From contig NZ_BMCP01000001.1 in assembly GCF_014635245.1 (NCBI RefSeq), positions 1,116,001 to 1,180,000 on the forward strand: 64,000 bases of DNA. The letters run 5' to 3'. This DNA comes from Agaricicola taiwanensis (GTDB lineage: Bacteria > Pseudomonadota > Alphaproteobacteria > Rhizobiales > Methylopilaceae). Within the stretch, counting starts at the first letter, position 1, and each line of letters begins with the position of its first letter. The position numbers and the translations under genes were made by a program. The notes beneath the pieces were generated by a model. That model ran no database searches and was not told the DNA's origin. It worked only from the letters and a program-made list of their open reading frames with translations. Positions 1 through 64,000 of the stretch are shown piece after piece.

Positions 1-1
1 G

Positions 2-286
2 GGTGTGGCGAGGCTGGTATGTCACGGCGATCGTCCCGCGCCGGTGCCCTCCGGCGTGGTGGAAGGGCTGTTGAAGCGGCAGAACGAGGAGGGTTTCATC
101 GCCCTCCTGGCGCGGCCGACGTTCACGCCGGGTCAGCCCGTCCGTCTCACGGATGGCGCTTTCGCCGAACAGATCGGGCTCTATGAAGGCATGAGCGATC
201 GCGACCGTGTGACGGTGCTGCTCGATCTTCTCGGCCGCAAGGTTCGAGTGACGGCGGATTCCGATACCATCGAAGCTGCAGGATGA
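2..286 (+). CDS. NusG/RfaH-like transcription antitermination protein, C-terminal part (5' end outside window)
   Basis: The reading frame is open to the left edge, so only about 94 C-terminal residues are seen and the true start lies outside the window. The text GVARLV.HGDRPAPVP followed by FTPGQPVRLTDG matches the join between the NGN domain and the KOW domain of NusG-family proteins, and the final segment is the KOW-type beta barrel. NusG paralogues of the RfaH type bind RNA polymerase and prevent early termination in long surface-polysaccharide operons. A three-gene nucleotide-sugar operon starts 21 bases downstream, so a specialised antiterminator is more likely here than housekeeping NusG, which normally lies beside rplK/rplA. 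The family call is firm; the RfaH-type role is inferred from context. Confidence 0.75.
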   Translation, partial: GVARLVCHGDRPAPVPSGVVEGLLKRQNEEGFIALLARPTFTPGQPVRLTDGAFAEQIGLYEGMSDRDRVTVLLDLLGRKVRVTADSDTIEAAG

Positions 287-307
287 TCTGAAAATGATAG
301 GCCGGCC

Positions 308-1258
308 ATGAGCACAATCCCATCCTTTGCATTGATCGGTGCCGGCGGTTACATCGCGCCGCGTCACATGAAGGCCATCAAGGCTGTCGGCGGAAATATG
401 CGCGTCGCCTTTGATCCCAATGATTCCGTCGGGATCATCGACAGCTATTTTCCGGACGCACATTTCTTCACCGAGTTCGAACGCTTCGACCGCCACATCG
501 ATAAACTGCGCCGGCGAGGCGACGGCATTGAATATATGAGCATCTGCTCGCCCAACTATCTGCACGACGCTCATGCCCGCTTTGCGCTTCGCTCCGGCGC
601 GGATGTGATCTGCGAAAAGCCGCTGGTGCTGAACCCCTGGAACATCGACGGGTTGGCGGAAGTGGAGGCGGGCAGCGGACATCGCATAAACACCATCCTG
701 CAACTGCGCCTGCATCCTGCGATCCTGGCGCTGCGGGAGAAAGTCCAGGCCGAGCCGGACCGCATCCACGATGTGGACCTCAGCTACATCACATCGCGGG
801 GGCGCTGGTATCACATTTCCTGGAAGGGTGATGACGGGAAATCAGGAGGTGTCGCCACCAACATCGGCGTGCACTTCTTCGACATGCTGGGCTTCATCTT
901 CGGCAAGGTCACCCGCAACACCCTTCATTTGCGCTCCGCCGAACGGATGGCGGGCTATCTGGAACTGGAGCGTGCGCGGGTCCGCTGGTTCCTGTCTGTG
1001 GATCGCCACGATCTTCCACAGGGCCTTCCGGAAGCACAGAGCACCTTCCGTTCCATCACCGTCGACGGCGAAGAGATCGAATTTTCCGGCGGCTTCACCG
1101 ATCTTCATACGCTGAGCTATCAGTCGATCCTGAAGGGGGAGGGCTTCGGTCTCGACGAGGTGCGCCCCTCCATCGAGATTGTCTCAGCCCTTCGTACCAT
1201 GGATGTGAAGCCTGACATGGATGAGCGCCACCCCATGGCCGGGCGGCATGCTGCATGA
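308..1258 (+). CDS. wbpB: UDP-GlcNAc-uronate 3-dehydrogenase, WbpB/WlbA type (Gfo/Idh/MocA family)
   Basis: A 316-residue oxidoreductase with an N-terminal Rossmann motif ([11 protein letters not shown], residues 10-20) and the family EKP motif (residues 103-105) that holds the catalytic lysine. NIGVHFFD near residue 190 supplies the usual histidine. WbpB/WlbA enzymes oxidise C3 of UDP-N-acetylglucosaminuronic acid to the 3-keto sugar, which is then transaminated and acetylated. The assignment rests on the overall sequence pattern and on the two coupled genes downstream (WbpD and WbpE types). Its stop overlaps the start of the next gene by four bases (ATGA). The UDP-GlcNAc 6-dehydrogenase (WbpA) that would supply its substrate is not in the window. 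Confidence 0.88.
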
Positions 1259-1848
1259 ACCCGGAGCTGCGCGAGGACCCTCGGTTTCCGGGCGCACTTA
1301 TTCATGAGAGCGCCTATGTCGATGATCCCGTCACCATTGGTGCAGGGACACGGATCTGGCACTTCAGTCACATCCTTGGGCACGTCAGCATCGGCGAGCG
1401 TTGTTCCATCGGCCAGAACGTGATGATCGGGCCGCGCGTGCGGATAGGGAACGGCTGCAAGATCCAGAACAATGTCTCGCTTTATGAAGGGGTGGAATTG
1501 GAGGACGATGTCTTTTGCGGCCCCAGCGCCGTCTTCACGAATGTGCTAAACCCTCGCGCAGCCGTGGAACGCAAGACCGAATTCCGAAAGAGCCTGCTCC
1601 GCCGCGGCGTGACGATCGGCGCCAATGCCACCATCGTCTGCGGCCACGAGATCGGCGCCTATGCCTTCATCGCCGCGGGGGCGGTGGTAACCGGAGATGT
1701 GCCACCACATGCTCTCATGGCCGGGGTTCCGGCGCGCCGCATCGGCTGGATGAGCCGCGCAGGCGAAAAACTGGGCGCTGATCTAACCTGCCCGCGCGAT
1801 GGCTCCCGCTACCGTGAGACGGCCCATGGGTTGGAGATCGCCGCATGA
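1255..1848 (+). CDS. wbpD: UDP-3-amino-GlcNAcA N-acetyltransferase, WbpD/WlbB type
   Basis: A 197-residue protein built almost entirely of hexapeptide repeats (left-handed beta-helix), for example [21 protein letters not shown] and [11 protein letters not shown]. Family members transfer acetyl from acetyl-CoA to the 3-amino group of UDP-2-acetamido-3-amino-glucuronic acid. The length agrees with WbpD/WlbB proteins of about 190 residues. The ATGA overlap with both neighbours indicates translational coupling within a wbpB-wbpD-wbpE set. The order oxidase, acetyltransferase, aminotransferase is the one seen in Bordetella and Pseudomonas loci. The C-terminal tail carries a cysteine (LTCPRDGS), as is common in this subfamily. 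Confidence 0.87.
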
Positions 1849-2966
1849 CCATGGCCTTCATTGATCTCGGCGCGCAGCAGGCACGTCTTCGGCCGGCGCT
1901 CGATGTAGCGATCGCGCGCGTGCTCGATCACGGTGCCTTCATCATGGGTCCTGAAGTTGCGGCCCTGGAGGGGCAGCTGTGTGCGGCCTCGGGCGCGAGT
2001 TCGGCCATTTCCTGCGCCAACGGGACGGATGCGCTGGGCATGGTCTTGATGGCCTGGGGCATAGGTGCTGGCGATGCCGTTTTCGTCCCCGCCTTCACCT
2101 TCGTCGCGACGGCAGAGGTTGTGGCCTGGGTCGGAGCAACGCCGATTTTCGTGGATGTGGATGAAGACAGCTTCACCCTCGACCCCGACAGCCTCAAAGC
2201 AGCCGTTGCTGAGGCGCAGAACCTGGGGCTGCGTCCGAAGGCTGTCATTCCAGTCGATCTTTATGGTCTTCCCGCCGACTATGCCGCGATCGATGCGATC
2301 GCCCGCGAAAACGAGATGAAAGTGCTTGCCGACGCGGCCCAGTCCTATGGAGCGGCGCGCGAGGGGCAAAAGGTCGGAACCTTCGGGGATGCGACGGGGC
2401 TTAGTTTTTTTCCCTCAAAACCCCTCGGCTGTTACGGCGATGGCGGCGCCATCCTCACATCCGATGCCGAACTGGCGGCAACGTTGAAATCCATTCGGGT
2501 GCACGGGCAGGGAACGCATAAATACGATAATGTCCGCATCGGGTTGAACGCACGGCTCGACACCCTGCAGGCAGCCGTACTGCTGGAAAAGATGAAGATT
2601 TTCGATGAGGAGATCATCGCCCGCAACCGTGTCGCCAAGCGCTACTCCGAACTGCTTGATGGACATGTGGCAGTGCCGCCCGTTCCGGAGGGGGTAACCT
2701 CGGTGTGGGCGCAATATACCGTCCGCGTTCCCCGCCGCGACCAGGTTCAAGCGGCATGCAAGGCGGCAGGTATTCCGACGATGGTCTACTATCCCATTCC
2801 CCTCAATCAGCAGACCGGCTACCGGCACTATCCCGTCGCGCCTGGCGGTGTTCCCAACAGTGAGCGTCTCGCCGCAGACGTTCTGAGCCTTCCCATGCAT
2901 CCCTACCTCGACGACGACGCCATAGGCCGGGTGTCGGAGGTTCTCATCAGCGCCTGCAACACCTGA
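1845..2966 (+). CDS. wbpE: UDP-3-keto-GlcNAcA aminotransferase, WbpE/WlbC type (DegT/DnrJ/EryC1 family)
   Basis: A 373-residue PLP-dependent sugar aminotransferase of fold type I. Visible marks are the substrate/PLP segment NGTDAL (residues 60-65), the DAAQSYGA segment (residues 163-170) and the Schiff-base lysine in FFPSKPLG (Lys192). WbpE-type enzymes use glutamate to convert the 3-keto product of WbpB into the 3-amino sugar. The start ATG overlaps the stop of the acetyltransferase (ATGA). Together the three genes give UDP-GlcNAc3NAcA. No 2-epimerase (WbpI) for the manno form is visible. It could act on another 3-keto sugar, but the neighbours make the uronic acid route the best reading. 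Confidence 0.88.
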
Positions 2967-2979
2967 CGGAGACATCCCC

Positions 2980-3963
2980 ATGAGCGTCGGACTGCTCGCC
3001 CTTCTGGACGACGTCGCGGCCTTGGCCAAGGTTGCGGCGGCCTCACTCGATGATGTCGCTGGCCAGGCTGCCAAGGCCGGTGCCAAGGCTGCCGGCGTGG
3101 TCATTGACGATGCGGCGGTAACGCCTCGCTATCTCGTGGGTTTCGCCGCGGAGCGTGAGCTGCCGATCGTGTGGCGGATCGCACTCGGTTCACTCAAGAA
3201 CAAGCTGCTTTTCCTTTTGCCGGGCGCGCTGGCGCTGAGCTTTTTTGCTCCCTGGGCCATCACGCCACTTCTCGCCTTGGGTGGCGCGTATCTCTGCTAT
3301 GAGGGGACGGAAAAGGTCTACGAGGCGCTTTTTCCGCATAAGGCGCATGAGCACGAGGCCGAGATCGGCACCGTTGCCCTCAATCCGCAGACGGTCGAGG
3401 ATCAGCGCATCGCCAGCGCGATCAAGACCGATTTTATCCTCTCCGCTGAAATCATGGCCATTACACTGGCGGCCGTGCCGGAGGGAGGATTCTGGACACA
3501 GGCCACGGTGCTCGCGCTGGTGGGCCTCTGCATCACCATCGCGGTCTATGGAGCGGTGGCCGCGATCGTCAAAGCCGATGATGCCGGCGTCGCTCTGGCG
3601 CGCAATCCTTCACAGACGGGCTTTGGTGCGCTGGTGCGGCAGCTTGGCCGGGCGCTCGTTCTGGGAATGCCCATCGTCCTGAAGGTTCTCGCGGTGGTCG
3701 GAACTGCGGCCATGATCTGGGTGGGCGGAGGCATCATCGTCCACACGCTTGAAGTCTATGGAATGGCGGGCATCGCCCATGCCATCCACGATGCCTCGGC
3801 GGCGACCGCCAGCGCTGCCCCCATAATGGGCGGCTTCTTCGGTTGGTTGGTGTCCGCCGCCGGATCGGGAATTGTCGGGCTTTTGGTCGGGGCTCTATTG
3901 ATCCCCATCACGGGCTACTTGCTGGCTCCCGGTTGGAAGCAGTTAAAGTCTCTGCGTGCGTGA
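2980..3963 (+). CDS. DUF808 family inner-membrane protein (YedI type)
   Basis: A 327-residue protein whose start (MSVGLLALLDDVAALAKVAA) and segments such as GSLKNKLLFLLPGALALS are characteristic of the DUF808/YedI family. An alanine-rich N-terminal helix is followed by hydrophobic stretches at roughly residues 72-100, 155-200, 225-255 and 280-315, so a polytopic membrane protein is expected. The biochemical role of the family is not established. It starts 13 bases after wbpE, close enough to be co-transcribed, but it has no obvious link to sugar synthesis. The family call is confident; the function is unknown. Confidence 0.85.
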   Translation: MSVGLLALLDDVAALAKVAAASLDDVAGQAAKAGAKAAGVVIDDAAVTPRYLVGFAAERELPIVWRIALGSLKNKLLFLLPGALALSFFAPWAITPLLALGGAYLCYEGTEKVYEALFPHKAHEHEAEIGTVALNPQTVEDQRIASAIKTDFILSAEIMAITLAAVPEGGFWTQATVLALVGLCITIAVYGAVAAIVKADDAGVALARNPSQTGFGALVRQLGRALVLGMPIVLKVLAVVGTAAMIWVGGGIIVHTLEVYGMAGIAHAIHDASAATASAAPIMGGFFGWLVSAAGSGIVGLLVGALLIPITGYLLAPGWKQLKSLRA

Positions 3964-4086
3964 TCGCAGGCGAGGTCTTCCGCCATTCGCTATTGCGACA
4001 ATGACATGACGTTTCGATGAAACTTCCGAGCTCTCAGCCGCGTTGCCATCAAGAACAAGTAATAACTCCGGCCAGAGGAGATCGGC

Positions 4087-4605
4087 ATGCAGACGCATTC
4101 CCTTTTTGCTGTCTTCGCGGCTGCCGCTGTGTCCGTGGCGGCGATTCCGTTAAAAGCGGCCGAAGAAGACTATATCAATCGCTTCGATGGCTCTTGGTCC
4201 GGTTCCGGCAGCGCGAAACGTCCGCAGGACGACAGCCCCTGGAACATTCGTTGCAGTATGAGCGGCAACAGCGCGCAGCGAAGCATCACGATCGATGGTT
4301 CCTGCCGCGCCGCGGTTATTGTCAGCAGGCCATTTGCCGCGAACATCCGCTATAACCCACGCACCAAACTCTATACCGGCACCTACACCGGGGCGCGTGT
4401 GGGACCGGCAAAGGTCAGCGGCAGGCGGCGCGGTGATGCCGTTGTGATGACGGTGACATGGCCACGGCCGCTCCATGGCGACCGAAAAGCCACTCTGACC
4501 ATCAGGAACAGCGGTAACGGTCAGATGGCCATTACACTCATGGACAATCTGCGGCCCGGCGGCCCCGTTGAGAAAACAACCGACGTGCGGCTGCGCCGGG
4601 GCTAG
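4087..4605 (+). CDS. Hypothetical secreted protein
   Basis: A 172-residue protein with a clear signal peptide (residues 1-24, hydrophobic core FAVFAAAAVSVAAIP, probable cleavage after KAA) and no later membrane segment, so probably periplasmic. A strong ribosome binding site (AGAGGAGAT at 4075-4083) fixes the start. The mature part begins FDGSWSGSGSA, has two cysteines (in NIRCSM and GSCRA) that could form a disulfide, and alternates charged and beta-prone segments. This resembles small secreted proteins common in Hyphomicrobiales with no known function. It stands alone: 123 bases separate it from the gene before and 136 from the gene after. Confidence 0.7.
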   Translation: MQTHSLFAVFAAAAVSVAAIPLKAAEEDYINRFDGSWSGSGSAKRPQDDSPWNIRCSMSGNSAQRSITIDGSCRAAVIVSRPFAANIRYNPRTKLYTGTYTGARVGPAKVSGRRRGDAVVMTVTWPRPLHGDRKATLTIRNSGNGQMAITLMDNLRPGGPVEKTTDVRLRRG

Positions 4606-4741
4606 CTGCAGCGGCCTCGGTGCAGATCCGCCACGCCGTCATTGCGCTCATGCAATGGCGGTGCGGTAGTATTCATCTCCCCGTCCCCTATCTGTGGCTG
4701 AACCCATCACAAAGGCGGGCTTTCGCCCCCGGAGATGAACC

Positions 4742-5362
4742 ATGGCCGTCCAGTCTCTCTTGTCTTTCACCCATCGTTTCGAACCTGCAACCGATGCGAC
4801 GAGGCCGCCGGTGCTGCTCCTTCACGGCACGGGCGGTGATGAAAACGACCTGGTCGATCTCGGTCGCTTCGTAGCACCAGGATCGGCCCTTCTCTCGCCT
4901 CGCGGCAAGGTGCTTGAAAACGGAATGCCGCGCTTCTTCAGGCGTCTGGCAGAAGGCGTTTTCGACGAAGAGGACCTTCGCCATCGCACCCATCAGCTCG
5001 CGGACTTCATCAATGAGGCGCGCGAAGCCTACGAACTTGCCCCTCCCGTTGCGCTCGGGTTCTCCAATGGCGCCAATATAGCAGCCGCTCTGCTGTTGCT
5101 GCGGTCGGACGTCTTGGCCGGAGCAGTGCTGTTCAGGGCCATGTCGCCCTTCGCCGAACCGCCCCAGACGGATCTTTCGGCTAAGCCGGTGTTCCTGTCA
5201 TCGGGAGCCTTGGACCCGCTTATTCCGGCGGCGGATGCCTCTCTCCTTGCCGCCAGTCTCAGCGAGCGCGGCGCGCAGGTTCGCCATCAGGTGGTCCCAA
5301 CCGGGCATAATCTCAGCCAGCCGGACGTAGACATGGCCAAGGCCTGGCTTGCCGATCTTTGA
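4742..5362 (+). CDS. Alpha/beta hydrolase, phospholipase/carboxylesterase family (MhqD-like)
   Basis: A 206-residue serine hydrolase with the early oxyanion segment LLHGTGGDE, the nucleophile elbow GFSNGAN (GxSxG), a catalytic aspartate in GALDPLIP and a C-terminal histidine in TGHNLS. Length and motif order fit the small carboxylesterase family that includes Bacillus MhqD. The next gene encodes a ring-cleaving dioxygenase of MhqO type, and this pair is found together in many bacteria, where it is linked to hydroquinone or quinone detoxification. A GGAGATGAACC site lies just before the ATG. The substrate is not known from sequence; the quinone role is inferred from the pairing. Confidence 0.8.
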
Positions 5363-5415
5363 ACACTCAACCCCCACATCGGAGGGCGCCTGCCTTCCTG
5401 ATCGGGAGACATGAC

Positions 5416-6351
5416 ATGCAGCTCATTGGAATTCATCATCTGACCGCCGTCACGGCGGACGCGCCCGGCAACCACGCGTTCTACACCAAGGTCCTCGGCC
5501 TTCGCCTGGTCAAGAAGACCGTGAACCAGGACGACGTCAGCGCCTATCATCTGTTCTACGCCGACGGTCTGGCATCACCCGGTTCGGACATCACCTTCTT
5601 TGATTGGCCAGTGGAACGCGAGAGCCGCGGCACGCGGTCGATTTCCCGCACGGCACTGCGCGTCGCGGGCGAGGGTACACTGGCCTATTGGGAGAAACGC
5701 CTTACCGAGGCTGGTGTCCGTCACCACGGCATAACCGAGCGGGACGGGCGTACCGTGCTGGACTTCGAGGATTTCGAAGGCCAGCGCCTGACGCTGGTCG
5801 ACGGCGGCGACGGCGAGGCGCATCCCTGGCACGGCAGTCCGGTGCCGGCCGATCGTCAGATCCGGGGTCTCGGGCCGATCACCATCAGCGTGCCTGACCT
5901 CGGGCCGACGGAAACGGTCCTGACGCGGGTCATGAACATGCGGCGGGTGCGCAGCTATGCTCAGGAAGGTGCCGAGGTGGTCGTCTACGAGATGGGATCG
6001 GGCGGTGCCGCGGCAGAGCTCCATGTGGCCGTTGAACCCGATCTGCCCCAGGCGCAGCAAGGGGCGGGCGGGGTGCACCATGTCGCCTTCCGTATCCCGG
6101 ACGCCGACTATGAAGCCTGGACGGACCGCTTGCGCAGCATCCGCCTGCCCAGCAGTGGCCCGGTTGACCGCTTCTATTTCCGGAGCCTCTACTTCAGGGA
6201 GCCGAACGGCATTCTTTTTGAAATCGCGACCGACGGCCCGGGCTTTGCCAGCGATTCCGAGACGATGGAAACACTGGGTGAGACCCTGGCGCTGCCGCCC
6301 TTCCTGGAGCACCGCCGCGCCGAGATCGAGGCGGGCCTGAAGCCGCTCTGA
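5416..6351 (+). CDS. Ring-cleaving dioxygenase, VOC family (MhqO/MhqA type)
   Basis: About 311 residues made of two vicinal-oxygen-chelate repeats. Metal-ligand positions are visible as His in IGIHHLTAV (start of repeat 1), His in GGVHHVAF (start of repeat 2) and Glu in ILFEIATD. This pattern is typical of the ring-cleaving dioxygenase family paired with MhqD-like esterases. The frame is open from 5359, but the start was placed at 5416 because GGGAGAC precedes that ATG and the conserved domain begins two residues later. The product would open hydroquinone or catechol-like rings using Fe(II). The specific substrate is unknown. Confidence 0.85.
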
Positions 6352-6361
6352 CGGAAGCTGG

Positions 6362-7891
6362 CTAAGCTGACTTCATTCCAGCGGCGCGGCCAAGACCGGG
6401 CCGCTGGGCATAGCCAGGCGCGGTCTCCACCCCCAGGCTTGGAAGCGCGAGAACGCGCTGTCCGCGAAAATCCGTGTGGCACACCAGAACGCCACGCTCC
6501 TCGATATAATCGAGAAGCCGCCGCACGCGACTGGGTGACTGTGTGCCATAGACCTCGGCCAACTCCGCGTCCGAAGGGCAGGGCGCGCCTGCGATGGCCG
6601 TACGGGCAATGAACAGGAACAGTCCCTGGAGGTCCTCGGGCAATGCGGCGGAGGAGGCCACCGCATTGTCCCAGACGTCACTCGCCAGGATATCCTCGGT
6701 CGCACCAGCTCGGGCAACGGCGAGACGGCGCCTGAAGTCATCGGGGCTGATCTCGCCGCGTCCCATGCGGCGCATCCGGCAGCGCACGGTGAAGTCCTGA
6801 TAGAGCACGGCGTTGGGCCGTGCGCGGGACTCCGGATCGGCGAGCAACTCCTGCAGGATCTCGGCCATGGCGGCTTCGCGCTCCTCCGGCGACAACGGCA
6901 CTTCGGGTTCCACATCCGCCATGGGCGCGGGGGTATAAGCTTCAAGCTGCCGGAAGACCTCGCCTGCCGCAGCCCGTGGCCGGGCGGCACGCGGTGCCGT
7001 CACCAGCGCGGGTTCATTTTCGCCCGGCGTAAAGATGAGCTTGCTTGCATCCTCCGGAAGTTGCTCCGGCAGCGGCAGAAGCTTGGGCGCCCCGCCGCGA
7101 TCGGACGAGGAGACCGATCCGATGACAATGCGCAAGGGGCGCTTCGACAATGCCGGTCCGAGGCCAACGAACTGCCCACGCTCCAGATCCCGGAACATTT
7201 CGGCCTGGCGCCTGTCCATGCCGAGAAGGTCTGCGGCGCGCGCCATGTCGATGTCGAGGAAGGTGCGGCCCATCAGGAAGTTGGAGGCTTCCGCCGCCAC
7301 ATTCTTGGCCAGCTTCGCCAACCGCTGGGTCGCGATGACACCGGCAAGGCCGCGTTTGCGGCCGCGGCACATCAGGTTTGTCATCGCCCCCAGCGACAGG
7401 CGCCGCGCTTCCTCCGAGGCCTCGCCCGCCATGACGGGAGCGAAAAGCTGCGCCTCATCGACCACCACCAGCATGGGATACCAGAGGCTGCGATCGACAT
7501 CGAACAACCCGCCGAGAAAGGCGGCGGTGGCGCGCAGCTGCTCGTCCTGATCAAGCTCTTCCAGGTTCAGCACCACCGAAACCCGGTGTTGGCGCACGCG
7601 CAGCGCGATTCTCTGGAGGTCCGCCTCACCGCAGGTCGCGTCGATCACCACATGGCCGAACTGATCCGCCAGGCTGACGAAGTCACCTTCCGGATCAATC
7701 ACCGCCTGCTGTACAAGGGGCGCGCTCTGCTCCAGCAGGCGCCGCAGAAGGTGGGACTTCCCGGAACCGGAGTTTCCCTGAACCAGCAACCGGGTGGCCA
7801 GCAGCTCGGCAAGATCCATGAAGGCCGACGGGCCGCCTGGGGTCTGCCCCATGTCGATTCCCGTGGTCATGAAGTTGGTCCGCGTCGGCAC
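6362..7891 (-). CDS. HerA-like ATPase (helicase-type ATP-binding protein)
   Basis: A 509-residue P-loop ATPase with Walker A GNSGSGKS (residues 39-46), Walker B MLVVVDEAQLF and a following GRKRGLAGVIATQRLA segment that matches the sensor/arginine region of HerA/FtsK-like ATPases. The C-terminal third has no recognised catalytic motif. It contains a likely winged-helix stretch (LAEVYGTQSPSRVRRLL) that may bind DNA. HerA-like proteins move DNA in repair, packaging or defence contexts, but no NurA nuclease or phage gene lies nearby, so this looks like the stand-alone chromosomal form. A second start at residue 8 (7870) is possible. It is divergent from the carboxypeptidase gene. Confidence 0.75.
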   Translation of the reverse strand: MPTRTNFMTTGIDMGQTPGGPSAFMDLAELLATRLLVQGNSGSGKSHLLRRLLEQSAPLVQQAVIDPEGDFVSLADQFGHVVIDATCGEADLQRIALRVRQHRVSVVLNLEELDQDEQLRATAAFLGGLFDVDRSLWYPMLVVVDEAQLFAPVMAGEASEEARRLSLGAMTNLMCRGRKRGLAGVIATQRLAKLAKNVAAEASNFLMGRTFLDIDMARAADLLGMDRRQAEMFRDLERGQFVGLGPALSKRPLRIVIGSVSSSDRGGAPKLLPLPEQLPEDASKLIFTPGENEPALVTAPRAARPRAAAGEVFRQLEAYTPAPMADVEPEVPLSPEEREAAMAEILQELLADPESRARPNAVLYQDFTVRCRMRRMGRGEISPDDFRRRLAVARAGATEDILASDVWDNAVASSAALPEDLQGLFLFIARTAIAGAPCPSDAELAEVYGTQSPSRVRRLLDYIEERGVLVCHTDFRGQRVLALPSLGVETAPGYAQRPGLGRAAGMKSA

Positions 7892-8053
7892 ATGGCGCGG
7901 CTTTTACCATGGCGGCACACCTGCCGCTCCGCCCCTGTGCCCTCAGTCCACAGCTATCCTGGCCCTGGCGGCCACTTCGCCGGTGGCAAAATCGTCAAAG
8001 CCAAGCCATAACAGCAAGCGATATTCAGCCTCGGTTCCTCATCGGAGTTCTGC

Positions 8054-8926
8054 GTGTTCAGTCACAAGGTACGCCGCTTGCCCCGCATTGCCGCGGCGGG
8101 GCTGATCGCCATGGCGCTGGCGGCATGCCAGTCGTCCCCCCGGCCCGAAGTTCAAGCCGCAACGCCGGTTCTTGCGCCGATCGCACCCATTCTTGGGGCC
8201 GCCGAGGAGCGTGGCCATTCCGTCCTTGTCGTGGACGCCGGCTCTGGCGCCGTTCTTCATGAAGTCAATGCCGAAGCGTTGCGCTATCCGGCATCGCTGA
8301 CCAAGATGATGGTGCTCTACATGGCGTTCGAGGACATCGCAGCCGGAAAACTGTCGCTGGGCGATGCCATGGTCGTGTCGCCTGAAGCGGCATCGCGACC
8401 ACCGGCCCGTCTTGGATTGAAAGCGGGGTCGATGATCACCGTGCGCGATGCCGTTACAGCGCTCGCGGTCAAGTCGGCCAACGATGTCGCCGTGGTCATG
8501 GCCGAGCATCTTGCCGGGTCCGAGGGCCTCTTCGCCTCGCGCATGACCCAGAAGGCACGTCAGCTTGGTATGACCCGAACCCGCTTTGTCAATGCATCGG
8601 GGCTGCCCGATCCGAACCAGGTGACCACCGCACGGGATATGGCCATTCTCGGCCGCGCCTTGAAAATGCGATTCCCGCAATATGCATCAGCCTTCCGGAC
8701 ACGCGAATTCGTCTATGGCGGCAAACGCTATGAAGCGACCAACAAGCTTCTGGGCACCGTGCCGGGGGTTGATGGCATCAAGACGGGATATATCCGTCTT
8801 GCAGGCTACAACATCGTCGCCTCGGCACGGCGCGGAGGCCGTCAGTTGATTGTGGTGGTGATGGGGGGCGACAGCCAACGAGCCCGCGATCTCGAGGTGG
8901 CGTCGCTGATGGAGCAATATTTTTGA
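8054..8926 (+). CDS. D-alanyl-D-alanine carboxypeptidase (peptidase S11), probable lipoprotein
   Basis: A 290-residue penicillin-binding protein of the low-molecular-mass S11 class. Catalytic motifs are SLTK (Ser81, Lys84), SAN in VKSANDVA and KTG in GIKTGY. The N-terminus has a lipobox ending LAAC (Cys25), so lipid anchoring in the periplasm is likely. The usual C-terminal amphipathic anchor of DacA/DacC is absent, in keeping with a lipoprotein or soluble form. The enzyme trims the terminal D-Ala from peptidoglycan side chains. The start codon is GTG. The gene is followed by a strong hairpin and converges on the binding-protein gene. Confidence 0.87.
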   Translation: MFSHKVRRLPRIAAAGLIAMALAACQSSPRPEVQAATPVLAPIAPILGAAEERGHSVLVVDAGSGAVLHEVNAEALRYPASLTKMMVLYMAFEDIAAGKLSLGDAMVVSPEAASRPPARLGLKAGSMITVRDAVTALAVKSANDVAVVMAEHLAGSEGLFASRMTQKARQLGMTRTRFVNASGLPDPNQVTTARDMAILGRALKMRFPQYASAFRTREFVYGGKRYEATNKLLGTVPGVDGIKTGYIRLAGYNIVASARRGGRQLIVVVMGGDSQRARDLEVASLMEQYF

Positions 8927-8933
8927 AGAGGTT

Positions 8934-8963
8934 GGCCTGACGATGCGATCGCGCCGTCAGGCC
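8934..8963. terminator. Bidirectional hairpin terminator between convergent genes
   Basis: A perfect 9-base inverted repeat (GGCCTGACG / CGTCAGGCC) with a 12-base loop. T-rich sequence follows on the plus strand (GGTTTTATTT) and, on the minus strand, after a short CT-rich gap (CTCTTCAAAAA is the reverse reading). It lies in the 44-base gap between the carboxypeptidase and the convergent solute-binding protein gene, so it can serve both. The loop is longer than usual for an intrinsic terminator. Confidence 0.7.
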
Positions 8964-8970
8964 AGCGGTT

Positions 8971-10026
8971 TTATTTGACCCCGAACACAGTCCGCCAGTG
9001 ATCGACCTGCTTGCGCTGTGATTCCGGCGTCAGAAGCTCAAGCCCGTCAACCACATTGGAGAGCTTGGCCGTTGAGGGTACGTGCGACATGGGCGGCGCA
9101 TCCTTGCGGGTAACGGGCAGGCCGCAATACTCCTGGAGATAGGTCTGCCCCTCCAGCGTCATCAGCCAGTTCATGAAGACCTTCGCGGCATTGGGATGTG
9201 GTGCGTTGCCCGCTACGAAGGCCGTGCTCGCCGACAATGTCGTGCCTGACTCAGGATAGACGAATCCGATCGGTGCTCCATCGGCAAGCAGGGGATTGAG
9301 CGGAGGGTCATTGATCTCGGCCACCGCGACATCTCCGCGGATGACAGCCTGGATGACCCCGCCCGATCCTTCGAAGAAGCGGACGTCGAGGTCCTTCATT
9401 TTCTGCGCGGTGTCGCCGAGCTTCAGCCGGTCCTCCCAGAAGGCGACGATCTGCTGGATCGACAATGACCGCCAGGGCGGGTTCATGCCGAGCTTGCCCT
9501 TCCATTTGGGATCGAACAGATCGGCCCATTCCTTGGGTTCCTCACCCGGTGGCACCAGGTTCTTGTTCCAGATGATTGCCTCGCGCGCGTTGAGCAGGGT
9601 GTAGAGCATGTCGTCGCGGTTGAGGGCGGGATCGAAGGCGGAAAATTCAGGCGGGGTCCATTTGGTGGCCCAGCCTTTCTTGATGCCTTCAAACACGCGC
9701 TCATCAGGGAAGGTGATGACCACGTCGACGAGGTGGCGCCCGGCGTTGAACTCCGTCGAGAAACGTTCGATCAGCGGGTTGCTGCCGAGACGGATCTGCT
9801 CCGTCTGGATTTCCGGATAGCGCTCACGGAACTTCTGCAGCAACGGCTCCACGCCATTGGGCTGGAGGTTGTTGTAGAAGACGACTTTGCCCTCTTTCTT
9901 CGCGGCAGCGACAATCTCATCCCACGATTGCGCCTGGACGGCGCCGGTATAAAGAAGGCAGCCGGCGCCCAGCACCAGCCCAAGACATCGTAGCGGCAGC
10001 CGCAGGCTGCGCAGTAGTTTTCGCAT
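8971..10026 (-). CDS. Periplasmic extracellular solute-binding protein of an ABC importer (Fe3+/thiamine-type family)
   Basis: A 351-residue protein with a Sec signal peptide (about residues 1-33, ending VQAQSW). The following text KKEGKVVFYNN, GRHLVDVVITFPDE, WNKNLVPPGEEPKEWADLFDPKWKGKL and the late STAFVAGNAPHPNAAK are hallmarks of type 2 periplasmic binding proteins in the FutA/AfuA/ThiB class. Such proteins capture iron, thiamine or phosphonate-like ligands. No permease or ATPase genes flank it, so it is an orphan binding protein and its partner must be elsewhere. The ribosome site GGAGATCAAAT precedes the ATG, and a palindrome (10040-10049) lies in its leader. Confidence 0.83.
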   Translation of the reverse strand: MRKLLRSLRLPLRCLGLVLGAGCLLYTGAVQAQSWDEIVAAAKKEGKVVFYNNLQPNGVEPLLQKFRERYPEIQTEQIRLGSNPLIERFSTEFNAGRHLVDVVITFPDERVFEGIKKGWATKWTPPEFSAFDPALNRDDMLYTLLNAREAIIWNKNLVPPGEEPKEWADLFDPKWKGKLGMNPPWRSLSIQQIVAFWEDRLKLGDTAQKMKDLDVRFFEGSGGVIQAVIRGDVAVAEINDPPLNPLLADGAPIGFVYPESGTTLSASTAFVAGNAPHPNAAKVFMNWLMTLEGQTYLQEYCGLPVTRKDAPPMSHVPSTAKLSNVVDGLELLTPESQRKQVDHWRTVFGVK

Positions 10027-10460
10027 ATTTGATCTCCATGAAACGTTTCCTGATCGGCGCTTCGCGCCCTTGCTTTTCTTGAAACCTGCGCGGCAGCGGG
10101 CTCATTCCCGCGGGGCCGCGTCGCCGCAGTTTTCCAGCGACGACGCCGATGATGGTGCGTCAAACAGAAGACTGTCAACAATTGAGCGGTGTGCGGCGCC
10201 TGTGATGAACCCGCTTCGTTTCGATGTGACGTTGATTTTTCGCGTCAGAATGCTAGATGGAACCCACACCAGACCGGGCCCCTCTGGCAGCTTGCGGAAA
10301 ACCGACGGCTGCGATGTCGGACTGGGCATTCAATTGAGCGGCTCGAAGTCTCGTCTGCCTTTCTCGCCTTATGTCTGGACTGCCTGGAGAAAACCGGGCA
10401 GCGGATTGTGAAAAAGCGTGATGGAGAGCGGTTCTCTCGTAACGTCCGGAAAGGCTCTTC
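10027..10460. other. Intergenic region between divergent binding-protein and terC-family genes
   Basis: A 434-base stretch without a convincing gene; open frames in it lack ribosome sites and family resemblance. It should hold promoters for both flanking genes. I looked for the yybP-ykoY manganese riboswitch that often precedes terC-family genes and did not find its conserved core. The only distinct element is the GAAACGTTTC palindrome at 10040-10049. Confidence 0.5.
10040..10049. promoter_or_regulatory. Palindrome GAAACGTTTC, possible LacI-type operator
   Basis: A perfect 10-base palindrome with a central CG, the symmetry typical of LacI-family operators. It lies 14 bases upstream of the ATG of the solute-binding protein gene, in its probable leader, where a bound repressor would block transcription. 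No LacI-family regulator is encoded nearby. The palindrome is seen; the operator role is inference. Confidence 0.35.
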
Positions 10461-11180
10461 ATGTTTGAATTTTTGACGCCAGAAGCTCTAACTGCGCTAG
10501 CCTCGGTCATCATGATCGATCTGGTTCTGGCCGGCGACAATGCCATCGTCATTGGTCTCGCCGCCGCCGGCCTACCCAAGGATCAGCGGAACAAGGCGAT
10601 TCTGGTCGGCATCATCGCCGCCACGGTGATGCGTATCGGCTTTGCCGCCATCACGACGCAGCTTCTTGCTATTGTTGGCCTGCTGTTCGCCGGTGGCATC
10701 CTGCTGCTTTGGGTCTGCTGGAAGATGTGGCGAGAGCTGCGCGCGGGCCACGAGCACGAGCAGCATCTCGCCGAGGAAGCCCTCGCCGATGCCGATCTCA
10801 ATGACGATGGCACGGTCGCGGGTTCCGCGCCGCGCAAGACCTTCGCCCAGGCGGCCTGGCAGATCATCGTTGCCGATCTCACCATGTCGCTCGACAACGT
10901 GCTGGCGGTCGCCGGCGCTGCCCGCGATCATCCGTGGGTCCTGGTCTTCGGTCTCGTCCTCTCCATCGCGCTCATGGGCATCGCCGCCTCCTTCATCGCC
11001 CGCCTGCTGCAGAAGCACCGCTGGATTGCCTACGTCGGTCTGCTCGTGATCCTCTACGTCTCGCTCGACATGATCTATCGCGGCGGCATGGAGTTGTGGG
11101 GTGTCTGGAACGGTTCGCCAGCAGAAGTGACGGTACCGGCGCCTGATGCCGCTCCGTCACCGGCTGCGCCCGCTCAGTAA
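10461..11180 (+). CDS. TerC family integral membrane protein (YjbE-type, putative metal transporter)
   Basis: A 239-residue polytopic membrane protein. The two TerC acidic motifs are present: DLVLAGDNAIVIG in the first helix and DLTMSLDNVLAVAGA in a later helix. They place paired Asp-Asn residues in the membrane and are thought to bind metal. About seven hydrophobic segments are predicted, with a charged cytoplasmic loop (EHEQHLAEEALADADLNDD) in the middle. Related proteins export manganese or calcium, or support exoprotein metalation. The C-terminus is a proline/alanine tail. It is transcribed alone and shares a terminator with the convergent glycan operon. Confidence 0.87.
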   Translation: MFEFLTPEALTALASVIMIDLVLAGDNAIVIGLAAAGLPKDQRNKAILVGIIAATVMRIGFAAITTQLLAIVGLLFAGGILLLWVCWKMWRELRAGHEHEQHLAEEALADADLNDDGTVAGSAPRKTFAQAAWQIIVADLTMSLDNVLAVAGAARDHPWVLVFGLVLSIALMGIAASFIARLLQKHRWIAYVGLLVILYVSLDMIYRGGMELWGVWNGSPAEVTVPAPDAAPSPAAPAQ

Positions 11181-11202
11181 GAGCCTCACGAACGGTCAAA
11201 TA

Positions 11203-11231
11203 AAAAAGGCGCCGCTCAGCGGCGCCTTTTT
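11203..11231. terminator. Strong bidirectional intrinsic terminator ending the 26-gene glycan operon
   Basis: A perfect 13-base inverted repeat (AAAAAGGCGCCGC / GCGGCGCCTTTTT) with a 3-base loop TCA. It reads as a GC-rich hairpin with a T-run in both directions. It lies 22 bases after the terC-family stop and 22 bases after the end of the last minus-strand glycosyltransferase, so it terminates both. Confidence 0.92.
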
Positions 11232-11253
11232 CGTTGAGTGGTGCGCGTACCGG

Positions 11254-12330
11254 CTAGAGTGATCCGTAAAGCGCCTCGAAGCGGGTAACGGTCTTCTCGA
11301 TCGAGAACTCCGTAACCACGCGGGCGCGTGCAGCCGCGCCGCGCCGGGCGAGCGTGTAGCCGTTGAGCCCGGCAACCTCATCGATCGCACGTGCAAGAGC
11401 GACAGGATCTGAGGGCGGAACGACGACGCCGCTGTCACCGACGATCATGCGAGCATCGCCGACATCCGTCGCAACAGGCACCAGACCGCAGCTCATCCCC
11501 TCCGCAAGCGCATTGGAAAAGCCCTCGCCGAATGCCGAACTCGACACGATGATATCGGCGGCCGGAAGGAGGGCGGGCACGTCCATGCGCCGCCCCAGCG
11601 CGAGGACATTCGGCGGCAGATCGAGATCCCGGGTTCCCGCGCCGATCAGAATACCGGTGACTTGAGGCAAGCTGTGCATGGCTGCAAGGAACGAGGCATG
11701 GTCCTTCATGGGATCGACCCGGGCGACATGAACCGCTAGTCGCACGGAGGGATCGATCCCGAGGTTTGCACGCACCTCTGACCGGCGCTGCAGGTTTGGG
11801 CAATAGCCGACTGTGTCGACGCCATTGGGGATGATCTCGAGACGCTTTGGTCTGTATCCCCGCTGCAGATGTGTCTGAGCGCCGACCCCAGAGTTTGCGA
11901 CGATGACATCGGCGCGTGGCGAAAGCCGAGCGCAAAGGCCGATGACAGCTGCGTTCCGCTCCATATCCATGTTCGAGCAGCGAATGCCCCATGAAAGTCG
12001 GCGCGAGCCGCGGCTGCCGGACAGCAAGTGAGCAAAGGTGGCGCCGAGGTCGCCGTGATACATCCAACCTTGGATGATCTCCGGTTTGACCGCCCGCACA
12101 AGCTTGACCAGCTTTGGCAGGGTGGAAAGCTTGCCGCCGATGCTCCGCAGGTCGAAGCAGGTCACAGGAACACCCGCTTCTTCGATGAGATCGGCAACCG
12201 GCCCGCGGCCTGTCAGACTGACGACATGCTGCCGATGGCCCTTCGCAGCCAGGCGAGAAGCGGCCTGGTGCAGCATGCCTTCAGCGCCGCCCACGCCCAA
12301 CCCGGAGATGACGTGCAGAACCGATGTCAT
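11254..12330 (-). CDS. Glycosyltransferase, GT4-like (GT-B fold)
   Basis: A 358-residue cytoplasmic transferase. It opens with LHVISGLGVGGAEGML, the glycine-rich N-terminal loop of GT4 enzymes. It has NSGVGAQTHLQRGY and IIPNGVD at the domain junction and an EX7E motif in FGEGFSNALAEGM for the nucleotide sugar. It is the last gene of the long minus-strand operon and overlaps the previous one by four bases. It adds one sugar to a lipid-linked or surface oligosaccharide; donor and acceptor cannot be read from sequence. Three consecutive GT4 genes (this and the next two) suggest sequential steps in building one repeat unit. Confidence 0.85.
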   Translation of the reverse strand: MTSVLHVISGLGVGGAEGMLHQAASRLAAKGHRQHVVSLTGRGPVADLIEEAGVPVTCFDLRSIGGKLSTLPKLVKLVRAVKPEIIQGWMYHGDLGATFAHLLSGSRGSRRLSWGIRCSNMDMERNAAVIGLCARLSPRADVIVANSGVGAQTHLQRGYRPKRLEIIPNGVDTVGYCPNLQRRSEVRANLGIDPSVRLAVHVARVDPMKDHASFLAAMHSLPQVTGILIGAGTRDLDLPPNVLALGRRMDVPALLPAADIIVSSSAFGEGFSNALAEGMSCGLVPVATDVGDARMIVGDSGVVVPPSDPVALARAIDEVAGLNGYTLARRGAAARARVVTEFSIEKTVTRFEALYGSL

Positions 12331-13421
12331 GGGCGCCGGTTCAGCGCATCGCTGAGAAGCGTCTCGAAACCGGCTGCCACCATGGAAGCGGTATAGCGTT
12401 CTGGAAGCAGTGAAGGTCGTGGCTTCTCCACAGGCGCACGCGTCGGCTGAAGCCGGCCTAGATAAGCAGTGAAGTCGTCATCATGGTCGGCGACTTGTAC
12501 CGCGTCGGGAATCTCCGCAGCCAGCTCGGCGAGACCGCTCTGGGGCGTGCCGATGACCGGAGTGCCAACGGCAAGGGCTTCCAGTGCCACATTCGGCAAG
12601 CCCTCCCAGAGCGACGTCATCACCAAGGCGTCGGCTCCGGCGAGGTGAGCGGCGACAGTGCTGGTAAAGCCAGGGAGCGTGACACGCTCCTGAAGCTGAG
12701 CGGCTTGAATCATTTCCGAAAGCTCGCTCCGAAGCGGGCCATCCCCAAGGATATCCAGCCGCGTGTCGGCGGGCAATTGCATCATCAGGTGGATCAGGCG
12801 GTCAAAACCCTTCTGCCGCGTCAGGCGCCCCGCCGCCACCAATTGAAGCCCGCTGCCTGCCTGGCGCTCGGGGTGCATGGCCCGACGTCGCAGCTCCTCC
12901 ACGGCCACAGGGTTCGGCAGCAGCGACAGCCGGGCACCAATTCTGGGCACGAGCCGTTCCAGCGCAGCTGCGATTTCGGCGGTTTGCGCGATAACGGCGT
13001 CCGCCCGCGGATAGAGCCAGCGGTAAAGCTGCTTGGCGGGCAGAAGGCGAGGCATGGCGGCGATGGTCGCCTCCGGCCTATTGGCCTCACGCACGATCAA
13101 CCGCGTGTTGCGCGGCAGAAGGGGTTTGGCGGCGAGCAGAGCGAGATTGACATAGGCCAGGGTTGAGACGATGGCCGCAGGCCGCGATGCGCGGATCTGT
13201 CCAAGCATCCAGGGCAGGGCGCTCCTGATCCGGCTGTGATGACCATAGGTGACGGGAAGATCGCGGGGCACGGCCGGGGACAGTGGCCCTTGGCCGCCAA
13301 CGACGAGCAATGAGGGTGTATATCGGGTGGGATCCAACGCACTCGACAGCGTCAGCATCACCCGCTGCGCCCCGCCACCGGCGAGATCCGGCAGAACGAA
13401 GATGACCTTGGCAGGCATCAC
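12327..13421 (-). CDS. Glycosyltransferase, GT4-like (GT-B fold)
   Basis: A 364-residue protein starting FVLPDLAGGGAQRVMLTL, the typical GT4 acceptor-domain loop. It has the donor-domain segment AAGRLTRQKGFDRLI and an EX7E motif in SLWEGLPNVALEAL. Members of this group often transfer N-acetylhexosamines in O-antigen or capsule repeat synthesis, but specificity is not predictable here. Both ends overlap neighbours by four bases, so it is translated from the operon message. Two ATG codons in a row open the gene; the first gives the 4-base overlap. Confidence 0.86.
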   Translation of the reverse strand: MMPAKVIFVLPDLAGGGAQRVMLTLSSALDPTRYTPSLLVVGGQGPLSPAVPRDLPVTYGHHSRIRSALPWMLGQIRASRPAAIVSTLAYVNLALLAAKPLLPRNTRLIVREANRPEATIAAMPRLLPAKQLYRWLYPRADAVIAQTAEIAAALERLVPRIGARLSLLPNPVAVEELRRRAMHPERQAGSGLQLVAAGRLTRQKGFDRLIHLMMQLPADTRLDILGDGPLRSELSEMIQAAQLQERVTLPGFTSTVAAHLAGADALVMTSLWEGLPNVALEALAVGTPVIGTPQSGLAELAAEIPDAVQVADHDDDFTAYLGRLQPTRAPVEKPRPSLLPERYTASMVAAGFETLLSDALNRRP

Positions 13422-14569
13422 GCGCCGCGCTTCTTTTGGGCAGCCTCGATCCAGACATCGGCCAGCGCCGCAGCCTGTCTGCGCGGATCACAGAGCGCCG
13501 CGATGCGCGGCCGTGCTGCTTGGCCGAGCTGTTTAACCTTGGCCCGATCGCTCGCAAGGGTCCGCAGGTGATCGGCCGCGATGCCCGCATCGAACTGTTC
13601 CATCAGGATGCCGGTCACGCCAGTCTCTACGAACGTCTGGTCCTGGCCGCAGGTGAGGACCGGTTTACCCTGCGCCATGGCCTCCAGTATGTCCCTGCCC
13701 CACGGATTCGCCTCACGCGTGGGCTTGATGAGAAGATCCGACGCCGCAAGAACCCGTTCCGGCTGGGGCACATGGCCGAGAAACAGAAAGCTGTTGGCAA
13801 CGCCTGCGTTTGCAGCTCGCGCGGGCAGCCCGTCAGGTCCGGAGCCGCAATCCCCGGCCATGATGAATCGCACGGGCGATGCCGTGCCGAGCTCGCGCGC
13901 GATGTCGACCAGACGATCGGTGCCTCGGCCAAGCGAGAAATTACTCAGCGAGGCGACATTCAGCTTTTCATCACGAGGGATCTCGGGGAGGGGGTCAGCA
14001 TCATCTCGCAATGGCGCCGGATTGAAGATTACCCGCCCGGCACCACGTCCGCCGAGGCGCCGGTAACTCGCTTCCTCATTCGGTGTAATGAAAACGCGCT
14101 GATCCACGGCCCGTGAGATCGCCCATTGCTGCGCGCGAGCGAAAAAACTGTCGGTCAAGTTGGTGCGCAGGTGCATGACGGCAGGAACGTCCGCCTGCCG
14201 CCGCAGCCAGAGGGCAAGTCCCGCAAACGCCTCGTGGTTGAAATGGACGACGTCGAAGCGCTCAGTTACGGCTTTCTGAAGTCGCCTGCGCGCAGTGCCC
14301 GACCGAACAAAATCTTTGCAATAGACCGCCATGACGAAGAGGTTGCGAGACAGGCGCGGCAGGGCGCTGACTTTGGGCAGGGAATGCTCGAGCCGCACCG
14401 GAACGTCGATTGACCTGTATCGGTCGAGGATGGGTCCTGGCCGGCGACACCAAACCTCCGGCGAGATGACGCTGCGATCGAGCGCTGCGATCGCCTCGTA
14501 GAGGCTTCGCGAAGAACCCCCATGCCCGCCCTCGATGTCGAGGCACAAGATGCGCAAGGGTTGCTTCAT
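13418..14569 (-). CDS. Glycosyltransferase, GT4-like (GT-B fold)
   Basis: About 383 residues from the ATG at 14569. The frame is open further upstream, but this start gives an ATGA overlap with the preceding gene and directly precedes LRILCLDIEGGHGGSSRSLYEA, the expected N-terminal beta strand and glycine loop. The donor domain shows SNFSLGRGTDRLVDIAREL and ANPWGRDILEAMAQGKPVLTCG. It is more divergent than its two downstream neighbours. Probably one of the sequential transferases of the glycan repeat; substrate unknown. Confidence 0.82.
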   Translation of the reverse strand: MKQPLRILCLDIEGGHGGSSRSLYEAIAALDRSVISPEVWCRRPGPILDRYRSIDVPVRLEHSLPKVSALPRLSRNLFVMAVYCKDFVRSGTARRRLQKAVTERFDVVHFNHEAFAGLALWLRRQADVPAVMHLRTNLTDSFFARAQQWAISRAVDQRVFITPNEEASYRRLGGRGAGRVIFNPAPLRDDADPLPEIPRDEKLNVASLSNFSLGRGTDRLVDIARELGTASPVRFIMAGDCGSGPDGLPARAANAGVANSFLFLGHVPQPERVLAASDLLIKPTREANPWGRDILEAMAQGKPVLTCGQDQTFVETGVTGILMEQFDAGIAADHLRTLASDRAKVKQLGQAARPRIAALCDPRRQAAALADVWIEAAQKKRGA

Positions 14570-15258
14570 CGGGATGCCGTGACAAGGCGCGCCGTGGCGT
14601 CCCAACCGCAATGAAAGATGGCGTCGAGCACCGACAAGCCGGCAAGGAAGGGATTGCCGCTTCGGTCGTAGGATTGCGGCTGAAAACTGCTGTATTGAAG
14701 CGTCAGGCCATATCTCTGAAAGGTCTCAGCTGATTGATAATTCGCGCCGCCTGAACCGGACAGGTAAACCCCTCCGGGAGCCAGGGAGTGAACGATCTCG
14801 GCAAGCCTTTCGTCGGAGGCGGCAGGCGGAAGAGCAAGCTCCGAACTGAAACGAAACTGCCTTGTCAGACCGAGCCGGAACGCGATGCGCTCGATCAGGA
14901 AGACATTGGCTTGAGCAAGAGTGGATGACGGTGTTTCCGCCAACCAGGTCTCGACCTCAGGCCAAGTTTCACGAAAAAACGTGGCTTTTCGGTAGCATTG
15001 GAGCAGGCGATCACGATGCGCTGTGTGCCAGTTGGCACGCGAGGGCACCACGGACGAGATGTTGTCACCCAGTGAGACCCGAACCGGGACCGTGAGCCAA
15101 GCCGGAGTGTCGGACTCCGCAATCTTCACCCGGTTGACATAGCTCCCCTTGGGATATTGGGCGTCGTCCAAGAAGACAAAGATGTCGGACCGCGCGATCT
15201 TCGCGAAGTAGCCAAGCCAAGGAAGATGATTGGGCTGATGGATGCCGACGATGGTCAC
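14566..15258 (-). CDS. WbqC-like family protein
   Basis: About 230 residues from a GTG at 15258, chosen because it gives a GTGA overlap with the upstream stop and starts directly at the conserved IVGIHQPNHLPWLGYFAKIARSD-like segment. That segment, with FLDDAQYPKGSYVNR and the later ISVGSG-type region (YLSGSGGANY), identifies the WbqC family found in O-antigen and other glycan loci. Its chemistry is not established; proposals include amino-acyl or sugar modification. It may belong with the neighbouring GNAT, deacetylase and amidotransferase genes as a sugar-tailoring group. Confidence 0.82.
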   Translation of the reverse strand: MTIVGIHQPNHLPWLGYFAKIARSDIFVFLDDAQYPKGSYVNRVKIAESDTPAWLTVPVRVSLGDNISSVVPSRANWHTAHRDRLLQCYRKATFFRETWPEVETWLAETPSSTLAQANVFLIERIAFRLGLTRQFRFSSELALPPAASDERLAEIVHSLAPGGVYLSGSGGANYQSAETFQRYGLTLQYSSFQPQSYDRSGNPFLAGLSVLDAIFHCGWDATARLVTASR

Positions 15259-15686
15259 GGCAAGCCTCGTCGATAAACGAGATAGCCGTTTTCCTCCCCG
15301 CACGGGACAAAGCCGCTTCGTTCATAAAGGCGGCGGGCCGGAACGCCGGCCAGTACCTTCAGTGTGATATGGTCATGTCCGGCGGCTCGCGCCGCCTCCA
15401 ACACCTGAGTTAGAAGCTCGCTTCCAATTCCACGCCCACGCCAGCCCCCATCCACCATGAAATGATGAAGATGTGCCCGCTTGGGCGCCTTCGATGAGAC
15501 GATCGCGTAGCCGATGAGGGATTTCTCCTGCCACACCGCCCGCGATAACTCCCATTTCTTTGGCAGGTCGACTTCAAAGTGTTCTCGGCGCCAATACTCG
15601 CCTGGAACATCCCGCGCGATTTTGACGAAGGCGTCAGGCGCGCTCTCGAAAGCTGTGCGAGTCAGAACCGCGATACTATGACTCAC
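15255..15686 (-). CDS. GNAT family N-acetyltransferase
   Basis: About 143 residues from a GTG at 15686. This start gives a 4-base GTGA overlap with the stop of the deacetylase gene, like other junctions of this operon; the open frame extends to 15704. The acetyl-CoA binding motif RGRGIGSELL is followed by the beta4-alpha4 elements and GVPARRLYERSGFVP near the C-terminus, both classical GNAT features. Being inside the sugar operon it may acylate a sugar amine, but generic GNAT proteins also act on proteins or small amines. The substrate is unknown. Confidence 0.8.
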   Translation of the reverse strand: MSHSIAVLTRTAFESAPDAFVKIARDVPGEYWRREHFEVDLPKKWELSRAVWQEKSLIGYAIVSSKAPKRAHLHHFMVDGGWRGRGIGSELLTQVLEAARAAGHDHITLKVLAGVPARRLYERSGFVPCGEENGYLVYRRGLP

Positions 15687-16405
15687 GTTGAGCGGCCGGA
15701 CCAAACGTCGTTGTTGATCGCCAGGTCACGGTCGAGGCGTTCGACATGCTCGTCCAGAACATCAGCTAGCCTTTGATGCGGCTCCTGCGGTTCTGAACCC
15801 ACCCACCAGACGGAATGCGTGAGAAGTTGCAGCGCCCGAGATTGCAGGACAGCCTCATGCTGCCATGGGTGACCATGGCGCCACGCGCCTCGGCTGTCGG
15901 AGGAGTAGCCCATGTCGCGGGTGAAGCGATCCATGTAGGTGTGGAGCCGTCCGGCGATACGTCGATCTCCGCCTAGCAAGCTTTTCGCCGGCCGATGGAA
16001 ACTGATCAGCGATACTGGAGCTTCGATGATATTCTCGAGCGCACGGCACTCCGCCTCCGCGCCGTGTTCCATCGCTTCGGCATCGGCATAGCAGCTGGCA
16101 TCCAGATGAAGACCTATCTCATGGCCAAGCTGCCGCATTGCTCTGAGGTCTTCTGTCGCTTGGCGCGACCAGGGATTGTACATCTCCGTCCGCAGCAGGA
16201 CGAAATAGGTTGCGCACCAGCCCTCGGCAGCTTCACGTTCCGCCATGCGCCGGGCGCGCGGGATGGACTGGTCGATATCATGACGTAGGATGAGGTGCCG
16301 CTCGGTCGGTACAGCATCCTGAAATCCCGTCACTCGGTAGCCGCGATCAGTGAGGCCGCGGATGGTCTCGGCATAACCGTCAAGCGTGAAGGCGGGATAG
16401 GTCAT
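15683..16405 (-). CDS. Polysaccharide deacetylase-like protein (NodB/CE4-like fold)
   Basis: A 240-residue protein with the metal-site segment HLILRHDIDQS, the second segment GHEIGLHLDAS (HxxxH spacing) and SFHRPAKS further on, in the order expected for a CE4-type barrel. There is no signal peptide, so it probably acts in the cytoplasm on a nucleotide- or lipid-linked sugar rather than on exported polymer. Proteins of this kind occur in operons for flagellar and capsular sugars beside asparagine-synthetase-like genes, exactly as here. It may remove an N- or O-acyl group. Four-base overlap with the next upstream gene. Confidence 0.75.
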   Translation of the reverse strand: MTYPAFTLDGYAETIRGLTDRGYRVTGFQDAVPTERHLILRHDIDQSIPRARRMAEREAAEGWCATYFVLLRTEMYNPWSRQATEDLRAMRQLGHEIGLHLDASCYADAEAMEHGAEAECRALENIIEAPVSLISFHRPAKSLLGGDRRIAGRLHTYMDRFTRDMGYSSDSRGAWRHGHPWQHEAVLQSRALQLLTHSVWWVGSEPQEPHQRLADVLDEHVERLDRDLAINNDVWSGRST

Positions 16406-18060
16406 GCCAACGCCTCAAGCGAGAGCCCATGCTGCGCCAGATATCGCTCAGCTATGAACGAGACAGCATGTCGAGGGCCGCGCGTTTCACGCACTGCGCG
16501 TGAGTAGGGCACAACCGCTGACGTCCTCAGGGGGTCCATCCACCAGCCAAACAGCCGCCGCTCTGTGTCATGCCAATGATCGCGGCCAAACGGAGCCGCA
16601 CCGGCTTTGGCCATCAAGCGCAATGGCCTGATCCAGCTCGGGGTGATGGTTTTGGCGTTCACCGGAATGCCGCTCCAGACGCCACCCCAATTGTCTTGCT
16701 CCAGCACCCGCCGGTAAAGGTTCTGCCGCAGCTTGTGCTTCAACGGCATGCGCCTCCAGAACTGCACATAGTCGTCGTCCCACAGCGGAAGGCGCCACTG
16801 GAAACCGAAGGCCTCATAGGTCCGCTGACCTGACACAACATATTTTGCCTGCCGGTCCTGATACTCGAGCATCTCGAAGACGCCATGCAACGCATCCCGA
16901 TCAAGATCCGCTCCTGCACCCTTTATTTCAGCATCGAGCAGGGACTTGATCACGGCCTCGTTCGAGCCCGCCGCAAGGTGCCGCCACAGCCGATAATGCT
17001 TCTTCACATAGGCTTCGAGCGCTCGCTGAGGTGTCGTTTCATTCACCGACGGCGCGAGAACGTGATTGCCGGTGATGAAATCGCCTGATTGTCCGTTGAC
17101 GATGAGCGCGTCAGCGGGAACGACTTTATGATCTTTCAAGTGCTTTATGGCGGTCCAGTCCTGTTCAAAAGGAATCCCGCCGCACGTATCGCCCAACTGC
17201 CAAAGCGCCACCTCGTGAGAGGGATCGGCAAACATCGCTTTCTGGCTCGCTGTGGTGAAGGGAATGAAGGTCCATGGGTAGTCCAGACGCTCTGCGATGG
17301 CTTTGGCCGTTAGCGCCTCGTGATTGCCCGGCCGGCCATAGGAAAACAGTCGAACGTGTGAGTAGCCCACCGCCTTGAGGCCGGACGCGATGAAGCGCGA
17401 ATCATATCCAGCCGAAAGAGGGACTGCGATGGTGCGGCCTGCCGCTGAGGCAGCCAGACGCTCCATGAGAAACCGGTGCAGTTCCGACAGACGCTTCTCC
17501 GGCTCAGAGACATCATCCGTGTTCCAGGCATCATAGATAAACCAGCGCAGGGTCCTGGCACCCCCCGCATCCAGGCAGAGGGCTTCGCCCGCGCGAAGCT
17601 GCTGAAGACCCCGATAAAGCGTCTGCGCCCCGACAGCATATCCGGACATGGCGCAGGCAAGGGCCTGTTCAGGGGCGATATCGGATGCAGCGAGACCGAG
17701 CCGTTCCCTGAGCCGCTGGCCGCGATCATCAATGTAAATGCTGCCGTCCTTGGCTCCGAACATCAGCGGGATCGATCGGATCCGATCGACGGTTGCGATG
17801 ATACGCTGCGGCAGTTCGACGACGAGTGCGAAGTGACCGGAGAGCCGCTTCAGCACCTCAATCAGTGCCGCGTCGTCCGGCGCCGCGAGGATGGCCGGTA
17901 CCGCATGACGCGCCGCCTCCTCGCCCGACAATGTACGGGATCCGTCAAAGACATAACCCCTGACGTGTGCCACCGCGACTCCGATCCGGTGGCTGGACCA
18001 GCCCCAGTCGGGCCCAAGTGTTACCGCATGGGAGAAAGCCTGGGTGGCGGCCGCTTCCAT
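16402..18060 (-). CDS. Asparagine synthetase-like amidotransferase lacking the glutaminase cysteine
   Basis: A 552-residue protein. The C-terminal half has the ATP-pyrophosphatase loop in modified form, PLSAGYDSR (SGGxDS in classical AsnB), and LPLWDDDYVQFWRRMPLKHKL, as in asparagine synthetases. The N-terminal half keeps the general glutaminase-like layout but does not begin Met-Cys and so has no nucleophile at position 2. It should therefore use free ammonia or another amine donor, as in beta-lactam-synthetase-like members. In a sugar operon it may amidate a carboxyl group on a sugar acid, or form an amide with another amine. It begins three bases after the PIG-L stop and overlaps the next gene by four. 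Confidence 0.8.
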   Translation of the reverse strand: MEAAATQAFSHAVTLGPDWGWSSHRIGVAVAHVRGYVFDGSRTLSGEEAARHAVPAILAAPDDAALIEVLKRLSGHFALVVELPQRIIATVDRIRSIPLMFGAKDGSIYIDDRGQRLRERLGLAASDIAPEQALACAMSGYAVGAQTLYRGLQQLRAGEALCLDAGGARTLRWFIYDAWNTDDVSEPEKRLSELHRFLMERLAASAAGRTIAVPLSAGYDSRFIASGLKAVGYSHVRLFSYGRPGNHEALTAKAIAERLDYPWTFIPFTTASQKAMFADPSHEVALWQLGDTCGGIPFEQDWTAIKHLKDHKVVPADALIVNGQSGDFITGNHVLAPSVNETTPQRALEAYVKKHYRLWRHLAAGSNEAVIKSLLDAEIKGAGADLDRDALHGVFEMLEYQDRQAKYVVSGQRTYEAFGFQWRLPLWDDDYVQFWRRMPLKHKLRQNLYRRVLEQDNWGGVWSGIPVNAKTITPSWIRPLRLMAKAGAAPFGRDHWHDTERRLFGWWMDPLRTSAVVPYSRAVRETRGPRHAVSFIAERYLAQHGLSLEALA

Positions 18061-18063
18061 GGT

Positions 18064-18741
18064 TTAGCGCTCGATCTGCCGCAGGATTTGGAACGCCTCG
18101 GCCGCCGCGACTCCGATCTCTGAGCCGCGCAGCAGGCCGAGCGCCTTCAGGGCTTCCAGTGAGCGCGGATGCGGAAAATCTCTGAGTTCACCGATATAGG
18201 CGTCCATGGCTGCGATTTTCGCGTCCAGCGTATCGGAGATATCGACCCAGGCATTCGGCACGAAACGCCGCTCCGGAAAGCCCCATTCGCTGGAGGAGAT
18301 CACTTCGCCCGCCCAGACGCGGCGAATAGGGGAGCCAGGCAGGGGCCGCGTGGCGGTGAGCGTCGCATGGGCGGTGACGCCATGGTCGATGTTCACGTCA
18401 CCGGGATGATGGGTGAAGACGGTGTCGGCGCCGGTTTCTCCAAGGAATTCCTCAACGCGCTTGACCACATCAAGCAGCGGCACGCTGTCCATCCGGTTGT
18501 CGGGGAAATCGGCGAACGACACCGAGGCGCATCCGAGCACGCCTGTTATGGCCCTGCTGGCATGGCCGCGGAGCGTCTCCAGCGCCGCCTTGTCGGGCGC
18601 GCCGCGCGCGGCAAGGCCGGTGGCGAGGATCAGCACATGGACTGGCACCCCCCGCGCCGCCAGCTTCGCTATGGTGCCGCCGCAGGCCAGCACCTCGTCG
18701 TCGGGATGGGCCACCACAACGGCGGCGCTCTCGGTCATCAT
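18064..18741 (-). CDS. PIG-L family deacetylase (LmbE-like)
   Basis: About 225 residues from the ATG at 18741, which gives an ATGA overlap with the upstream gene; the frame is open to 18798. The zinc motif AHPDDE is near residue 12 and the second metal histidine lies in FTHHPGDVNIDH, the standard layout of PIG-L enzymes. These zinc enzymes remove N-acetyl groups from sugars such as GlcNAc derivatives. In this position, next to a GNAT gene and in the same operon as a formyltransferase, it may free an amine for re-acylation. No signal peptide, so the substrate is probably a nucleotide sugar or nonulosonate. Confidence 0.87.
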   Translation of the reverse strand: MMTESAAVVVAHPDDEVLACGGTIAKLAARGVPVHVLILATGLAARGAPDKAALETLRGHASRAITGVLGCASVSFADFPDNRMDSVPLLDVVKRVEEFLGETGADTVFTHHPGDVNIDHGVTAHATLTATRPLPGSPIRRVWAGEVISSSEWGFPERRFVPNAWVDISDTLDAKIAAMDAYIGELRDFPHPRSLEALKALGLLRGSEIGVAAAEAFQILRQIER

Positions 18742-19211
18742 CTCGGGTTTTCCTTGAAGGGCAGGCGGTGCTCGTAAGTGACGAAGCTGTCTGAGCAATC
18801 CACCTCGGTAAAGCCTAGCCGCGCGAACAGGCGGCGCGAGGCGAGGTTATCCGCGCGCACCTCGGCGCGCGCGGTCCTGGCAAAGCCCGGTGGCAGGTCC
18901 GTCAGCAATTGGGAAATGGCGGTGGCAGCGACGCCGTCGCGGCGCGCCTCGGGCGCGACGTAGATGTCAACGAGCGCGACGCCGTCCTCCGTCTGCAGGC
19001 GCACCTGACCAAGAGGCCGCCCGCCATCGACGATGATATGCATGGCCGTGGCAGGATCAGCCAGCCGCCGTGCCAGCCAGTCCACATGGCTCTGCCGGTC
19101 TATCGGTGCGCTCGTCAGCCGCTTCTGCGCCAGCGTCTCCGGCGCGTTGACCCATCCGAGCAGGAGATCCGCATCGGCCATGGTGACGGGGCGCAAGGTG
19201 ATGGCGTTCAT
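18738..19211 (-). CDS. GNAT family N-acetyltransferase, PseH-like candidate
   Basis: A 157-residue GNAT protein. The start LRPVTMADADLLLGWVNAPE, followed by HVDWLARRL, resembles the PseH/RimJ-like branch that acetylates the 4-amino group of UDP-4-amino-4,6-dideoxy-AltNAc. DIYVAPEARRDGVAATAI supplies the CoA-binding loop in a less canonical form. PseH is the one standard pseudaminic enzyme not otherwise assigned in the operon, but the formyltransferase between pseC and pseG competes for the same substrate position. This gene could equally act on an amine exposed by the coupled PIG-L enzyme. Overlaps both neighbours by four bases. Confidence 0.72.
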   Translation of the reverse strand: MNAITLRPVTMADADLLLGWVNAPETLAQKRLTSAPIDRQSHVDWLARRLADPATAMHIIVDGGRPLGQVRLQTEDGVALVDIYVAPEARRDGVAATAISQLLTDLPPGFARTARAEVRADNLASRRLFARLGFTEVDCSDSFVTYEHRLPFKENPR

Positions 19212-21256
19212 CGAACCGAGAAGGTGGGCTGAAACATCTCGCCGCGGAGGCGTGCGGCCGGGTCGTGCGCGTCGAGATGGTCGCGCAGAGCGGCAAGAGC
19301 GCCGCGCAGCGCCTTTTCCGATTCTCGCTCAACCAGATGAGAGTCATGGGCGAGGCAGAGGTTGAAGCTCGCACCCATGAGAAGGCCATGGGCCACCACC
19401 TCCTGACGGAACAGGCTTATCAGCAGCTTCTGCTCCACCGGCGCGCTTTTCCAGGCGACGCGCGGCCACCAGCCTTCGCCCGTCATGGCCACCACGTCGC
19501 CAAGCCCGGTTTCGGCCGCGACCGTGTTGAAGGTGTCGCGCAGCCGCGTGCCGAGCCGCGACAGTCGCGCCGGCACGTCCTCGCGTTCCAGCTTGTCGAT
19601 GGTCGCGATCGAGGCTGCCAGCGACAGCGCCTCGCCGCCGAAGGTGCCGGAGAAGAAGATATCCTCCATGCCGCGCATGATGTCGCGCCGGCCCACCACG
19701 GCCGAGATGGGCATGCCATTGCCCATGGCCTTGCCGAAGGCGGAGAGGTCCGGCGTCACGCCATAGCGGGCCTGGGCGCCGCCAAGGCCGACCCGGAAGC
19801 CGGTGACGATCTCGTCGAAAACGAGAATGACCCCAAAGCGTTGCGTCAGCTCCCGGATTCTCTCCAGGAACCCCGGCGCCGGCGGCGTCGCGCCGGAAGG
19901 CTCCAGCACCACCGCGGCCACGCCGTCCGGATCCGCCGTCAGCGCGCGCTCCAGCGCATCGGCGTCGTTGAAGGGAAAGGTGCCGGACAGGGCCTTCACC
20001 GCCGCGGGCACGCCGAGGTCGCGCGTGGTGGTGCCGATGTACCAGTCGTGCCAGCCGTGATAGCCGGCCAGCAGCACCCGGTCGCGGCCGGTATGGGCGC
20101 GGGCAAGCCGCACCGCGGCGGAGGTGGCGTCCGACCCGTTCTTGCCGAAGCGCACCATCTCGGCGGAAGGGATCAGGCGGATCAGGCGTTCGGCGAGATC
20201 AGCCTCCAGGGTCGTCGCCAGCGGGAAGACGATGCCCTTGTCCAACTGCTCGCGAATGGCCGTGTCCACGTCGGGATCGCCATAGCCGAGGATGATCGGC
20301 AGGAGCCCGAGCACGTAATCGATGTAGGAATTGCCGTCGACATCCCAGATGCGCGCGCCCTTGCCCCGCTCGATGAACAGCGGCGTCACCCCCCGCACCC
20401 ACTGCTGGTGAGATTTGGAAAAGGTCTGGCTGGCCAGGGGAATGGAGTCCAGTGCGCGCGCGAAGAGCTGGTTGGAGCGGTCGAAGCGGCGCCCCGTCAT
20501 CTCGGTCAGCTGGCGCAGCGCGCCTTCGTTGGCGCCGTGCCCTGCGTTGAGCCGCATCAGGTCGGGTTTGCGGGTGAGGAGCGCCACCACATCCATCCAG
20601 CCGAAGCTGGTGCCAAGCTCGGCCACCACGGCGCGTGCAAAGGCGAGATCGCCGGGTTCGTCCACCGTGAAGCGCAGGTGGCTGAAGTCGGGTCCTCTCG
20701 CGTCCAGCGCCGCCACCGTGAAGTTCCCCCAGGGCAGGCGATCGCGTCGAAGACCGTGGATATAGGGCGTCACATGCTCGCGCAGGAAGGGCTCCTTCGC
20801 CTCCGCATGGGCGCGCTCCAGCGCCGCGCGCGTGAAGGCTTCGGCATCGAGCCCGTCGGGATAGCGCCGCTCGGTGGTATTGGAGGCATAGTCGGCGCCG
20901 CTATCCAGAAGGCGTCGCACCACGGCGTCGATCACCTCGGGCGCGAGGAAGGGACAGTCGGCGGTCAGGCGCACAACGACATCGGCGCCGGCGGCTTCGC
21001 CCGCGCCCATGTAGCGGCCGAGCACATCCTGTTCGGAGCCGCGGAACAATGGCCAGCCCGCGCCTTCGGCCCAGGCGGCGAGGGCATCGTCGCTTGAACC
21101 GTCGCTGGTGGCAAGCCAGACTGCGTCGATGGTCTCCGCCCGGCGCGCCGCCTCGAGGGTCCAGGCGACGAGAGGCTTTCCGCCGAGATCTTCCATGACC
21201 TTGCCGGGCAGACGCGTCGAGGTCATGCGCGCCTGGACGATGGCGACGGTGGTCAT
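19208..21256 (-). CDS. Fusion: SpsF-like cytidylyltransferase domain + class III aminotransferase (GSA-aminomutase-like)
   Basis: A 682-residue two-domain protein. Residues 1 to about 235 form a nucleotidyltransferase of the SpsF type (AIVQARMTSTRLPGK at the start, then RLTADCPFLAPEV). From about residue 250 it is a class III PLP aminotransferase with NGSDATSAAVRLARA, FDEIVTGFR and the Schiff-base lysine in AFGKAMGNGMP (Lys509), closest in style to glutamate-1-semialdehyde aminomutase. The N-terminal part could make a CMP-sugar. The C-terminal part could transaminate a sugar or move an amino group. The join is in frame without internal start signals, so one polypeptide is made. Placed between the ATP-grasp and GNAT genes with 4-base overlaps; it is a candidate for an unusual nonulosonate activation and decoration step. 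Confidence 0.85.
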   Translation of the reverse strand: MTTVAIVQARMTSTRLPGKVMEDLGGKPLVAWTLEAARRAETIDAVWLATSDGSSDDALAAWAEGAGWPLFRGSEQDVLGRYMGAGEAAGADVVVRLTADCPFLAPEVIDAVVRRLLDSGADYASNTTERRYPDGLDAEAFTRAALERAHAEAKEPFLREHVTPYIHGLRRDRLPWGNFTVAALDARGPDFSHLRFTVDEPGDLAFARAVVAELGTSFGWMDVVALLTRKPDLMRLNAGHGANEGALRQLTEMTGRRFDRSNQLFARALDSIPLASQTFSKSHQQWVRGVTPLFIERGKGARIWDVDGNSYIDYVLGLLPIILGYGDPDVDTAIREQLDKGIVFPLATTLEADLAERLIRLIPSAEMVRFGKNGSDATSAAVRLARAHTGRDRVLLAGYHGWHDWYIGTTTRDLGVPAAVKALSGTFPFNDADALERALTADPDGVAAVVLEPSGATPPAPGFLERIRELTQRFGVILVFDEIVTGFRVGLGGAQARYGVTPDLSAFGKAMGNGMPISAVVGRRDIMRGMEDIFFSGTFGGEALSLAASIATIDKLEREDVPARLSRLGTRLRDTFNTVAAETGLGDVVAMTGEGWWPRVAWKSAPVEQKLLISLFRQEVVAHGLLMGASFNLCLAHDSHLVERESEKALRGALAALRDHLDAHDPAARLRGEMFQPTFSVR

Positions 21257-22281
21257 GGCAGCACCACGAGCGAGGTCATAGGGAGTATGGTGGCGGACTG
21301 GAGATGCGGCCAGTCCGGCAGCGCCTCGCCCTTCGCCACCGAGATGAGGTCATCCAGAAGCGGCAGGCCGGCCGCTACCGAGGCCGCCATGCTGCCGGAG
21401 GGGCGTGGGTTGACCTCGATCACCACAGGCGTGCCGTCGGCACGGGTCATGACGTCGAAGTCATAGAGCCAGGAGAGGCCAAGCGCCTCCGCGAGCCTGC
21501 CGGCAAGGGCATGGAGCCTCGCGTCGAGCTCGATCACATTGCCGAGGAAGGGCATGCCCTCCGGGTTGAGGCGGCGGCGCGGCACGGTGCGCAGCACCTT
21601 GCCCTGCCAAGATAGAACATCGATGTCGTAGCAGGGCTCCTCCAGCCGCTCGCAGACGAGGATCGGCAGGAGGTTCGGCAGCTTGGTCGCATGGTCCCGG
21701 AAGAAGGTCTCGCCATCCATGTGGAGTTCGCGTCCGGAGACGGAGGCGCGGACGCCGATCATGTCATCGCGCACGATGTAGACGCCGCGATTGCCGCGCC
21801 CGCGCGCGGGTTTGGCCGCAAAGGAGCGGCGGCCAAAGTGCTCATAGGCGGCCTCAAGCTCCTCCGCGGTCGAACAGAGCTTCCAGTCGGGCACCTCGAA
21901 CCCCTGTTCGCGCAGCCAGGTGAAGCAGCGCGGCTTGTCGCTGACGAGTTCGAGGGTGGCGGCGTCGGCGCAGGCGAGACGGGTGCCGGTGGCTTCCACG
22001 GCGTCGCGCGCACGCGCCAGCGCCAGGGCCTCTTCATCGGAGCAGGGCAGGAGAAGATCGACCTGCTCCCGCGTCAGAACCTTCACCACCTCGGCCACAT
22101 AGGCAGGATCATCGCCGCGCGGCACCTGCGCATAGGCGTCGGCAAGGCGGCCGGCCACCGGCAGAGGTCCGGCATTAAGCGCCAGTACCCGCACCTCGTG
22201 CCGCCTGGACTGCTTCAGGAGGGTCACGGTGGCGGCCGAAAGCCCGCCGCCCGTCGCCGTAAGGGCGATCGTGAAGCTCAT
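21253..22281 (-). CDS. ATP-grasp domain protein (carbamoyl-phosphate-synthase-like ligase)
   Basis: A 342-residue protein with an N-terminal pre-ATP-grasp domain (LTATGGGLSAATVTLLKQS) and a central ATP-grasp fold. Recognisable are FAAKPARGRGNRGVY (ATP-binding lysine and glycine loop), ILVCERLEEPCYDIDVL and the metal-binding VVIEVNPRPSGSM near residue 305. ATP-grasp ligases join a carboxylate to an amine through an acyl phosphate. Flanked by a nonulosonate synthase and the cytidylyltransferase-aminotransferase fusion, it may attach an amino acid or other amine to the sugar acid, or an acid to a sugar amine. The specific reaction is unknown. It overlaps both neighbours by four bases. Confidence 0.85.
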   Translation of the reverse strand: MSFTIALTATGGGLSAATVTLLKQSRRHEVRVLALNAGPLPVAGRLADAYAQVPRGDDPAYVAEVVKVLTREQVDLLLPCSDEEALALARARDAVEATGTRLACADAATLELVSDKPRCFTWLREQGFEVPDWKLCSTAEELEAAYEHFGRRSFAAKPARGRGNRGVYIVRDDMIGVRASVSGRELHMDGETFFRDHATKLPNLLPILVCERLEEPCYDIDVLSWQGKVLRTVPRRRLNPEGMPFLGNVIELDARLHALAGRLAEALGLSWLYDFDVMTRADGTPVVIEVNPRPSGSMAASVAAGLPLLDDLISVAKGEALPDWPHLQSATILPMTSLVVLP

Positions 22282-23300
22282 GCGAAATCGATCTCCTGAA
22301 GCGGTTGGTGCCGCGCCACGTCACGGGCAAGGCGCCGACCCACCGTGGCGTCGAAGGCCGCCGGAGCCAGTCCTGCCTGTCCCGGCAGCGGGCGCATTAG
22401 GCCGATGTCGTCCTCATCAAGCACATGCCCGGCCTTGAGGTGGCGCCGCGCGGTGAGGCAACGGTGGCGCTGCGCCTTGAGGCGCTGTTCCTCCTCGGTC
22501 GGCCGCTTCACCCCATCGCCGCGCATGGCCTCCACCGCGCGGATATCGGCCACCATGCGGGCGAAGGGCTCAGGCTCCAGCGAGAGCGCGTGGTCGGCAC
22601 CGGGCGTTGTGCGGTCGAGGGTGAAATGCTTCTCGATGACACTCGCTCCGAGCGCCACGGCCGCGAGCACGGCGAGCGTGCCGTCATGATGGTCTGAATA
22701 ACCCACGGGCCGGGCATAACGCTCCGCCAGCGCGGCCATGGCCGTGAGGTTCAAGACCTCCGCCGGCGCGGGATAAAGCGAGGTGCACTGCAGGATCGCG
22801 ACCTCGCGGCCGCCGCCCTCCTCGATGGCCGCGAGCGCCGCGTCGATGTCCGCGATCTCCGCCATGCCGGTCGACAGGATCAGCGGCGCCCTCGTGGCGG
22901 CGCAGCGCCGGATCAGCGGCAGATTGGTGGAAAGACCCGAGGAAATCTTGATCGCCGGGAAGCCCGCGGCGATGGAGAGCTGGAGGCTGGGAGGATCCGC
23001 TGGCGTGGTGAAGAGGATCAGGCCGAGGCTATCAGCAAGAGCCTTCAGCCTGACGTGGGCCTCGAGCGTCAGCTCCTTGCCCTTGAACTCGGCGTAGGAG
23101 GCGGTACCGGGCGCGTAACTCTCGTCCGCATCGACGGTCTGCAGCTTTACCGCATCGGCGCCGGCCTGCGCGGCCGCGCGGATCATCTGCGCCGCCACCT
23201 CCTCGCTGCCGCCGTGGTTGATGCCGACCTCGGCGATGACGAAGGCAGGCTCGCCCGCGCCGATGCGGCGGCCGGCGATGGTGATATGCGGCGTGGTCAT
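22278..23300 (-). CDS. NeuB-family nonulosonic acid synthase (pseudaminic acid synthase by context)
   Basis: A 340-residue synthase of the NeuB/PseI/LegI family. N-terminal TIM barrel: AFVIAEVGINHGGS, AGADAVKLQT and ILSTGMAEIADI. C-terminal SAF (antifreeze-like) domain from about residue 275 (RHRCLTARRHLKAGHVLDEDDI). These enzymes condense phosphoenolpyruvate with a 6-carbon N-acyl sugar to give a 9-carbon sialic-like acid. Its place downstream of pseB, pseC and pseG argues for pseudaminic acid synthesis. However, the typical PseI text (ANHN near the start, LYELY region) is not evident, so it may prefer a modified precursor. One of two NeuB-family synthases in this operon. Confidence 0.85.
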   Translation of the reverse strand: MTTPHITIAGRRIGAGEPAFVIAEVGINHGGSEEVAAQMIRAAAQAGADAVKLQTVDADESYAPGTASYAEFKGKELTLEAHVRLKALADSLGLILFTTPADPPSLQLSIAAGFPAIKISSGLSTNLPLIRRCAATRAPLILSTGMAEIADIDAALAAIEEGGGREVAILQCTSLYPAPAEVLNLTAMAALAERYARPVGYSDHHDGTLAVLAAVALGASVIEKHFTLDRTTPGADHALSLEPEPFARMVADIRAVEAMRGDGVKRPTEEEQRLKAQRHRCLTARRHLKAGHVLDEDDIGLMRPLPGQAGLAPAAFDATVGRRLARDVARHQPLQEIDFA

Positions 23301-25162
23301 GATGTTGATTTCTCTCTCATCAGCTCGCGGATGATCGCCGCGGCGCGCCGTCCGCCGGAGCCTTCGGGTCCCGTGATCGCGCGCCGGTAGAAGGCGTCGC
23401 GATGCTGGCGCTTGGCCGCCCAGGCCTCGCGGATCTCACCGAGCGGCCGCGCCAGCAACTCGCGCAGGCGTTCCGGCCAATCCTCGCGGTCGATGTCCAC
23501 GGTGAGGAAGGAGCGCGAGACCTCCTCGTCCTGCTCGGGCGAGATGAGGGGCAGCACCTGGCGCGACCCCAACCAGACAACCGGCACATCGGCACCCACG
23601 ATCCAGCCGAGGGTTGAGGTCGGCACGCCGGTCACGAGCACATCGGCCGCGGCACGGAGATAACGAAGGTCTTCAGGCGGAGAGAGGCTGACATTGGTCG
23701 CCAGCTTCAGCCTCGCCTCCAGCGGCGGATGATGCGCCAGCCGCTCCGTCGGGTAGGGCTTGAAGACGACCTTGTGCGGAAGCGTGCCATAGACGTCCTC
23801 CACCAGCCGTCGCTCGAGCGTCTCCACGAAGCGCTCGGTCGGCATGCCGAAACCGGCGCGCAGATTGCCCTGATAGATCCAGGTGCTGACGTGGAAAATC
23901 ACCGTCTCCTGCGACGCGAGGCCAAGCGCCTGCCTCGACAGGCGCCGCTGCAGCCGCGGCCGGAACAGCCGCCGCGTCTGGTCAGCGAGGCCGATCGGTT
24001 CGATCCGTGTGGCGGCGGCGCCACGTGCCTCCGCGAAGGCCTTGGCCGCCGTTTGGCTCGCGCACAGCACCACATCGCTGGTCGCGGCTTCGGAGAAGTT
24101 GATCTTGGCCTGTGAATGGGCCGACAAGCCTGTCGTGACGCCATGCTCGAAATCGACAACCGTCGCGCCGGCGGCCTTGAGCGCGGCATAGGTAAGAGTT
24201 CCGCGCGGTCCGAAAAGGCCGTTGGTGAGCACGATCGGCTGCGCCTGCCCGGCAAGCATGCCGGCCATCTGCTTCCTGATGTGCGGCCAGTCCGCGGCAA
24301 CGCGGGCGACCGCGCGGGCGCACCAGAGCGTAAGAATGCGCGCCATCGCCTCCGCCTGCGCCATGTCGAAGAGCCCCAGACCGGAGATACTGCTGCTGAT
24401 TTCCTTTGCAACCATTATCGGCAGCTCGGCCGGCGGCAGGCCGATCGATGGCGGCAGCTTGGGCTTGCCCAACCGCCTCAGCCGCGCACCTGAGAACGCC
24501 AGATGGGGCAGGGCTTCCCGAAGGGCCTCATTCTCGCTCAGCACGAAGATGTCCCGCCGGCCCCGCGTCAGCTTCAGGCGCTGCGCGGCCTCGAGAAGAA
24601 GGAAGCTCAGCGGCAGATGCATGGAGCGGCGGAGGATGTCTTGCGGCACATCCGCCTCGGAGCGGGATCCCGGCTCCGGGAAGGACTGGAGCGTAACAGG
24701 CAGAGCACCAAAGAAGCCCTCTTCCGACAGACTGACTGCTGGGACATGAAGACGGGAAAGCGCAATGCCGTCCGAGCCGGTCATGGGCTGATCGGTGAAG
24801 CCGATGCCGATTGCCTCGGGCCTGTGCGTCGCCACCGCACGCGCGGCGACGAGCCCGCGATAGACGATCGTGGAGATAACGCGGCTGGAGGCGCCGGCAA
24901 GGCGCAGGGCTTCCGCCGGCAGGCCCAGTGCGGCCGGCACTCCGCCTGCGCGCAGGGCCTCGTCGATACGTTCGGCAAGCGCGATGGTCTCGCGTCCGAA
25001 GCGGTTGGCCTCATCCTGCGAGACAGCGGCATCGCCATCGAGCACCCGGCCTTCGGCCGCCGGATCGCGGGCGAGCATGGGGTTGTCGGTGACGATGACG
25101 TCATAACCATTGTCCCGTGCCCACCGGAATGCGGCCAGCGTGTCGATCAGCGCGAGCTTCAT
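23297..25162 (-). CDS. Uncharacterised 621-residue protein with GT-B-like C-terminal half; possible nonulosonate transferase
   Basis: I do not recognise a named family for the whole protein. The N-terminal third starts KLALIDTLAAFRWARDNGYDVIVTDNP-like text that suggests a Rossmann fold. The C-terminal half has features of GT-B surface-sugar transferases: VIFHVSTWIYQGN, KVVFKPYPTERL and YLRAAADVLVTGVPTSTLGWIVGADVPVVWLG, which recall the CDP-glycerol/KpsC-like donor domain. No signal peptide or membrane segment is seen. It lies between pseG and the nonulosonate synthase, overlapping both by four bases. A transferase for the nonulosonate made here is therefore a reasonable guess, especially since no Maf-type transferase is visible. 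Confidence 0.6.
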   Translation of the reverse strand: MKLALIDTLAAFRWARDNGYDVIVTDNPMLARDPAAEGRVLDGDAAVSQDEANRFGRETIALAERIDEALRAGGVPAALGLPAEALRLAGASSRVISTIVYRGLVAARAVATHRPEAIGIGFTDQPMTGSDGIALSRLHVPAVSLSEEGFFGALPVTLQSFPEPGSRSEADVPQDILRRSMHLPLSFLLLEAAQRLKLTRGRRDIFVLSENEALREALPHLAFSGARLRRLGKPKLPPSIGLPPAELPIMVAKEISSSISGLGLFDMAQAEAMARILTLWCARAVARVAADWPHIRKQMAGMLAGQAQPIVLTNGLFGPRGTLTYAALKAAGATVVDFEHGVTTGLSAHSQAKINFSEAATSDVVLCASQTAAKAFAEARGAAATRIEPIGLADQTRRLFRPRLQRRLSRQALGLASQETVIFHVSTWIYQGNLRAGFGMPTERFVETLERRLVEDVYGTLPHKVVFKPYPTERLAHHPPLEARLKLATNVSLSPPEDLRYLRAAADVLVTGVPTSTLGWIVGADVPVVWLGSRQVLPLISPEQDEEVSRSFLTVDIDREDWPERLRELLARPLGEIREAWAAKRQHRDAFYRRAITGPEGSGGRRAAAIIRELMREKSTS

Positions 25163-26199
25163 GATGCGTCACCGGCAGCCTTCACATAGGCGATCAAAGC
25201 CTCCGCGGCGCGCGCGGCTCCCCCTCCGTCGATCAGAGCCGCGGAGCGCCGCGTGAGTTCCGCCAGCTGCTCCGGGCTAGGGTCGAGGCTGCCCGCCGGC
25301 CAGCCTGAAGCAAGCGCCGCCGCGGTGCCGGCGAAGATCACGGCGCCCTCCTCGGCGAGAGCGGTGATCCCCGGCCGCTGGTTCTCCGCCGTCTCGACCG
25401 TGACGCTCGGTACGCCAAGGCAGGCGCGCTCAAGCGCGGACACGCCGCCCGCGCCGATGGCGAGATCGGCCGACGCGAGCCGATCGGCATAGTCCGCCGG
25501 CGCGACCAACAACTCGGCGCCGCACCGTTCGGCGGCCCCGCGCACGGCGGCACCATGGTACGCGGCCGGCCCGATCACGACCTCGATGTGCGCGCCGGGA
25601 AAGGCCTCGCGCGCAGCCTTCAGCGCCGGGACGGTGGCATTGGACCCATCCACCATGCCGAAGCTGATCAGGATGCGGCCGAGCCGCGGCTCTGCGCGCC
25701 GGGTAAGGGATGCCTCCCGCCGCGCCGCGATCTCCGGGCGGATCAGCGTGTAATCACCGCCCGCCAGAACCGCGTGGACCCCGCCCTGATCCAGCCAGTC
25801 CTGCGCCGCGCGGCCGAGCCCGCCGTCGAGAAGGATGTCGGCGTGATGCGGGCGTTGGCCCGGCACGTCGTCGATCACGGCCACCACGGATGTGAAGGTC
25901 CGGCAGGCCTGCTCAAAGACGGCATCGCGGCCGTAGTGGTCTACCACCAGGAGATCGCAGTCGCCGTCGAGCGCTGCCGCGATCGCCTGTGCCTCCGCGG
26001 TCTCCGGACCGTCGAGCAGCATGATGCGGAACCCCGAGGCGGCGAGCGCGGGCGCGCTTTCCGCCGTGCCGGCGCGGCAGGCGAAGGCGAGAGACCAGCC
26101 GCGCGCTGCCAGCGCCTCGGCCAGTGCCAGGCACCGCCCCACATGGCCACCGCCGATGCCGGGTCCGGCGTCGGCGCGAATGACGGCGGTTCGCTTCAT
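25159..26199 (-). CDS. pseG: UDP-2,4-diacylamido-2,4,6-trideoxy-L-altropyranose hydrolase (PseG)
   Basis: About 346 residues from the ATG at 26199, which overlaps the formyltransferase stop as ATGA; an open frame extends four codons further. The start IRADAGPGIGGGHVGRCLALAEAL is the PseG signature, carrying the glycine-rich loop and histidine. Later segments LVVDHYGRDA, ISFGMVDGSNAT and IGAGGVSALERACLGVPSV match the GT-B-like fold of PseG. The enzyme removes UDP from the altrose intermediate to free the 6-carbon precursor for the synthase. It directly follows the formyltransferase, which suggests it accepts an N-formyl instead of, or besides, an N-acetyl form. Confidence 0.87.
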   Translation of the reverse strand: MKRTAVIRADAGPGIGGGHVGRCLALAEALAARGWSLAFACRAGTAESAPALAASGFRIMLLDGPETAEAQAIAAALDGDCDLLVVDHYGRDAVFEQACRTFTSVVAVIDDVPGQRPHHADILLDGGLGRAAQDWLDQGGVHAVLAGGDYTLIRPEIAARREASLTRRAEPRLGRILISFGMVDGSNATVPALKAAREAFPGAHIEVVIGPAAYHGAAVRGAAERCGAELLVAPADYADRLASADLAIGAGGVSALERACLGVPSVTVETAENQRPGITALAEEGAVIFAGTAAALASGWPAGSLDPSPEQLAELTRRSAALIDGGGAARAAEALIAYVKAAGDAS

Positions 26200-27197
26200 G
26201 CGCCGGTCCACTTCAGGCCGGACGGGTTGTAGATGGGCCGAGATAACAGGGCCTGCTCAAGATAGCCGTCCGGCGTGTAGAACCGATCACCTACAGCCAA
26301 TGGCTTGTCGCACACGCAGTCCTGCTTTTGAATCCTCAGGATTCCATCGGAAACACACACGACGAATTCGTCACCGCATGAGCGGATGATGATGCCATTC
26401 GCGAAGGGATGCGACTTCTCACCAGACTCGAACCTGCAATCGAAAATCCGGGCGATTTGACCCGAGCTCAGTGTCCGCGCTCCATCATAGGGATGCGAAA
26501 ATGCCCGAATGAATGTCTCTATGTTTTCGCCGGACCATCGCCAATCGATGTAAGATTGGGTTTCAGTATGCAGACGCGGGAAATAGGTCGCCCGTGATTC
26601 ATCTTGAGGCTGATCCAAGACCGGCCTGCCACTGAGAAGATCGTCGAGAAACTTTAGCAAAACCGGCTCGGCCTGCCGTCGCGCATGATCCGCATAGTCG
26701 CGTGGTAGCCGGCAATCGAGAGGAAAATCATACGCGGACTGTGCGACGATCGAGCCTGTATCGATACCTTCGTCGATCCGGTGAATGGTCGTCGCTCCTT
26801 TCCGGGCACCGGACAAGATCATCCACGAATAACTTGCGCCTCCCCGCCATTCCGGAAGGGAGGTATTGTGCATATTATAAAATTCTTGATCAAATATATC
26901 CAGCAACACTTTCTTGATTAGAAATGGGCTGCCAAAGGAAAAGGCAAAAGATCTTCCGATCAGGGTCTGTCTTATGCGGTCGTATTGATCGGATAGGATG
27001 TCGGTTACAACGATATCCTTGGTGTAATCCGATAGAAGGTCGACGTAAGAAGTTTGATTGGCATCCGTAAGCGATGTCTGCCGTGGGCCGATGAAAACGT
27101 GGCACGTCAGTCCGCGGGAGGCACAAAACCGCGCTGTGGAGAGAGCCAGTTCGCCGGTTCCAAAGATGAAGGCCTGCCTGAACGGATCGGATGTCAA
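26196..27197 (-). CDS. Sugar N-formyltransferase (methionyl-tRNA-formyltransferase-like)
   Basis: About 333 residues. The frame is open to 27611 through the upstream gene, so the start was set at TTG 27197, which overlaps the pseC stop as TTGA and lies just before the first conserved strand FIFGTGELAL. The formyl-transfer triad is present: Asn and His in YNMHNTSLPEWRGG and Asp in DEGIDTGSI, with the HxSLPxxRG loop for N10-formyl-tetrahydrofolate. A smaller C-terminal domain follows (PRLHTETQSYIDW onward), as in ArnA/VioF/WlaRD-type sugar formyltransferases. Its place between pseC and pseG is that of the acetyltransferase PseH, so it probably formylates the 4-amino group of the altrose intermediate. 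It is clearly richer in AT than its neighbours. Confidence 0.83.
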   Translation of the reverse strand: MTSDPFRQAFIFGTGELALSTARFCASRGLTCHVFIGPRQTSLTDANQTSYVDLLSDYTKDIVVTDILSDQYDRIRQTLIGRSFAFSFGSPFLIKKVLLDIFDQEFYNMHNTSLPEWRGGASYSWMILSGARKGATTIHRIDEGIDTGSIVAQSAYDFPLDCRLPRDYADHARRQAEPVLLKFLDDLLSGRPVLDQPQDESRATYFPRLHTETQSYIDWRWSGENIETFIRAFSHPYDGARTLSSGQIARIFDCRFESGEKSHPFANGIIIRSCGDEFVVCVSDGILRIQKQDCVCDKPLAVGDRFYTPDGYLEQALLSRPIYNPSGLKWTGA

Positions 27198-28381
27198 TTC
27201 TCGATTTCCTTCTGGAGCGTCGCCACCACACGCTCCACGTGGGCCTCTGTCATGCCCGCGAAGAGCGGCAGAGACAGGCAGCGTGCATAATAGGCATCCG
27301 CTCCCGGTAGCTCCGGCTTGCCGTAAAGCCGCTCGTAATAGGGCTGGCGGGCGACCGGCAGATAATGGACTTGGCTGCCGATGCCCTGCGCATGAAGCGC
27401 GCGCATCAGAGCGGCCCGGTCCATGCCAATGCCTTGAAAGTCGATCAGCACCACCTGAAGATGCCAGGCGGGGTTTGAGAAGCCCGTGCGCCGCAGCGGG
27501 CGGACCATGGGCGCGAGCGGCGCCAGCTGCGCCTCGTAATGATCGGCGAGGCGCCTCCGCGCCTCCACGAAGCGGTCGAGCTTGCCCAGCTGCGACAGCC
27601 CGAGCGCGCACTGGATGTCGGAGGCGCGGTAGTTGAAGCCCGGCTCCGGCATCTCGTAGTACCAGGGATTGGCCGAGCCATCGGCGGCACTGGCGAGGCC
27701 CAGGTTCTCCATGCGGGCGAGGTCACGCACGAGCCCGTGGCTGCGGAACCGCGCCAGCCTCTCGGCAAGGACAGGATCGCGCGTCGTCACCGCTCCGCCT
27801 TCGCCCATAGCCAGCGTCTTTACCGGATGGAACGAGAACACGCTCATGTCCGACTGCGCGCAGGCACCGATCGGCGCATTGCCCGCGGTTGCGCCGAGGG
27901 CATGGCAGGCGTCCTCGATCAGCACCGCACCCGCCTCGCGGGTGATCCGCGAGATCGCGGTCATATCCTCGCACTGCCCCGCCATATGCACCGGCAGCAC
28001 GGCCTTCACGGCACCGCCGGCGCGGGCAAGCGCCCGGGTCAGATCGTCCGGACGCATCAGGCCTGTGTCCGGGTCGACGTCGGCGAACATGACCTCGCCA
28101 CCAACGTAGCGCACCGCATTGGCGGTGGCGACGAAGGTCACAGCGGGCACCACCGCGGTATCGCCCGGCCCGATGCCTGCCGCCATGCAGGCAAGATGCA
28201 GCCCCGCAGTCGCCGAAGAGCAACTGACCGCATGCGGAGCGCCGACCCTGGCGGCCAGCGCCTCCTCGAAGCGCGTCACTGAGGGGCCGGTGGTCAGCCA
28301 GTCGCCGCGCAGCACCTCCGCCACCGCGGCGATGTCGTCATCCTCGATCAGTTGGCGTCCGTAAGGCAGGAAGGAAGACAT
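27194..28381 (-). CDS. pseC: UDP-4-amino-4,6-dideoxy-N-acetyl-L-altrosamine transaminase (PseC)
   Basis: About 395 residues from the ATG at 28381 (GGGAA ribosome site; the open frame runs upstream into pseB and is not used). Start text FLPYGRQLIEDDDIAAVAEVLRGDWLTTGP is PseC-like. IEDACHALGA and the PLP lysine in FSFHPVKTLAMGEGGA (Lys188) are diagnostic. The enzyme uses glutamate to aminate C4 of the 4-keto sugar made by PseB. Separated from pseB by 11 bases and overlapping the formyltransferase by four. Confidence 0.92.
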   Translation of the reverse strand: MSSFLPYGRQLIEDDDIAAVAEVLRGDWLTTGPSVTRFEEALAARVGAPHAVSCSSATAGLHLACMAAGIGPGDTAVVPAVTFVATANAVRYVGGEVMFADVDPDTGLMRPDDLTRALARAGGAVKAVLPVHMAGQCEDMTAISRITREAGAVLIEDACHALGATAGNAPIGACAQSDMSVFSFHPVKTLAMGEGGAVTTRDPVLAERLARFRSHGLVRDLARMENLGLASAADGSANPWYYEMPEPGFNYRASDIQCALGLSQLGKLDRFVEARRRLADHYEAQLAPLAPMVRPLRRTGFSNPAWHLQVVLIDFQGIGMDRAALMRALHAQGIGSQVHYLPVARQPYYERLYGKPELPGADAYYARCLSLPLFAGMTEAHVERVVATLQKEIEN

Positions 28382-28392
28382 GGCGTTTCCCG

Positions 28393-31255
<2,863 letters not shown>

Positions 31256-31259
<4 letters not shown>

Positions 31260-32317
31260 GCCGCGCCCTCCGTCTGGGCACGGAGATCGGCATCGGCGCC
31301 CGCCAGGTCCGCCGGCTGACCGACGTCGCGCCAGTATTCATGGATCGGGAAGACCCCGACCTTGAGGCCGGCGGTGCGCGCCTCGTTGAGGAGGTTGGGC
31401 ATGTCGAGCCTCTGGTTCGGCTTCGCGAGGCGATAGACCAGGGGGTGGAGCATGTAGATGCCGGCCGCCACGAAGCTCTTGACCACGGGCTTTTCCTGAA
31501 TGCCGCGGAAGGCGCCGCTTTCGTCCGCGTCCACCACGCCATAGGGGATCATGATCTCGTGGTGAGCGACGGCGATGCAGGCCGAAAGGCGCTGGGCTTC
31601 GAAGAAGTTGGCGAGCGCCCGGAAGTCAATGTCCGTGACGACGTCGCCATTGACCACAAGGAGCGGCATGTCGACCGAGGTTGGCAGCAGGGACAGCGCC
31701 CCGGCCGTGCCGAAGGGCTGATCCTCCCACAGCATGTGCAGGCTCGCGCGACTTTGGCGCGCGGCGCAGTAGGCTTCGATCTGCTCGCCGAGGTAGTTCA
31801 CCGAGATGTGGATGTCGGTCGCGCCGGCAGCCTCCAGGCGCGAGAGCACATGTTCCAGGATCGGCTTGCCGCCGGCCTCCACCAGCGGCTTCGGCTTGGA
31901 CTGGGTCAGCGCGCCAAGGCGCGTGCCCTTGCCGCCCGCCATGACGAGCGCCGTGAGCCCGTCCTCGTTGCCGCGCGTCGCCGCCCAGATCTCGCGAGGC
32001 ACGCCGTCGCCGTCCACGGCCGGTACGAAGACGTGAAGACCGCGCACCTGCGACAACCGCTCCGCATCTTCGGCAAGGTGATCCAGGCGCGCGGTGATCG
32101 GATGAAGATTGGCCGCCTCGATGACCTGGGCCTCGAGGCCGACGCCGCGAAGGATGGCGCGGCGGACGTCGCCATCGGTCAGCGTGCCGGCGAGACGGCT
32201 CGAGCGGTCCACCACGATCTGGCACAGCAGGGACGTGCGATTGAGACGTTCCAGCGCCTCGCGCAGCGGAACCTCCGCGCCGACGAGAAAAGGTTCTATG
32301 TCGCGTATGCGCTTCAT
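31256..32317 (-). CDS. CBS-domain sugar nucleotidyltransferase (PtmE-like)
   Basis: A 353-residue protein. Two CBS motifs form residues 1 to about 115 (LLCQIVVDRSSRLAGTLTDGDVRRAIL). A nucleotidyltransferase of the GlmU/RmlA type follows, with ALVMAGGKGTRLGALTQSKPKPL, VVNGDVVTDIDF and EKPVVKSFVAAGIY. This two-part layout is that of Campylobacter PtmE, which makes GDP-glucosamine for legionaminic acid synthesis. Together with LegB- and LegC-type genes it supports a GDP-linked legionaminic route. The CBS domains probably sense a nucleotide. Overlaps both neighbours by four bases. Confidence 0.83.
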
Positions 32318-33804
32318 GCGGGGGCAACAGCCGGAGCGGCAGGTTCAAGGCTGCCGAGCAGTGCCTGCAGCCCGGCCTCGACCATGGAAAGGTCGAAGTT
32401 CTTCAGGTTCTTGTAGTTGTAGGAGCCCATGCTGAAAGACGTCATGCGCACGGCCTCCTGGAAAAGGGCGCCGTCCTGCTGGGCCCGATCACGGTCATAG
32501 CGCTCCGCGATGATGTCGGCGAGGAGGGGCGAGAGGTCCTTCAGGCTCTCCGCCACATGCACATGGGGCAGGAAGTTGTAGTTGTTGTGCAGGCCAAAGG
32601 TGATGACAGGGATGCCCATGATGGCCGCCTCCATGCCCGCCGTGCCGGTGATGGTCGCCACCGCCTTGGCTTCGCGCACCACCTCCAAGCCGTATTCCAT
32701 CATGTCGAGCCAGACGACATTCTTGAGGTCCGCCACCGCACGGTAGAAGTCGCGTGGGCGCCGTCCGACGCCGGCGATGTTTTCCTTCACCGCAAGCGTG
32801 ATGCCGGCGGGAAGATCGCGCGCCAGGGCGGCGATGGCCGCGTGCTGGAAGAAGAATTCCGGTGACATCTGGCCGACCGAACTCTCCGGCTCGGTATGGA
32901 GCGGGAAGAAAACGAATGGCTTGCCGCGCAGGCTGTCGAGTTTGGCCGTCTCCCGGCCGGTCATGCGGCGGGCGTCGATCCACTCCCTCGTCACATATTT
33001 CAGGTTTTCCGAAAGGTAGTAGCCCCGCGCCTTCTCGTAGCCTTTCCAGTGATGCCAGCCGCGCTGGAGGGTGAGATAGCCGAGGCGGCGCGCGAGGCGC
33101 AGGATCGAGGTGTCCTTCTTGAAGCGCTCGCGATAGGCCTCGATGACATTGTGGGTCCGGGTGATCACAACGGGCTCGCGTCGTTCGCCACCGGCGCGCA
33201 GCGCCTTCCAGGCCGGCTCCACCCGCGAGGACCAGTAGAATTCGTCATCAGCCCAGTAGAACAGGTCTTCGATGCGCGAGTTCAGCATGGTTCGATAGGG
33301 AACGCCGTAGTGGCGCGCGAGCCGCGCCGTCACCGGCGTACCGTTGATGACAAGGTCGAACCCGCGCGTGCGGAACTCGTGGTCCCAGGCCTCGGCGGAG
33401 GCGACGTAGCCCGCGATCACGTCCGCTGTCCGGCCCTGCTCGGACATGCGCGAGCGGGGATGTCCGGTGCCGGCCAGGGAATAGCCGCGGCCGTAATGGC
33501 GGTTGCTGACGGTCAGGAGGCCGAAGGTACAGCCGAGGATGCCCTCCCAGTGCCGTGCCCGCGCATAGAGGGCGGCTTCATCCTTCACGGCCTCCGGATG
33601 ACGAAAGTCTGTCTCTATGTTCTTAATCGAGGCGAGAAGATCACCGGCGTTCTCTCGGTAGAACGTGACCTCCTGATCGGTGGCGCAATAGCCGTGGATG
33701 GTCGCGCCGTAGCGCTCCTTGAGCTGCCGCGCGAGCGCGAGCTGCCAATAGCGGTAGATCGGCTGGAACAGGAGACCGATCGTCTTGGGCGGATGCGTTG
33801 TCAT
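32314..33804 (-). CDS. Capsule-synthesis-like protein (KpsC/KpsS-type transferase fold)
   Basis: A 496-residue protein without signal peptide. The centre contains KPFVFFPLHTEPESSVGQMSP, close to the FPLQ..PE motif of KpsC/KpsS beta-Kdo transferases. It is followed by LAVKENIAGVG, and a late AVATITGTAGMEAAIMGIPVITFG shows the GT-B donor-site pattern of the Capsule_synth family. Many proteins of this kind join acidic sugars in capsule or other glycans, so a role in transferring a nonulosonate is plausible. It is separated by 19 bases from the methyltransferase, the largest gap in the operon, and overlaps the PtmE-like gene by four. Confidence 0.75.
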   Translation of the reverse strand: MTTHPPKTIGLLFQPIYRYWQLALARQLKERYGATIHGYCATDQEVTFYRENAGDLLASIKNIETDFRHPEAVKDEAALYARARHWEGILGCTFGLLTVSNRHYGRGYSLAGTGHPRSRMSEQGRTADVIAGYVASAEAWDHEFRTRGFDLVINGTPVTARLARHYGVPYRTMLNSRIEDLFYWADDEFYWSSRVEPAWKALRAGGERREPVVITRTHNVIEAYRERFKKDTSILRLARRLGYLTLQRGWHHWKGYEKARGYYLSENLKYVTREWIDARRMTGRETAKLDSLRGKPFVFFPLHTEPESSVGQMSPEFFFQHAAIAALARDLPAGITLAVKENIAGVGRRPRDFYRAVADLKNVVWLDMMEYGLEVVREAKAVATITGTAGMEAAIMGIPVITFGLHNNYNFLPHVHVAESLKDLSPLLADIIAERYDRDRAQQDGALFQEAVRMTSFSMGSYNYKNLKNFDLSMVEAGLQALLGSLEPAAPAVAPA

Positions 33805-33823
33805 AGCGATGAAATCGTCGTTC

Positions 33824-34453
33824 TCACGGCATCCGGACGATGATCAGCGCAGCTTTGTTCATTGGATTGATGTCTAACTGCCACGGCTCCACCGTATAAT
33901 TCGCGCCGATACGGTCCAGAGTGTCGGGAAGGCCGCGCACGTAGCCGAATTTGTCCATGCGAGCCCGCTGCGCTTCGTCTCCCAGTTCATAGCTCGGTTC
34001 GACCATGACGAGCGCTGTCTTCGATACCCGAAGCAATTCGCGCAGGATGACCTCTTCGGCTCCGCGATTGGGCTCGATAGCATGGAATGTCACGCTCACA
34101 TCCACCGATTTGTCCTGAAGTTCAATGCTGCGCAGGCTGCCGACGAACAGCGAGGCTTCGATGCCGGCGGCAATCAGGTTCTTGTTCGCCCAATCGGTAC
34201 GCGATTGGGCGATGTCGAAGCCCAAGAGGCGCGGTTTTCGTTGCATCGCCTTCAGCGTCGGGATGATCGTCGACGCCTCGCCGATCCCGGCATCCAACAG
34301 CGTTTCGGGTTTGAACCCGTCAAGTACAGCAGCAAGCTTGGCGCCGACCGCCTGCTTGTGTTCCACGTGCTCGGGATTTTGGAAGAGTGCCGTGTAGGAG
34401 CCGGCCTGCCGTTCATAGCTGTCGCGGATATCCGCTTCGGGCTTCGTGTTCAT
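33824..34453 (-). CDS. Class I SAM-dependent methyltransferase
   Basis: A 209-residue protein. SAM-binding motif I is LLDAGIGEAST, motif II lies around LLGFDIAQSR, and the post-motif is DVSVTFHAIEPNRG. There is no membrane segment. It may methylate a sugar in the glycan or the terminal residue of a chain. Base composition is noticeably more AT-rich than the surrounding operon, hinting that it was added by transfer. The start overlaps the upstream glycosyltransferase by four bases. The specific substrate is unknown. Confidence 0.8.
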   Translation of the reverse strand: MNTKPEADIRDSYERQAGSYTALFQNPEHVEHKQAVGAKLAAVLDGFKPETLLDAGIGEASTIIPTLKAMQRKPRLLGFDIAQSRTDWANKNLIAAGIEASLFVGSLRSIELQDKSVDVSVTFHAIEPNRGAEEVILRELLRVSKTALVMVEPSYELGDEAQRARMDKFGYVRGLPDTLDRIGANYTVEPWQLDINPMNKAALIIVRMP

Positions 34454-35355
34454 GGCACCTGTCCTGTGCGCTGCGGAAGAACTTCGTCATTCATAGCAAG
34501 ACGGCACCAGGCCGCCGCATCTGCATGCCAGGGGCCGGAGGCAGGGGATGGCATTCGCCGAATGAAATCGGCGAGACGATCCGGGTCCGCCGCAAGACGC
34601 TCAGCGACATTGGCGCGCTCAAGCTCACCGCGCGCGCGGTGATGATCGGCGACGATCCTCAGGCGGCGGCGCGCGCCGGCGATATCGGAAGCGCCGCCGG
34701 CGCCGAGGATGTTGCCAGCATGCTGCCGGTAGAACGCGACCACGCCATCCGCGCGGCACGCGCTGTACCCGGCATCCAGCAATGCCGCGAAGGTCCACCA
34801 GTCGGCCGCGATCACCGGGGGCATGGGCTGTTGTGTCACGCTCCTCAGGGTCCCGCGCCGCACCGCGGTGTTGGAGAAGCCGCAAACATTGGTTTCGGCG
34901 AGCGTGGCGGGGGAGATCACATCCGGCAACGCGGCGCCGAGCATGGGGGCGGCGAACCGCTGCCCGCGATCGTCGATCGGCTGGAGATCACCCACCGAAA
35001 TATCCGCTCTGGAAAGCGCGGCCTCGTGCAGCGCGAGTGCCGGCGGCGTGAGCACGTCATCGGCATCGCAGAACACCACGGCATCGGCATCGCTGGCGTC
35101 CGCCGCCTTCAGCATGGCCGCGCGGACTGCACTCAGCCGCGAGGCCTCGTCGCTGCCGCCTGCCTCCGAGGGAACCAGCCTTACGGGCATGATCCCTGCG
35201 AGGGGCGCGAGAGAGGACTCGGGATCGGCCAGCCCGTCCAGCACCGCGACGAGCGCCGCCTCATGTCCCTGCGACGCGGCGCGGGCGCCATCCATGAAGG
35301 CGCGGAGATAGGGCCGCGCCGCCTCATAGACACAGGTGGCGATCACGATCTTCAC
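34450..35355 (-). CDS. Glycosyltransferase family 2-like protein (GT-A fold)
   Basis: A 301-residue protein. It opens IVIATCVYEAARPYLRAFMDGA, includes VLDGLADPES, and has the DxD-like metal motif in VVFCDADDVLTPPAL near residue 95, all GT2 features. FSNTAVRRGTL and AADWWTFAALLDAGY match the acceptor half. It overlaps neuA-like and methyltransferase genes by four bases at each end. Being directly downstream of the CMP-nonulosonate synthetase it may work on the same glycan, but GT2 enzymes seldom use CMP-sugars, so it is probably another sugar transferase. Confidence 0.8.
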   Translation of the reverse strand: MKIVIATCVYEAARPYLRAFMDGARAASQGHEAALVAVLDGLADPESSLAPLAGIMPVRLVPSEAGGSDEASRLSAVRAAMLKAADASDADAVVFCDADDVLTPPALALHEAALSRADISVGDLQPIDDRGQRFAAPMLGAALPDVISPATLAETNVCGFSNTAVRRGTLRSVTQQPMPPVIAADWWTFAALLDAGYSACRADGVVAFYRQHAGNILGAGGASDIAGARRRLRIVADHHRARGELERANVAERLAADPDRLADFIRRMPSPASGPWHADAAAWCRLAMNDEVLPQRTGQVP

Positions 35356-36029
35356 GCGGCCGCCTCCCGGTGGGCCAGAAGCGCTTCAGCCATCAGGAGG
35401 TCGTCCGGCCCGTCGATGTCGATGGAGCGGCTGGCCGGCATGACATGGCCGAAGCTCCTGGAGCCGAAGTAGGTCCGGCTGCGAGCCAGGGCCTCCATAT
35501 CGAGCACGTAGACCGCGCCGTTGGGGATGACGACCTCGCCATAGCCCTGGCGATTGTCGATGCTGGAGGCGAGGCCGGGCGGGGGGCTCAGCCGTCCGTC
35601 CGGGGCAAGCGCCTGCTGCCAGGCGGCGGGCTTGGCCGCGGTGACCGACAGCACGGCCTCGGCCTTCCGCTCCCGGAACAGGCGCACCGAAGCGTCCACG
35701 TCCTCAGCCCGCCGGAGCGGAGCGGTTGGAAGCAGCACGCAGAGTTCGGAGGTGCCCAGCGCCTCCGCCGCATGGAGATGGACGTCAATGGCCGAAGCGC
35801 TGTCGGTGGCAAGATGCGCCGGCCGCATGAAGGGCACCTCGACCCCCTCGACCGAGCGCGCCACGGCGGCGATCTCCTCGTCGTCCGTCGAGACCACCAC
35901 GCGGCTGATCTCGCGCGCGGCCAGCGCGCAGCGCAGGCTGTGCACGATCAGCGGCAGGCCAGCCAGCGGCAGCACGTTCTTTCGGGGCAAACCTTTGGAA
36001 CCGCCGCGCGCGGGAACGACGGCGATCAT
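35352..36029 (-). CDS. Acylneuraminate cytidylyltransferase family (CMP-nonulosonate synthetase, NeuA/LegF/PseF type)
   Basis: A 225-residue enzyme. The start VVPARGGSKGLPRKN is the nucleotide-binding motif of NeuA/LegF, then LLPTAPLRRAEDVD and the late SIDIDGPDDLLMAE. It activates a 9-carbon acid with CTP to give the CMP-sugar donor. It is the only stand-alone member of its family in the window and is coupled to the upstream NeuB-type synthase by a 4-base overlap, so legionaminic activation is the likeliest role. Whether it also serves the pseudaminic-type product is open. Confidence 0.87.
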   Translation of the reverse strand: MIAVVPARGGSKGLPRKNVLPLAGLPLIVHSLRCALAAREISRVVVSTDDEEIAAVARSVEGVEVPFMRPAHLATDSASAIDVHLHAAEALGTSELCVLLPTAPLRRAEDVDASVRLFRERKAEAVLSVTAAKPAAWQQALAPDGRLSPPPGLASSIDNRQGYGEVVIPNGAVYVLDMEALARSRTYFGSRSFGHVMPASRSIDIDGPDDLLMAEALLAHREAAA

Positions 36030-37063
36030 TGCGCGGAAAGGTCCTGCCAGGACAGAAGCTCATCGGCGGCGATGTCGCGCGTTGCCGTGCGGCCCACGAT
36101 GAGGTGATCCATGTTGGGCGCGATGCCGCGGCCGGGCCGCTTGTAGTCGAGATCGTCCGCCGTCAGCCGCTCGCCCTTCTTCACGTCGCGCGCGGCGACG
36201 ATGGAGCGGCGGAACTCGGCCCTGCGGGAAACCTCGGCGTCGGTCAATGTGCGCCTCGGCCTGCCGAGCGCGGCATGGACGCGATCGCGGCCCCGGCAGA
36301 TGGCCTCCATTTCCGGCATGTCGGCGGAGATCTTGTGATCCCAGCCGAACATGGTCTTGTCGAGCGTGAAGTGTTTTTCCAGCACCACCGCACCGCGCGC
36401 AAAGGAGCCGATCGCGATCTCCGGCCCGAGCGTATGGTCGGAAAAGCCGACGGGATAATCGAAGGCCTCCCGCAGCATGTCCATGTTGAGGAGATTCACC
36501 GCCTCATCCGGCGGCGGATAGAGTCCTAGGCAATGCAGGATCACGATCTCCGAGGCCTTGGCCTCCTCGAGCGTGCGCACCGCGTGGTCGATTTCCTCCA
36601 GCGTGCTGAAGCCGGTGGAGACGATCACCGGCAGACCCGTGCCGGCGGCGTGCCGCAGGAGATAGTCGGACACGAGGTCCATGGAGGCGATCTTGATGAA
36701 GGGCGCACCAAAGGCGACGAGATCATCCACTTGTTCCGGCGTGAACGGCGTGCTGCAGAAGTCGATGCCGATTTCCTTGCAGAAGCCCGCGAGCTCGCTC
36801 ATCGCCTCGCGATGGACCTTGAACTCCGCCATGATCTCCTTGAGAGTATAATCCTTGCGCTCGCGGTAGTCGTCGCCGAGGAATTTGTTCTCCTCGTAGA
36901 CTACCTTGGCGAACAGGCCCTCATCCCAGCTCTGGAACTTAGCGGCGTCGCAGCCGATCTCCTTGGCCGCCAGAATCATCTTCCGCGCCAGGTCGAGGTC
37001 CCCATTGTGATTGGCCCCGATCTCGGCAATCACATAGGGACGCATTCCATGGGAAAACATCAT
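36026..37063 (-). CDS. NeuB-family nonulosonic acid synthase (legionaminic acid synthase by context)
   Basis: About 345 residues from the ATG at 37063; a second ATG at 37060 has better spacing to the GAGAGG ribosome site and may be the real start. YVIAEIGANHNGDLDLA, AAKFQSWDEG, FCSTPFTPEQVD and IVSTGFSTLEEID mark the NeuB barrel. A C-terminal SAF domain starts near residue 275 (RRSIVAARDVKKGERLTADDL). It lies seven bases after the NeuD-like gene and is coupled to the cytidylyltransferase. With LegB, LegC and PtmE types nearby, legionaminic acid synthase is the best reading. Confidence 0.86.
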   Translation of the reverse strand: MMFSHGMRPYVIAEIGANHNGDLDLARKMILAAKEIGCDAAKFQSWDEGLFAKVVYEENKFLGDDYRERKDYTLKEIMAEFKVHREAMSELAGFCKEIGIDFCSTPFTPEQVDDLVAFGAPFIKIASMDLVSDYLLRHAAGTGLPVIVSTGFSTLEEIDHAVRTLEEAKASEIVILHCLGLYPPPDEAVNLLNMDMLREAFDYPVGFSDHTLGPEIAIGSFARGAVVLEKHFTLDKTMFGWDHKISADMPEMEAICRGRDRVHAALGRPRRTLTDAEVSRRAEFRRSIVAARDVKKGERLTADDLDYKRPGRGIAPNMDHLIVGRTATRDIAADELLSWQDLSAQ

Positions 37064-37070
37064 TTTCCTC

Positions 37071-37640
37071 TCATGAGGTGCGCGGTGCCAGGCTTGCCGC
37101 GCGTACAAAACCATGTGCCCTGACCGCCTGTTGAGGTAGAACAACAGCCCCGGCACCAATCATCGCGTAGGCGCCAACGTAACCGCCGCCGAGAACGATT
37201 GCCCCGGGAGCGATATGCGCTCCAGCTTCGATGACGGAATCATGCTCGACGATGGCGCCGCTGTTTATGATCGTGAAGCGGCCGATGTGTGCTTCGGCAT
37301 TGATGATCGCACCTGGCATGATGTGGGCGCCGTCTTCTACGGTCGCGCTCGGCGAAACCATGGCTCGGGGATGAATGATCGCCGGCATTTCGCGACCCTG
37401 CGCCAGCTTCTCGAAAAATGTGACCCGCTTGAGCAGCCCGTCAGGCGTTACGCCGCCGAGGCCAAGCACGAATGGAAGGTCGGCGACAGACTGAAGATCA
37501 CTGTCCTTCTCGATCCATTCCGCGTCCAGCCAATCCGCCTTCTGCGGATCGCAGTAGACGGCCACAGTGTGTCCAGCTTCTCTGAGCCCGTCAGTCACAA
37601 CCTTGGCATGGCCACCCGCGCCGACCAGGCAGACGCGCAT
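37071..37640 (-). CDS. NeuD/PglD/LegH-type sugar N-acetyltransferase
   Basis: About 189 residues from the ATG at 37640 (TGATG overlap with the aminotransferase stop; the upstream open frame is not used). N-terminal Rossmann-like substrate domain with VCLVGAGGHAKVV. C-terminal hexapeptide helix, for example HIMPGAIINAEAHIG and HIAPGAIVLGGGYVG. The catalytic histidine is probably in AIVEHDSVIE. PglD/LegH enzymes acetylate the 4-amino group of the bacillosamine precursor made by the aminotransferase just upstream. NeuD-type O-acetylation of a sialic acid is the alternative. Confidence 0.83.
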   Translation of the reverse strand: MRVCLVGAGGHAKVVTDGLREAGHTVAVYCDPQKADWLDAEWIEKDSDLQSVADLPFVLGLGGVTPDGLLKRVTFFEKLAQGREMPAIIHPRAMVSPSATVEDGAHIMPGAIINAEAHIGRFTIINSGAIVEHDSVIEAGAHIAPGAIVLGGGYVGAYAMIGAGAVVLPQQAVRAHGFVRAASLAPRTS

Positions 37641-38782
37641 CACGCCGCTTTTTCTCGGGTGATTGGAGCGCCCTGCCAAAGGGCAATCGCGTTCAGAACC
37701 CGGCTCTGCTGCTCGTCCGTCAGTGAGGAGGAGCAGGGCAGCGACACCACAACGCCGGAAAGCGAGTGCGAAAGGCCGCTCAGATAGGTCCTGCATCCAG
37801 CCCACGGCGCCTGGGCCGACAGGGAACGCCAGAATATCCGGCTCTCGATGCCTTCCTGAGCCAGCGTCGAAACCAGCGCATGGGCACCCGCTTCGTCCGC
37901 GACCCGGACATTGTAAAGCCAGCAGGAGCTCTCCGAATGGTCGGGCCGCGGCATGGCGGCCATATCGGTGCGGTCCCGCAAGGCCTCGTCATAGCGCCCG
38001 GCGATGGCACGTTTGCTCGCCACCATTTCGGACAGCCGTTCCATTTGAGCAAGGCCAACGGCCGCGTTCAGATTGGTCATGCGATAATTATAGCCGACCG
38101 CATCATGAATGTAGTCCGTACCGGGGCGCGCCTGGGTGGAGCGGTGGCGCACACGGCGGGCGACCTCCTCATCATCCGTCAGCACCATGCCACCGCCGCC
38201 GGCGGTCACTGTCTTGTTTCCGTTGAACGAAAAGGTTGAAACGGACCCGAAGGATCCACAGGGGCGCCCCTTGTAGGAGGCGCCGATTGCACCCGCAGCA
38301 TCCTCGATAAGCGGCACGCCTGCAGTGGCACAGATGGCGGCGAGAGCGTCCATATCCGCCGCATGGCCCACGGGATCGACGGCAATGACAGCCTTGATCG
38401 TCGCGTCATCGGACAAGGCCTGCCGCACCAGATCCGGCGATAGCGCCCAATCGGTTGGGTTGACGTCCACGAACACGGGGATGGCGCCTGCATGAGCCAC
38501 CGCATTGGCTGTCGCCGCGAAGGTCCAGTCCGGCACGATCACCTTGTCACCGGGCAAAATCCCCACGCTGAGAAGCGCCAGGTGGATGGCGGCGGTGCCA
38601 TTGACGGTGGCCACGGCGAAGCGCCGGCCGGTAAGCTGCGCCAGAGACTGCTCGAGTGCCAGAACTTCAGGTCCGGCCGACGACACCCAGTTGTCCTCGA
38701 TGCACCGTGTCAGAAGTTCCAGTTCCCGGCCGCGAAGGTCGGGGACGGAAAGCGGAATGCGCGTTGGGTGATGGGATGTCAT
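37640..38782 (-). CDS. legC: Sugar 4-aminotransferase, LegC/PglE type (DegT family)
   Basis: About 380 residues from the ATG at 38782; a further ATG at 38800 is possible. The LegC marks are CIEDNWVSSAGPEV near the start and the PLP-lysine segment STFSFNGNKTVTAGGGGM (Lys190). LIEDAAGAIGASYKGR is the usual PLP/DegT strand. It aminates C4 of the 4-keto sugar made by the LegB enzyme, which is encoded divergently about 1.1 kb away. It is the first gene of the 26-gene minus-strand operon; a 10-base inverted repeat at 38895-38917 lies upstream. Confidence 0.85.
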   Translation of the reverse strand: MTSHHPTRIPLSVPDLRGRELELLTRCIEDNWVSSAGPEVLALEQSLAQLTGRRFAVATVNGTAAIHLALLSVGILPGDKVIVPDWTFAATANAVAHAGAIPVFVDVNPTDWALSPDLVRQALSDDATIKAVIAVDPVGHAADMDALAAICATAGVPLIEDAAGAIGASYKGRPCGSFGSVSTFSFNGNKTVTAGGGGMVLTDDEEVARRVRHRSTQARPGTDYIHDAVGYNYRMTNLNAAVGLAQMERLSEMVASKRAIAGRYDEALRDRTDMAAMPRPDHSESSCWLYNVRVADEAGAHALVSTLAQEGIESRIFWRSLSAQAPWAGCRTYLSGLSHSLSGVVVSLPCSSSLTDEQQSRVLNAIALWQGAPITREKAA

Positions 38783-38894
38783 AGAGGAGGGGGTGCGCAA
38801 TAGCTACCGCACAGCGGGTGAAATCCAGCCATCCCACTGCGCGACACGTCTTCAGGAAAGTGGCGTACACCCGGTTTGTTTGGCTGGTCAAGAT

Positions 38895-38917
38895 GCATGT
38901 TCATGCTATGAACATGC
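38895..38917. promoter_or_regulatory. Perfect 10-base inverted repeat between divergent glycan operons, probable operator
   Basis: Arms GCATGTTCAT and ATGAACATGC separated by GCT. It lies in the space between legC (minus) and the aldo/keto reductase gene (plus). On the minus strand a TTGACC hexamer (38891-38886) follows almost directly, which could be a -35 box, so the repeat would sit where an activator binds. On the plus strand it would be in the leader of the reductase gene. The repeat is seen; a dimeric regulator controlling both operons is inference. Confidence 0.5.
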
Positions 38918-38931
38918 CACTCGAAACAGGG

Positions 38932-39870
38932 ATGCTTTTCTCGATCATGATGCTCTCCGCGCCTGAAAGCGAGCCGAGGCGTGCGGCTCTCGCGTTGGGC
39001 ACTGTCCAGCTTGGGCTGCCTTATGGAGTCGCCAACAGCGATGGCATGCCTGATGAAGCGGGCGCTTTTCAGGTCCTCGATGCCGCTTACGCCGCAGGTA
39101 TCACCGCGTTCGACACTGCAAGAGTCTATGGTGAAGCTGAAGCGCGCATCGGTAGCTGGTTGAGAAGCCGCCCGGGAGCGTCTCCTGTCATCATCACCAA
39201 GCTTCCTGCCGTGCAGGCGGGATCGGACGACGAGCGCCGCGGCTCTATCCGCGACAATCTCAACCTGTCGCGGCGCATGCTTGGTGTGGGGCGGCTCCAA
39301 ATGGTTATGGCGCATCGTGGCACCGATCTGCTTGACCCTCTGGTCTCCGACGAACTCCAAGCCGCCGTGGACAGAGGTGAGATTACAGCTATCGGCGGCT
39401 CGTTCTATACGGCGGAAGAGGCTTTGCAGGTCATGGCTGTGCGAGATCTCGCAGGACTGCAGCTGCCGCTCAGCGCGGTCGACACCCGCGCGGTCAACTC
39501 TGGAGTTCTGACAGCGGCTTCCGAAAGGGGAACGGAGGTCTTCGCCCGCTCGGTGTTCCTGCAGGGTGCGCTGCTGATGCCGCCGGATCGATTGCCGCCT
39601 CATCTCGCGCCATTGGCTGCAGTGATCCGCGAGCTGGACGGCTTGGCCCTGCGATGGCAGATCCCGATCGCTCATCTTCTTCTGCTGTTCCTGCGTGAGC
39701 TGCAAGGTGTGTCATACATCGTGGTGGGCGTGGAACGAGGCGATCAGTTGGCCTCCCATTTAGAGGCTATGACACGCCCTCCGCTCAGCGCGGAACAGCG
39801 ACAGCGCCTCAATGAACTTGGCGAGGACCTGCCGAGATCGGTGCTTGATCCATCGCAATGGCCCCGTTAG
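38932..39870 (+). CDS. Aldo/keto reductase
   Basis: About 312 residues from the ATG at 38932; the exact start is uncertain because several ATG codons follow one another and the frame is open to 38818. LALGTVQLGLPYGVA and AAYAAGITAFDTARVYGEAE carry the active-site Asp and Tyr, ITKLPAV the Lys, and ERGTEVFARSVFLQGALL is the late barrel strand. Proteins of this AKR branch recur in flagellin- and capsule-sugar loci beside legionaminic genes. It may reduce a keto-sugar intermediate, or it may serve an unrelated carbonyl. It is followed after 41 bases by the LegB-type gene. Confidence 0.8.
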   Translation: MLFSIMMLSAPESEPRRAALALGTVQLGLPYGVANSDGMPDEAGAFQVLDAAYAAGITAFDTARVYGEAEARIGSWLRSRPGASPVIITKLPAVQAGSDDERRGSIRDNLNLSRRMLGVGRLQMVMAHRGTDLLDPLVSDELQAAVDRGEITAIGGSFYTAEEALQVMAVRDLAGLQLPLSAVDTRAVNSGVLTAASERGTEVFARSVFLQGALLMPPDRLPPHLAPLAAVIRELDGLALRWQIPIAHLLLLFLRELQGVSYIVVGVERGDQLASHLEAMTRPPLSAEQRQRLNELGEDLPRSVLDPSQWPR

Positions 39871-39911
39871 AGGCCTTCACATCGGCCGTCGAGCCAAGGA
39901 GAGGATGACGC

Positions 39912-40919
39912 GTGCGCTACCAGGGAAAGAAGATTGTCGTGACGGGTGCCGACGGCTTCATCGGTTCTCACGTCACGGCGCAGCTGGTTGCCGCCGGTGC
40001 GCAGGTGACCGCTCTTGCCCTCTACAACTCCTTCGACAGCAATGGCTGGCTGGACGACTTGCCAGCGGATGTGCGTGATGGTGTCAACATCGTACGCGGA
40101 GACGTCCGTGATGCGGGCTTCGTCATGCGGTTGCTCAAGGGGCAGGAGATCTGCCTGCACCTCGCGGCTTTGATCGCCATCCCCTATTCCTATGAAGCGC
40201 CAGAATCCTACGTGGCTACAAACGTGACGGGTACGCTCAATGTGCTTGAGGCCGCCCGCGCCCATGGGCTGGCGCGTGTGGTGCATACCTCGACAAGCGA
40301 GGTCTATGGATCGGCACGCACAACGCCAATGGATGAAAGCCATCCGCTGCAGGGCCAGTCACCATATTCGGCATCCAAGATCGGCGCCGATATGATGGCG
40401 GAGGCTTTCGCTCGTTCCTTCGACCTGCCGGTGGTGACGCTTCGCCCGTTCAACACCTTCGGTCCGCGCCAGAGCGAACGTGCGGTAATATCATCGCTGA
40501 TCCGTCAGGTTGTCGATCCCGCGTGCGACGTGATCCGGGTGGGCGACCTGTCGCCGAAGCGCGATTTCACCTTCGTCAGCGACACAGCCGCGGCCTTTCT
40601 TGCGTTGGCGGCAGCGGATGATCTGGCCTATGGCGAGGCCTACAACGGCGGCACCGGACGGTTCGTCTCCATTCAGGAAACGCTTGATGCCATCATCGCC
40701 ATCACGGGATCGAACAAGCCGGTCGAGATCGAGGCAAGCCGCAGGCGGCCGGGCAGTTCTGAGGTCTGGGAGCTTCTGGCAGACAACCGCAAGATCCTGC
40801 GGGCGGCCGGATGGGCGCCACAGGTGTCGTTGGAGGAAGGTCTTGCGCAAACCGTGGCGTGGTGGAAAGAGCGCATCACCTCCGGGCAGACCCGCCGCGA
40901 TATCGGCTATATGAGATAG
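39912..40919 (+). CDS. legB: NAD-dependent 4,6-dehydratase, LegB type
   Basis: A 335-residue extended short-chain dehydrogenase with GTG start (AGAGG ribosome site). VTGADGFIGSHVTAQL followed by LYNSFDSNGWLDDLP is the LegB-specific opening. TSEVYGSA and the catalytic YSASK motif follow. LegB removes water across C4-C6 of UDP- or GDP-GlcNAc with retention at C5, the first committed legionaminic step, handing its product to LegC. Unlike LegC it is on the plus strand. A LegG-type hydrolysing 2-epimerase, needed later in the route, is not found in the window. Confidence 0.88.
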   Translation: MRYQGKKIVVTGADGFIGSHVTAQLVAAGAQVTALALYNSFDSNGWLDDLPADVRDGVNIVRGDVRDAGFVMRLLKGQEICLHLAALIAIPYSYEAPESYVATNVTGTLNVLEAARAHGLARVVHTSTSEVYGSARTTPMDESHPLQGQSPYSASKIGADMMAEAFARSFDLPVVTLRPFNTFGPRQSERAVISSLIRQVVDPACDVIRVGDLSPKRDFTFVSDTAAAFLALAAADDLAYGEAYNGGTGRFVSIQETLDAIIAITGSNKPVEIEASRRRPGSSEVWELLADNRKILRAAGWAPQVSLEEGLAQTVAWWKERITSGQTRRDIGYMR

Positions 40920-40934
40920 GCCGGAGGGAAAGCC

Positions 40935-42809
40935 ATGTGTGGGATTGCTGGCGTCGTTGATCCCGCGGGACTCGATGGCGACACCCTGGCACCGCGCCTT
41001 GACGCCGCGCTGCAACGACTTTCCCATCGCGGCCCCGACGGCAGCGGCACCTGGTCGGATGCGCGCTGCATGCTTGGTCATCGCCGGCTGTCCATCGTCG
41101 ATCTGTCCGAGGCCGGCCGCCAGCCCATGCTGCGAGGCGGTCTGGCCGTCAGCTTCAATGGCATGATCTACAATTATCGCGACCTCAGGCAGCAGCTTGA
41201 GGAGCGCGGCGAGCGATTTTCCTCCGACACCGACACGGAGGTCATCCTCGCGGGCTGGTGCCAGTACGGGCCCGATCTCCTGTTGCGGCTCGACGGCATG
41301 TTCGCCTTCGCGATCTGGGATGCCGGGGAACGGCAGCTGTGGCTGGCGCGTGACCGCTTCGGCAAGAAGCCCTTGCTTTGGAGCAAAACTCCCGATGGTG
41401 TGGTCTTTGCTTCGGATCTTCGTGCCCTGCAGCAATTGATGGGCACGCGCGGAGAGATCGATCCTGAAGCTCTCTCCGCCTATCTGTCGCTGAAATATGT
41501 TCCCGAGCCCCTCTCCATCCTCAAGGGCGTCGCCAAGGTTGCGCCAGGTCATGTCGTGCGCATCGACCGCGACGGAGCCGTGAGCCGCCGCTGGTATCAG
41601 GCAAAGCCTGATGACATCGCCGCGCGGCTCGCGCCACAGGACCGCGCGCCCTATATCCGCCACCTCGTGGAGGAGGCGGTACAGGCACGTATGGTGGCGG
41701 ATGTGCCGCTTGGCGCCTTTTTGTCCGGCGGCATTGATTCCGCCGTCGTGGCCGCAGCGGCGGGACCTGGTGTGCGCACCTTCACCGTCGGCTTCGAAGG
41801 TGTGGCGGCCTATTATGAGGAGCGCCCTCAGGCGCGGGAGACGGCGCGGCACCTCGGCACCGAGCATGTGGAGATCGCCGTCGACGCTGCCGAGGCCATC
41901 GGGGCCATCGATCGCGTGTTCGACGGACTCGATGAGCCCTTTGGCGACAGCTCTGCTGTGCCGGCCTACATCGTGTCGCGGGAGATCCGGAGGCATGCAA
42001 CCGTGGCGCTCTCGGGCGATGGTGGCGACGAGGTCTTCGGCGGCTATCGCCGCCATCAGGGAGAACTCTACGCCGGGCGCTGGAGCGCCCTGCCGCTGGG
42101 CCTGCGCCGCGGGGCCAAAGGGCTGATCGACCTGATGCCGGAGAGCAAGGACAGCTGGCTCAGCGAACGTCTGCGTCGTCTGCGCCGCTTTGCCGCCGCG
42201 GCCTCCTTTTCCGATGCCCAGCGGCAGGCGCAGTGGATCCGGGCCCTTGATGAGGCGGAGGTCGCCGGACTGGCGGGATCTCCGGCTTACGATGTGGCCG
42301 ACCTCGTCGCGCGCTGGCAGAGGGAGTCGGGCGCCGCGAGCAGCATAGACAAGACCCTTTATGCCGACCTCAATATCGTGCTGCCGGGGGATATGCTGCC
42401 TAAGGTGGATCGCATGGGCATGGCCAATGCCTTGGAGGTGCGTTCGCCCCTTCTGGACCACCGGCTGGTTGAAGCAGCGCTTGCCTTTCCGCCTGAGGCC
42501 AAGGTGGCGCCAGGACGTGGCAAGGCGGTGCTGCGGGACGCATTCGCCGATCGGTTGCCGGCCGGTGTTTTGGCACGCCCGAAGAAGGGCTTTGAAATTC
42601 CGGTGGCGCAATGGCTGCTGGGGCCACTGCGCGAGATGGCGGAAGAAGCCGTCACGCCCTCCGCTCTTGCCTTCATGGGGCTGGAGGAAAGCGATCTTGG
42701 CCGGCAATGGCTATCCGACCTTCAGGCCAAGCGCCGGGATACCGCCGAGCGTGTCTGGGTGTTGCTGTCCCTATGGCAATGGATGCACCGCCAGCAACAG
42801 CCGCTCTGA
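40935..42809 (+). CDS. Asparagine synthetase, glutamine-hydrolysing (AsnB/WbpS type)
   Basis: A 624-residue amidotransferase. It starts MCGIAGVVDP, so the glutaminase nucleophile Cys2 is present. SFNGMIYNYRDLR is the second glutaminase segment and GAFLSGGIDSAVVAAAA is the ATP-pyrophosphatase loop. LPKVDRMGMANALEVRSPLLDHRLVE is the synthetase C-terminal block. A good ribosome site (GGAGGGAAAGCC) lies before the ATG. In polysaccharide loci such enzymes (WbpS-like) convert uronic acids to uronamides; the wbpB-D-E genes in the window could supply the acid. It may also be a plain asparagine synthetase. Confidence 0.87.
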   Translation: MCGIAGVVDPAGLDGDTLAPRLDAALQRLSHRGPDGSGTWSDARCMLGHRRLSIVDLSEAGRQPMLRGGLAVSFNGMIYNYRDLRQQLEERGERFSSDTDTEVILAGWCQYGPDLLLRLDGMFAFAIWDAGERQLWLARDRFGKKPLLWSKTPDGVVFASDLRALQQLMGTRGEIDPEALSAYLSLKYVPEPLSILKGVAKVAPGHVVRIDRDGAVSRRWYQAKPDDIAARLAPQDRAPYIRHLVEEAVQARMVADVPLGAFLSGGIDSAVVAAAAGPGVRTFTVGFEGVAAYYEERPQARETARHLGTEHVEIAVDAAEAIGAIDRVFDGLDEPFGDSSAVPAYIVSREIRRHATVALSGDGGDEVFGGYRRHQGELYAGRWSALPLGLRRGAKGLIDLMPESKDSWLSERLRRLRRFAAAASFSDAQRQAQWIRALDEAEVAGLAGSPAYDVADLVARWQRESGAASSIDKTLYADLNIVLPGDMLPKVDRMGMANALEVRSPLLDHRLVEAALAFPPEAKVAPGRGKAVLRDAFADRLPAGVLARPKKGFEIPVAQWLLGPLREMAEEAVTPSALAFMGLEESDLGRQWLSDLQAKRRDTAERVWVLLSLWQWMHRQQQPL

Positions 42810-43302
42810 ACTCGGCTGTTTCGGCGTTGATGGCAACTATCGAGGCTGCCTGGTCTCTTCGTCGCCTGGCTTTGCCCCCGACAGCCAGAATGGCCTTCAA
42901 AGACGTCCCGTCCTGCCTCCAGGCGTTAATGTCGCCGCCTCCGGTCGTGCCACATTGGGACGCTGAAGGTTACTGGCTCGTTTTCTTCTTCCTCAAAAAG
43001 CAATCTTTAACCCTAACGCGAAAGTGATTAGTTTCTTTAGAAACAATGATTTTTGAGGGATACCAATGGGTTAGGTGCCATGATACTTTTGTCTTATGTC
43101 TGCAGTCTAAAAAACAGGGTTGCGTTTAAAAGAAGAATATTAGAACACTTGTGAACCATACAGGGATTTGGGTTCCTGTTGGACCTCGGCGGTGCGGACG
43201 CATATTCCGATGCCCCCACGGAGCGGAAGCACCGCCGATCTCTCCTCCCATCTAGACCGCTATACAGGTGACCGCCGCCCGTCCTCGGGATAGAGTGCTG
43301 CC
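42810..43302. other. Intergenic region, AT-rich in its middle
   Basis: A 493-base stretch between the asparagine synthetase and the polyphosphate kinase genes. No open frame in it has a ribosome site or family resemblance. From about 42980 to 43170 the sequence is much richer in AT than the rest of the window. It contains a short perfect inverted repeat, GTTTCT-TT-AGAAAC (43031-43044). It probably holds the promoter region for the kinase group and marks the right edge of the nonulosonate locus. Confidence 0.5.
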
Positions 43303-44223
43303 ATGATCTCAGGCAGACCCATGGCTCAGAAGTCAGACAGCATTCAGGACAGCGTCCACGATACCTCCGGCATCGAAGTGGTTGTCGACGGCGCCGCCGT
43401 TGACCTCGATGCCCAGCCCCTCCCAAAAGCCATCGAAAAACGGGCCTTTCGCAGCGGAGGCTTTCCCTATCCGGCCATGAAGCGAAAGCCCTATGAGAAA
43501 GAGCTGCGCCGGCTGCAGATTGATCTGCTGAAGCTGCAGGCGCAGCTGCACAGCAGCGGCCGCCGTCTTGTCGTCGTGTTCGAAGGACGGGATTCAGCGG
43601 GCAAGGGAGGAACGATCAGCCGATTCACCCAACATCTGAACCCGCGCTCGGCACGTGTGGTCGCGCTCCCAAAACCCAGCGACGTGGAGCGGGGGCAATG
43701 GTATTTCCAGCGCTATGTCAGCCATCTCCCGACAAGCGGCGAGATCGTTCTGTTCGATCGCTCCTGGTACAACCGCGCGGTAGTCGAGCCGGTGATGGGC
43801 TTCTGCAAGCCTGCGGATACAAGGCGCTTTTTTCATGAAGCTCCCCGCTTTGAAGCGATGTTGATCGAATCCGGGATCATCCTGATCAAGTTTTGGCTCA
43901 CGGTCGGCCGGGAGATGCAATTGACACGGCTCCACGCGCGCCGCCACGACCCGTTGAAGCAATGGAAGCTGTCCCCCATCGACTACGCCGGCCTTCCCAA
44001 ATGGGAGGCCTACACCGAGGCCGCGGAGGCCATGTTTGACGCGACCCACACTGCGGAGGCGCCTTGGACCGTCGTGCGCGCCAACGATAAGCGACGCCTG
44101 CGCATCGCATGCCTGCGGCACGTCCTCACGGTAGCGGGTCAGGCGCCTTTCGACGGCAAGGCGCCGGATCCAAAGATCGCCTTTGATGCCGCAGCCTATC
44201 GCGCGGCAGGCCACACCCCGTGA
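43303..44223 (+). CDS. ppk2: Polyphosphate kinase 2 (PPK2)
   Basis: A 306-residue kinase; a second start at 43321 is possible. Walker A EGRDSAGKGG (residues 94-103), the lid DRSWYNRAVVEPVMGF and the segment SPIDYAGLPKWEAYTEA are diagnostic of class I PPK2. These enzymes use polyphosphate to phosphorylate nucleoside diphosphates (or the reverse). The length is that of single-domain class I members. The gene starts a plus-strand group with a secreted protein and a periplasmic superoxide dismutase, which suggests a stress setting, although no shared regulator is seen. Confidence 0.92.
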   Translation: MISGRPMAQKSDSIQDSVHDTSGIEVVVDGAAVDLDAQPLPKAIEKRAFRSGGFPYPAMKRKPYEKELRRLQIDLLKLQAQLHSSGRRLVVVFEGRDSAGKGGTISRFTQHLNPRSARVVALPKPSDVERGQWYFQRYVSHLPTSGEIVLFDRSWYNRAVVEPVMGFCKPADTRRFFHEAPRFEAMLIESGIILIKFWLTVGREMQLTRLHARRHDPLKQWKLSPIDYAGLPKWEAYTEAAEAMFDATHTAEAPWTVVRANDKRRLRIACLRHVLTVAGQAPFDGKAPDPKIAFDAAAYRAAGHTP

Positions 44224-44231
44224 GGCAATCA

Positions 44232-44816
44232 ATGATCCGCATGATGCTCGGCGCTGTCGCAACGTTCCTGATGGTCGTTCACGCCTCGGGGCAGCAGCGT
44301 CCACCTTATCCTCCCCGTACGCCGTTTCATGCCGCCGTCACTCTGCCTCAGGGCATGACGGGTGAGTTTCACTATCAGGACGGCAAGATGCGGGTGGATT
44401 CCAACGGCCCCGCAGGCATGACCACGGCCTATATCAACATGCTCGCCGGAACCGCCATTCTGGTGATCGACATGCAGGGCATGAAAATGGCCCTCGACGT
44501 CGACCTGCATGAGATCGGGCTGCCCGACATCAACAGCGTCGGTGCCGAGCATATCGGTCCGGACACGTCCTTGATTGGTGAGGCCTGTGAAAGGTGGCGG
44601 TTCATCGATCCCAAGACGCAACGGCCGGGTGTTGCCTGCATGACCGCGGACGGCATTCCACTGTGGGCAGGCGGAGAGGGAGAAGGGCCGGCCATGCAGG
44701 TCACTGCCTTGCAGAGAGGACCTCAGAACGCGGCCGACCTCGATCCGCCCCCGGGCCTTCCGACGATCAAGGCCTCGGGGCTCGGTGATCTTCCCATTCC
44801 TGGGTTTGGTCGTTGA
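44232..44816 (+). CDS. Hypothetical secreted protein (DUF4412-like)
   Basis: About 194 residues from the ATG at 44232, with a GAGG ribosome site inside the ppk2 stop region; a GTG at 44220 is the alternative. Signal peptide at residues 1-20 (MLGAVATFLMVVHASGQ). The mature part has EFHYQDGKMRVDSN, LVIDMQGMKMALDV and VACMTADGIPLW, a pattern like DUF4412 or related lipoprotein-carrier-like beta folds. Two cysteines may form a disulfide in the periplasm. The function is unknown. It lies directly after ppk2 and 65 bases before sodC. Confidence 0.68.
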   Translation: MIRMMLGAVATFLMVVHASGQQRPPYPPRTPFHAAVTLPQGMTGEFHYQDGKMRVDSNGPAGMTTAYINMLAGTAILVIDMQGMKMALDVDLHEIGLPDINSVGAEHIGPDTSLIGEACERWRFIDPKTQRPGVACMTADGIPLWAGGEGEGPAMQVTALQRGPQNAADLDPPPGLPTIKASGLGDLPIPGFGR

Positions 44817-44881
44817 CGCCGGAACTGGCCGGCCGGCAAGCGGGTTGAGCCTAGAGGCGGATTTACCGACAGGAGACAGAG

Positions 44882-45427
44882 ATGCGGCGCTTTCTTGCCA
44901 CGACCGGTTTCATCATGATGGCGACTGCGGCCTGGGGGCAGACGCCCGCACCGGATTCGGCCGTCACGACGGGCAAGGCGAGCGCCGAATTCATCAACCT
45001 GGATGGCAAAAGCATTGGCCAGGCGGAACTGATGGAAACCAAAGGTGGGGTCGTCATCCAGATGTCGGTTTCCGGAATACCGGAGGGCGAGCATGCCTTT
45101 CATATCCATCAGACCGGCAACTGCGACACCGCGAGCAAGTTTGAGTCAGCCGGCGCCCATTTCACGCCGGGCGATCAGACGCACGGATATGAATCGTCCC
45201 GCGGTCCTCATGCCGGAGACATGCTCAATCAATTCGTAGGCGCGGACGGCGAGCTTCAGGCGCATATCATCAATGCCAATGTCACGCTTCTCGACGGCGC
45301 TTCATCGCTGTTCGACGCAGATGGATCCGCCCTGGTGCTCCATGCCGATCCCGATGATTACAGCAGCCAGCCATCAGGAGCCGCGGGTGATCGGATCGCC
45401 TGCGCTGTCATCAAGAAAGCGGAGTGA
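44882..45427 (+). CDS. sodC: Superoxide dismutase, Cu/Zn type, periplasmic (SodC)
   Basis: A 181-residue enzyme with a signal peptide (residues 1-20, cleavage near AWGQ). Metal and structure marks are GEHAFHIHQTGNCD, SAGAHFTPGDQTHG, GPHAGDMLN, LHADPDDY and the second disulfide cysteine in RIACAVI. It removes superoxide in the periplasm. A good ribosome site, AGGAGACAGAG, lies before the ATG. Its stop is followed within six bases by the start of a small protein gene. Confidence 0.94.
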   Translation: MRRFLATTGFIMMATAAWGQTPAPDSAVTTGKASAEFINLDGKSIGQAELMETKGGVVIQMSVSGIPEGEHAFHIHQTGNCDTASKFESAGAHFTPGDQTHGYESSRGPHAGDMLNQFVGADGELQAHIINANVTLLDGASSLFDADGSALVLHADPDDYSSQPSGAAGDRIACAVIKKAE

Positions 45428-45432
45428 AGATC

Positions 45433-45621
45433 ATGGTCTCTCCCGCGCAGACTGATCAGGCCGGAACGGCGAAGGATCTGCTCGAACAGGCGCTGGCGCA
45501 TTTGTCACCCGGCACGCATCAGCAGGCCCGCGACCTGATTGGCCAGGCGATCAGCGCATTGAGCGGGCATCGTGACGAGGGACTGCTGCCCAAGGACCTG
45601 AGCTCTTCCAACGATGGTTGA
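45433..45621 (+). CDS. Small hypothetical protein, 62 residues
   Basis: A short gene whose ATG is 5 bases after the sodC stop, with GGAG (45421-45424) at proper distance; a GTG at 45424 overlapping sodC is the alternative. The sequence is helix-prone (TAKDLLEQALAHLSPGTHQQARDLIGQAISAL) and soluble, with no signal peptide or cysteine. The tight spacing suggests translation with sodC. No family is recognised. Confidence 0.55.
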   Translation: MVSPAQTDQAGTAKDLLEQALAHLSPGTHQQARDLIGQAISALSGHRDEGLLPKDLSSSNDG

Positions 45622-45635
45622 AACCGGGCGGTGTT

Positions 45636-46685
45636 CTAACGCTCCCGCGGAAATTTGGCGTCAGCTTCCAATTCCGCCTTCGCAGGCCCCTGCGCACGCA
45701 GCAGCATGATAAGGCCGAGCGATATGGCTGCCGCCAGAACGAAGGCGCTCCAGGGATGATACAGCGAGTAGAAGGCGCAGCCCGCGAGCCCGAGGTTGCC
45801 CACGGCGACCTGCAGAACCACGCTGAGGTGCGATGTCCCACCGTCGACCGCGCGCTGGTAGGCATGCTCGCGATGGGCATCGCCGATCTTCGCGCGGCGG
45901 AAAAGGCGTGAAAAGAGTGTCAGGCTGGCGTCCGCCAGGAAGTACATCGGCAGGATGACAGCCGGCGCCAGATAACCGATGACGGCCGTGGTCAACAGGA
46001 GATAGCCGAGCGCGAGACCGAGCGCGAGACTTCCCACATCCCCCATGAAAAGCTTGGCCGGGGGCCGGTTGAAGACGAGGAAGCCGAGAGCCGCGCCCGC
46101 CACCACCACGGCTTCACGGGCGGGAATGCCGGAATGGGGCGCAACAAGAGTGAGCGCGGCAAGGCCTCCCGAGACCATTGCGGCCTCCGTGGCCGCGATG
46201 CCGTCGATGCCGTCCATGAAGTTGAAGAGGTTGACGAACCAGACCAGCGAAATCCATGCGATGAGCCGGTCAAGGAGAAAGGGAAAACCGCCGCGAAAGA
46301 CGAAGGCTTCGTCCGGCACCGACAGGATCAGCGCACCCGTTGCAGCGATCTGAACGCCGAGGCGAATCCGCCTTTTGAGACTTTTCCGGTCGTCGAGAAA
46401 GCCGAGGACGGCCATGGCGGCCACGGCGCAGATGACCAGCAGCGATGGCCCGACGGGCGCAAAAGCCGGTACGAGGAGCCAGCCGATAACAATAACCGGA
46501 ACAAAGCCGATACCGCCGCCACGGAGCGTCGGAGTTCGGTGCGAGCTTCGGTCGTTCGGCACATCGAACAGTGCTGTTGAGCGCAGCCAAGTGAGGGCCA
46601 CGCCCGTCCCGATTGTCGCCGCGACGAGGGAACCGACGAGAATAACCAGTAGCGGTAGATGATAGCCTGAAAGTTCGATCATCAT
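45636..46685 (-). CDS. Polyprenyl-phosphate sugar-1-phosphate transferase (WecA/WbpL/WreU type)
   Basis: A 349-residue membrane enzyme with about ten hydrophobic segments. Conserved cytoplasmic motifs are RSSHRTPTLRGGG (residues 46-58), FLDDRKSL (Asp98-Asp99), VNLFNFMDGIDGI (151-163), FMGDVGS and the late HREHAYQ. The family starts O-antigen synthesis by loading an N-acetylhexosamine-1-phosphate on undecaprenyl phosphate. With a WreV/WbpM-type dehydratase and a WreQ/WbpV-type reductase in the same block, the donor is probably UDP-QuiNAc or UDP-FucNAc. Coupled to the SGNH gene by a 4-base overlap. Confidence 0.88.
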   Translation of the reverse strand: MMIELSGYHLPLLVILVGSLVAATIGTGVALTWLRSTALFDVPNDRSSHRTPTLRGGGIGFVPVIVIGWLLVPAFAPVGPSLLVICAVAAMAVLGFLDDRKSLKRRIRLGVQIAATGALILSVPDEAFVFRGGFPFLLDRLIAWISLVWFVNLFNFMDGIDGIAATEAAMVSGGLAALTLVAPHSGIPAREAVVVAGAALGFLVFNRPPAKLFMGDVGSLALGLALGYLLLTTAVIGYLAPAVILPMYFLADASLTLFSRLFRRAKIGDAHREHAYQRAVDGGTSHLSVVLQVAVGNLGLAGCAFYSLYHPWSAFVLAAAISLGLIMLLRAQGPAKAELEADAKFPRER

Positions 46686-47857
46686 GTCCTCGGCTCTGCC
46701 GGAGAGCCCATCCTGCTCAAGCTCCTGCGGATAACATCGGCAAAGATCGCACCGTAGACTTTGTTGCCGTCAACATTGAGATGACCGCGCCCAAGCGAGC
46801 TCGCGAAACCATGCAGGGCATAGATATTGCTGGCGCCTACCCGTCGAACGATCTCTGCATCCAGATCTGTGGCATCGAGGCCGGCTTCCGCGAAACGTTG
46901 GATGATTCGCGCCATGACTTTCTGGCGCTGGTTTAACTCGCATCGCGGATTCAGACCTTGGACAAGAACGATCACGGTGGTTCCGCTCTTTTGGAAAGCA
47001 GCGAGGTCGCGGATGAAAGCGTCCCGCACACCCGCTGCATCGGCCGGCTCATTTGTCAGCCAGAGACGGGCTTGCGCGTTTAGGTTCGCCCCTTGGCAAG
47101 TCGATTGCGGCCGGGCATCACCTGACGGCGCCTGTGGGCGGCTGGGAAATTCTGCGAAGAACCCGATATTCTTGCGGTTGTTCAACAGCGTCGCAATGAA
47201 AGAGTGATCAAGAGCTGCATACATCGCATCGCCCGCAGCCGACGTGCGAAAGCGAAAGCCACGCCCCTCGCGAAAGCCGTAGGATAATCCATAACTGCCG
47301 TCCACCTGTTGCCGATAGGCTGTGAAGCCTGAATCGTCCCGTGATGCGGCTGACAGCAAGTCTCCCAGAGGAACGACCACGAGTGCGAGATCAGCGCGAA
47401 GCTTCGTGCCTCGCGAGAAAAGGCGCGCGATTTCGACGGCAGGTGTTGCCCCGGCAAGCCCCAGGTTTAGCACCTCGATACCAGGGGTATGCCGCTGAAG
47501 GCTTTTCTCCGCCACGGCGACGGCTGTTTCGCCTTGAGCAACCTGGGTAGCTTCAATCATGGAGTTGCCAACCACAACGATGCGCGGGCCGTTTGGAACT
47601 GCGGGACGGTCGCGGTCACGAAGCCCTTGCGCCGAAATGGTCACGTGTGAGCGGTTCTCGGTCATCCAGATGCCGCTGGTGCCGGGACGATGTGCATAGC
47701 CTGTCGGGGCATCGGGACCATAAAGTGAGACCTCCGGCATGGGCAGCACATTCCACAGCGGCGTCACGAAGAACATCTGAAACATCGCTTCCATGATCAG
47801 GACCGCTGTGGCCAGGCCCAGCGAGGTCAAAAACATGGTGCGCAGTAAAGTTCTCAT
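46682..47857 (-). CDS. SGNH/GDSL-like protein, probable O-acetylation partner of the MBOAT protein
   Basis: A 391-residue protein with one N-terminal membrane anchor (residues 8-32) and an exported domain. IVVVGNSMIEATQ is a GDSx-type block I, and LGRGHLNVDGNKVYGAIF near the C-terminus holds the block V His in modified form (the usual DxxH spacing is not obvious). AlgJ/AlgX- and DltD-like proteins of this fold work with MBOAT acyltransferases to place acyl groups on exported polymers. The MBOAT gene lies three bases upstream, so a two-protein acylation system is likely. Catalytic status is not certain. Confidence 0.72.
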   Translation of the reverse strand: MRTLLRTMFLTSLGLATAVLIMEAMFQMFFVTPLWNVLPMPEVSLYGPDAPTGYAHRPGTSGIWMTENRSHVTISAQGLRDRDRPAVPNGPRIVVVGNSMIEATQVAQGETAVAVAEKSLQRHTPGIEVLNLGLAGATPAVEIARLFSRGTKLRADLALVVVPLGDLLSAASRDDSGFTAYRQQVDGSYGLSYGFREGRGFRFRTSAAGDAMYAALDHSFIATLLNNRKNIGFFAEFPSRPQAPSGDARPQSTCQGANLNAQARLWLTNEPADAAGVRDAFIRDLAAFQKSGTTVIVLVQGLNPRCELNQRQKVMARIIQRFAEAGLDATDLDAEIVRRVGASNIYALHGFASSLGRGHLNVDGNKVYGAIFADVIRRSLSRMGSPAEPRT

Positions 47858-47860
47858 GTC

Positions 47861-49225
47861 CTAGAACCGGAAATAGATAAAGGGATTGCCGGCGGTCTTT
47901 GGGACCATCACGAGAAGAAGGGCGAGGCCGAGAAGGAGGGCGCGAAGGAAAGGTCCATCGAAGCGGATCATGCGACGCACCTGTGCTGCCGAAAAGAGCC
48001 AGCGCTCACCGGCATGAAGAGCGAGGAGACCTGACGCCCCTGTGAGGATCAGGAGGCGATCAAAGTAGGCCGACGGCAACGTGTAATCGCCCGAAGGCGC
48101 ACCGCCGAACATGGTGGCGATGAACAACACGGCCTCACGGAGGTCGCTGGCTCGGAAGAAGACCCATAGGATCATAACGAGGGCCAGGGTGAGCGCCCAT
48201 TCGAATGGGCCAAGCCGAGCAAGGAGCGACCCACCAAACCGCCAGGTGACGGTGAGTAGCGCCCAACCGAGTCCCCAGGCTATGAAAGTCCAGTTGGGCC
48301 CGTGCCAAAGACCAGCAAGAGACATGACGAGCACGAGCACGGCACCCTGGCGCAGTGGTGACCCACTGCGACCGCCAAGTGGGATGTAAAGATAGTCTTG
48401 GATCCATCGGGACAAAGTGATGTGCCAGTGGCGCCAAAACTGAAGCGGATTCCGGACGAGATAGGGCTGCCGAAAGTTGATCGCTAACCGCAGCCCGAAG
48501 AGAAAGCCGAGGCCGAGCGCCATTTCGGAATAGGCCGAAAAATCGAGATAGATCTGAAATCCGAACAGCCAAGCGCCGAGCCAGGCCGTCGCCGGGTCCG
48601 AAGGACCCTGGCTGAATATGCTGTCGACAATCGGAGCCAGTGAATCTGCCAGGATGATTTTCTTGAAAAGGCCAAGCACACAGAGACCAAGACCGAGTGA
48701 GATCAACTGGGGCCGCGCGCGCCCTTTGTCGAAAAGGCGATCAATCTGCGGCCCAAACCGGGACCACCGCATGATGGGTCCCGCCACCAACTGTCCAAAA
48801 AAAAGCTTGAACAGCGTGAACTTCGCAAGGGAGCGAAAGGGCTCTGCCTTTCCGTGCGCGAGGTCGATGACAAATGCGGAAAGCTGAAAGATATAGAATG
48901 AGATACCCAGCGGAATAATAATTCCACCTGAAAAGAGGTCCAACCCCGCAGCGTGAGCGAAAAAGGCCCGGTATTTAAAATAGGCCAGGCAACCGAAGTT
49001 AACCGCAAGAACGGGCCACAGAAATGCCTTGCGCTGAATTACGGCGAATTGAAAGCCGTAGTTCGCCAGAATGATAGCCGCAGCGAGCAGGGAATCGTGA
49101 AGGCCTGCCACGGAATAGAAAACGGCGCTGGCAACAAGCAGCACCCAACCCTTCCACGGAAGGAGCTGAAATAGGCAGAAAGTGACGGCAAGAAACGCAG
49201 CGAAGTAAAAGGTATCGTAACTCAC
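47861..49225 (-). CDS. MBOAT family O-acyltransferase (AlgI/DltB type)
   Basis: A 454-residue membrane protein with about eleven hydrophobic segments. Typical marks are NFRQPYLVRNPLQFWRHWHITLSRWIQDYLYIPLGG and the active-site histidine in LAGLWHGPNWTF, as in AlgI and PatA. MBOAT proteins bring acetyl or other acyl groups across the inner membrane for attachment to polysaccharides. The 5' third of the gene (about 48600-49200) is more AT-rich than the flanks. It is followed by the SGNH partner and preceded by the large dehydratase gene. Confidence 0.9.
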   Translation of the reverse strand: MSYDTFYFAAFLAVTFCLFQLLPWKGWVLLVASAVFYSVAGLHDSLLAAAIILANYGFQFAVIQRKAFLWPVLAVNFGCLAYFKYRAFFAHAAGLDLFSGGIIIPLGISFYIFQLSAFVIDLAHGKAEPFRSLAKFTLFKLFFGQLVAGPIMRWSRFGPQIDRLFDKGRARPQLISLGLGLCVLGLFKKIILADSLAPIVDSIFSQGPSDPATAWLGAWLFGFQIYLDFSAYSEMALGLGFLFGLRLAINFRQPYLVRNPLQFWRHWHITLSRWIQDYLYIPLGGRSGSPLRQGAVLVLVMSLAGLWHGPNWTFIAWGLGWALLTVTWRFGGSLLARLGPFEWALTLALVMILWVFFRASDLREAVLFIATMFGGAPSGDYTLPSAYFDRLLILTGASGLLALHAGERWLFSAAQVRRMIRFDGPFLRALLLGLALLLVMVPKTAGNPFIYFRF

Positions 49226-49263
49226 GTCTGCCGGTTCCTAGGAGTAGATGAGCGAGCGTTAGC

Positions 49264-51216
49264 TCAGTGCAGCCGGTGGCTCGCTTCCGCTTCCGGAAGA
49301 CGTTGGGAAGGAAGCGGCTGCGTCTGAACGTCAGGAACAAGCATTTCTGGAACGACATCCTGCAGCAGTGCGCGGATGACTGGTCCGTCGCCGGCGCGCG
49401 CGGCCTGTTCGATGCGGTCGATGGCCCGGGAGATAGCTGCGCGATCGGTCAGACGCGGCGATGCCACGAAGACGCCTTCTGTTGCGGTGGCCTCCGTCGC
49501 CTCGTCCCGATCAAACAGTTCTTCAAACAGCTTCTCGCCAGGTCTGAGGCCGGTGAACTCGATGGCGATGTCGATGTCGGGCCGGCGGCCTGCAAGCGCA
49601 ATCATCGTGCGGGCGAGATCGACGATCTTGACCGGTTCCCCCATGTCGAGAACGAAGATGCGGCCGCGATCGGTCTCGGTGGCAAGGCCATGAGCAGCGG
49701 CCTGCAGCACGAGCTCGGTCGCCTCCCGGATGGTCATGAAATAGCGCCGCATCTCCGGATGCGTGACGGTGACCGGCCCGCCCGCGCGGATCTGGTGCTC
49801 GAACAGCGGCACGACCGATCCCGTGGAGCCAAGAACATTTCCGAAGCGCACGGTGATGAAGCGCGTCGTCTGCCCGGGATCGACATCGAGCGCCTGGCAA
49901 TGGATTTCCGCCACGCGTTTGGTGGCGCCCATGACGCTCGTCGGTCGAATAGCCTTGTCCGTCGAGATCATCACCATGGCTTGTGCGCCGGCTGCCACGG
50001 CTGCATCGGCGACATTGCGCGTGCCGACCACATTCGTCAGCACGCCTTCCGGTACGTTCGCCTCCACCAGCGGCACATGCTTCAGCGCCGCCGCGTGAAA
50101 GATGATGTCAGGCCTTTCCAGTCCGATCAGCCGGAAGATGGTCTCCCGGTCCCTTACGTCGGCGATAATGGCAGCGCGATCGAGGGAAGGCAGAAGTTCG
50201 GCAACCTCGCGGTCTATCCGATAGAGGTTGAACTCGCCGTTGTCGACCAGGAGCAGCCGGCGCGGAGCATAGGCTGCCACCTGGCGGGTGATTTCCGAAC
50301 CGATACTGCCTCCCGCACCCGTGACCATGACGGTGCGTCCCTCCACCAACTCGCGCATCCTGGCGAGGTCGAGCTTGACCGGCGCACGCCCCAGGAGATC
50401 ATCCAGGGTGATGGCTTCAAGGCTGGGCGGGCCGCCGAGCAGCTGCGGTGTCTCGGCAACGCGGGTGATGGCAATGCCTCGTGGTGCCGCGATAGCCGCC
50501 ACCGCCTGGAGTTGCTCGCGGCTCTCACGCGGGGCAGTGATGACGAAAGCATTGGGTTTGAGGCCCCGCTGCGCCAGATCCTTGAGGACCCCGTCCAGTT
50601 GGGCGACGCTGCCCAGCAGTGGTACGCCTCTGACGCTGCGCCCCTTGGTCTTGCCCTTGGAATCAACAATCCCGACGACCTGATAGCGCTCACCGCCCTC
50701 AAGGCCGAAACGGCGCATGACACGGTCCGCCTCCAGCGCCGTTCCGATGATCAGGAGGCGCACCTGCTTTTCACGTGCTTTGCCGGATACGAGGCCCGTC
50801 AGGGAGGAAAGGCCGCCGTCGCGCACCACGCGGTAGGCAAGGCGGGGACCCGCGAGCAGCACGATCAACACGAACCATGTGATCGCCGGGACCGATCGCG
50901 GAATGAAGGTCAGCCTGTTGATGAGGAACATGGCGACAAGAAAGACGAAGACAGTGGTCGTCGTCGCCACCACAATGGCGCGAAGGTCGGTGAGCGAAGC
51001 AAACCGCCAGATCCCGCGGCCGAGGCCGAAAATGCGGAAGACCACCGCGGCCACCATCGCGAAGGTCGCGGTCGGAATGGTAAGGTCGCTGAGCGGCGGC
51101 AGGTTGTCCGTTCCATATCGGAACAGCATGGCCAGGAAGAAGGCGATGGCCGCCATGGCGACGTCATGCAGGGCAGCAAGGCCGCGCTTGAGCTGGGTAG
51201 ACGACGGTTTCAACAA
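49264..51216 (-). CDS. Membrane-bound UDP-sugar 4,6-dehydratase (WbpM/PglF/WreV type)
   Basis: A 650-residue protein. Four to five transmembrane helices lie in residues 15-125, a Rossmann-like domain follows, and the catalytic short-chain dehydrogenase starts at TGAGGSIGSE (residues 299-308). The catalytic centre ISTDKAIRPTSVMGATK has Met429 in place of Tyr with Lys433, the substitution known for WbpM-type enzymes. It converts UDP-GlcNAc to the 4-keto-6-deoxy sugar, the precursor of QuiNAc, FucNAc or bacillosamine. It heads a minus-strand group with MBOAT, SGNH and the initiating transferase. Confidence 0.9.
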   Translation of the reverse strand: MLKPSSTQLKRGLAALHDVAMAAIAFFLAMLFRYGTDNLPPLSDLTIPTATFAMVAAVVFRIFGLGRGIWRFASLTDLRAIVVATTTTVFVFLVAMFLINRLTFIPRSVPAITWFVLIVLLAGPRLAYRVVRDGGLSSLTGLVSGKAREKQVRLLIIGTALEADRVMRRFGLEGGERYQVVGIVDSKGKTKGRSVRGVPLLGSVAQLDGVLKDLAQRGLKPNAFVITAPRESREQLQAVAAIAAPRGIAITRVAETPQLLGGPPSLEAITLDDLLGRAPVKLDLARMRELVEGRTVMVTGAGGSIGSEITRQVAAYAPRRLLLVDNGEFNLYRIDREVAELLPSLDRAAIIADVRDRETIFRLIGLERPDIIFHAAALKHVPLVEANVPEGVLTNVVGTRNVADAAVAAGAQAMVMISTDKAIRPTSVMGATKRVAEIHCQALDVDPGQTTRFITVRFGNVLGSTGSVVPLFEHQIRAGGPVTVTHPEMRRYFMTIREATELVLQAAAHGLATETDRGRIFVLDMGEPVKIVDLARTMIALAGRRPDIDIAIEFTGLRPGEKLFEELFDRDEATEATATEGVFVASPRLTDRAAISRAIDRIEQAARAGDGPVIRALLQDVVPEMLVPDVQTQPLPSQRLPEAEASHRLH

Positions 51217-51365
51217 TAAGCCTCTGCCTGGCGGTGACCCTATCCTCTACACGCGACAAGCTTCGGCTGTAAAACGAGAAACGCCCGGAAGATATGGAAA
51301 ATCACGGAAGTTACGGCTAACCACGGATCTCCCGAGTTGCAGAATCACGTCTCAAACGGTTACCC

Positions 51366-52628
51366 ATGCCCCTGCGATCCATGATTGCGCCTCAGCTTGC
51401 CCCAAAAATGGATCGCTTGGCCCTGATCCTGCTGGGGGCAACCCCGGTTGTGGCGGTCTTATCCACACGCTCATCACCCCTGATGCTGGTGCTGTTCACT
51501 CTGGCGTCCATCGCCGCTCGTGTGTCGGAAGGCGGAGGGGTGCTGCTCTGGCGCCGGATCCGGCAGTCCGTGACCTCGCCCGTCGCCGCGCTCGTCATGG
51601 CGGGGCTGGTGGTTATCTGGATCTCGACGACCTGGGCCCCGGATCAGGCTTTTGCTGTTGGCTATGCGCTGCAGCTCACAGGAAACGCCGTTCTTATCCT
51701 TTTCGCCCTCTGCGCTGCGCCGGATTTCAAGCCCGGAGCGGCCACCCGCACGTTGATGATCAGCCTGACGGTCGCATCGGTCTTGCTGTTGATCGAATTG
51801 ATGACCAACGGCGGCATTCTTACGCTGCTGGGGCAACCGCCGGAAGGAGCGTTCCGCCTCAACCGCGTGGTCGTCACGGTGGTGGTACTGACGCCGATCG
51901 CCATCCTTTACGCCAGGATGCTTGGCTCGCGGATGTTGTGGTTACCCCTCGTGGTTCTCGTCGTCGTGACGTCGATCCAGTCGGACAGCGGTGCATCTGT
52001 GCTGGGTATTTTTGTGGCCCTCGCTGTCCTGGGTGCGGCTCTGTGCTTTCCGGTTGCGGCGGTTCGGATCGTCGGGGTCGGCGCGATCCTGGTGTCTTTG
52101 GCGATGCCCCTGCTGGCTCCTCAGGCGAACAGCATCATCCCGCAGGCGCTCCATGAAAAAATGAGTAGCGCCAGCTCCGAAGTCCGCGGGGAGATCTGGC
52201 GCATCTATGCCGACATTGGCCGGGAACATCCGATTTTCGGTTTTGGCATCGAAGCAAGCCGTTTCACCATCAATTCGAGTGCCGAACGGGGGTTGTCAGC
52301 CGAGGCAATCGAGCTTTTGAAGTATGGGCATCCGCATAATGCTCCGCTGCAGATCTGGTTTGAGCTTGGTCTGACAGGAGTACTGATCTTCGCGGCTTTG
52401 CTTACGGTTCTCCTGTTCCGTATGGAACGTCTCCCGATGCACCTGAAACCCTATGCGTCCGCCACCTTTGCCGCTGTCTTCGCGATCGCCTGCATCAGCC
52501 ATGGAGCGTGGCAGGCCTGGTGGATCAGCCTGATCGGCATCCTCTTTATCTGGTGGCGGAGCATCGAACGTGCTGACGTGGCCGCGTCCGTGGGGGTTGA
52601 GCGCGCCGTCGAGCCGGAAGCCGCCTAA
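51366..52628 (+). CDS. O-antigen ligase family protein (WaaL/Wzy-like polytopic membrane protein)
   Basis: A 420-residue protein with about ten hydrophobic segments. The large periplasmic loop contains the family text EVRGEIWRIYADIGREHPIFGFGIEAS and the conserved PHNAPLQIWFELGLTGVL, typical of the Wzy_C/WaaL domain. It may ligate finished O-antigen to lipid A-core or polymerise repeat units; sequence alone does not separate these roles. It is divergent from the dehydratase gene, and its stop overlaps that of the convergent reductase gene by three bases. Confidence 0.87.
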   Translation: MPLRSMIAPQLAPKMDRLALILLGATPVVAVLSTRSSPLMLVLFTLASIAARVSEGGGVLLWRRIRQSVTSPVAALVMAGLVVIWISTTWAPDQAFAVGYALQLTGNAVLILFALCAAPDFKPGAATRTLMISLTVASVLLLIELMTNGGILTLLGQPPEGAFRLNRVVVTVVVLTPIAILYARMLGSRMLWLPLVVLVVVTSIQSDSGASVLGIFVALAVLGAALCFPVAAVRIVGVGAILVSLAMPLLAPQANSIIPQALHEKMSSASSEVRGEIWRIYADIGREHPIFGFGIEASRFTINSSAERGLSAEAIELLKYGHPHNAPLQIWFELGLTGVLIFAALLTVLLFRMERLPMHLKPYASATFAAVFAIACISHGAWQAWWISLIGILFIWWRSIERADVAASVGVERAVEPEAA

Positions 52629-53548
52629 GCGGCCATCGGCTTCGAACCCGCCGTCTTCGCCAGAGCCTCGGCTGCGGAAAGACGCGGCTGCCATCCTGCT
52701 GCGAGCAGCTTGTCAGGCCGGGCAACGAGCGGCGACATCAAACGCTCGATCTGCTCCTGGCGATTGGCAAGGGTGGCCGCAGCGGACAACAGGCCGGCAG
52801 GAACACCGAACAGCAAGGCAGGTTTGCCCAGCCCCCGCCGGAGCGATGCGATCATTTCGCCAACGGTCAGCGGCTCTGGATCGGCGACGATGTAGGTCTC
52901 TCCCGCCATTTTATCGCTGCGCAGCGCAAGCAGGACCGCATCCGCGAGATGATCGCGCGCGACGATGGAGCGCTTGGCAGTGAGGCTGCTGAGAGGGAGC
53001 GGCCAGGGCGACGCGGCAAGCTTCATCAGCGCCGCCATATTGTAACGGACGCCTGGTCCGTGGATGAGAACCGGGCGAAGGATGACACTCGGCACGTCGA
53101 TCTCTGAAAGTGCCTGTTCGGCAGCCTGTTTGGAGCGGCCGTAGGGATCGGTTGGTCCCGAAGAGATGTCCTCTGTCAGGATCTCCTCGGAGGAGGGGCC
53201 GCTCTGGGCTCGGATCGAAGAGAGAAAGACGAAGCGTCTGACGCCAGCGCGCGCGGCCGCCTTGGCGATTTCCACGGTGGCCTCGGTGTTGACGCGCCGG
53301 TAAAGCTCTTCCGGCACATCCGGCCCCTGATGAGCAATACCTGCGGCATGAACCACGGCGTCTGTGCCTTCCAGCATGAAGGAGCGATTGATGGGGCGCG
53401 ATAGATCGCCGATCACTGCCGCTTCGACGCCGGGGGGCAAAGGTCCGGGTTCTCGCAAGGCGACCCGCACACTATGCCCGGCGGCAATAAGCGCCGGCAC
53501 AAGGCCCTGTCCGACGAAACCGGTGGCGCCGGTGACAAGAACGCGCAT
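52625..53548 (-). CDS. NAD-dependent sugar epimerase/reductase (WreQ/WbpV type)
   Basis: About 307 residues from the ATG at 53548 (TGATG overlap with the uracil-DNA glycosylase stop; the upstream open frame is not used). VLVTGATGFVGQGLVPAL is the NAD loop, FLSSIRAQ and DPYGRSKQAAE hold the catalytic YxxxK, and LRPVLIHGPG follows. This is the pattern of WbpV/WreQ, which reduce the 4-keto sugar from the WbpM/WreV enzyme to UDP-QuiNAc (or FucNAc). With the dehydratase and the initiating transferase in the same block it completes that route. Confidence 0.82.
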   Translation of the reverse strand: MRVLVTGATGFVGQGLVPALIAAGHSVRVALREPGPLPPGVEAAVIGDLSRPINRSFMLEGTDAVVHAAGIAHQGPDVPEELYRRVNTEATVEIAKAAARAGVRRFVFLSSIRAQSGPSSEEILTEDISSGPTDPYGRSKQAAEQALSEIDVPSVILRPVLIHGPGVRYNMAALMKLAASPWPLPLSSLTAKRSIVARDHLADAVLLALRSDKMAGETYIVADPEPLTVGEMIASLRRGLGKPALLFGVPAGLLSAAATLANRQEQIERLMSPLVARPDKLLAAGWQPRLSAAEALAKTAGSKPMAA

Positions 53549-54363
53549 CAGGCAAGGGCCTTCTTGATGGCAAGGAAGTCTCGCCAGGCAAGCCGTTTCT
53601 GCAGAGGGCTGCGCAGCAGGAAAGCCGGATGCAGGGTCGCCATGGCCCTGATGTTGCTTCCGCCCACCGCATAGTCGTGCCAGCGTCCGCGCAGCCGCAA
53701 GATGCCCTCGGAGGTCCTCAGCATCGACTGGGCCGCGGAACCGCCGAGAAAAACCACGACGTCGGGTTCCGCAAGTTCGATCTGACGCTGGATGAAGGGC
53801 AGGCAGATCTGGGTCTCCTGCGGGGTCGGTGTGCGGTTTCCGGGTGGCCGCCACGGCACCACATTGGCGATGTAAACCGCTGCGCGATCGAGGCCGATGG
53901 CGGCGAGCATCTTGTCGAGCAACTGTCCCGAGCGCCCAACGAAAGGGCGGCCCTCGCGATCCTCGTCGCGGCCGGGAGCTTCACCTATCAGCATCAGGCG
54001 CGCACCCGGCGCTCCGTCGGAAAAGACGAGCCGGGTTGCCGTCATCTTCAGCGCACAGCCGTCGAAGGCCTCCAGAAGAGCCCGTAGCTCATCGAGGCTC
54101 TGCGCCTTTGTCGCAGCGGCTCGCGCAGCCATGACATTTTCCTCCGCCGAGGCGGCCAGAACATTGCTTTCGGCCGGTACCGCGGTGACCGGAATGAGCG
54201 GAGGCGAAGCGACAGATGGTGCCGCGAGCCGTTTTGCCGGTAACTCGGCGAAGCGGTCACGCCCTTCTTCGCCGATGGCGATATCCACGCCCATGGCCTG
54301 ATACCACTCAAGGAGGCGGAAAGCCTCTTCGGTGTCCAGAAGCGGTGGATCAGCGTTGGTCAT
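53548..54363 (-). CDS. Uracil-DNA glycosylase, family 4-like
   Basis: A 271-residue protein. The catalytic domain starts after about residue 95: [57 protein letters not shown] and the late TLHPAFLL. These match family 4 uracil-DNA glycosylases. The N-terminal 90 residues are an alanine-rich extension with no motif. Only two cysteines are present (in DGCALK and TQICLPF) where the iron-sulfur form has four, a feature I associate with alphaproteobacterial members. It removes uracil from DNA in base-excision repair. It overlaps the reductase gene by one base. Confidence 0.85.
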
Positions 54364-54421
54364 GGTCGTTTTCTAGCACGATCCTGCAAGGTTGCAGATC
54401 TTTTGCAGGTGTCGCCGGATG

Positions 54422-55579
54422 TCACAGATCCCGCGCCGGTTCCGGCGCCGATTGAAGTGCCGGATTCGCTGTCTTGGTGCCAGAGAAGGCTCTTGCCAAC
54501 AGATGGCTCGGCTTCTCGAACAGCCGGTAGAACAGCTCGCTGGCCAGCAAGACACTGGCGGCGGCAATGGCCGTCGTCGGCGCCAGCCCCAGGTGACCGT
54601 CGGCCAGATGAAAGATCGCCAGCATGACCGGCATGTGGACGAGGTAAAGCGTGTAGGACACGCGGCCCAGCCACCGCAATGGAGCACAGTTCAGCAGGTT
54701 CCTGGCGGGCGACGCTCCGGCCGCGAGTGCGATGACCCCTACGGCGGCGCCGGCAAACAGCATCTCGGTCATGAAACCCGGCTTCAGGGAGAATAGGCAC
54801 ATGGCGCCTCCGAGCGAGGCGGCGAAACCGATGCGGCTCAAGCCAGAGGCCCAGGCCACGAGCGCTGGCAGGCGCAGCGCCATGATGGCGCCAATGATGA
54901 AGAAGGCCGAAAAGCGCAGCGTGTCGAGCAGCGAGGTCGTGATGTTGCCTTCTACGATCAAGGCGCCATGAAACCCGATGACGTAGAAAGCACAGGCAAC
55001 GGTGAGTGCAGCGGTCTGCGAACGCAGGGCGAGCGCAGCTATGAGGGGGAAGACCAGCGAGATGCGCAGCTCGTGAACCAGGCTCCACATTACCGGATTG
55101 AGCCGCATATCCTCCCATCGGCCGGTCATGGCGAGATGCTTGAGGAGGATGATGGGCTGGGGAGCCGTGTCCCATGACGCTTCGTTGAACCAGGCGGTGA
55201 GAGCCTCGATCTCACCGGGTGATGACAGCTTGTAGAGCATTGCTGCCAGAAGGATGGAGCAGGCGAAGGGGATGTAGATGCGGGTGAGGCGCCGCAGGGC
55301 ATAAATTCCATAGGTCTGGTGCCGGCCGCGCGCGAAGGGCAGCATCAGGACAAAGCCGCTCAGCACGAAAAAGACGATCACTGGCGCACGGCCCGCCATG
55401 AAGGCGGCGGCGGGGGTTTCCCTCAGCATTGCGAGCAGGCTGGCCGATCCTGGCACCAGGGCCAGGATGAAGTGATGGAGGACGACGATCAGCGCAAATA
55501 CGCCGCGAAGGGAATCAAGAGCGGGCAGTCGGCTTGTGTCGGATAGGCGGGATGACGATGCAGGGGGAGAGGAAGCCAT
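54422..55579 (-). CDS. Acyltransferase family 3 membrane protein (OafA/YrhL-like)
   Basis: A 385-residue protein with about ten transmembrane segments. The start LPALDSLRGVFALIVVLHHF carries the family RxxR-like region and histidine, and VFFVLSGFVLMLPFARGR is the second conserved block. These enzymes O-acetylate exported or lipid-linked sugars, for example O-antigen or exopolysaccharide. No SGNH domain is fused at the C-terminus. Its position between the O-antigen block and the housekeeping genes suggests a role in modifying the same surface glycan. Confidence 0.88.
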   Translation of the reverse strand: MASSPPASSSRLSDTSRLPALDSLRGVFALIVVLHHFILALVPGSASLLAMLRETPAAAFMAGRAPVIVFFVLSGFVLMLPFARGRHQTYGIYALRRLTRIYIPFACSILLAAMLYKLSSPGEIEALTAWFNEASWDTAPQPIILLKHLAMTGRWEDMRLNPVMWSLVHELRISLVFPLIAALALRSQTAALTVACAFYVIGFHGALIVEGNITTSLLDTLRFSAFFIIGAIMALRLPALVAWASGLSRIGFAASLGGAMCLFSLKPGFMTEMLFAGAAVGVIALAAGASPARNLLNCAPLRWLGRVSYTLYLVHMPVMLAIFHLADGHLGLAPTTAIAAASVLLASELFYRLFEKPSHLLARAFSGTKTANPALQSAPEPARDL

Positions 55580-55723
55580 CGAATGAGATGTAACCGGCGT
55601 GCAAAATGAACGGCCGAAAGATCGGTCAATCAGGCCACGCGAGAACGTTCACCCCCGTGGACGTCGAGTGCGGAAGGATAGGGCGCCAGCGGGCGATTTT
55701 GTGACCATTGGTGACTTTTTGGT

Positions 55724-55752
55724 TTGGCAGCGACGGTATGCAATTGTATACA
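55724..55752 (+). promoter_or_regulatory. Candidate sigma-70-type promoter of the ETF-QO gene with palindromic -10 region
   Basis: TTGGCA (55724-55729) and TATACA (55747-55752) with a 17-base spacer, giving a leader of about 100 bases before the ATG at 55864. The -10 region lies in the palindromic GTATAC (within TTGTATACAG, 55744-55753), which resembles sites of GntR-family repressors. Upstream, GTGAC occurs twice exactly ten bases apart (55701 and 55711). The hexamers are seen; promoter activity is inference. Confidence 0.5.
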
Positions 55753-55863
55753 GATGATCTGGATGTCTCGGACTTGCCGATTGGCGTCGGATATCCCAGA
55801 AGCATAGTTGAGAAGAATTCCAATCTGCGGCCTATGGCCGGCGGATGAAAAGCAGAGGAAATC

Positions 55864-57549
55864 ATGAGCGACACGACCGCCACTGAACTTCCCGAACGCG
55901 AGGGCATGGATTTCGATGTGGTGATCGTAGGCGCGGGCCCTGCCGGTCTCGCTGCTGCGATCCGGCTCCGTCAACGCGCCGAGGAGGCTGGAACCGATCT
56001 TTCGGTGGTGGTGGTCGAGAAGGGCTCGGAAGTGGGCGCCCACATTCTCTCCGGCGCCGTCATCGATCCCTCGGGGCTCGATGCCCTGCTTCCGGATTGG
56101 CGTGAGGCGGATGATCGTCCGCTCACAACCGAGGTGACCGACGATCGTTTCCTCTATCTGACCGAGACGGGCTCTTTCGGATTGCCCACCGGGCTGATGC
56201 CGAAGTTCATGTCGAACCACAGCTGTTTCATCGGCTCGCTCTCCAACGTCTGCAAATGGCTCGCCACCCGCGCGGAGGCCCTGGGGGTCGAGATCTATCC
56301 AGGCTTTGCCGCCAATGAAGTGCTTTATGATTCCACCGGCAACGTCATCGGCGTTGCCACCGGCGATATGGGCGTCGGCCGCGACGGGCAGCCCAATGCC
56401 GCCTACACGCGCGGTATGGAGCTGCGGGCGAAATACACGCTGTTCGCCGAAGGCGCGCGTGGCCAGCTCTCCAAGCAGCTCATCAAACAGTTCACGCTGG
56501 ATGAGGGCCGGGAACCGCAGAAGTTCGGCATCGGCCTGAAGGAACTGTGGCAGGTGGCGCCGGAGAAGCACAAGCCGGGTCTCGTGCAGCACTCCATGGG
56601 ATGGCCTTTGGACGACGCGACCGGCGGAGGTTCATTCCTCTACCACTTCGGCGACAACCTTGTTGCCGTTGGTTTCGTGGTCCACCTCAACTATCAAAAT
56701 CCTTACCTCTCGCCATTCGACGAATTCCAGCGCATGAAGCTGCACCCGGCGCTGCGCGACACCTTCGAGGGAGGCAAACGAATCTCCTATGGCGCCCGCG
56801 CCATCACGGAAGGCGGATGGCAGTCGGTGCCGAAGCTGGTCTTCCCCGGTGGGGCGTTGATCGGCTGTGCCGCTGGCTTCATCAATGTGCCGCGCATCAA
56901 GGGCAGCCACAATGCGATCGCCACCGGCATGCTCGCCGCCAACAATGTTTTCGATGCGCTGGCCGCCGGCCGAAGCCACGATACGCTGGATGCCTACGAG
57001 AACAGCTGGCGCGAGTCCGCGGTCGGGAAGGATCTGTTCCCCGTCCGTAATGTGAAGCCGCTTTGGTCGAAATTCGGCACGCGCATCGGCGTCATGTTGG
57101 GTGGCCTCGACATGTGGACCAACGCTCTTGCGAAGTTCTCCTTTTTCGGCACCTTGAAGCACGGCAAGCCTGACTGGCAGACCCTCAAACCCGCGTCCGA
57201 ATGCGCCCGGATCGCCTATCCGAAACCTGATGGCGTCATCACTTTCGACAAGCTGTCGTCGGTCTTCCTCTCCTCGACGAATCACGAGGAGGACCAGCCG
57301 CCGCATCTGAAGGTGGCGGACATGGCGCTGCAGAAGAATTCGGAACATGACGTTTATGCCGGCCCGTCTCAGCGGTACTGCCCGGCCGGCGTCTATGAGT
57401 GGGTCGAAGAGCCCGGAGCCGATGCCCGCTTCGTGATCAATGCGCAGAACTGCGTTCACTGCAAAACCTGCGACATCAAGGATCCGAACGCCAACATCAC
57501 ATGGGTAGCGCCGGAAGGCGGAGGTGGGCCGAACTACGCGAACATGTGA
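55864..57549 (+). CDS. Electron transfer flavoprotein-ubiquinone oxidoreductase (ETF-QO)
   Basis: A 561-residue flavoprotein. FAD site VVIVGAGPAGLAAAIRL (residues 20-36), then GAHILSGAVIDP, GCAAGFINVPRIKGSHNA and the iron-sulfur region with CPAGVYEW and NCVHCKTCDIKDP supplying four cysteines. The enzyme takes electrons from ETF, mainly from fatty- and amino-acid oxidation, and gives them to ubiquinone at the inner membrane. Length and motif order are standard. A convincing promoter lies in the 284-base gap upstream. Confidence 0.95.
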   Translation: MSDTTATELPEREGMDFDVVIVGAGPAGLAAAIRLRQRAEEAGTDLSVVVVEKGSEVGAHILSGAVIDPSGLDALLPDWREADDRPLTTEVTDDRFLYLTETGSFGLPTGLMPKFMSNHSCFIGSLSNVCKWLATRAEALGVEIYPGFAANEVLYDSTGNVIGVATGDMGVGRDGQPNAAYTRGMELRAKYTLFAEGARGQLSKQLIKQFTLDEGREPQKFGIGLKELWQVAPEKHKPGLVQHSMGWPLDDATGGGSFLYHFGDNLVAVGFVVHLNYQNPYLSPFDEFQRMKLHPALRDTFEGGKRISYGARAITEGGWQSVPKLVFPGGALIGCAAGFINVPRIKGSHNAIATGMLAANNVFDALAAGRSHDTLDAYENSWRESAVGKDLFPVRNVKPLWSKFGTRIGVMLGGLDMWTNALAKFSFFGTLKHGKPDWQTLKPASECARIAYPKPDGVITFDKLSSVFLSSTNHEEDQPPHLKVADMALQKNSEHDVYAGPSQRYCPAGVYEWVEEPGADARFVINAQNCVHCKTCDIKDPNANITWVAPEGGGGPNYANM

Positions 57550-57651
57550 CCTCTTTGCCACGATCTATGCCTTGTCCTCGCCGCAGCGAGGAGCCATGGT
57601 GCAGGAAAGCCGGCTGATCGTGCGCCGGTCATATCCTGGAGGGCGGGAAAC

Positions 57652-59616
57652 GTGTCGCGTCGAATAATCCGAACGGCTGCCTTTATCATCGCGTTCGGCC
57701 CGGCGGTCGCATCCGCGGCTCCGACGAGTATTGATGACGTCATCGCGCTCGCGCAGGACGGTTCCGCCGCCGGCAACTATCTCGCCGGCCGCTATGCCGC
57801 CATCCAGCGCGATGCGGACGCCGCGGCGACTTTCCTCCAGGCCGCCTTGCGTGCCGACCCGAAGAACGCGGAACTGCTGGACCGCACGTTTCGCTCAACC
57901 CTTGCCGCGGGTGAAATAGATCAGGCCACCAACCTGGCAAGGCGTGTTTCCGCGTCCGATCCGAGCAACCGGGTGGCTCAGCTCGCGCTGGCGATCAAGG
58001 CAATCAAGACACGTCAGTTGGAATCGGCGCGGCGGTACCTGGAGCCGGCGCTCAACGCCGCGACGCCGGATGTGGCCGCGACGCTGGTAACCGGATGGGC
58101 TTGGTACGCTTCCGGCGACGCCAGCAAGGCGCTGGAGACTTTCAATAAGCTCTCCGGCAATGAATTGACCGACTACCTGCGCGACCTGCATTCGGGCCTC
58201 ATGGCGGATGCGGCAGGCCTCAATGACGAGGCAGGCAAGCGTCTGGAAGCGGCCTATCAGGTTGATCCCAACACCTTCCTCGTCGCCGACGCCTATGCAC
58301 GCTGGCTGGCGCGCGCCAAGCGCGTCGATGAGGCAAAATCTATTTATACGGCGGTGCTGCAGGCTTTCCCGAATGATCCAAGATCCGGTGCGGCTCTGGC
58401 GGATCTGGAAAGCGGCAAGATTCCCGGGCCGGCCGTGCGCAGCGCGCGTGACGGGATCGCGGAGGTGCTTTTCAGCTTCGGCCGTCTCGCGAACCGCAGT
58501 GAATCGGCCGAGATCTCACAGGTCTATCTGCAGCTGGCGCTTTATTTGGTGCCCGATCATGAACTGGCTCTGCTGACCCTCGCGGATCTGTCCGAAACGA
58601 TCGGGCAGACGCAGATGGCCATTGATGCCTACCAACGGCTGCCGGTGAAATCCGTTTATAAGCGCGATGCCGAAGTGCGTGTCGCGGTCAACCTCGCCGC
58701 GTTGGAGAAGATGAAGGAAGCGCGGGCCCAGCTCGAAACGCTGATCTATCGTGCGCCCAACGATCTCGATGCCTATGTTGCGCTCGGTGGGCTGCTTCAT
58801 CGCGACAAGAAATATGCCGAGGCCGCCAAGGTCTATACCCGCGCCATCGCCACATTGGACGAGCCGAAGCCGCAGCACTGGTCGCTGTTCTTCGCGCGCG
58901 CTGTTGCCTACGACGGGGCGAAGCAATGGAACAAAGCGCAAGCGGACCTGGAGAAGGCGGTCGAACTGTCGAGCGAACAGGCGACAGTGCTGAACTATCT
59001 GGGCTATTCCTGGGTCGACCGGCACATCAATGTGGACAAGGGCCTGGAGCTCATCCGGTCCGCCGTGGAACTGCGCCCTAACGATGGAGACATCGTCGAC
59101 AGCTTGGGTTGGGCTTATTACCGCCTCGGCCGCTACGAGGATGCGGTGACCGAGCTGGAACGGGCGATCGACCTGCGTCCGCAGTCGTGGGAAATCAACG
59201 ATCACCTCGGCGACGCCTACTGGAAGGTCGGACGGAAGCTGGAAGCGCGATTTCAATGGGCTCACGCCCGGGATCTGAAGCCCGACGAGGAGAAGCTGGC
59301 GCTGATCGAGCGCAAGCTTGCCGAAGGACTGGAGCCGGTCGAAACGGAGCTTGAGAGGAAACGTGCCGAAGAGCGCGCCGGCGAGGATGCCGAGCCGAAG
59401 GACACCATGGCCGCCACACAGGCTGTCCCGACGGCGACCCCCGTGGTCGCAGAGGGAACCTTCACGGTGCGGCCCGGCGACACGCTCTGGATCATCTCCG
59501 AGGAAATTTTAGGAGACGGCAACCGCTATCCCGAGCTTATCCGGGCGAACGAGACGCTCCAGCGCAACCCCAACAGGTTGATCCCCGGCCAGGTCCTTAA
59601 ACTTCCGGAACGCTGA
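57652..59616 (+). CDS. TPR-repeat protein with C-terminal LysM domain, exported
   Basis: A 654-residue protein with GTG start (GGAGGGCGGGAAAC before it) and a signal peptide (residues 1-23, cleavage near ASAAP). Tetratricopeptide repeats fill most of residues 40-555, clearest at LNYLGYSWVDR and DIVDSLGWAYYRLGRYEDAVTELERAI. A charged linker follows, then a LysM domain (about 603-653, FTVRPGDTLWIISEEIL and NRLIPGQVLKLP). The LysM part would bind peptidoglycan in the periplasm and the repeats a protein partner. TPR proteins next to ispE are common in this group, but the added LysM is less usual. Confidence 0.85.
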   Translation: MSRRIIRTAAFIIAFGPAVASAAPTSIDDVIALAQDGSAAGNYLAGRYAAIQRDADAAATFLQAALRADPKNAELLDRTFRSTLAAGEIDQATNLARRVSASDPSNRVAQLALAIKAIKTRQLESARRYLEPALNAATPDVAATLVTGWAWYASGDASKALETFNKLSGNELTDYLRDLHSGLMADAAGLNDEAGKRLEAAYQVDPNTFLVADAYARWLARAKRVDEAKSIYTAVLQAFPNDPRSGAALADLESGKIPGPAVRSARDGIAEVLFSFGRLANRSESAEISQVYLQLALYLVPDHELALLTLADLSETIGQTQMAIDAYQRLPVKSVYKRDAEVRVAVNLAALEKMKEARAQLETLIYRAPNDLDAYVALGGLLHRDKKYAEAAKVYTRAIATLDEPKPQHWSLFFARAVAYDGAKQWNKAQADLEKAVELSSEQATVLNYLGYSWVDRHINVDKGLELIRSAVELRPNDGDIVDSLGWAYYRLGRYEDAVTELERAIDLRPQSWEINDHLGDAYWKVGRKLEARFQWAHARDLKPDEEKLALIERKLAEGLEPVETELERKRAEERAGEDAEPKDTMAATQAVPTATPVVAEGTFTVRPGDTLWIISEEILGDGNRYPELIRANETLQRNPNRLIPGQVLKLPER

Positions 59617-59633
59617 GCGCGGGAAACGTTCGA

Positions 59634-60512
59634 ATGCCGGACCAACGCCTGCGGGAGGAGGCCCCCGCGAAGGTCAATCTCACCCTGCGCGTCCTTGGCC
59701 GCCGGAACGATGGCTTCCACGATTTGGAAAGTCTCGTCGCCTTCGCCGATGTGGGAGACGAAGTCTGGCTTTCGCCAGGTCATGAGACGAGGCTGGACGT
59801 GGCGGGGAGCCATGCCGGTCTCCTCGGCGACGCCACCGAGAACCTTATCCTCAAGGCTCATCGCGAGCTTAAGACGCGCATTCCCGGACTGCGCGGCGGT
59901 GTCTTTTCGCTTCACAAGAACCTGCCGGTTGCGGCGGGATTGGGTGGCGGATCATCCGATGCGGCCGCGGCGCTGCGCCTCCTCGCGAGGCTCAATGAAC
60001 TGACCCTCGATGACCCACGCCTGCGGGAGGCCGGGGAGGCGATCGGATCGGACGTGCCGGTCTGCATCGAGCGGAAGGCGCGGATCATGCGCGGCAGGGG
60101 AGAAAACCTGGGGCCGGCCATGGTCCTTCCGCCGCTGCCTGCCGTGCTGGTCAACCCTCGCCTGGCCCTATCGACGCCGGCGGTTTTCGGAAAGCTCGGC
60201 TTACGGCCAGGGGAGAGCGTCGCTGGTGGTCATGCCTCGGAATTGCCCAGCGGCGCCGATTACGCGGCAGCACTCTCATACCTTGCAGGCGCGGCAAATG
60301 ATCTGGAGCCGCCGGCGATTGGCCTCGCACCTGCCATCGAGGAGGTGATCGACGCTCTGACGGCCACCGAAGGCGCTGATCTGGTCCGGATGTCCGGTTC
60401 CGGGGCCACCGTCTTCGCGCTCTACGGCAGCGAGGCTGCTGCCGCGGCGGCAACCGGCCGGATGGCTGCCGAACATGCGGGCTGGTGGGTCACGACGACG
60501 ATGCTGCGCTGA
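59634..60512 (+). CDS. ispE: 4-diphosphocytidyl-2-C-methyl-D-erythritol kinase (IspE)
   Basis: A 292-residue GHMP kinase. APAKVNLTLRVLGRR near the start, the ATP loop LPVAAGLGGGSSDAAAALR and the C-terminal VRMSGSGATVFALYG identify IspE. It phosphorylates CDP-methylerythritol in the non-mevalonate isoprenoid route in the cytoplasm. It lies 17 bases after the TPR gene. Its convergent neighbour makes polyprenyl diphosphate, a later step in the same pathway. Confidence 0.95.
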   Translation: MPDQRLREEAPAKVNLTLRVLGRRNDGFHDLESLVAFADVGDEVWLSPGHETRLDVAGSHAGLLGDATENLILKAHRELKTRIPGLRGGVFSLHKNLPVAAGLGGGSSDAAAALRLLARLNELTLDDPRLREAGEAIGSDVPVCIERKARIMRGRGENLGPAMVLPPLPAVLVNPRLALSTPAVFGKLGLRPGESVAGGHASELPSGADYAAALSYLAGAANDLEPPAIGLAPAIEEVIDALTATEGADLVRMSGSGATVFALYGSEAAAAAATGRMAAEHAGWWVTTTMLR

Positions 60513-60517
60513 GCTCG

Positions 60518-61537
60518 CTAATGGGCGCGTTCAACGACGAAATCGACCGTCTCCAGAAGAGCCGCCTTGATGGGTGATGGCGGGAAGAGACCGAGCGCGT
60601 CACGAGCCATTGAACCATAGTGCCGCGCCCGCAGCAGTGTGTCGCGGAGAGCCTCGTGGTGGGTCAGGATCTGCAGGGCGCGTTCGAGATCGCCGTCAAC
60701 GGCGCCACCTTCCACGAGCGCCCGCGTCCAGAAGGCTCGTTCCTCGTCATCGCCACGACGGAAGGCGAGAACGATGGGCAGCGTGATCTTGCCCTCGCGG
60801 AAATCGTCGCCGACCTTCTTGCCCAGCTTGGCTTCCGAGCCGCCGTAATCGAGCGCGTCATCGATCAGCTGGAAGGCGATCCCCAAATTCATGCCATAGG
60901 AGCGGCAGGCGGCACGTTCCGCTTTCGGGCGCCCTGCCATTGCCGGCCCGACCTCGCAGGCGGCGGCGAACAGTTCCGCCGTTTTCGCACGCACCACGGC
61001 CAGGTAATCATCTTCGCTGGTGGCGGTGTTCTTGGCCGTGGAAAGTTGAAGCACCTCGCCTTCGGCGATGACCGCGGCCGCCGTCGCCAGAATGTCCAGC
61101 GATTCAAGCGAACCGACTTCGACCATCATCTTGAAGGCCTGGCCGAGAAGGAAGTCTCCCACCAGCACGCTGGCGGCGTTGCCCCACACCAGGCGCGCGG
61201 CATTCTTGCCGCGGCGCATGTCGCTTTCGTCAACCACATCGTCGTGGAGCAGGGTTGCCGTGTGCATGAACTCCACGGCGGCGGCCAGTTTCACATCCCC
61301 GTCGCCTTCATAGTCCGAGAGCATGCCGCCGGCGAGCGTCAGCATGGGGCGGATTCGCTTTCCACCGGACGAAATGAGGTGATTGGCGACCTCCGGAATC
61401 ATCTCGACGTCGGATCCAACGCGGCTGAGAATCAGCGCGTTAACGCGCTGCATGTTAGCGGCGACGAGCCCGCTCAGCTTCTCGATGCCCGACGACCGCT
61501 CCGGTCGTGGTTCATCCAACGGCAGAACAACACCCAC
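60518..61537 (-). CDS. ispB: Polyprenyl diphosphate synthase (octa/decaprenyl type)
   Basis: A 339-residue trans-prenyltransferase with GTG start. First aspartate-rich motif LLHDDVVDESDMRRG, second QLIDDALDYGG, plus GGKRIRPMLTLAGG. It adds isopentenyl units to make the long side chain of ubiquinone. A start at the in-frame ATG near 61453 would shorten the N-terminus by 28 residues, but the longer form fits family length. Divergent from the DUF2007 gene with 101 bases between. Confidence 0.92.
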   Translation of the reverse strand: MGVVLPLDEPRPERSSGIEKLSGLVAANMQRVNALILSRVGSDVEMIPEVANHLISSGGKRIRPMLTLAGGMLSDYEGDGDVKLAAAVEFMHTATLLHDDVVDESDMRRGKNAARLVWGNAASVLVGDFLLGQAFKMMVEVGSLESLDILATAAAVIAEGEVLQLSTAKNTATSEDDYLAVVRAKTAELFAAACEVGPAMAGRPKAERAACRSYGMNLGIAFQLIDDALDYGGSEAKLGKKVGDDFREGKITLPIVLAFRRGDDEERAFWTRALVEGGAVDGDLERALQILTHHEALRDTLLRARHYGSMARDALGLFPPSPIKAALLETVDFVVERAH

Positions 61538-61638
61538 GTAGAGGCTTTCCTTTGGTTTAAACCCGTGCGGACAGTAGAGAATATGGGGCGGTCACGGCAA
61601 GCCGTCCACAAGAAGCCGATCGCCGCAGGGAAAGCTTT

Positions 61639-61869
61639 ATGCACGAATTGATCCGCACCAACGACGTCGTCCTTCTTTCCTACGTCCAGTCCCTGCTCCA
61701 GGAGGCGGGGATAGAATACCTGCTGCTGGATGGCCACATGAGCGTGCTTGATGGATCAATCGGGGCGATCCCGCGCCGGCTTCTTGTCGATGAGGATCAT
61801 AATTTGAAGGCGCGCCGTCTCCTGCGCGATCACGGTCTTGGCCATGAGCTGCGCGATGACCGACCGTGA
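61639..61869 (+). CDS. DUF2007 domain protein
   Basis: A 76-residue cytoplasmic protein of the DUF2007 family (putative signal-transducing protein): MHELIRTNDVVLLSYVQSLLQEAGIEYLLLD-like opening, then IPRRLLVDEDHNLKARRLL. The fold is a small alpha/beta domain related to PII-like or ACT-like modules; the function is not established. A gene pair of DUF2007 and TrmN6-like methyltransferase divergent from a polyprenyl synthase is common in Hyphomicrobiales. It overlaps the methyltransferase by 14 bases. Confidence 0.85.
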   Translation: MHELIRTNDVVLLSYVQSLLQEAGIEYLLLDGHMSVLDGSIGAIPRRLLVDEDHNLKARRLLRDHGLGHELRDDRP

Positions 61870-62638
61870 ACTGACGACGGAAGATCGCCTGCTGAATGGG
61901 CGCCTCCTGGTGCGCCAGCCTGCGCGCGGACATCGTGCCGGCACCGATGCCGTCTTGCTTGCGGCTGCGGTACAGGCGGACAGCGGTCAGACCATCGCTG
62001 ATTTCGGCGCCGGCGTCGGCAGCGTCGGTCTCATGGTGGCTGCACGTTGCCCCGATTGCAGGCTGACCCTCGTGGAGATTGATGGCTTCCTTGCCGAGCT
62101 GGCGCGGCAGAATGTTTCCGCCAACCATGTCCTGGCCGATGTCGTGGAAGCCAATGTCGAAACCGCGAATCTCGCCCCCGGCAGTTTTGATCACGTTGCC
62201 ATGAACCCGCCATTCTACCCGCCGGCCGCCAAGAGATCGCCGGACCCCCGCACGGCTCGGGCGCGTATCGGAGAGGAAGGCTTGGTAGAAGCGTGGATCG
62301 AGACCGCTCATCGCGTTCTGAGGCCGGGGGGCGTCCTCACCCTGATCCATCGGGCTGACGCGCTCGCTGGTATCCTGACGGCCATGGCAGGCTTCGGCAG
62401 CCTGGTGGTCGCGCCGGTGCAGCCCCATGCGAATGCCAGCGCCTCACGTGTCATCATCGCTGGCGTCAAAAATGCGAAAGGGCCGCTCGTGCTGGAGCGG
62501 CCCTTGATTTTGAACACGATGGAAAACCTATTTACGCCGGAGGCGCGCGCCATCCATCAGGGCGCGGCATTTGAGCGGAGCTGGCCCGCGCCGCGTAGGC
62601 AACGGCGCCTACGACCTAGCCGTTACCAGCCGCGATAG
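61856..62638 (+). CDS. tRNA1(Val) A37 N6-methyltransferase-like protein (TrmN6 family)
   Basis: About 260 residues from the ATG at 61856. SAM motif TIADFGAGVGSVGLMVA and the catalytic NPPFY in VAMNPPFYPPA, as in N6-adenine methylases, with LLNGRLLVRQPARGHRAGTDAVLLAA at the start typical of TrmN6. It probably methylates A37 of tRNA-Val. The C-terminal 14 bases overlap the end of the convergent secreted-protein gene, and a strong hairpin lies inside its 3' part. Confidence 0.85.
   Translation: MTDRELTTEDRLLNGRLLVRQPARGHRAGTDAVLLAAAVQADSGQTIADFGAGVGSVGLMVAARCPDCRLTLVEIDGFLAELARQNVSANHVLADVVEANVETANLAPGSFDHVAMNPPFYPPAAKRSPDPRTARARIGEEGLVEAWIETAHRVLRPGGVLTLIHRADALAGILTAMAGFGSLVVAPVQPHANASASRVIIAGVKNAKGPLVLERPLILNTMENLFTPEARAIHQGAAFERSWPAPRRQRRLRPSRYQPR
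62478..62505 (-). terminator. Hairpin terminator for the minus-strand secreted-protein gene, inside the end of the methyltransferase gene
   Basis: A perfect 11-base inverted repeat (AAGGGCCGCTC / GAGCGGCCCTT) with a 6-base loop. Reading the minus strand, it is followed by TTTCGCATTTTT. It lies 118 bases after the stop of the secreted-protein gene. On the plus strand it falls within the TrmN6-like coding sequence, followed by TTGATTTT, where translating ribosomes should prevent termination. The stem is clear; the use as terminator is inference. Confidence 0.6.
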
Positions 62639-62913
62639 CAGCGGCGTTCCGTGCGCACCCGCCAGCTGTAGCCATCGAAGAAGCGCACCCGAACACGCTC
62701 GCAATTCCGCGGGCGGTGCCGCCGGCCGTGGTAATAACGCGGCGGTGGGCCGTGCCGCCAATGCCGGTGCCGGGGTCCATGGTGGCGATAGCCAGGACCA
62801 TCATGGAAGCCGAAGTAGAAGCCCTGCGCCGCGGCTGGGACCGCCGACGCGATGGAGCCGCCGATGCCGAGGCTTACGACCGCGGCGGCGATGAGAACCA
62901 ACCTGCGTAACAT
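62623..62913 (-). CDS. Small secreted protein, His/Arg/Tyr-rich
   Basis: About 96 residues from the ATG at 62913, chosen because GAGAGG precedes it and a signal peptide (LVLIAAAVVSLGIGGSIASAVPAAA) follows at once; the upstream open frame is not used. The mature part is FGFHDGPGYRHHGPRHRHWRHG and then Arg/Tyr-rich with two cysteines (NCERV, RRCYRGW). Proteins of this layout are frequent in Hyphomicrobiales periplasms; the His-rich part could bind metal. The function is unknown. Confidence 0.75.
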   Translation of the reverse strand: MLRRLVLIAAAVVSLGIGGSIASAVPAAAQGFYFGFHDGPGYRHHGPRHRHWRHGPPPRYYHGRRHRPRNCERVRVRFFDGYSWRVRTERRCYRGW

Positions 62914-63097
62914 GACGTACCTCTCCAAACTCAAGCTTTGGAAAAGATCATGGGCCCTGGTGGCTGAACTGCCCGTGAGTGTCACGTTCAGATTCGGTTC
63001 AGCATCCGGGCAGAACTGCGGCGTCATATCCCTGCAAAGGGGGAGTTTTAACAATTCCATGCCTTGATAAGGCGGTCGCAGGAAGAGGTTTGTGTCG

Positions 63098-64000
63098 ATG
63101 CAATCTTGTCTTCGGAGAACAGCCAGGCGCCTTGCAGCCGACGAGCGGGGTAATATTGCAATTATTTCGGCCCTGGTGGCTGTTGTATTGGTGGCGGCCA
63201 TGGGATTTGCCGTCGACTATACAAACGCCAGCCGCGTGCGGACGAATTTGCAGGCTTCACTCGATGGCGGGCTTCTTTCCGCAGCAACGAACACGAGCGA
63301 GTTCGGAACGAGCGACGACGCCGCTCTGAAGGAAGCCATCAAACAACGGTTGCGCGCCTTTCTCATGACAGCGGGTTTGCCGCAGGAGATCACCGACACG
63401 CTGGCGATCGATGTGGCGCTGATCGGAGATGGTATCGAGGCCTCGGCGAAGGCGACGGTCGAGACCAACCTGCTGCGCGTGATCAACATCGATACCATCG
63501 ATGTCGGCGCGAAAGCCGCTGTGATCGCCTCGAGCGCGAAGCCGGTCGAAGTCGCGCTCGCCCTGGATGTGACCGATTCCATGATCGACAACATGGCGGA
63601 CCTGCGCAGCGCGGCGCAGAACTTCGTCGATAAGTTGACATCCAACGGGTCGAGCAGCGCCGCAAAGATCGCGCTCGTGCCTTTCGTCGGCGCCGTGAAC
63701 ATCGGCACGCCATCGGGCTACATGAACTGGATCGACACCGAGGGGGACGCGAAATACAACGCGATCAACCTTCGCAACATCTATGTCGCGAGGAAAGCCG
63801 TCCCTGAGTGCCCATCATTGGACGATGGCGAGGTGGTCGGTGGCGGCGGAGATAACGACAATGGCTGGCTTGAAGGATCGCCGTGGCAGGAAGCCTTGGA
63901 CCGGCTCGCCGGCATCTTTCAGGTATCTCAAGCCCAGGCTCACCCCGCGGCTCCCTACAAGTTCGTGTTCTATGAGCCCTGCGACTGGGTCAATCCAAAG
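63098..64000 (+). CDS. TadG-like pilus/Tad secretion protein with vWA domain, 3' end outside window
   Basis: The first 301 codons of an open frame that runs off the right edge. Residues 10-50 hold the TadE/G-type start: RLAADERGNIAIISALVAVV, a membrane helix, then AVDYTNASRVRTNLQASLDG. From about residue 150 a von Willebrand A domain begins, with the metal site DVTDSM (Asp157, Asp160, Ser161) in VALALDVTDSMIDNM. Such proteins are minor components of Flp/Tad pili and are exposed at the surface. GTG at 63092 is not in frame; the ATG at 63098 has AGAGG upstream (63084-63088). Confidence 0.85.
   Translation, partial: MQSCLRRTARRLAADERGNIAIISALVAVVLVAAMGFAVDYTNASRVRTNLQASLDGGLLSAATNTSEFGTSDDAALKEAIKQRLRAFLMTAGLPQEITDTLAIDVALIGDGIEASAKATVETNLLRVINIDTIDVGAKAAVIASSAKPVEVALALDVTDSMIDNMADLRSAAQNFVDKLTSNGSSSAAKIALVPFVGAVNIGTPSGYMNWIDTEGDAKYNAINLRNIYVARKAVPECPSLDDGEVVGGGGDNDNGWLEGSPWQEALDRLAGIFQVSQAQAHPAAPYKFVFYEPCDWVNPK

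Follow-up and report, generated by a model that had tools for sequence, protein, structure and literature searches.

The window, a 64,000-nucleotide stretch of an Agaricicola taiwanensis contig, carries a minus-strand operon for nonulosonate (NulO) biosynthesis, the product of which is very probably a sialic-acid-like surface sugar. We put at about even the chances that this product is a nonulosonic acid that is activated with CMP, carries an extra amine, has remodelled amides and goes into a surface glycan. Related gene clusters suggest that the extra amino group would be carried at C8.

Operon layout and pathway class

Between 18064 and 23300 on the minus strand, five open reading frames encode a NeuB-type synthase, an ATP-grasp protein, a fusion of an SpsF-type cytidylyltransferase with a class III aminotransferase (AT3), a GNAT protein and a PIG-L protein. 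With ATG 18741 chosen as the PIG-L start (the longest ORF begins at TTG 18798), all four junctions are overlaps of exactly 4 bases, and the ORFs, the Pfam families and the junctions thus agree with the row of five families that the earlier note had described. The same 4-bp chain runs on upstream through CAP1, PseG (ATG 26199) and the formyltransferase (TTG 27197) to PseC, and PseB precedes PseC at the upstream end of the set. The five genes hold up, but as the last part of a longer operon: while their presence and linkage stood as claimed, the idea of a self-contained five-gene module was rejected because the formyltransferase, PseG and CAP1 lie in the same overlap chain as PseC. At its other end the chain stops with PIG-L, 3 bp before an Asn-synthase-like gene, and third-position G+C is 0.76-0.85 from PIG-L to NeuB1 versus 0.63-0.69 in the next four genes downstream. 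The gene set, all on the minus strand, is as follows.

28393..29412, minus strand: PseB, inverting UDP-GlcNAc 4,6-dehydratase (TIGR03589, 519 bits, cutoff 408)
27194..28441, minus strand: PseC, 4-aminotransferase, longest ORF (TIGR03588, 493 bits, cutoff 424)
26196..27197, minus strand: N-formyltransferase between PseC and PseG (Formyl_trans_N and _C above Pfam cutoffs; TTG start, 4-bp overlap)
25159..26199, minus strand: PseG, UDP-sugar hydrolase (TIGR03590, 187 bits, cutoff 154)
23297..25162, minus strand: CAP1, possible GT-B glycosyltransferase (without Pfam match; low-confidence structure model)
22278..23300, minus strand: NeuB1, nonulosonate synthase (Pfam NeuB and SAF)
21253..22281, minus strand: ATP-grasp ligase (Pfam; structure model)
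19208..21256, minus strand: SpsF-type cytidylyltransferase-AT3 fusion (Pfam; alignment)
18738..19211, minus strand: GNAT acyltransferase (Pfam)
18064..18741, minus strand: PIG-L family de-N-acylase (Pfam)

The longest PseC ORF overlaps that of PseB by 49 bp, and the real PseC start may be further in; for PseG we took ATG 26199, the longest ORF beginning at GTG 26211. CAP1, which has homologues in 9 of the examined loci, gave a model with a pLDDT of 62.8 whose best structure matches are TagF and other GT-B enzymes; because this model is weak, its reading as a GT-B glycosyltransferase is a hint only.

The nonulosonate pathway proposed in the earlier note was borne out, since a NeuB/SAF synthase, a CMP-transferase and precursor genes are all found in one operon. 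PseB, PseC and PseG exceed the curated cutoffs of the canonical pseudaminic acid pathway, and we infer the backbone and activation steps from the families of PseB, PseC, PseG, NeuB and SpsF. NeuB1 scores 238 bits with the PseI model (cutoff 340) and 302 bits with the N-acetylneuraminate synthase (NnaB) equivalog (cutoff 400), and its nearest solved structure is SpsE (1vli). Among the synthases tested, the PseI cutoff was passed by 3/3 of type A and by 0/4 of the window type. By these scores NeuB1 is a nonulosonate synthase distinct from canonical PseI, and the backbone configuration is therefore uncertain. The GNAT protein likewise falls below the PseH cutoff (33 bits, cutoff 93), and the place between PseC and PseG is occupied by the formyltransferase. 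A plain Pse or Leg pathway was set aside, NeuB1 being below both equivalog cutoffs and AT3 being fused to SpsF.

The SpsF-AT3 fusion and the putative amide-modifying genes

The fusion protein displays a CTP_transf_3 domain (residues 4-167) and an Aminotran_3 domain (residues 291-588). The SpsF domain carries the conserved N-terminal motif QARM.STRLPGK, while AT3 has the motifs YHGWHDWY and FGKAMGNG, the latter of which we take to be the PLP lysine site. The SpsF-like domain likely activates the sugar with CMP, as the earlier note had supposed: a NeuB lies within 9 kb in 52 fusion loci, of which 35 have no other cytidylyltransferase ORF in the available stretch and 17 have one. In Bacillus subtilis, Leg transfer to the spore is reported to need spsF, although complementing the spsF mutant proved impossible in that study (accessible text of PMC7439481).

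The fusion recurs across many phyla with PseB, PseC, PseG and NeuB. Homologues of NeuB1 were found in 62 of 80 loci with the fusion, of PseC in 52, of PseB in 46 and of PseG in 30, counts that include many short contigs and, for PseC, possibly other DegT enzymes. Such frequent company of NulO genes, the fusion of SpsF to AT3 and the shortfall of NeuB1 against the PseI and NeuB equivalogs all speak against an ordinary Pse- or Leg-type acid activated by SpsF, with AT3, ATP-grasp and PIG-L acting on neighbouring sugars of the polysaccharide. That arrangement, which we nevertheless regard as distinctly unlikely, would fit the presence in the locus of glycosyltransferases, a second NulO set and further sugar genes. 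A match on a Sinorhizobium plasmid lies in a record that lacks annotated features.

The nearest solved structures and closest NCBIfam models of AT3 are glutamate-1-semialdehyde (GSA) aminomutases, so an amine shift is possible. AT3 would in that case move the C7 amine of a 7-amino-8-oxo-NulO to C8, the substrate of GSA aminomutase being a vicinal amino-carbonyl. AT3 stays below the cutoff of every GSA aminomutase model, however (hemL 265 of 527 bits, PRK06209 365 of 486 bits). The known 8-amino sugar, moreover, retains nitrogen at C5, C7 and C8 (as described in PMC3210612), and we consider an aminomutase improbable. A role of AT3 as a heme (HemL) enzyme was rejected, given the unreached HemL cutoffs and its place with NulO genes in other genomes.

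The ATP-grasp protein was modelled with a pLDDT of 89.2, and Foldseek matched it to 2pn1, the L-amino acid ligase RizA (4wd3), PurK and others. Its ExNPR motif reads EVNPR, of which ExN is presumably the metal site. Fold and ExN together place it among the carboxylate-amine ligases, and the L-amino-acid ligases among the matches agree with the amide- or peptide-forming role claimed for it earlier. PIG-L scores 88 bits (Pfam cutoff 28), contains the motifs AHPDDE and GDVNIDHG, and has TT1542 and diacetylchitobiose deacetylase as nearest solved structures. ATP-grasp, GNAT and PIG-L probably remodel amides.

Conserved linkage and a proposed C8 amination

As the earlier note had suggested, conserved co-occurrence was looked for, here between ATP-grasp and the fusion, in 385 genomes of Alphaproteobacteria that include the window's own, with thresholds of E<=1e-20 for ATP-grasp and E<=1e-75 for the fusion or its AT3 half. 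ATP-grasp was found in 10 genomes, the fusion or AT3 half in 28 and both in 9, where 0.73 would be expected (hypergeometric P ~1e-10, or 2e-9 without the window's genome, kinship ignored). The two genes share a contig in 9/9 genomes, eight times within 4.2 kb and once at 10.6 kb, so that in 9/10 ATP-grasp genomes the fusion lies on the contig of the ATP-grasp gene; the co-occurrence is conserved.

An AT3 tree of 111 rows (the window and 110 AT3 genes from 109 loci) was built by a quick search and places L159, L160 and L161 on very long branches; neighbours were labelled by clustering and by their best BLAST hits, which makes the counts of common families approximate. Absences carry little weight, since short contigs are frequent and the stretches stop about 10 kb from the fusion. 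The window's clade (23 rows, support 97%, two genomes being present twice as L003/L134 and L011/L147) has ATP-grasp within 9 kb in 17/23 rows versus 4/88 others. The largest clade (51 rows, support 100%) has an aldo-keto reductase (AKR) within 1.6 kb in 46/51 rows versus 16/59 other rows. A homocitrate-synthase-like gene occurs in 8 loci, 5 of which also have a PhyH dioxygenase gene.

These neighbourhoods bear on whether AT3 makes a side group, namely a small amino acid destined for attachment to a NulO amine by the ATP-grasp ligase. The proximity of ATP-grasp in the window's clade would suit such a role, and the homocitrate-synthase-like protein, with PhyH where present, could make the acid. 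On the other hand, AT3 lies near the CMP-transferase or is fused with it, 84/88 rows outside the clade are without this ATP-grasp within 9 kb, and AKR is the commonest AT3 partner; we therefore consider a side-group role unlikely.

The reading we prefer, amination of C8, calls for an oxidoreductase. That an AKR is wholly missing from the window was rejected, as a search of its own genome located one beside a second NulO set, 17.6 kb from the fusion and on the opposite strand.

38818..39870, plus strand: AKR of the NulO-linked subfamily, candidate C8 oxidase (profile match)
36026..37159, minus strand: NeuB2, synthase of the second NulO set, alternative AKR partner (Pfam; under both NCBIfam cutoffs)
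35352..36029, minus strand: PseF-like cytidylyltransferase adjoining NeuB2 (CTP_transf_3; PseF 137 bits, cutoff 206)

Compared with one type-A AKR, the AKR of the window scores 94.7 bits (next best site in the genome 20.6), and with the type-A AKR profile, which was scored partly against its own training rows (254-414 bits), it reaches 201.8 bits (other AKR of the genome 60.6). This AKR may serve the NeuB2 pathway instead.

A precedent for C8 chemistry is EpaA (CTP_transf_3 and AKR), which with the SDR EpaB is reported to turn Pse5Ac7Ac into 8ePse5Ac7Ac in vivo (PMC12053666). Marinovum, Maritalea and Priestia have sets of SpsF, AKR and SDR, and the AKRs of these sets reach 185-266 bits against the type-A AKR profile. 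The Priestia SDR matches SDRs adjoining AT3 at 144-205 bits in 6/8 Ignavibacterial-type loci, versus at most 108 for SDRs of the window's genome; it has no match inside the window, the best in the genome (108 bits) lying elsewhere. The EpaA-EpaB-type set is hence incomplete in the window, with the AKR subfamily present and the SDR unmatched. SDRs were accepted at >=75 bits, a level at which unrelated SDRs of the window's genome, reaching 108 bits, also pass, and the hits in L062 and L141 were dropped because this control puts them at generic-SDR level. The ranking of an SDR as nearest to the plasmid SDRs holds within the ORFs compared, all from AT3 loci, plus the window-genome control. An EpaB-like SDR was retained near 9 AT3 genes (8 loci). 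Within 10 kb, 76/110 AT3 genes have an AKR or EpaB-like SDR; 34/110 have neither, 14 of these 34 having a Gfo/Idh/MocA gene, and in the window's clade 15/22 other rows lack both.

AT3 appears, by analogy, to stand where one of the two EpaA/EpaB-type C8 oxidoreductases would, which makes amination of a C8 ketone probable, and the comparison of clusters points to C8 as the target carbon, which the earlier note had left unspecified. Alternatively, the transaminase could act in a C8 epimerase variant with an 8-amino or 8-oxo intermediate and a product that retains its 8-hydroxyl. A PLP transaminase is unnecessary for epimerising a hydroxyl, and AKR and EpaB-like SDR occur together near only 2/110 AT3 genes, both in L029. 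Even with the 8-epimerisation carried out by a CTP_transf_3-AKR protein and an SDR (PMC12053666) in its favour, we find such a variant highly improbable.

In the proposed C8-amination route, PseB and PseC would yield UDP-4-amino-4,6-dideoxy-L-AltNAc, the formyltransferase would acylate N4, PseG would remove UDP, and NeuB1 would make a 5,7-diamino-NulO with phosphoenolpyruvate. The C8 hydroxyl would then be oxidised by an oxidoreductase, for which the AKR at 38818-39870 is a candidate, AT3 would transaminate the ketone to an 8-amino-8-deoxy-NulO, and the fused SpsF domain would attach CMP. One amine would be freed by PIG-L, and free amines would receive new acyl groups from GNAT and from the ATP-grasp ligase, the latter using an amino acid or another carboxylic acid. 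What the sequence itself shows is the gene content, its linkage, the family memberships and the conserved motifs; C8 oxidation and amination, as well as the sequence of the amide steps and the amines on which they act, are predicted from comparison only. More broadly, and tentatively, with the odds somewhat against it, SpsF-AT3 with AKR (or an EpaB-like SDR) could be a cross-phylum set for NulO C8 amination, to which a mainly alphaproteobacterial clade would add ATP-grasp, PIG-L and GNAT to build amides, aminoacyl or otherwise, on a triamino-NulO, with at least one phage carrying a compact version.

Described clusters and implications

An 8-amino NulO has been reported in the O-polysaccharide of the fish bacterium Flexibacter maritimus, with nitrogen at C5, C7 and C8, this one bacterial polysaccharide being its described source in the accessible literature (PMC3210612). 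The accessible parts of a Tenacibaculum maritimum review and genome paper say nothing on individual O-antigen genes, and in the open-access literature we found no biosynthesis of the sugar.

The closest described arrangement is in Aeromonas group I polar flagellin islands, where pseB, pseC, an 'alpha/keto reductase', pseF, a class III aminotransferase, pseG and pseI stand together in several subgroups, some islands having deacetylases. The AKR-pseF-class III aminotransferase order, which is that of most type-A loci, is thus not new; the accessible text assigns no function to the reductase and aminotransferase, does not mention ATP-grasp, and names the synthase PseI, whereas NeuB1 fails the PseI cutoff (PMC7874193). 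With this order and the pse-island deacetylases published, SpsF belonging to the sps pathway and PseH being a GNAT, the statement that none of the five genes except the synthase belongs to standard pathways was too strong.

The canonical PseB-C-H-G-I-F pathway is matched by PseB, PseC and PseG above cutoffs, whereas GNAT and NeuB1 fall below those of PseH and PseI and the activating domain is SpsF-like. The B. subtilis sps legionaminic acid pathway shares an SpsE-like synthase and SpsF-like transferase, while its accessible description names no AT3, ATP-grasp or PIG-L and the precursor genes in the window are PseB and PseC (PMC7439481). EpaA-EpaB shares CTP_transf_3 with an AKR, the subfamily likeness being drawn through sets of the same architecture and not the EpaA sequence, and differs in having an SDR in place of AT3 and an 8-epimeric hydroxyl, with no amine, in the product (PMC12053666). 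The Moritella viscosa Pse cluster has an SpsF-type bifunctional protein that its authors think replaces NeuA, with AKR instead of AT3 as second domain (PMC7371886). In Clostridium acetobutylicum CA_C2186-CA_C2199, spsE, spsF and an ATP-grasp aminoacyl ligase lie together, whereas the published table has neither an AT3 fusion nor PIG-L (PMC4000134); the accessible text of the Clostridium and Leptospira NulO papers does not mention the fusion. The O-antigen cluster of Legionella pneumophila serogroups 6 and 12 has a GSA aminomutase beside a cytidylyltransferase and PseG, but as separate genes, and the accessible text mentions neither ATP-grasp nor PIG-L (PMC3694923).

If C8 amination holds, a pair common in pse clusters, of which one gene is currently labelled class III aminotransferase or 'glutamate-1-semialdehyde aminomutase' and the other 'aldo/keto reductase', would predict a sialic-acid-like sugar with a further amine, which may be free and positively charged, and the ATP-grasp clade would predict additional amide decorations. 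There would also be a link to the prophage-borne EpaAB chemistry, which alters capsules. Phage records gave no SpsF relative at E 1e-8 and only 6 AKR matches, all weak; one viral contig carries AT3, AKR, SpsF, NeuB and PseB together.

Organization and co-occurrence of the operon genes

The window, which comes from a 3.76-Mb genome, carries the following operon for a putative nonulosonate (NulO), a sialic-acid-like sugar:

18064-23300, minus strand: five genes encoding, by Pfam family, a NeuB/SAF synthase (NeuB1), an ATP-grasp protein, a CTP_transf_3-Aminotran_3 (SpsF-AT3) fusion of 682 aa, a GNAT protein and a PIG-L protein

The five genes and the four-base overlaps described in an earlier note were recovered as ORFs, Pfam families and junctions, with a 4-bp overlap at every junction from NeuB1 to PIG-L. 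The same overlap chain extends upstream of NeuB1 through CAP1 (a 621 aa protein without a Pfam family), PseG, an N-formyltransferase and PseC. PseB immediately precedes PseC, the longest ORFs of the two overlapping by 49 bp, and PseB, PseC and PseG all exceed their NCBIfam cutoffs. The interpretation in the note, in which the sugar acid is deacetylated, receives a new amine or acyl group and is activated by the SpsF-like domain, holds in outline; it missed this upstream pathway and assigned no site to the aminotransferase. Downstream, the chain pauses: an Asn-synthase-like gene lies 3 bp from PIG-L, and third-position G+C is lower from there on, at 0.63-0.69 compared with 0.76-0.85 from PIG-L to NeuB1. 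The NulO block and the glycan genes that follow may therefore have come together from different sources. The region below PIG-L (11254-18060) holds Asn-synthase-like, WbqC and glycosyltransferase genes and would meet the NulO block at a possible mosaic boundary.

Conserved co-occurrence in other genomes, which the note had proposed as a check, was borne out for the ATP-grasp and fusion genes. Among 385 genomes of Alphaproteobacteria, the class to which the window belongs, 10 have the ATP-grasp gene and 28 have either the fusion or a stand-alone gene for its AT3 half. Both occur together in 9 genomes, when 0.73 would be expected (hypergeometric P ~1e-10), always on one contig and at a distance of at most 4.2 kb in 8 of the 9 (10.6 kb in the other). 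Leaving out the window's genome, 8 of 9 ATP-grasp genomes have the fusion or AT3 (P ~2e-9). In the tenth ATP-grasp genome (G063, locus L162) the gene is surrounded by NeuB, CAP1, PIG-L, PseG, PseC and PseB, and the stretch around it contains no fusion. A search of the 40 nearest relatives of the window retrieved a full fusion-like match only in one (G028) and a 60-residue piece in another (G033); the fusion gene is therefore accessory in this lineage.

As regards the likely activation by the SpsF domain, six residues of the family motif (Q, A, R, S, R and K) are each conserved in 94-97% of rows. Fifty-two fusion loci have NeuB within 9 kb, and 35 of them are without another cytidylyltransferase ORF in the stretch examined; the other 17 have at least one, three of these being weak matches (46-49 bits). 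In the window, the other cytidylyltransferase accompanies NeuB2, the synthase of a second NulO set.

Fusion loci in other genomes and clades of AT3

Genome contigs were scanned for the fusion, and the best 80 of 573 relatives were taken for locus comparison. In these 80 loci, some on short contigs, homologues (E<1e-12) of NeuB1 were detected in 62, of PseC in 52, of PseB in 46 and of PseG in 30. The most frequent order among the loci compared is PseB-PseC-[GNAT or methyltransferase]-AKR-(SpsF-AT3)-PseG-NeuB, where AKR is an aldo-keto reductase. This PseB-PseC-AKR-(SpsF-AT3)-PseG-NeuB order was seen under the names Pseudomonadota, Bacteroidota, Cyanobacteriota, Chlorobiota, Actinomycetota, Planctomycetota and others, these being record names and many of them belonging to metagenome bins that are possibly misnamed. 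Plasmid pSMR1-1 of Pseudosulfitobacter pseudonitzschiae SMR1 has the same AKR-(SpsF-AT3) arrangement, with GNAT and a hypothetical gene after AKR and with pseB, pseC, pseG and pseI annotated. On a viral contig (IMGVR_UViG_3300032893_002216, L169:52-7057), the gene for the terminase large subunit precedes those for AT3, AdoMet decarboxylase, a short AKR (232 aa), SpsF, NeuB and PseB, so that a similar NulO set exists in compact form on a phage.

The single families are already known, as is the AKR-pseF-AT3 order. The relevant passage on Aeromonas, printed in 2021, gives the order reductase-pseF-class III aminotransferase and no function (PMC7874193), while tables for Legionella pneumophila serogroups 6 and 12 place a GSA aminomutase next to a cytidylyltransferase and PseG (PMC3694923). 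In the open-access literature we found neither a function for the AKR-AT3 pair nor a description of the ATP-grasp/PIG-L clade.

A quick maximum-likelihood tree of 111 AT3 domains (the best 80 of 573 loci, 29 of 30 further stretches and the window) resolved three clades. The largest, of 51 rows (100% support), has AKR within 1.6 kb in 46 of 51 rows versus 16 of 59 others, and all three of its loci tested have a true PseI. The window's clade (23 rows, 97% support) has ATP-grasp within 9 kb in 17 of 23 rows versus 4 of 88 others, and PIG-L within the same distance in 13; the window-type synthases fall under both the PseI and the NeuB cutoffs in 4 of 4 tested. The third (99% support) comprises 8 Ignavibacteriota and Bacteroidota rows. 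Six of these rows have an SDR, six a HAD phosphatase and five a transketolase-like gene, and neither PseB nor PseC lies within 9 kb of AT3 in this clade. Six loci (L013, L015, L016, L068, L076 and L080) combine AT3 with SpsF, an EpaB-like SDR, a HAD phosphatase and NeuB in the absence of PseB and PseC, three of them also with the transketolase-like gene; perhaps they make their NulO by another pathway, which begins with a phosphorylated sugar.

Candidate C8 oxidoreductases and the probable role of AT3

The free non-anomeric hydroxyls of Pse are those at C4 and C8, and epimerising a free hydroxyl needs a ketone. An analogy for amination at C8 is offered by 8-amino-Kdo, whose synthesis uses a dehydrogenase together with an aminotransferase. 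In Acinetobacter baumannii prophages EpaA, which consists of CTP_transf_3 and AKR domains, acts with the SDR EpaB to convert Pse5Ac7Ac to its 8-epimer, as established by complementation and NMR (PMC12053666). Since a ketone is required, one of the two enzymes should form it by oxidation at C8 and its partner should reduce it again, roles that the relevant passages do not assign. Comparable sets occur on Marinovum and Maritalea plasmids, where SpsF-AKR proteins adjoin an SDR, and on a Priestia megaterium plasmid, where SpsF, AKR and SDR are three genes within a pse operon. The latter operon (NZ_CP085435.1, L172:2747-11706) is predicted to make 8-epi-pseudaminic acid.

Against a profile of the AKRs linked to the 51-row clade, the Marinovum, Maritalea and Priestia AKRs score 185-266 bits, compared with 254-414 for the training rows and 61 for a different AKR encoded in the window's genome. 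Matches of the Priestia SDR to AT3-linked SDRs reach 144-205 bits in six loci of the Ignavibacterial type, 158 bits in L043 and 123 bits in L029; in a control with 32 SDR places from the window's genome, the highest score was 108. The shared AKR subfamily and the SDR likeness thus suggest that AT3 occupies the place of one C8 oxidoreductase of the epimerase sets. Within 10 kb of 110 AT3 genes, AKR was found for 69, an EpaB-like SDR for 9 (two matches at generic-SDR score level being left out), both for 2 and neither for 34, and 14 of these 34 loci have a Gfo/Idh/MocA gene. In the simplest reading, a C8 ketone would be converted to an 8-amine by AT3 transamination; judging from gene content, AT3 probably aminates the C8 ketone of a NulO. 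A sugar of this kind is described from Flexibacter maritimus as 5,7-diamido-8-amino-3,5,7,8,9-pentadeoxy-nonulosonic acid, its configuration at C8 being left unassigned (PMC3210612). The species is also known as Tenacibaculum maritimum.

The window has its own candidate partner, next to the second NulO set:

31256-38800: second NulO set, with NeuB2, a PseF-like transferase, a CBS-nucleotidyltransferase and a LegC-like aminotransferase
38818-39870, strand opposite to the operon: AKR of the NulO-linked subfamily, adjoining the LegC-like aminotransferase, NeuB2 and the PseF-like transferase

The LegC-like aminotransferase scores 361.7 bits against a cutoff of 420, and we take the CBS-nucleotidyltransferase to be PtmE-like. 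Two ORFs, at 32314-33804 (496 aa) and 34450-35355 (301 aa), match no Pfam family at E 0.001. The AKR could serve either NulO set. Among the 22 other rows of the window's clade, AKR lies within 10 kb in 7, and the remaining 15 lack both AKR and an EpaB-like SDR at that distance; a search with the Priestia SDR found no EpaB-type SDR within the window. The C8 step is therefore less well supported in the window than in the 51-row clade.

Candidate ligation and acyl exchange

Structural matches of the modelled ATP-grasp protein (pLDDT 89.2) include L-amino acid ligases (RizA, YwfE and the Bacillus licheniformis enzyme) and also other ATP-grasp enzymes (PurK, PurT and biotin carboxylases). Based on these matches, the protein is probably a carboxylate-amine ligase. 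A homocitrate-synthase-like (HMGL) gene is present in eight loci (L005, L007, L014, L025, L135, L149, L151 and L154), seven of them in the window's clade with ATP-grasp within 9 kb, and a PhyH dioxygenase gene accompanies it in five. The HMGL and PhyH genes look as if they make an acid for ligation by the ATP-grasp enzyme.

PIG-L was found in 25 of the loci compared and touches NeuB in 7. The order PseG-formyltransferase-PIG-L-NeuB occurs in L017, L028, L142 and L144, and PseG-formyltransferase-NeuB-PIG-L in L139, the formyltransferase label resting on a Pfam check of one member. These loci come from a cyanobacterium, a 'Deltaproteobacteria' bin and alphaproteobacteria. The remaining PIG-L loci are without the pairing, except for an opposite-strand formyltransferase in L151. 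From families and order, the pairing hints at N-acetyl removal followed by replacement, with deacetylation by PIG-L and then formylation by the formyltransferase. By the same kind of argument, the GNAT, which directly follows AT3 in the window, may acylate the new amine.
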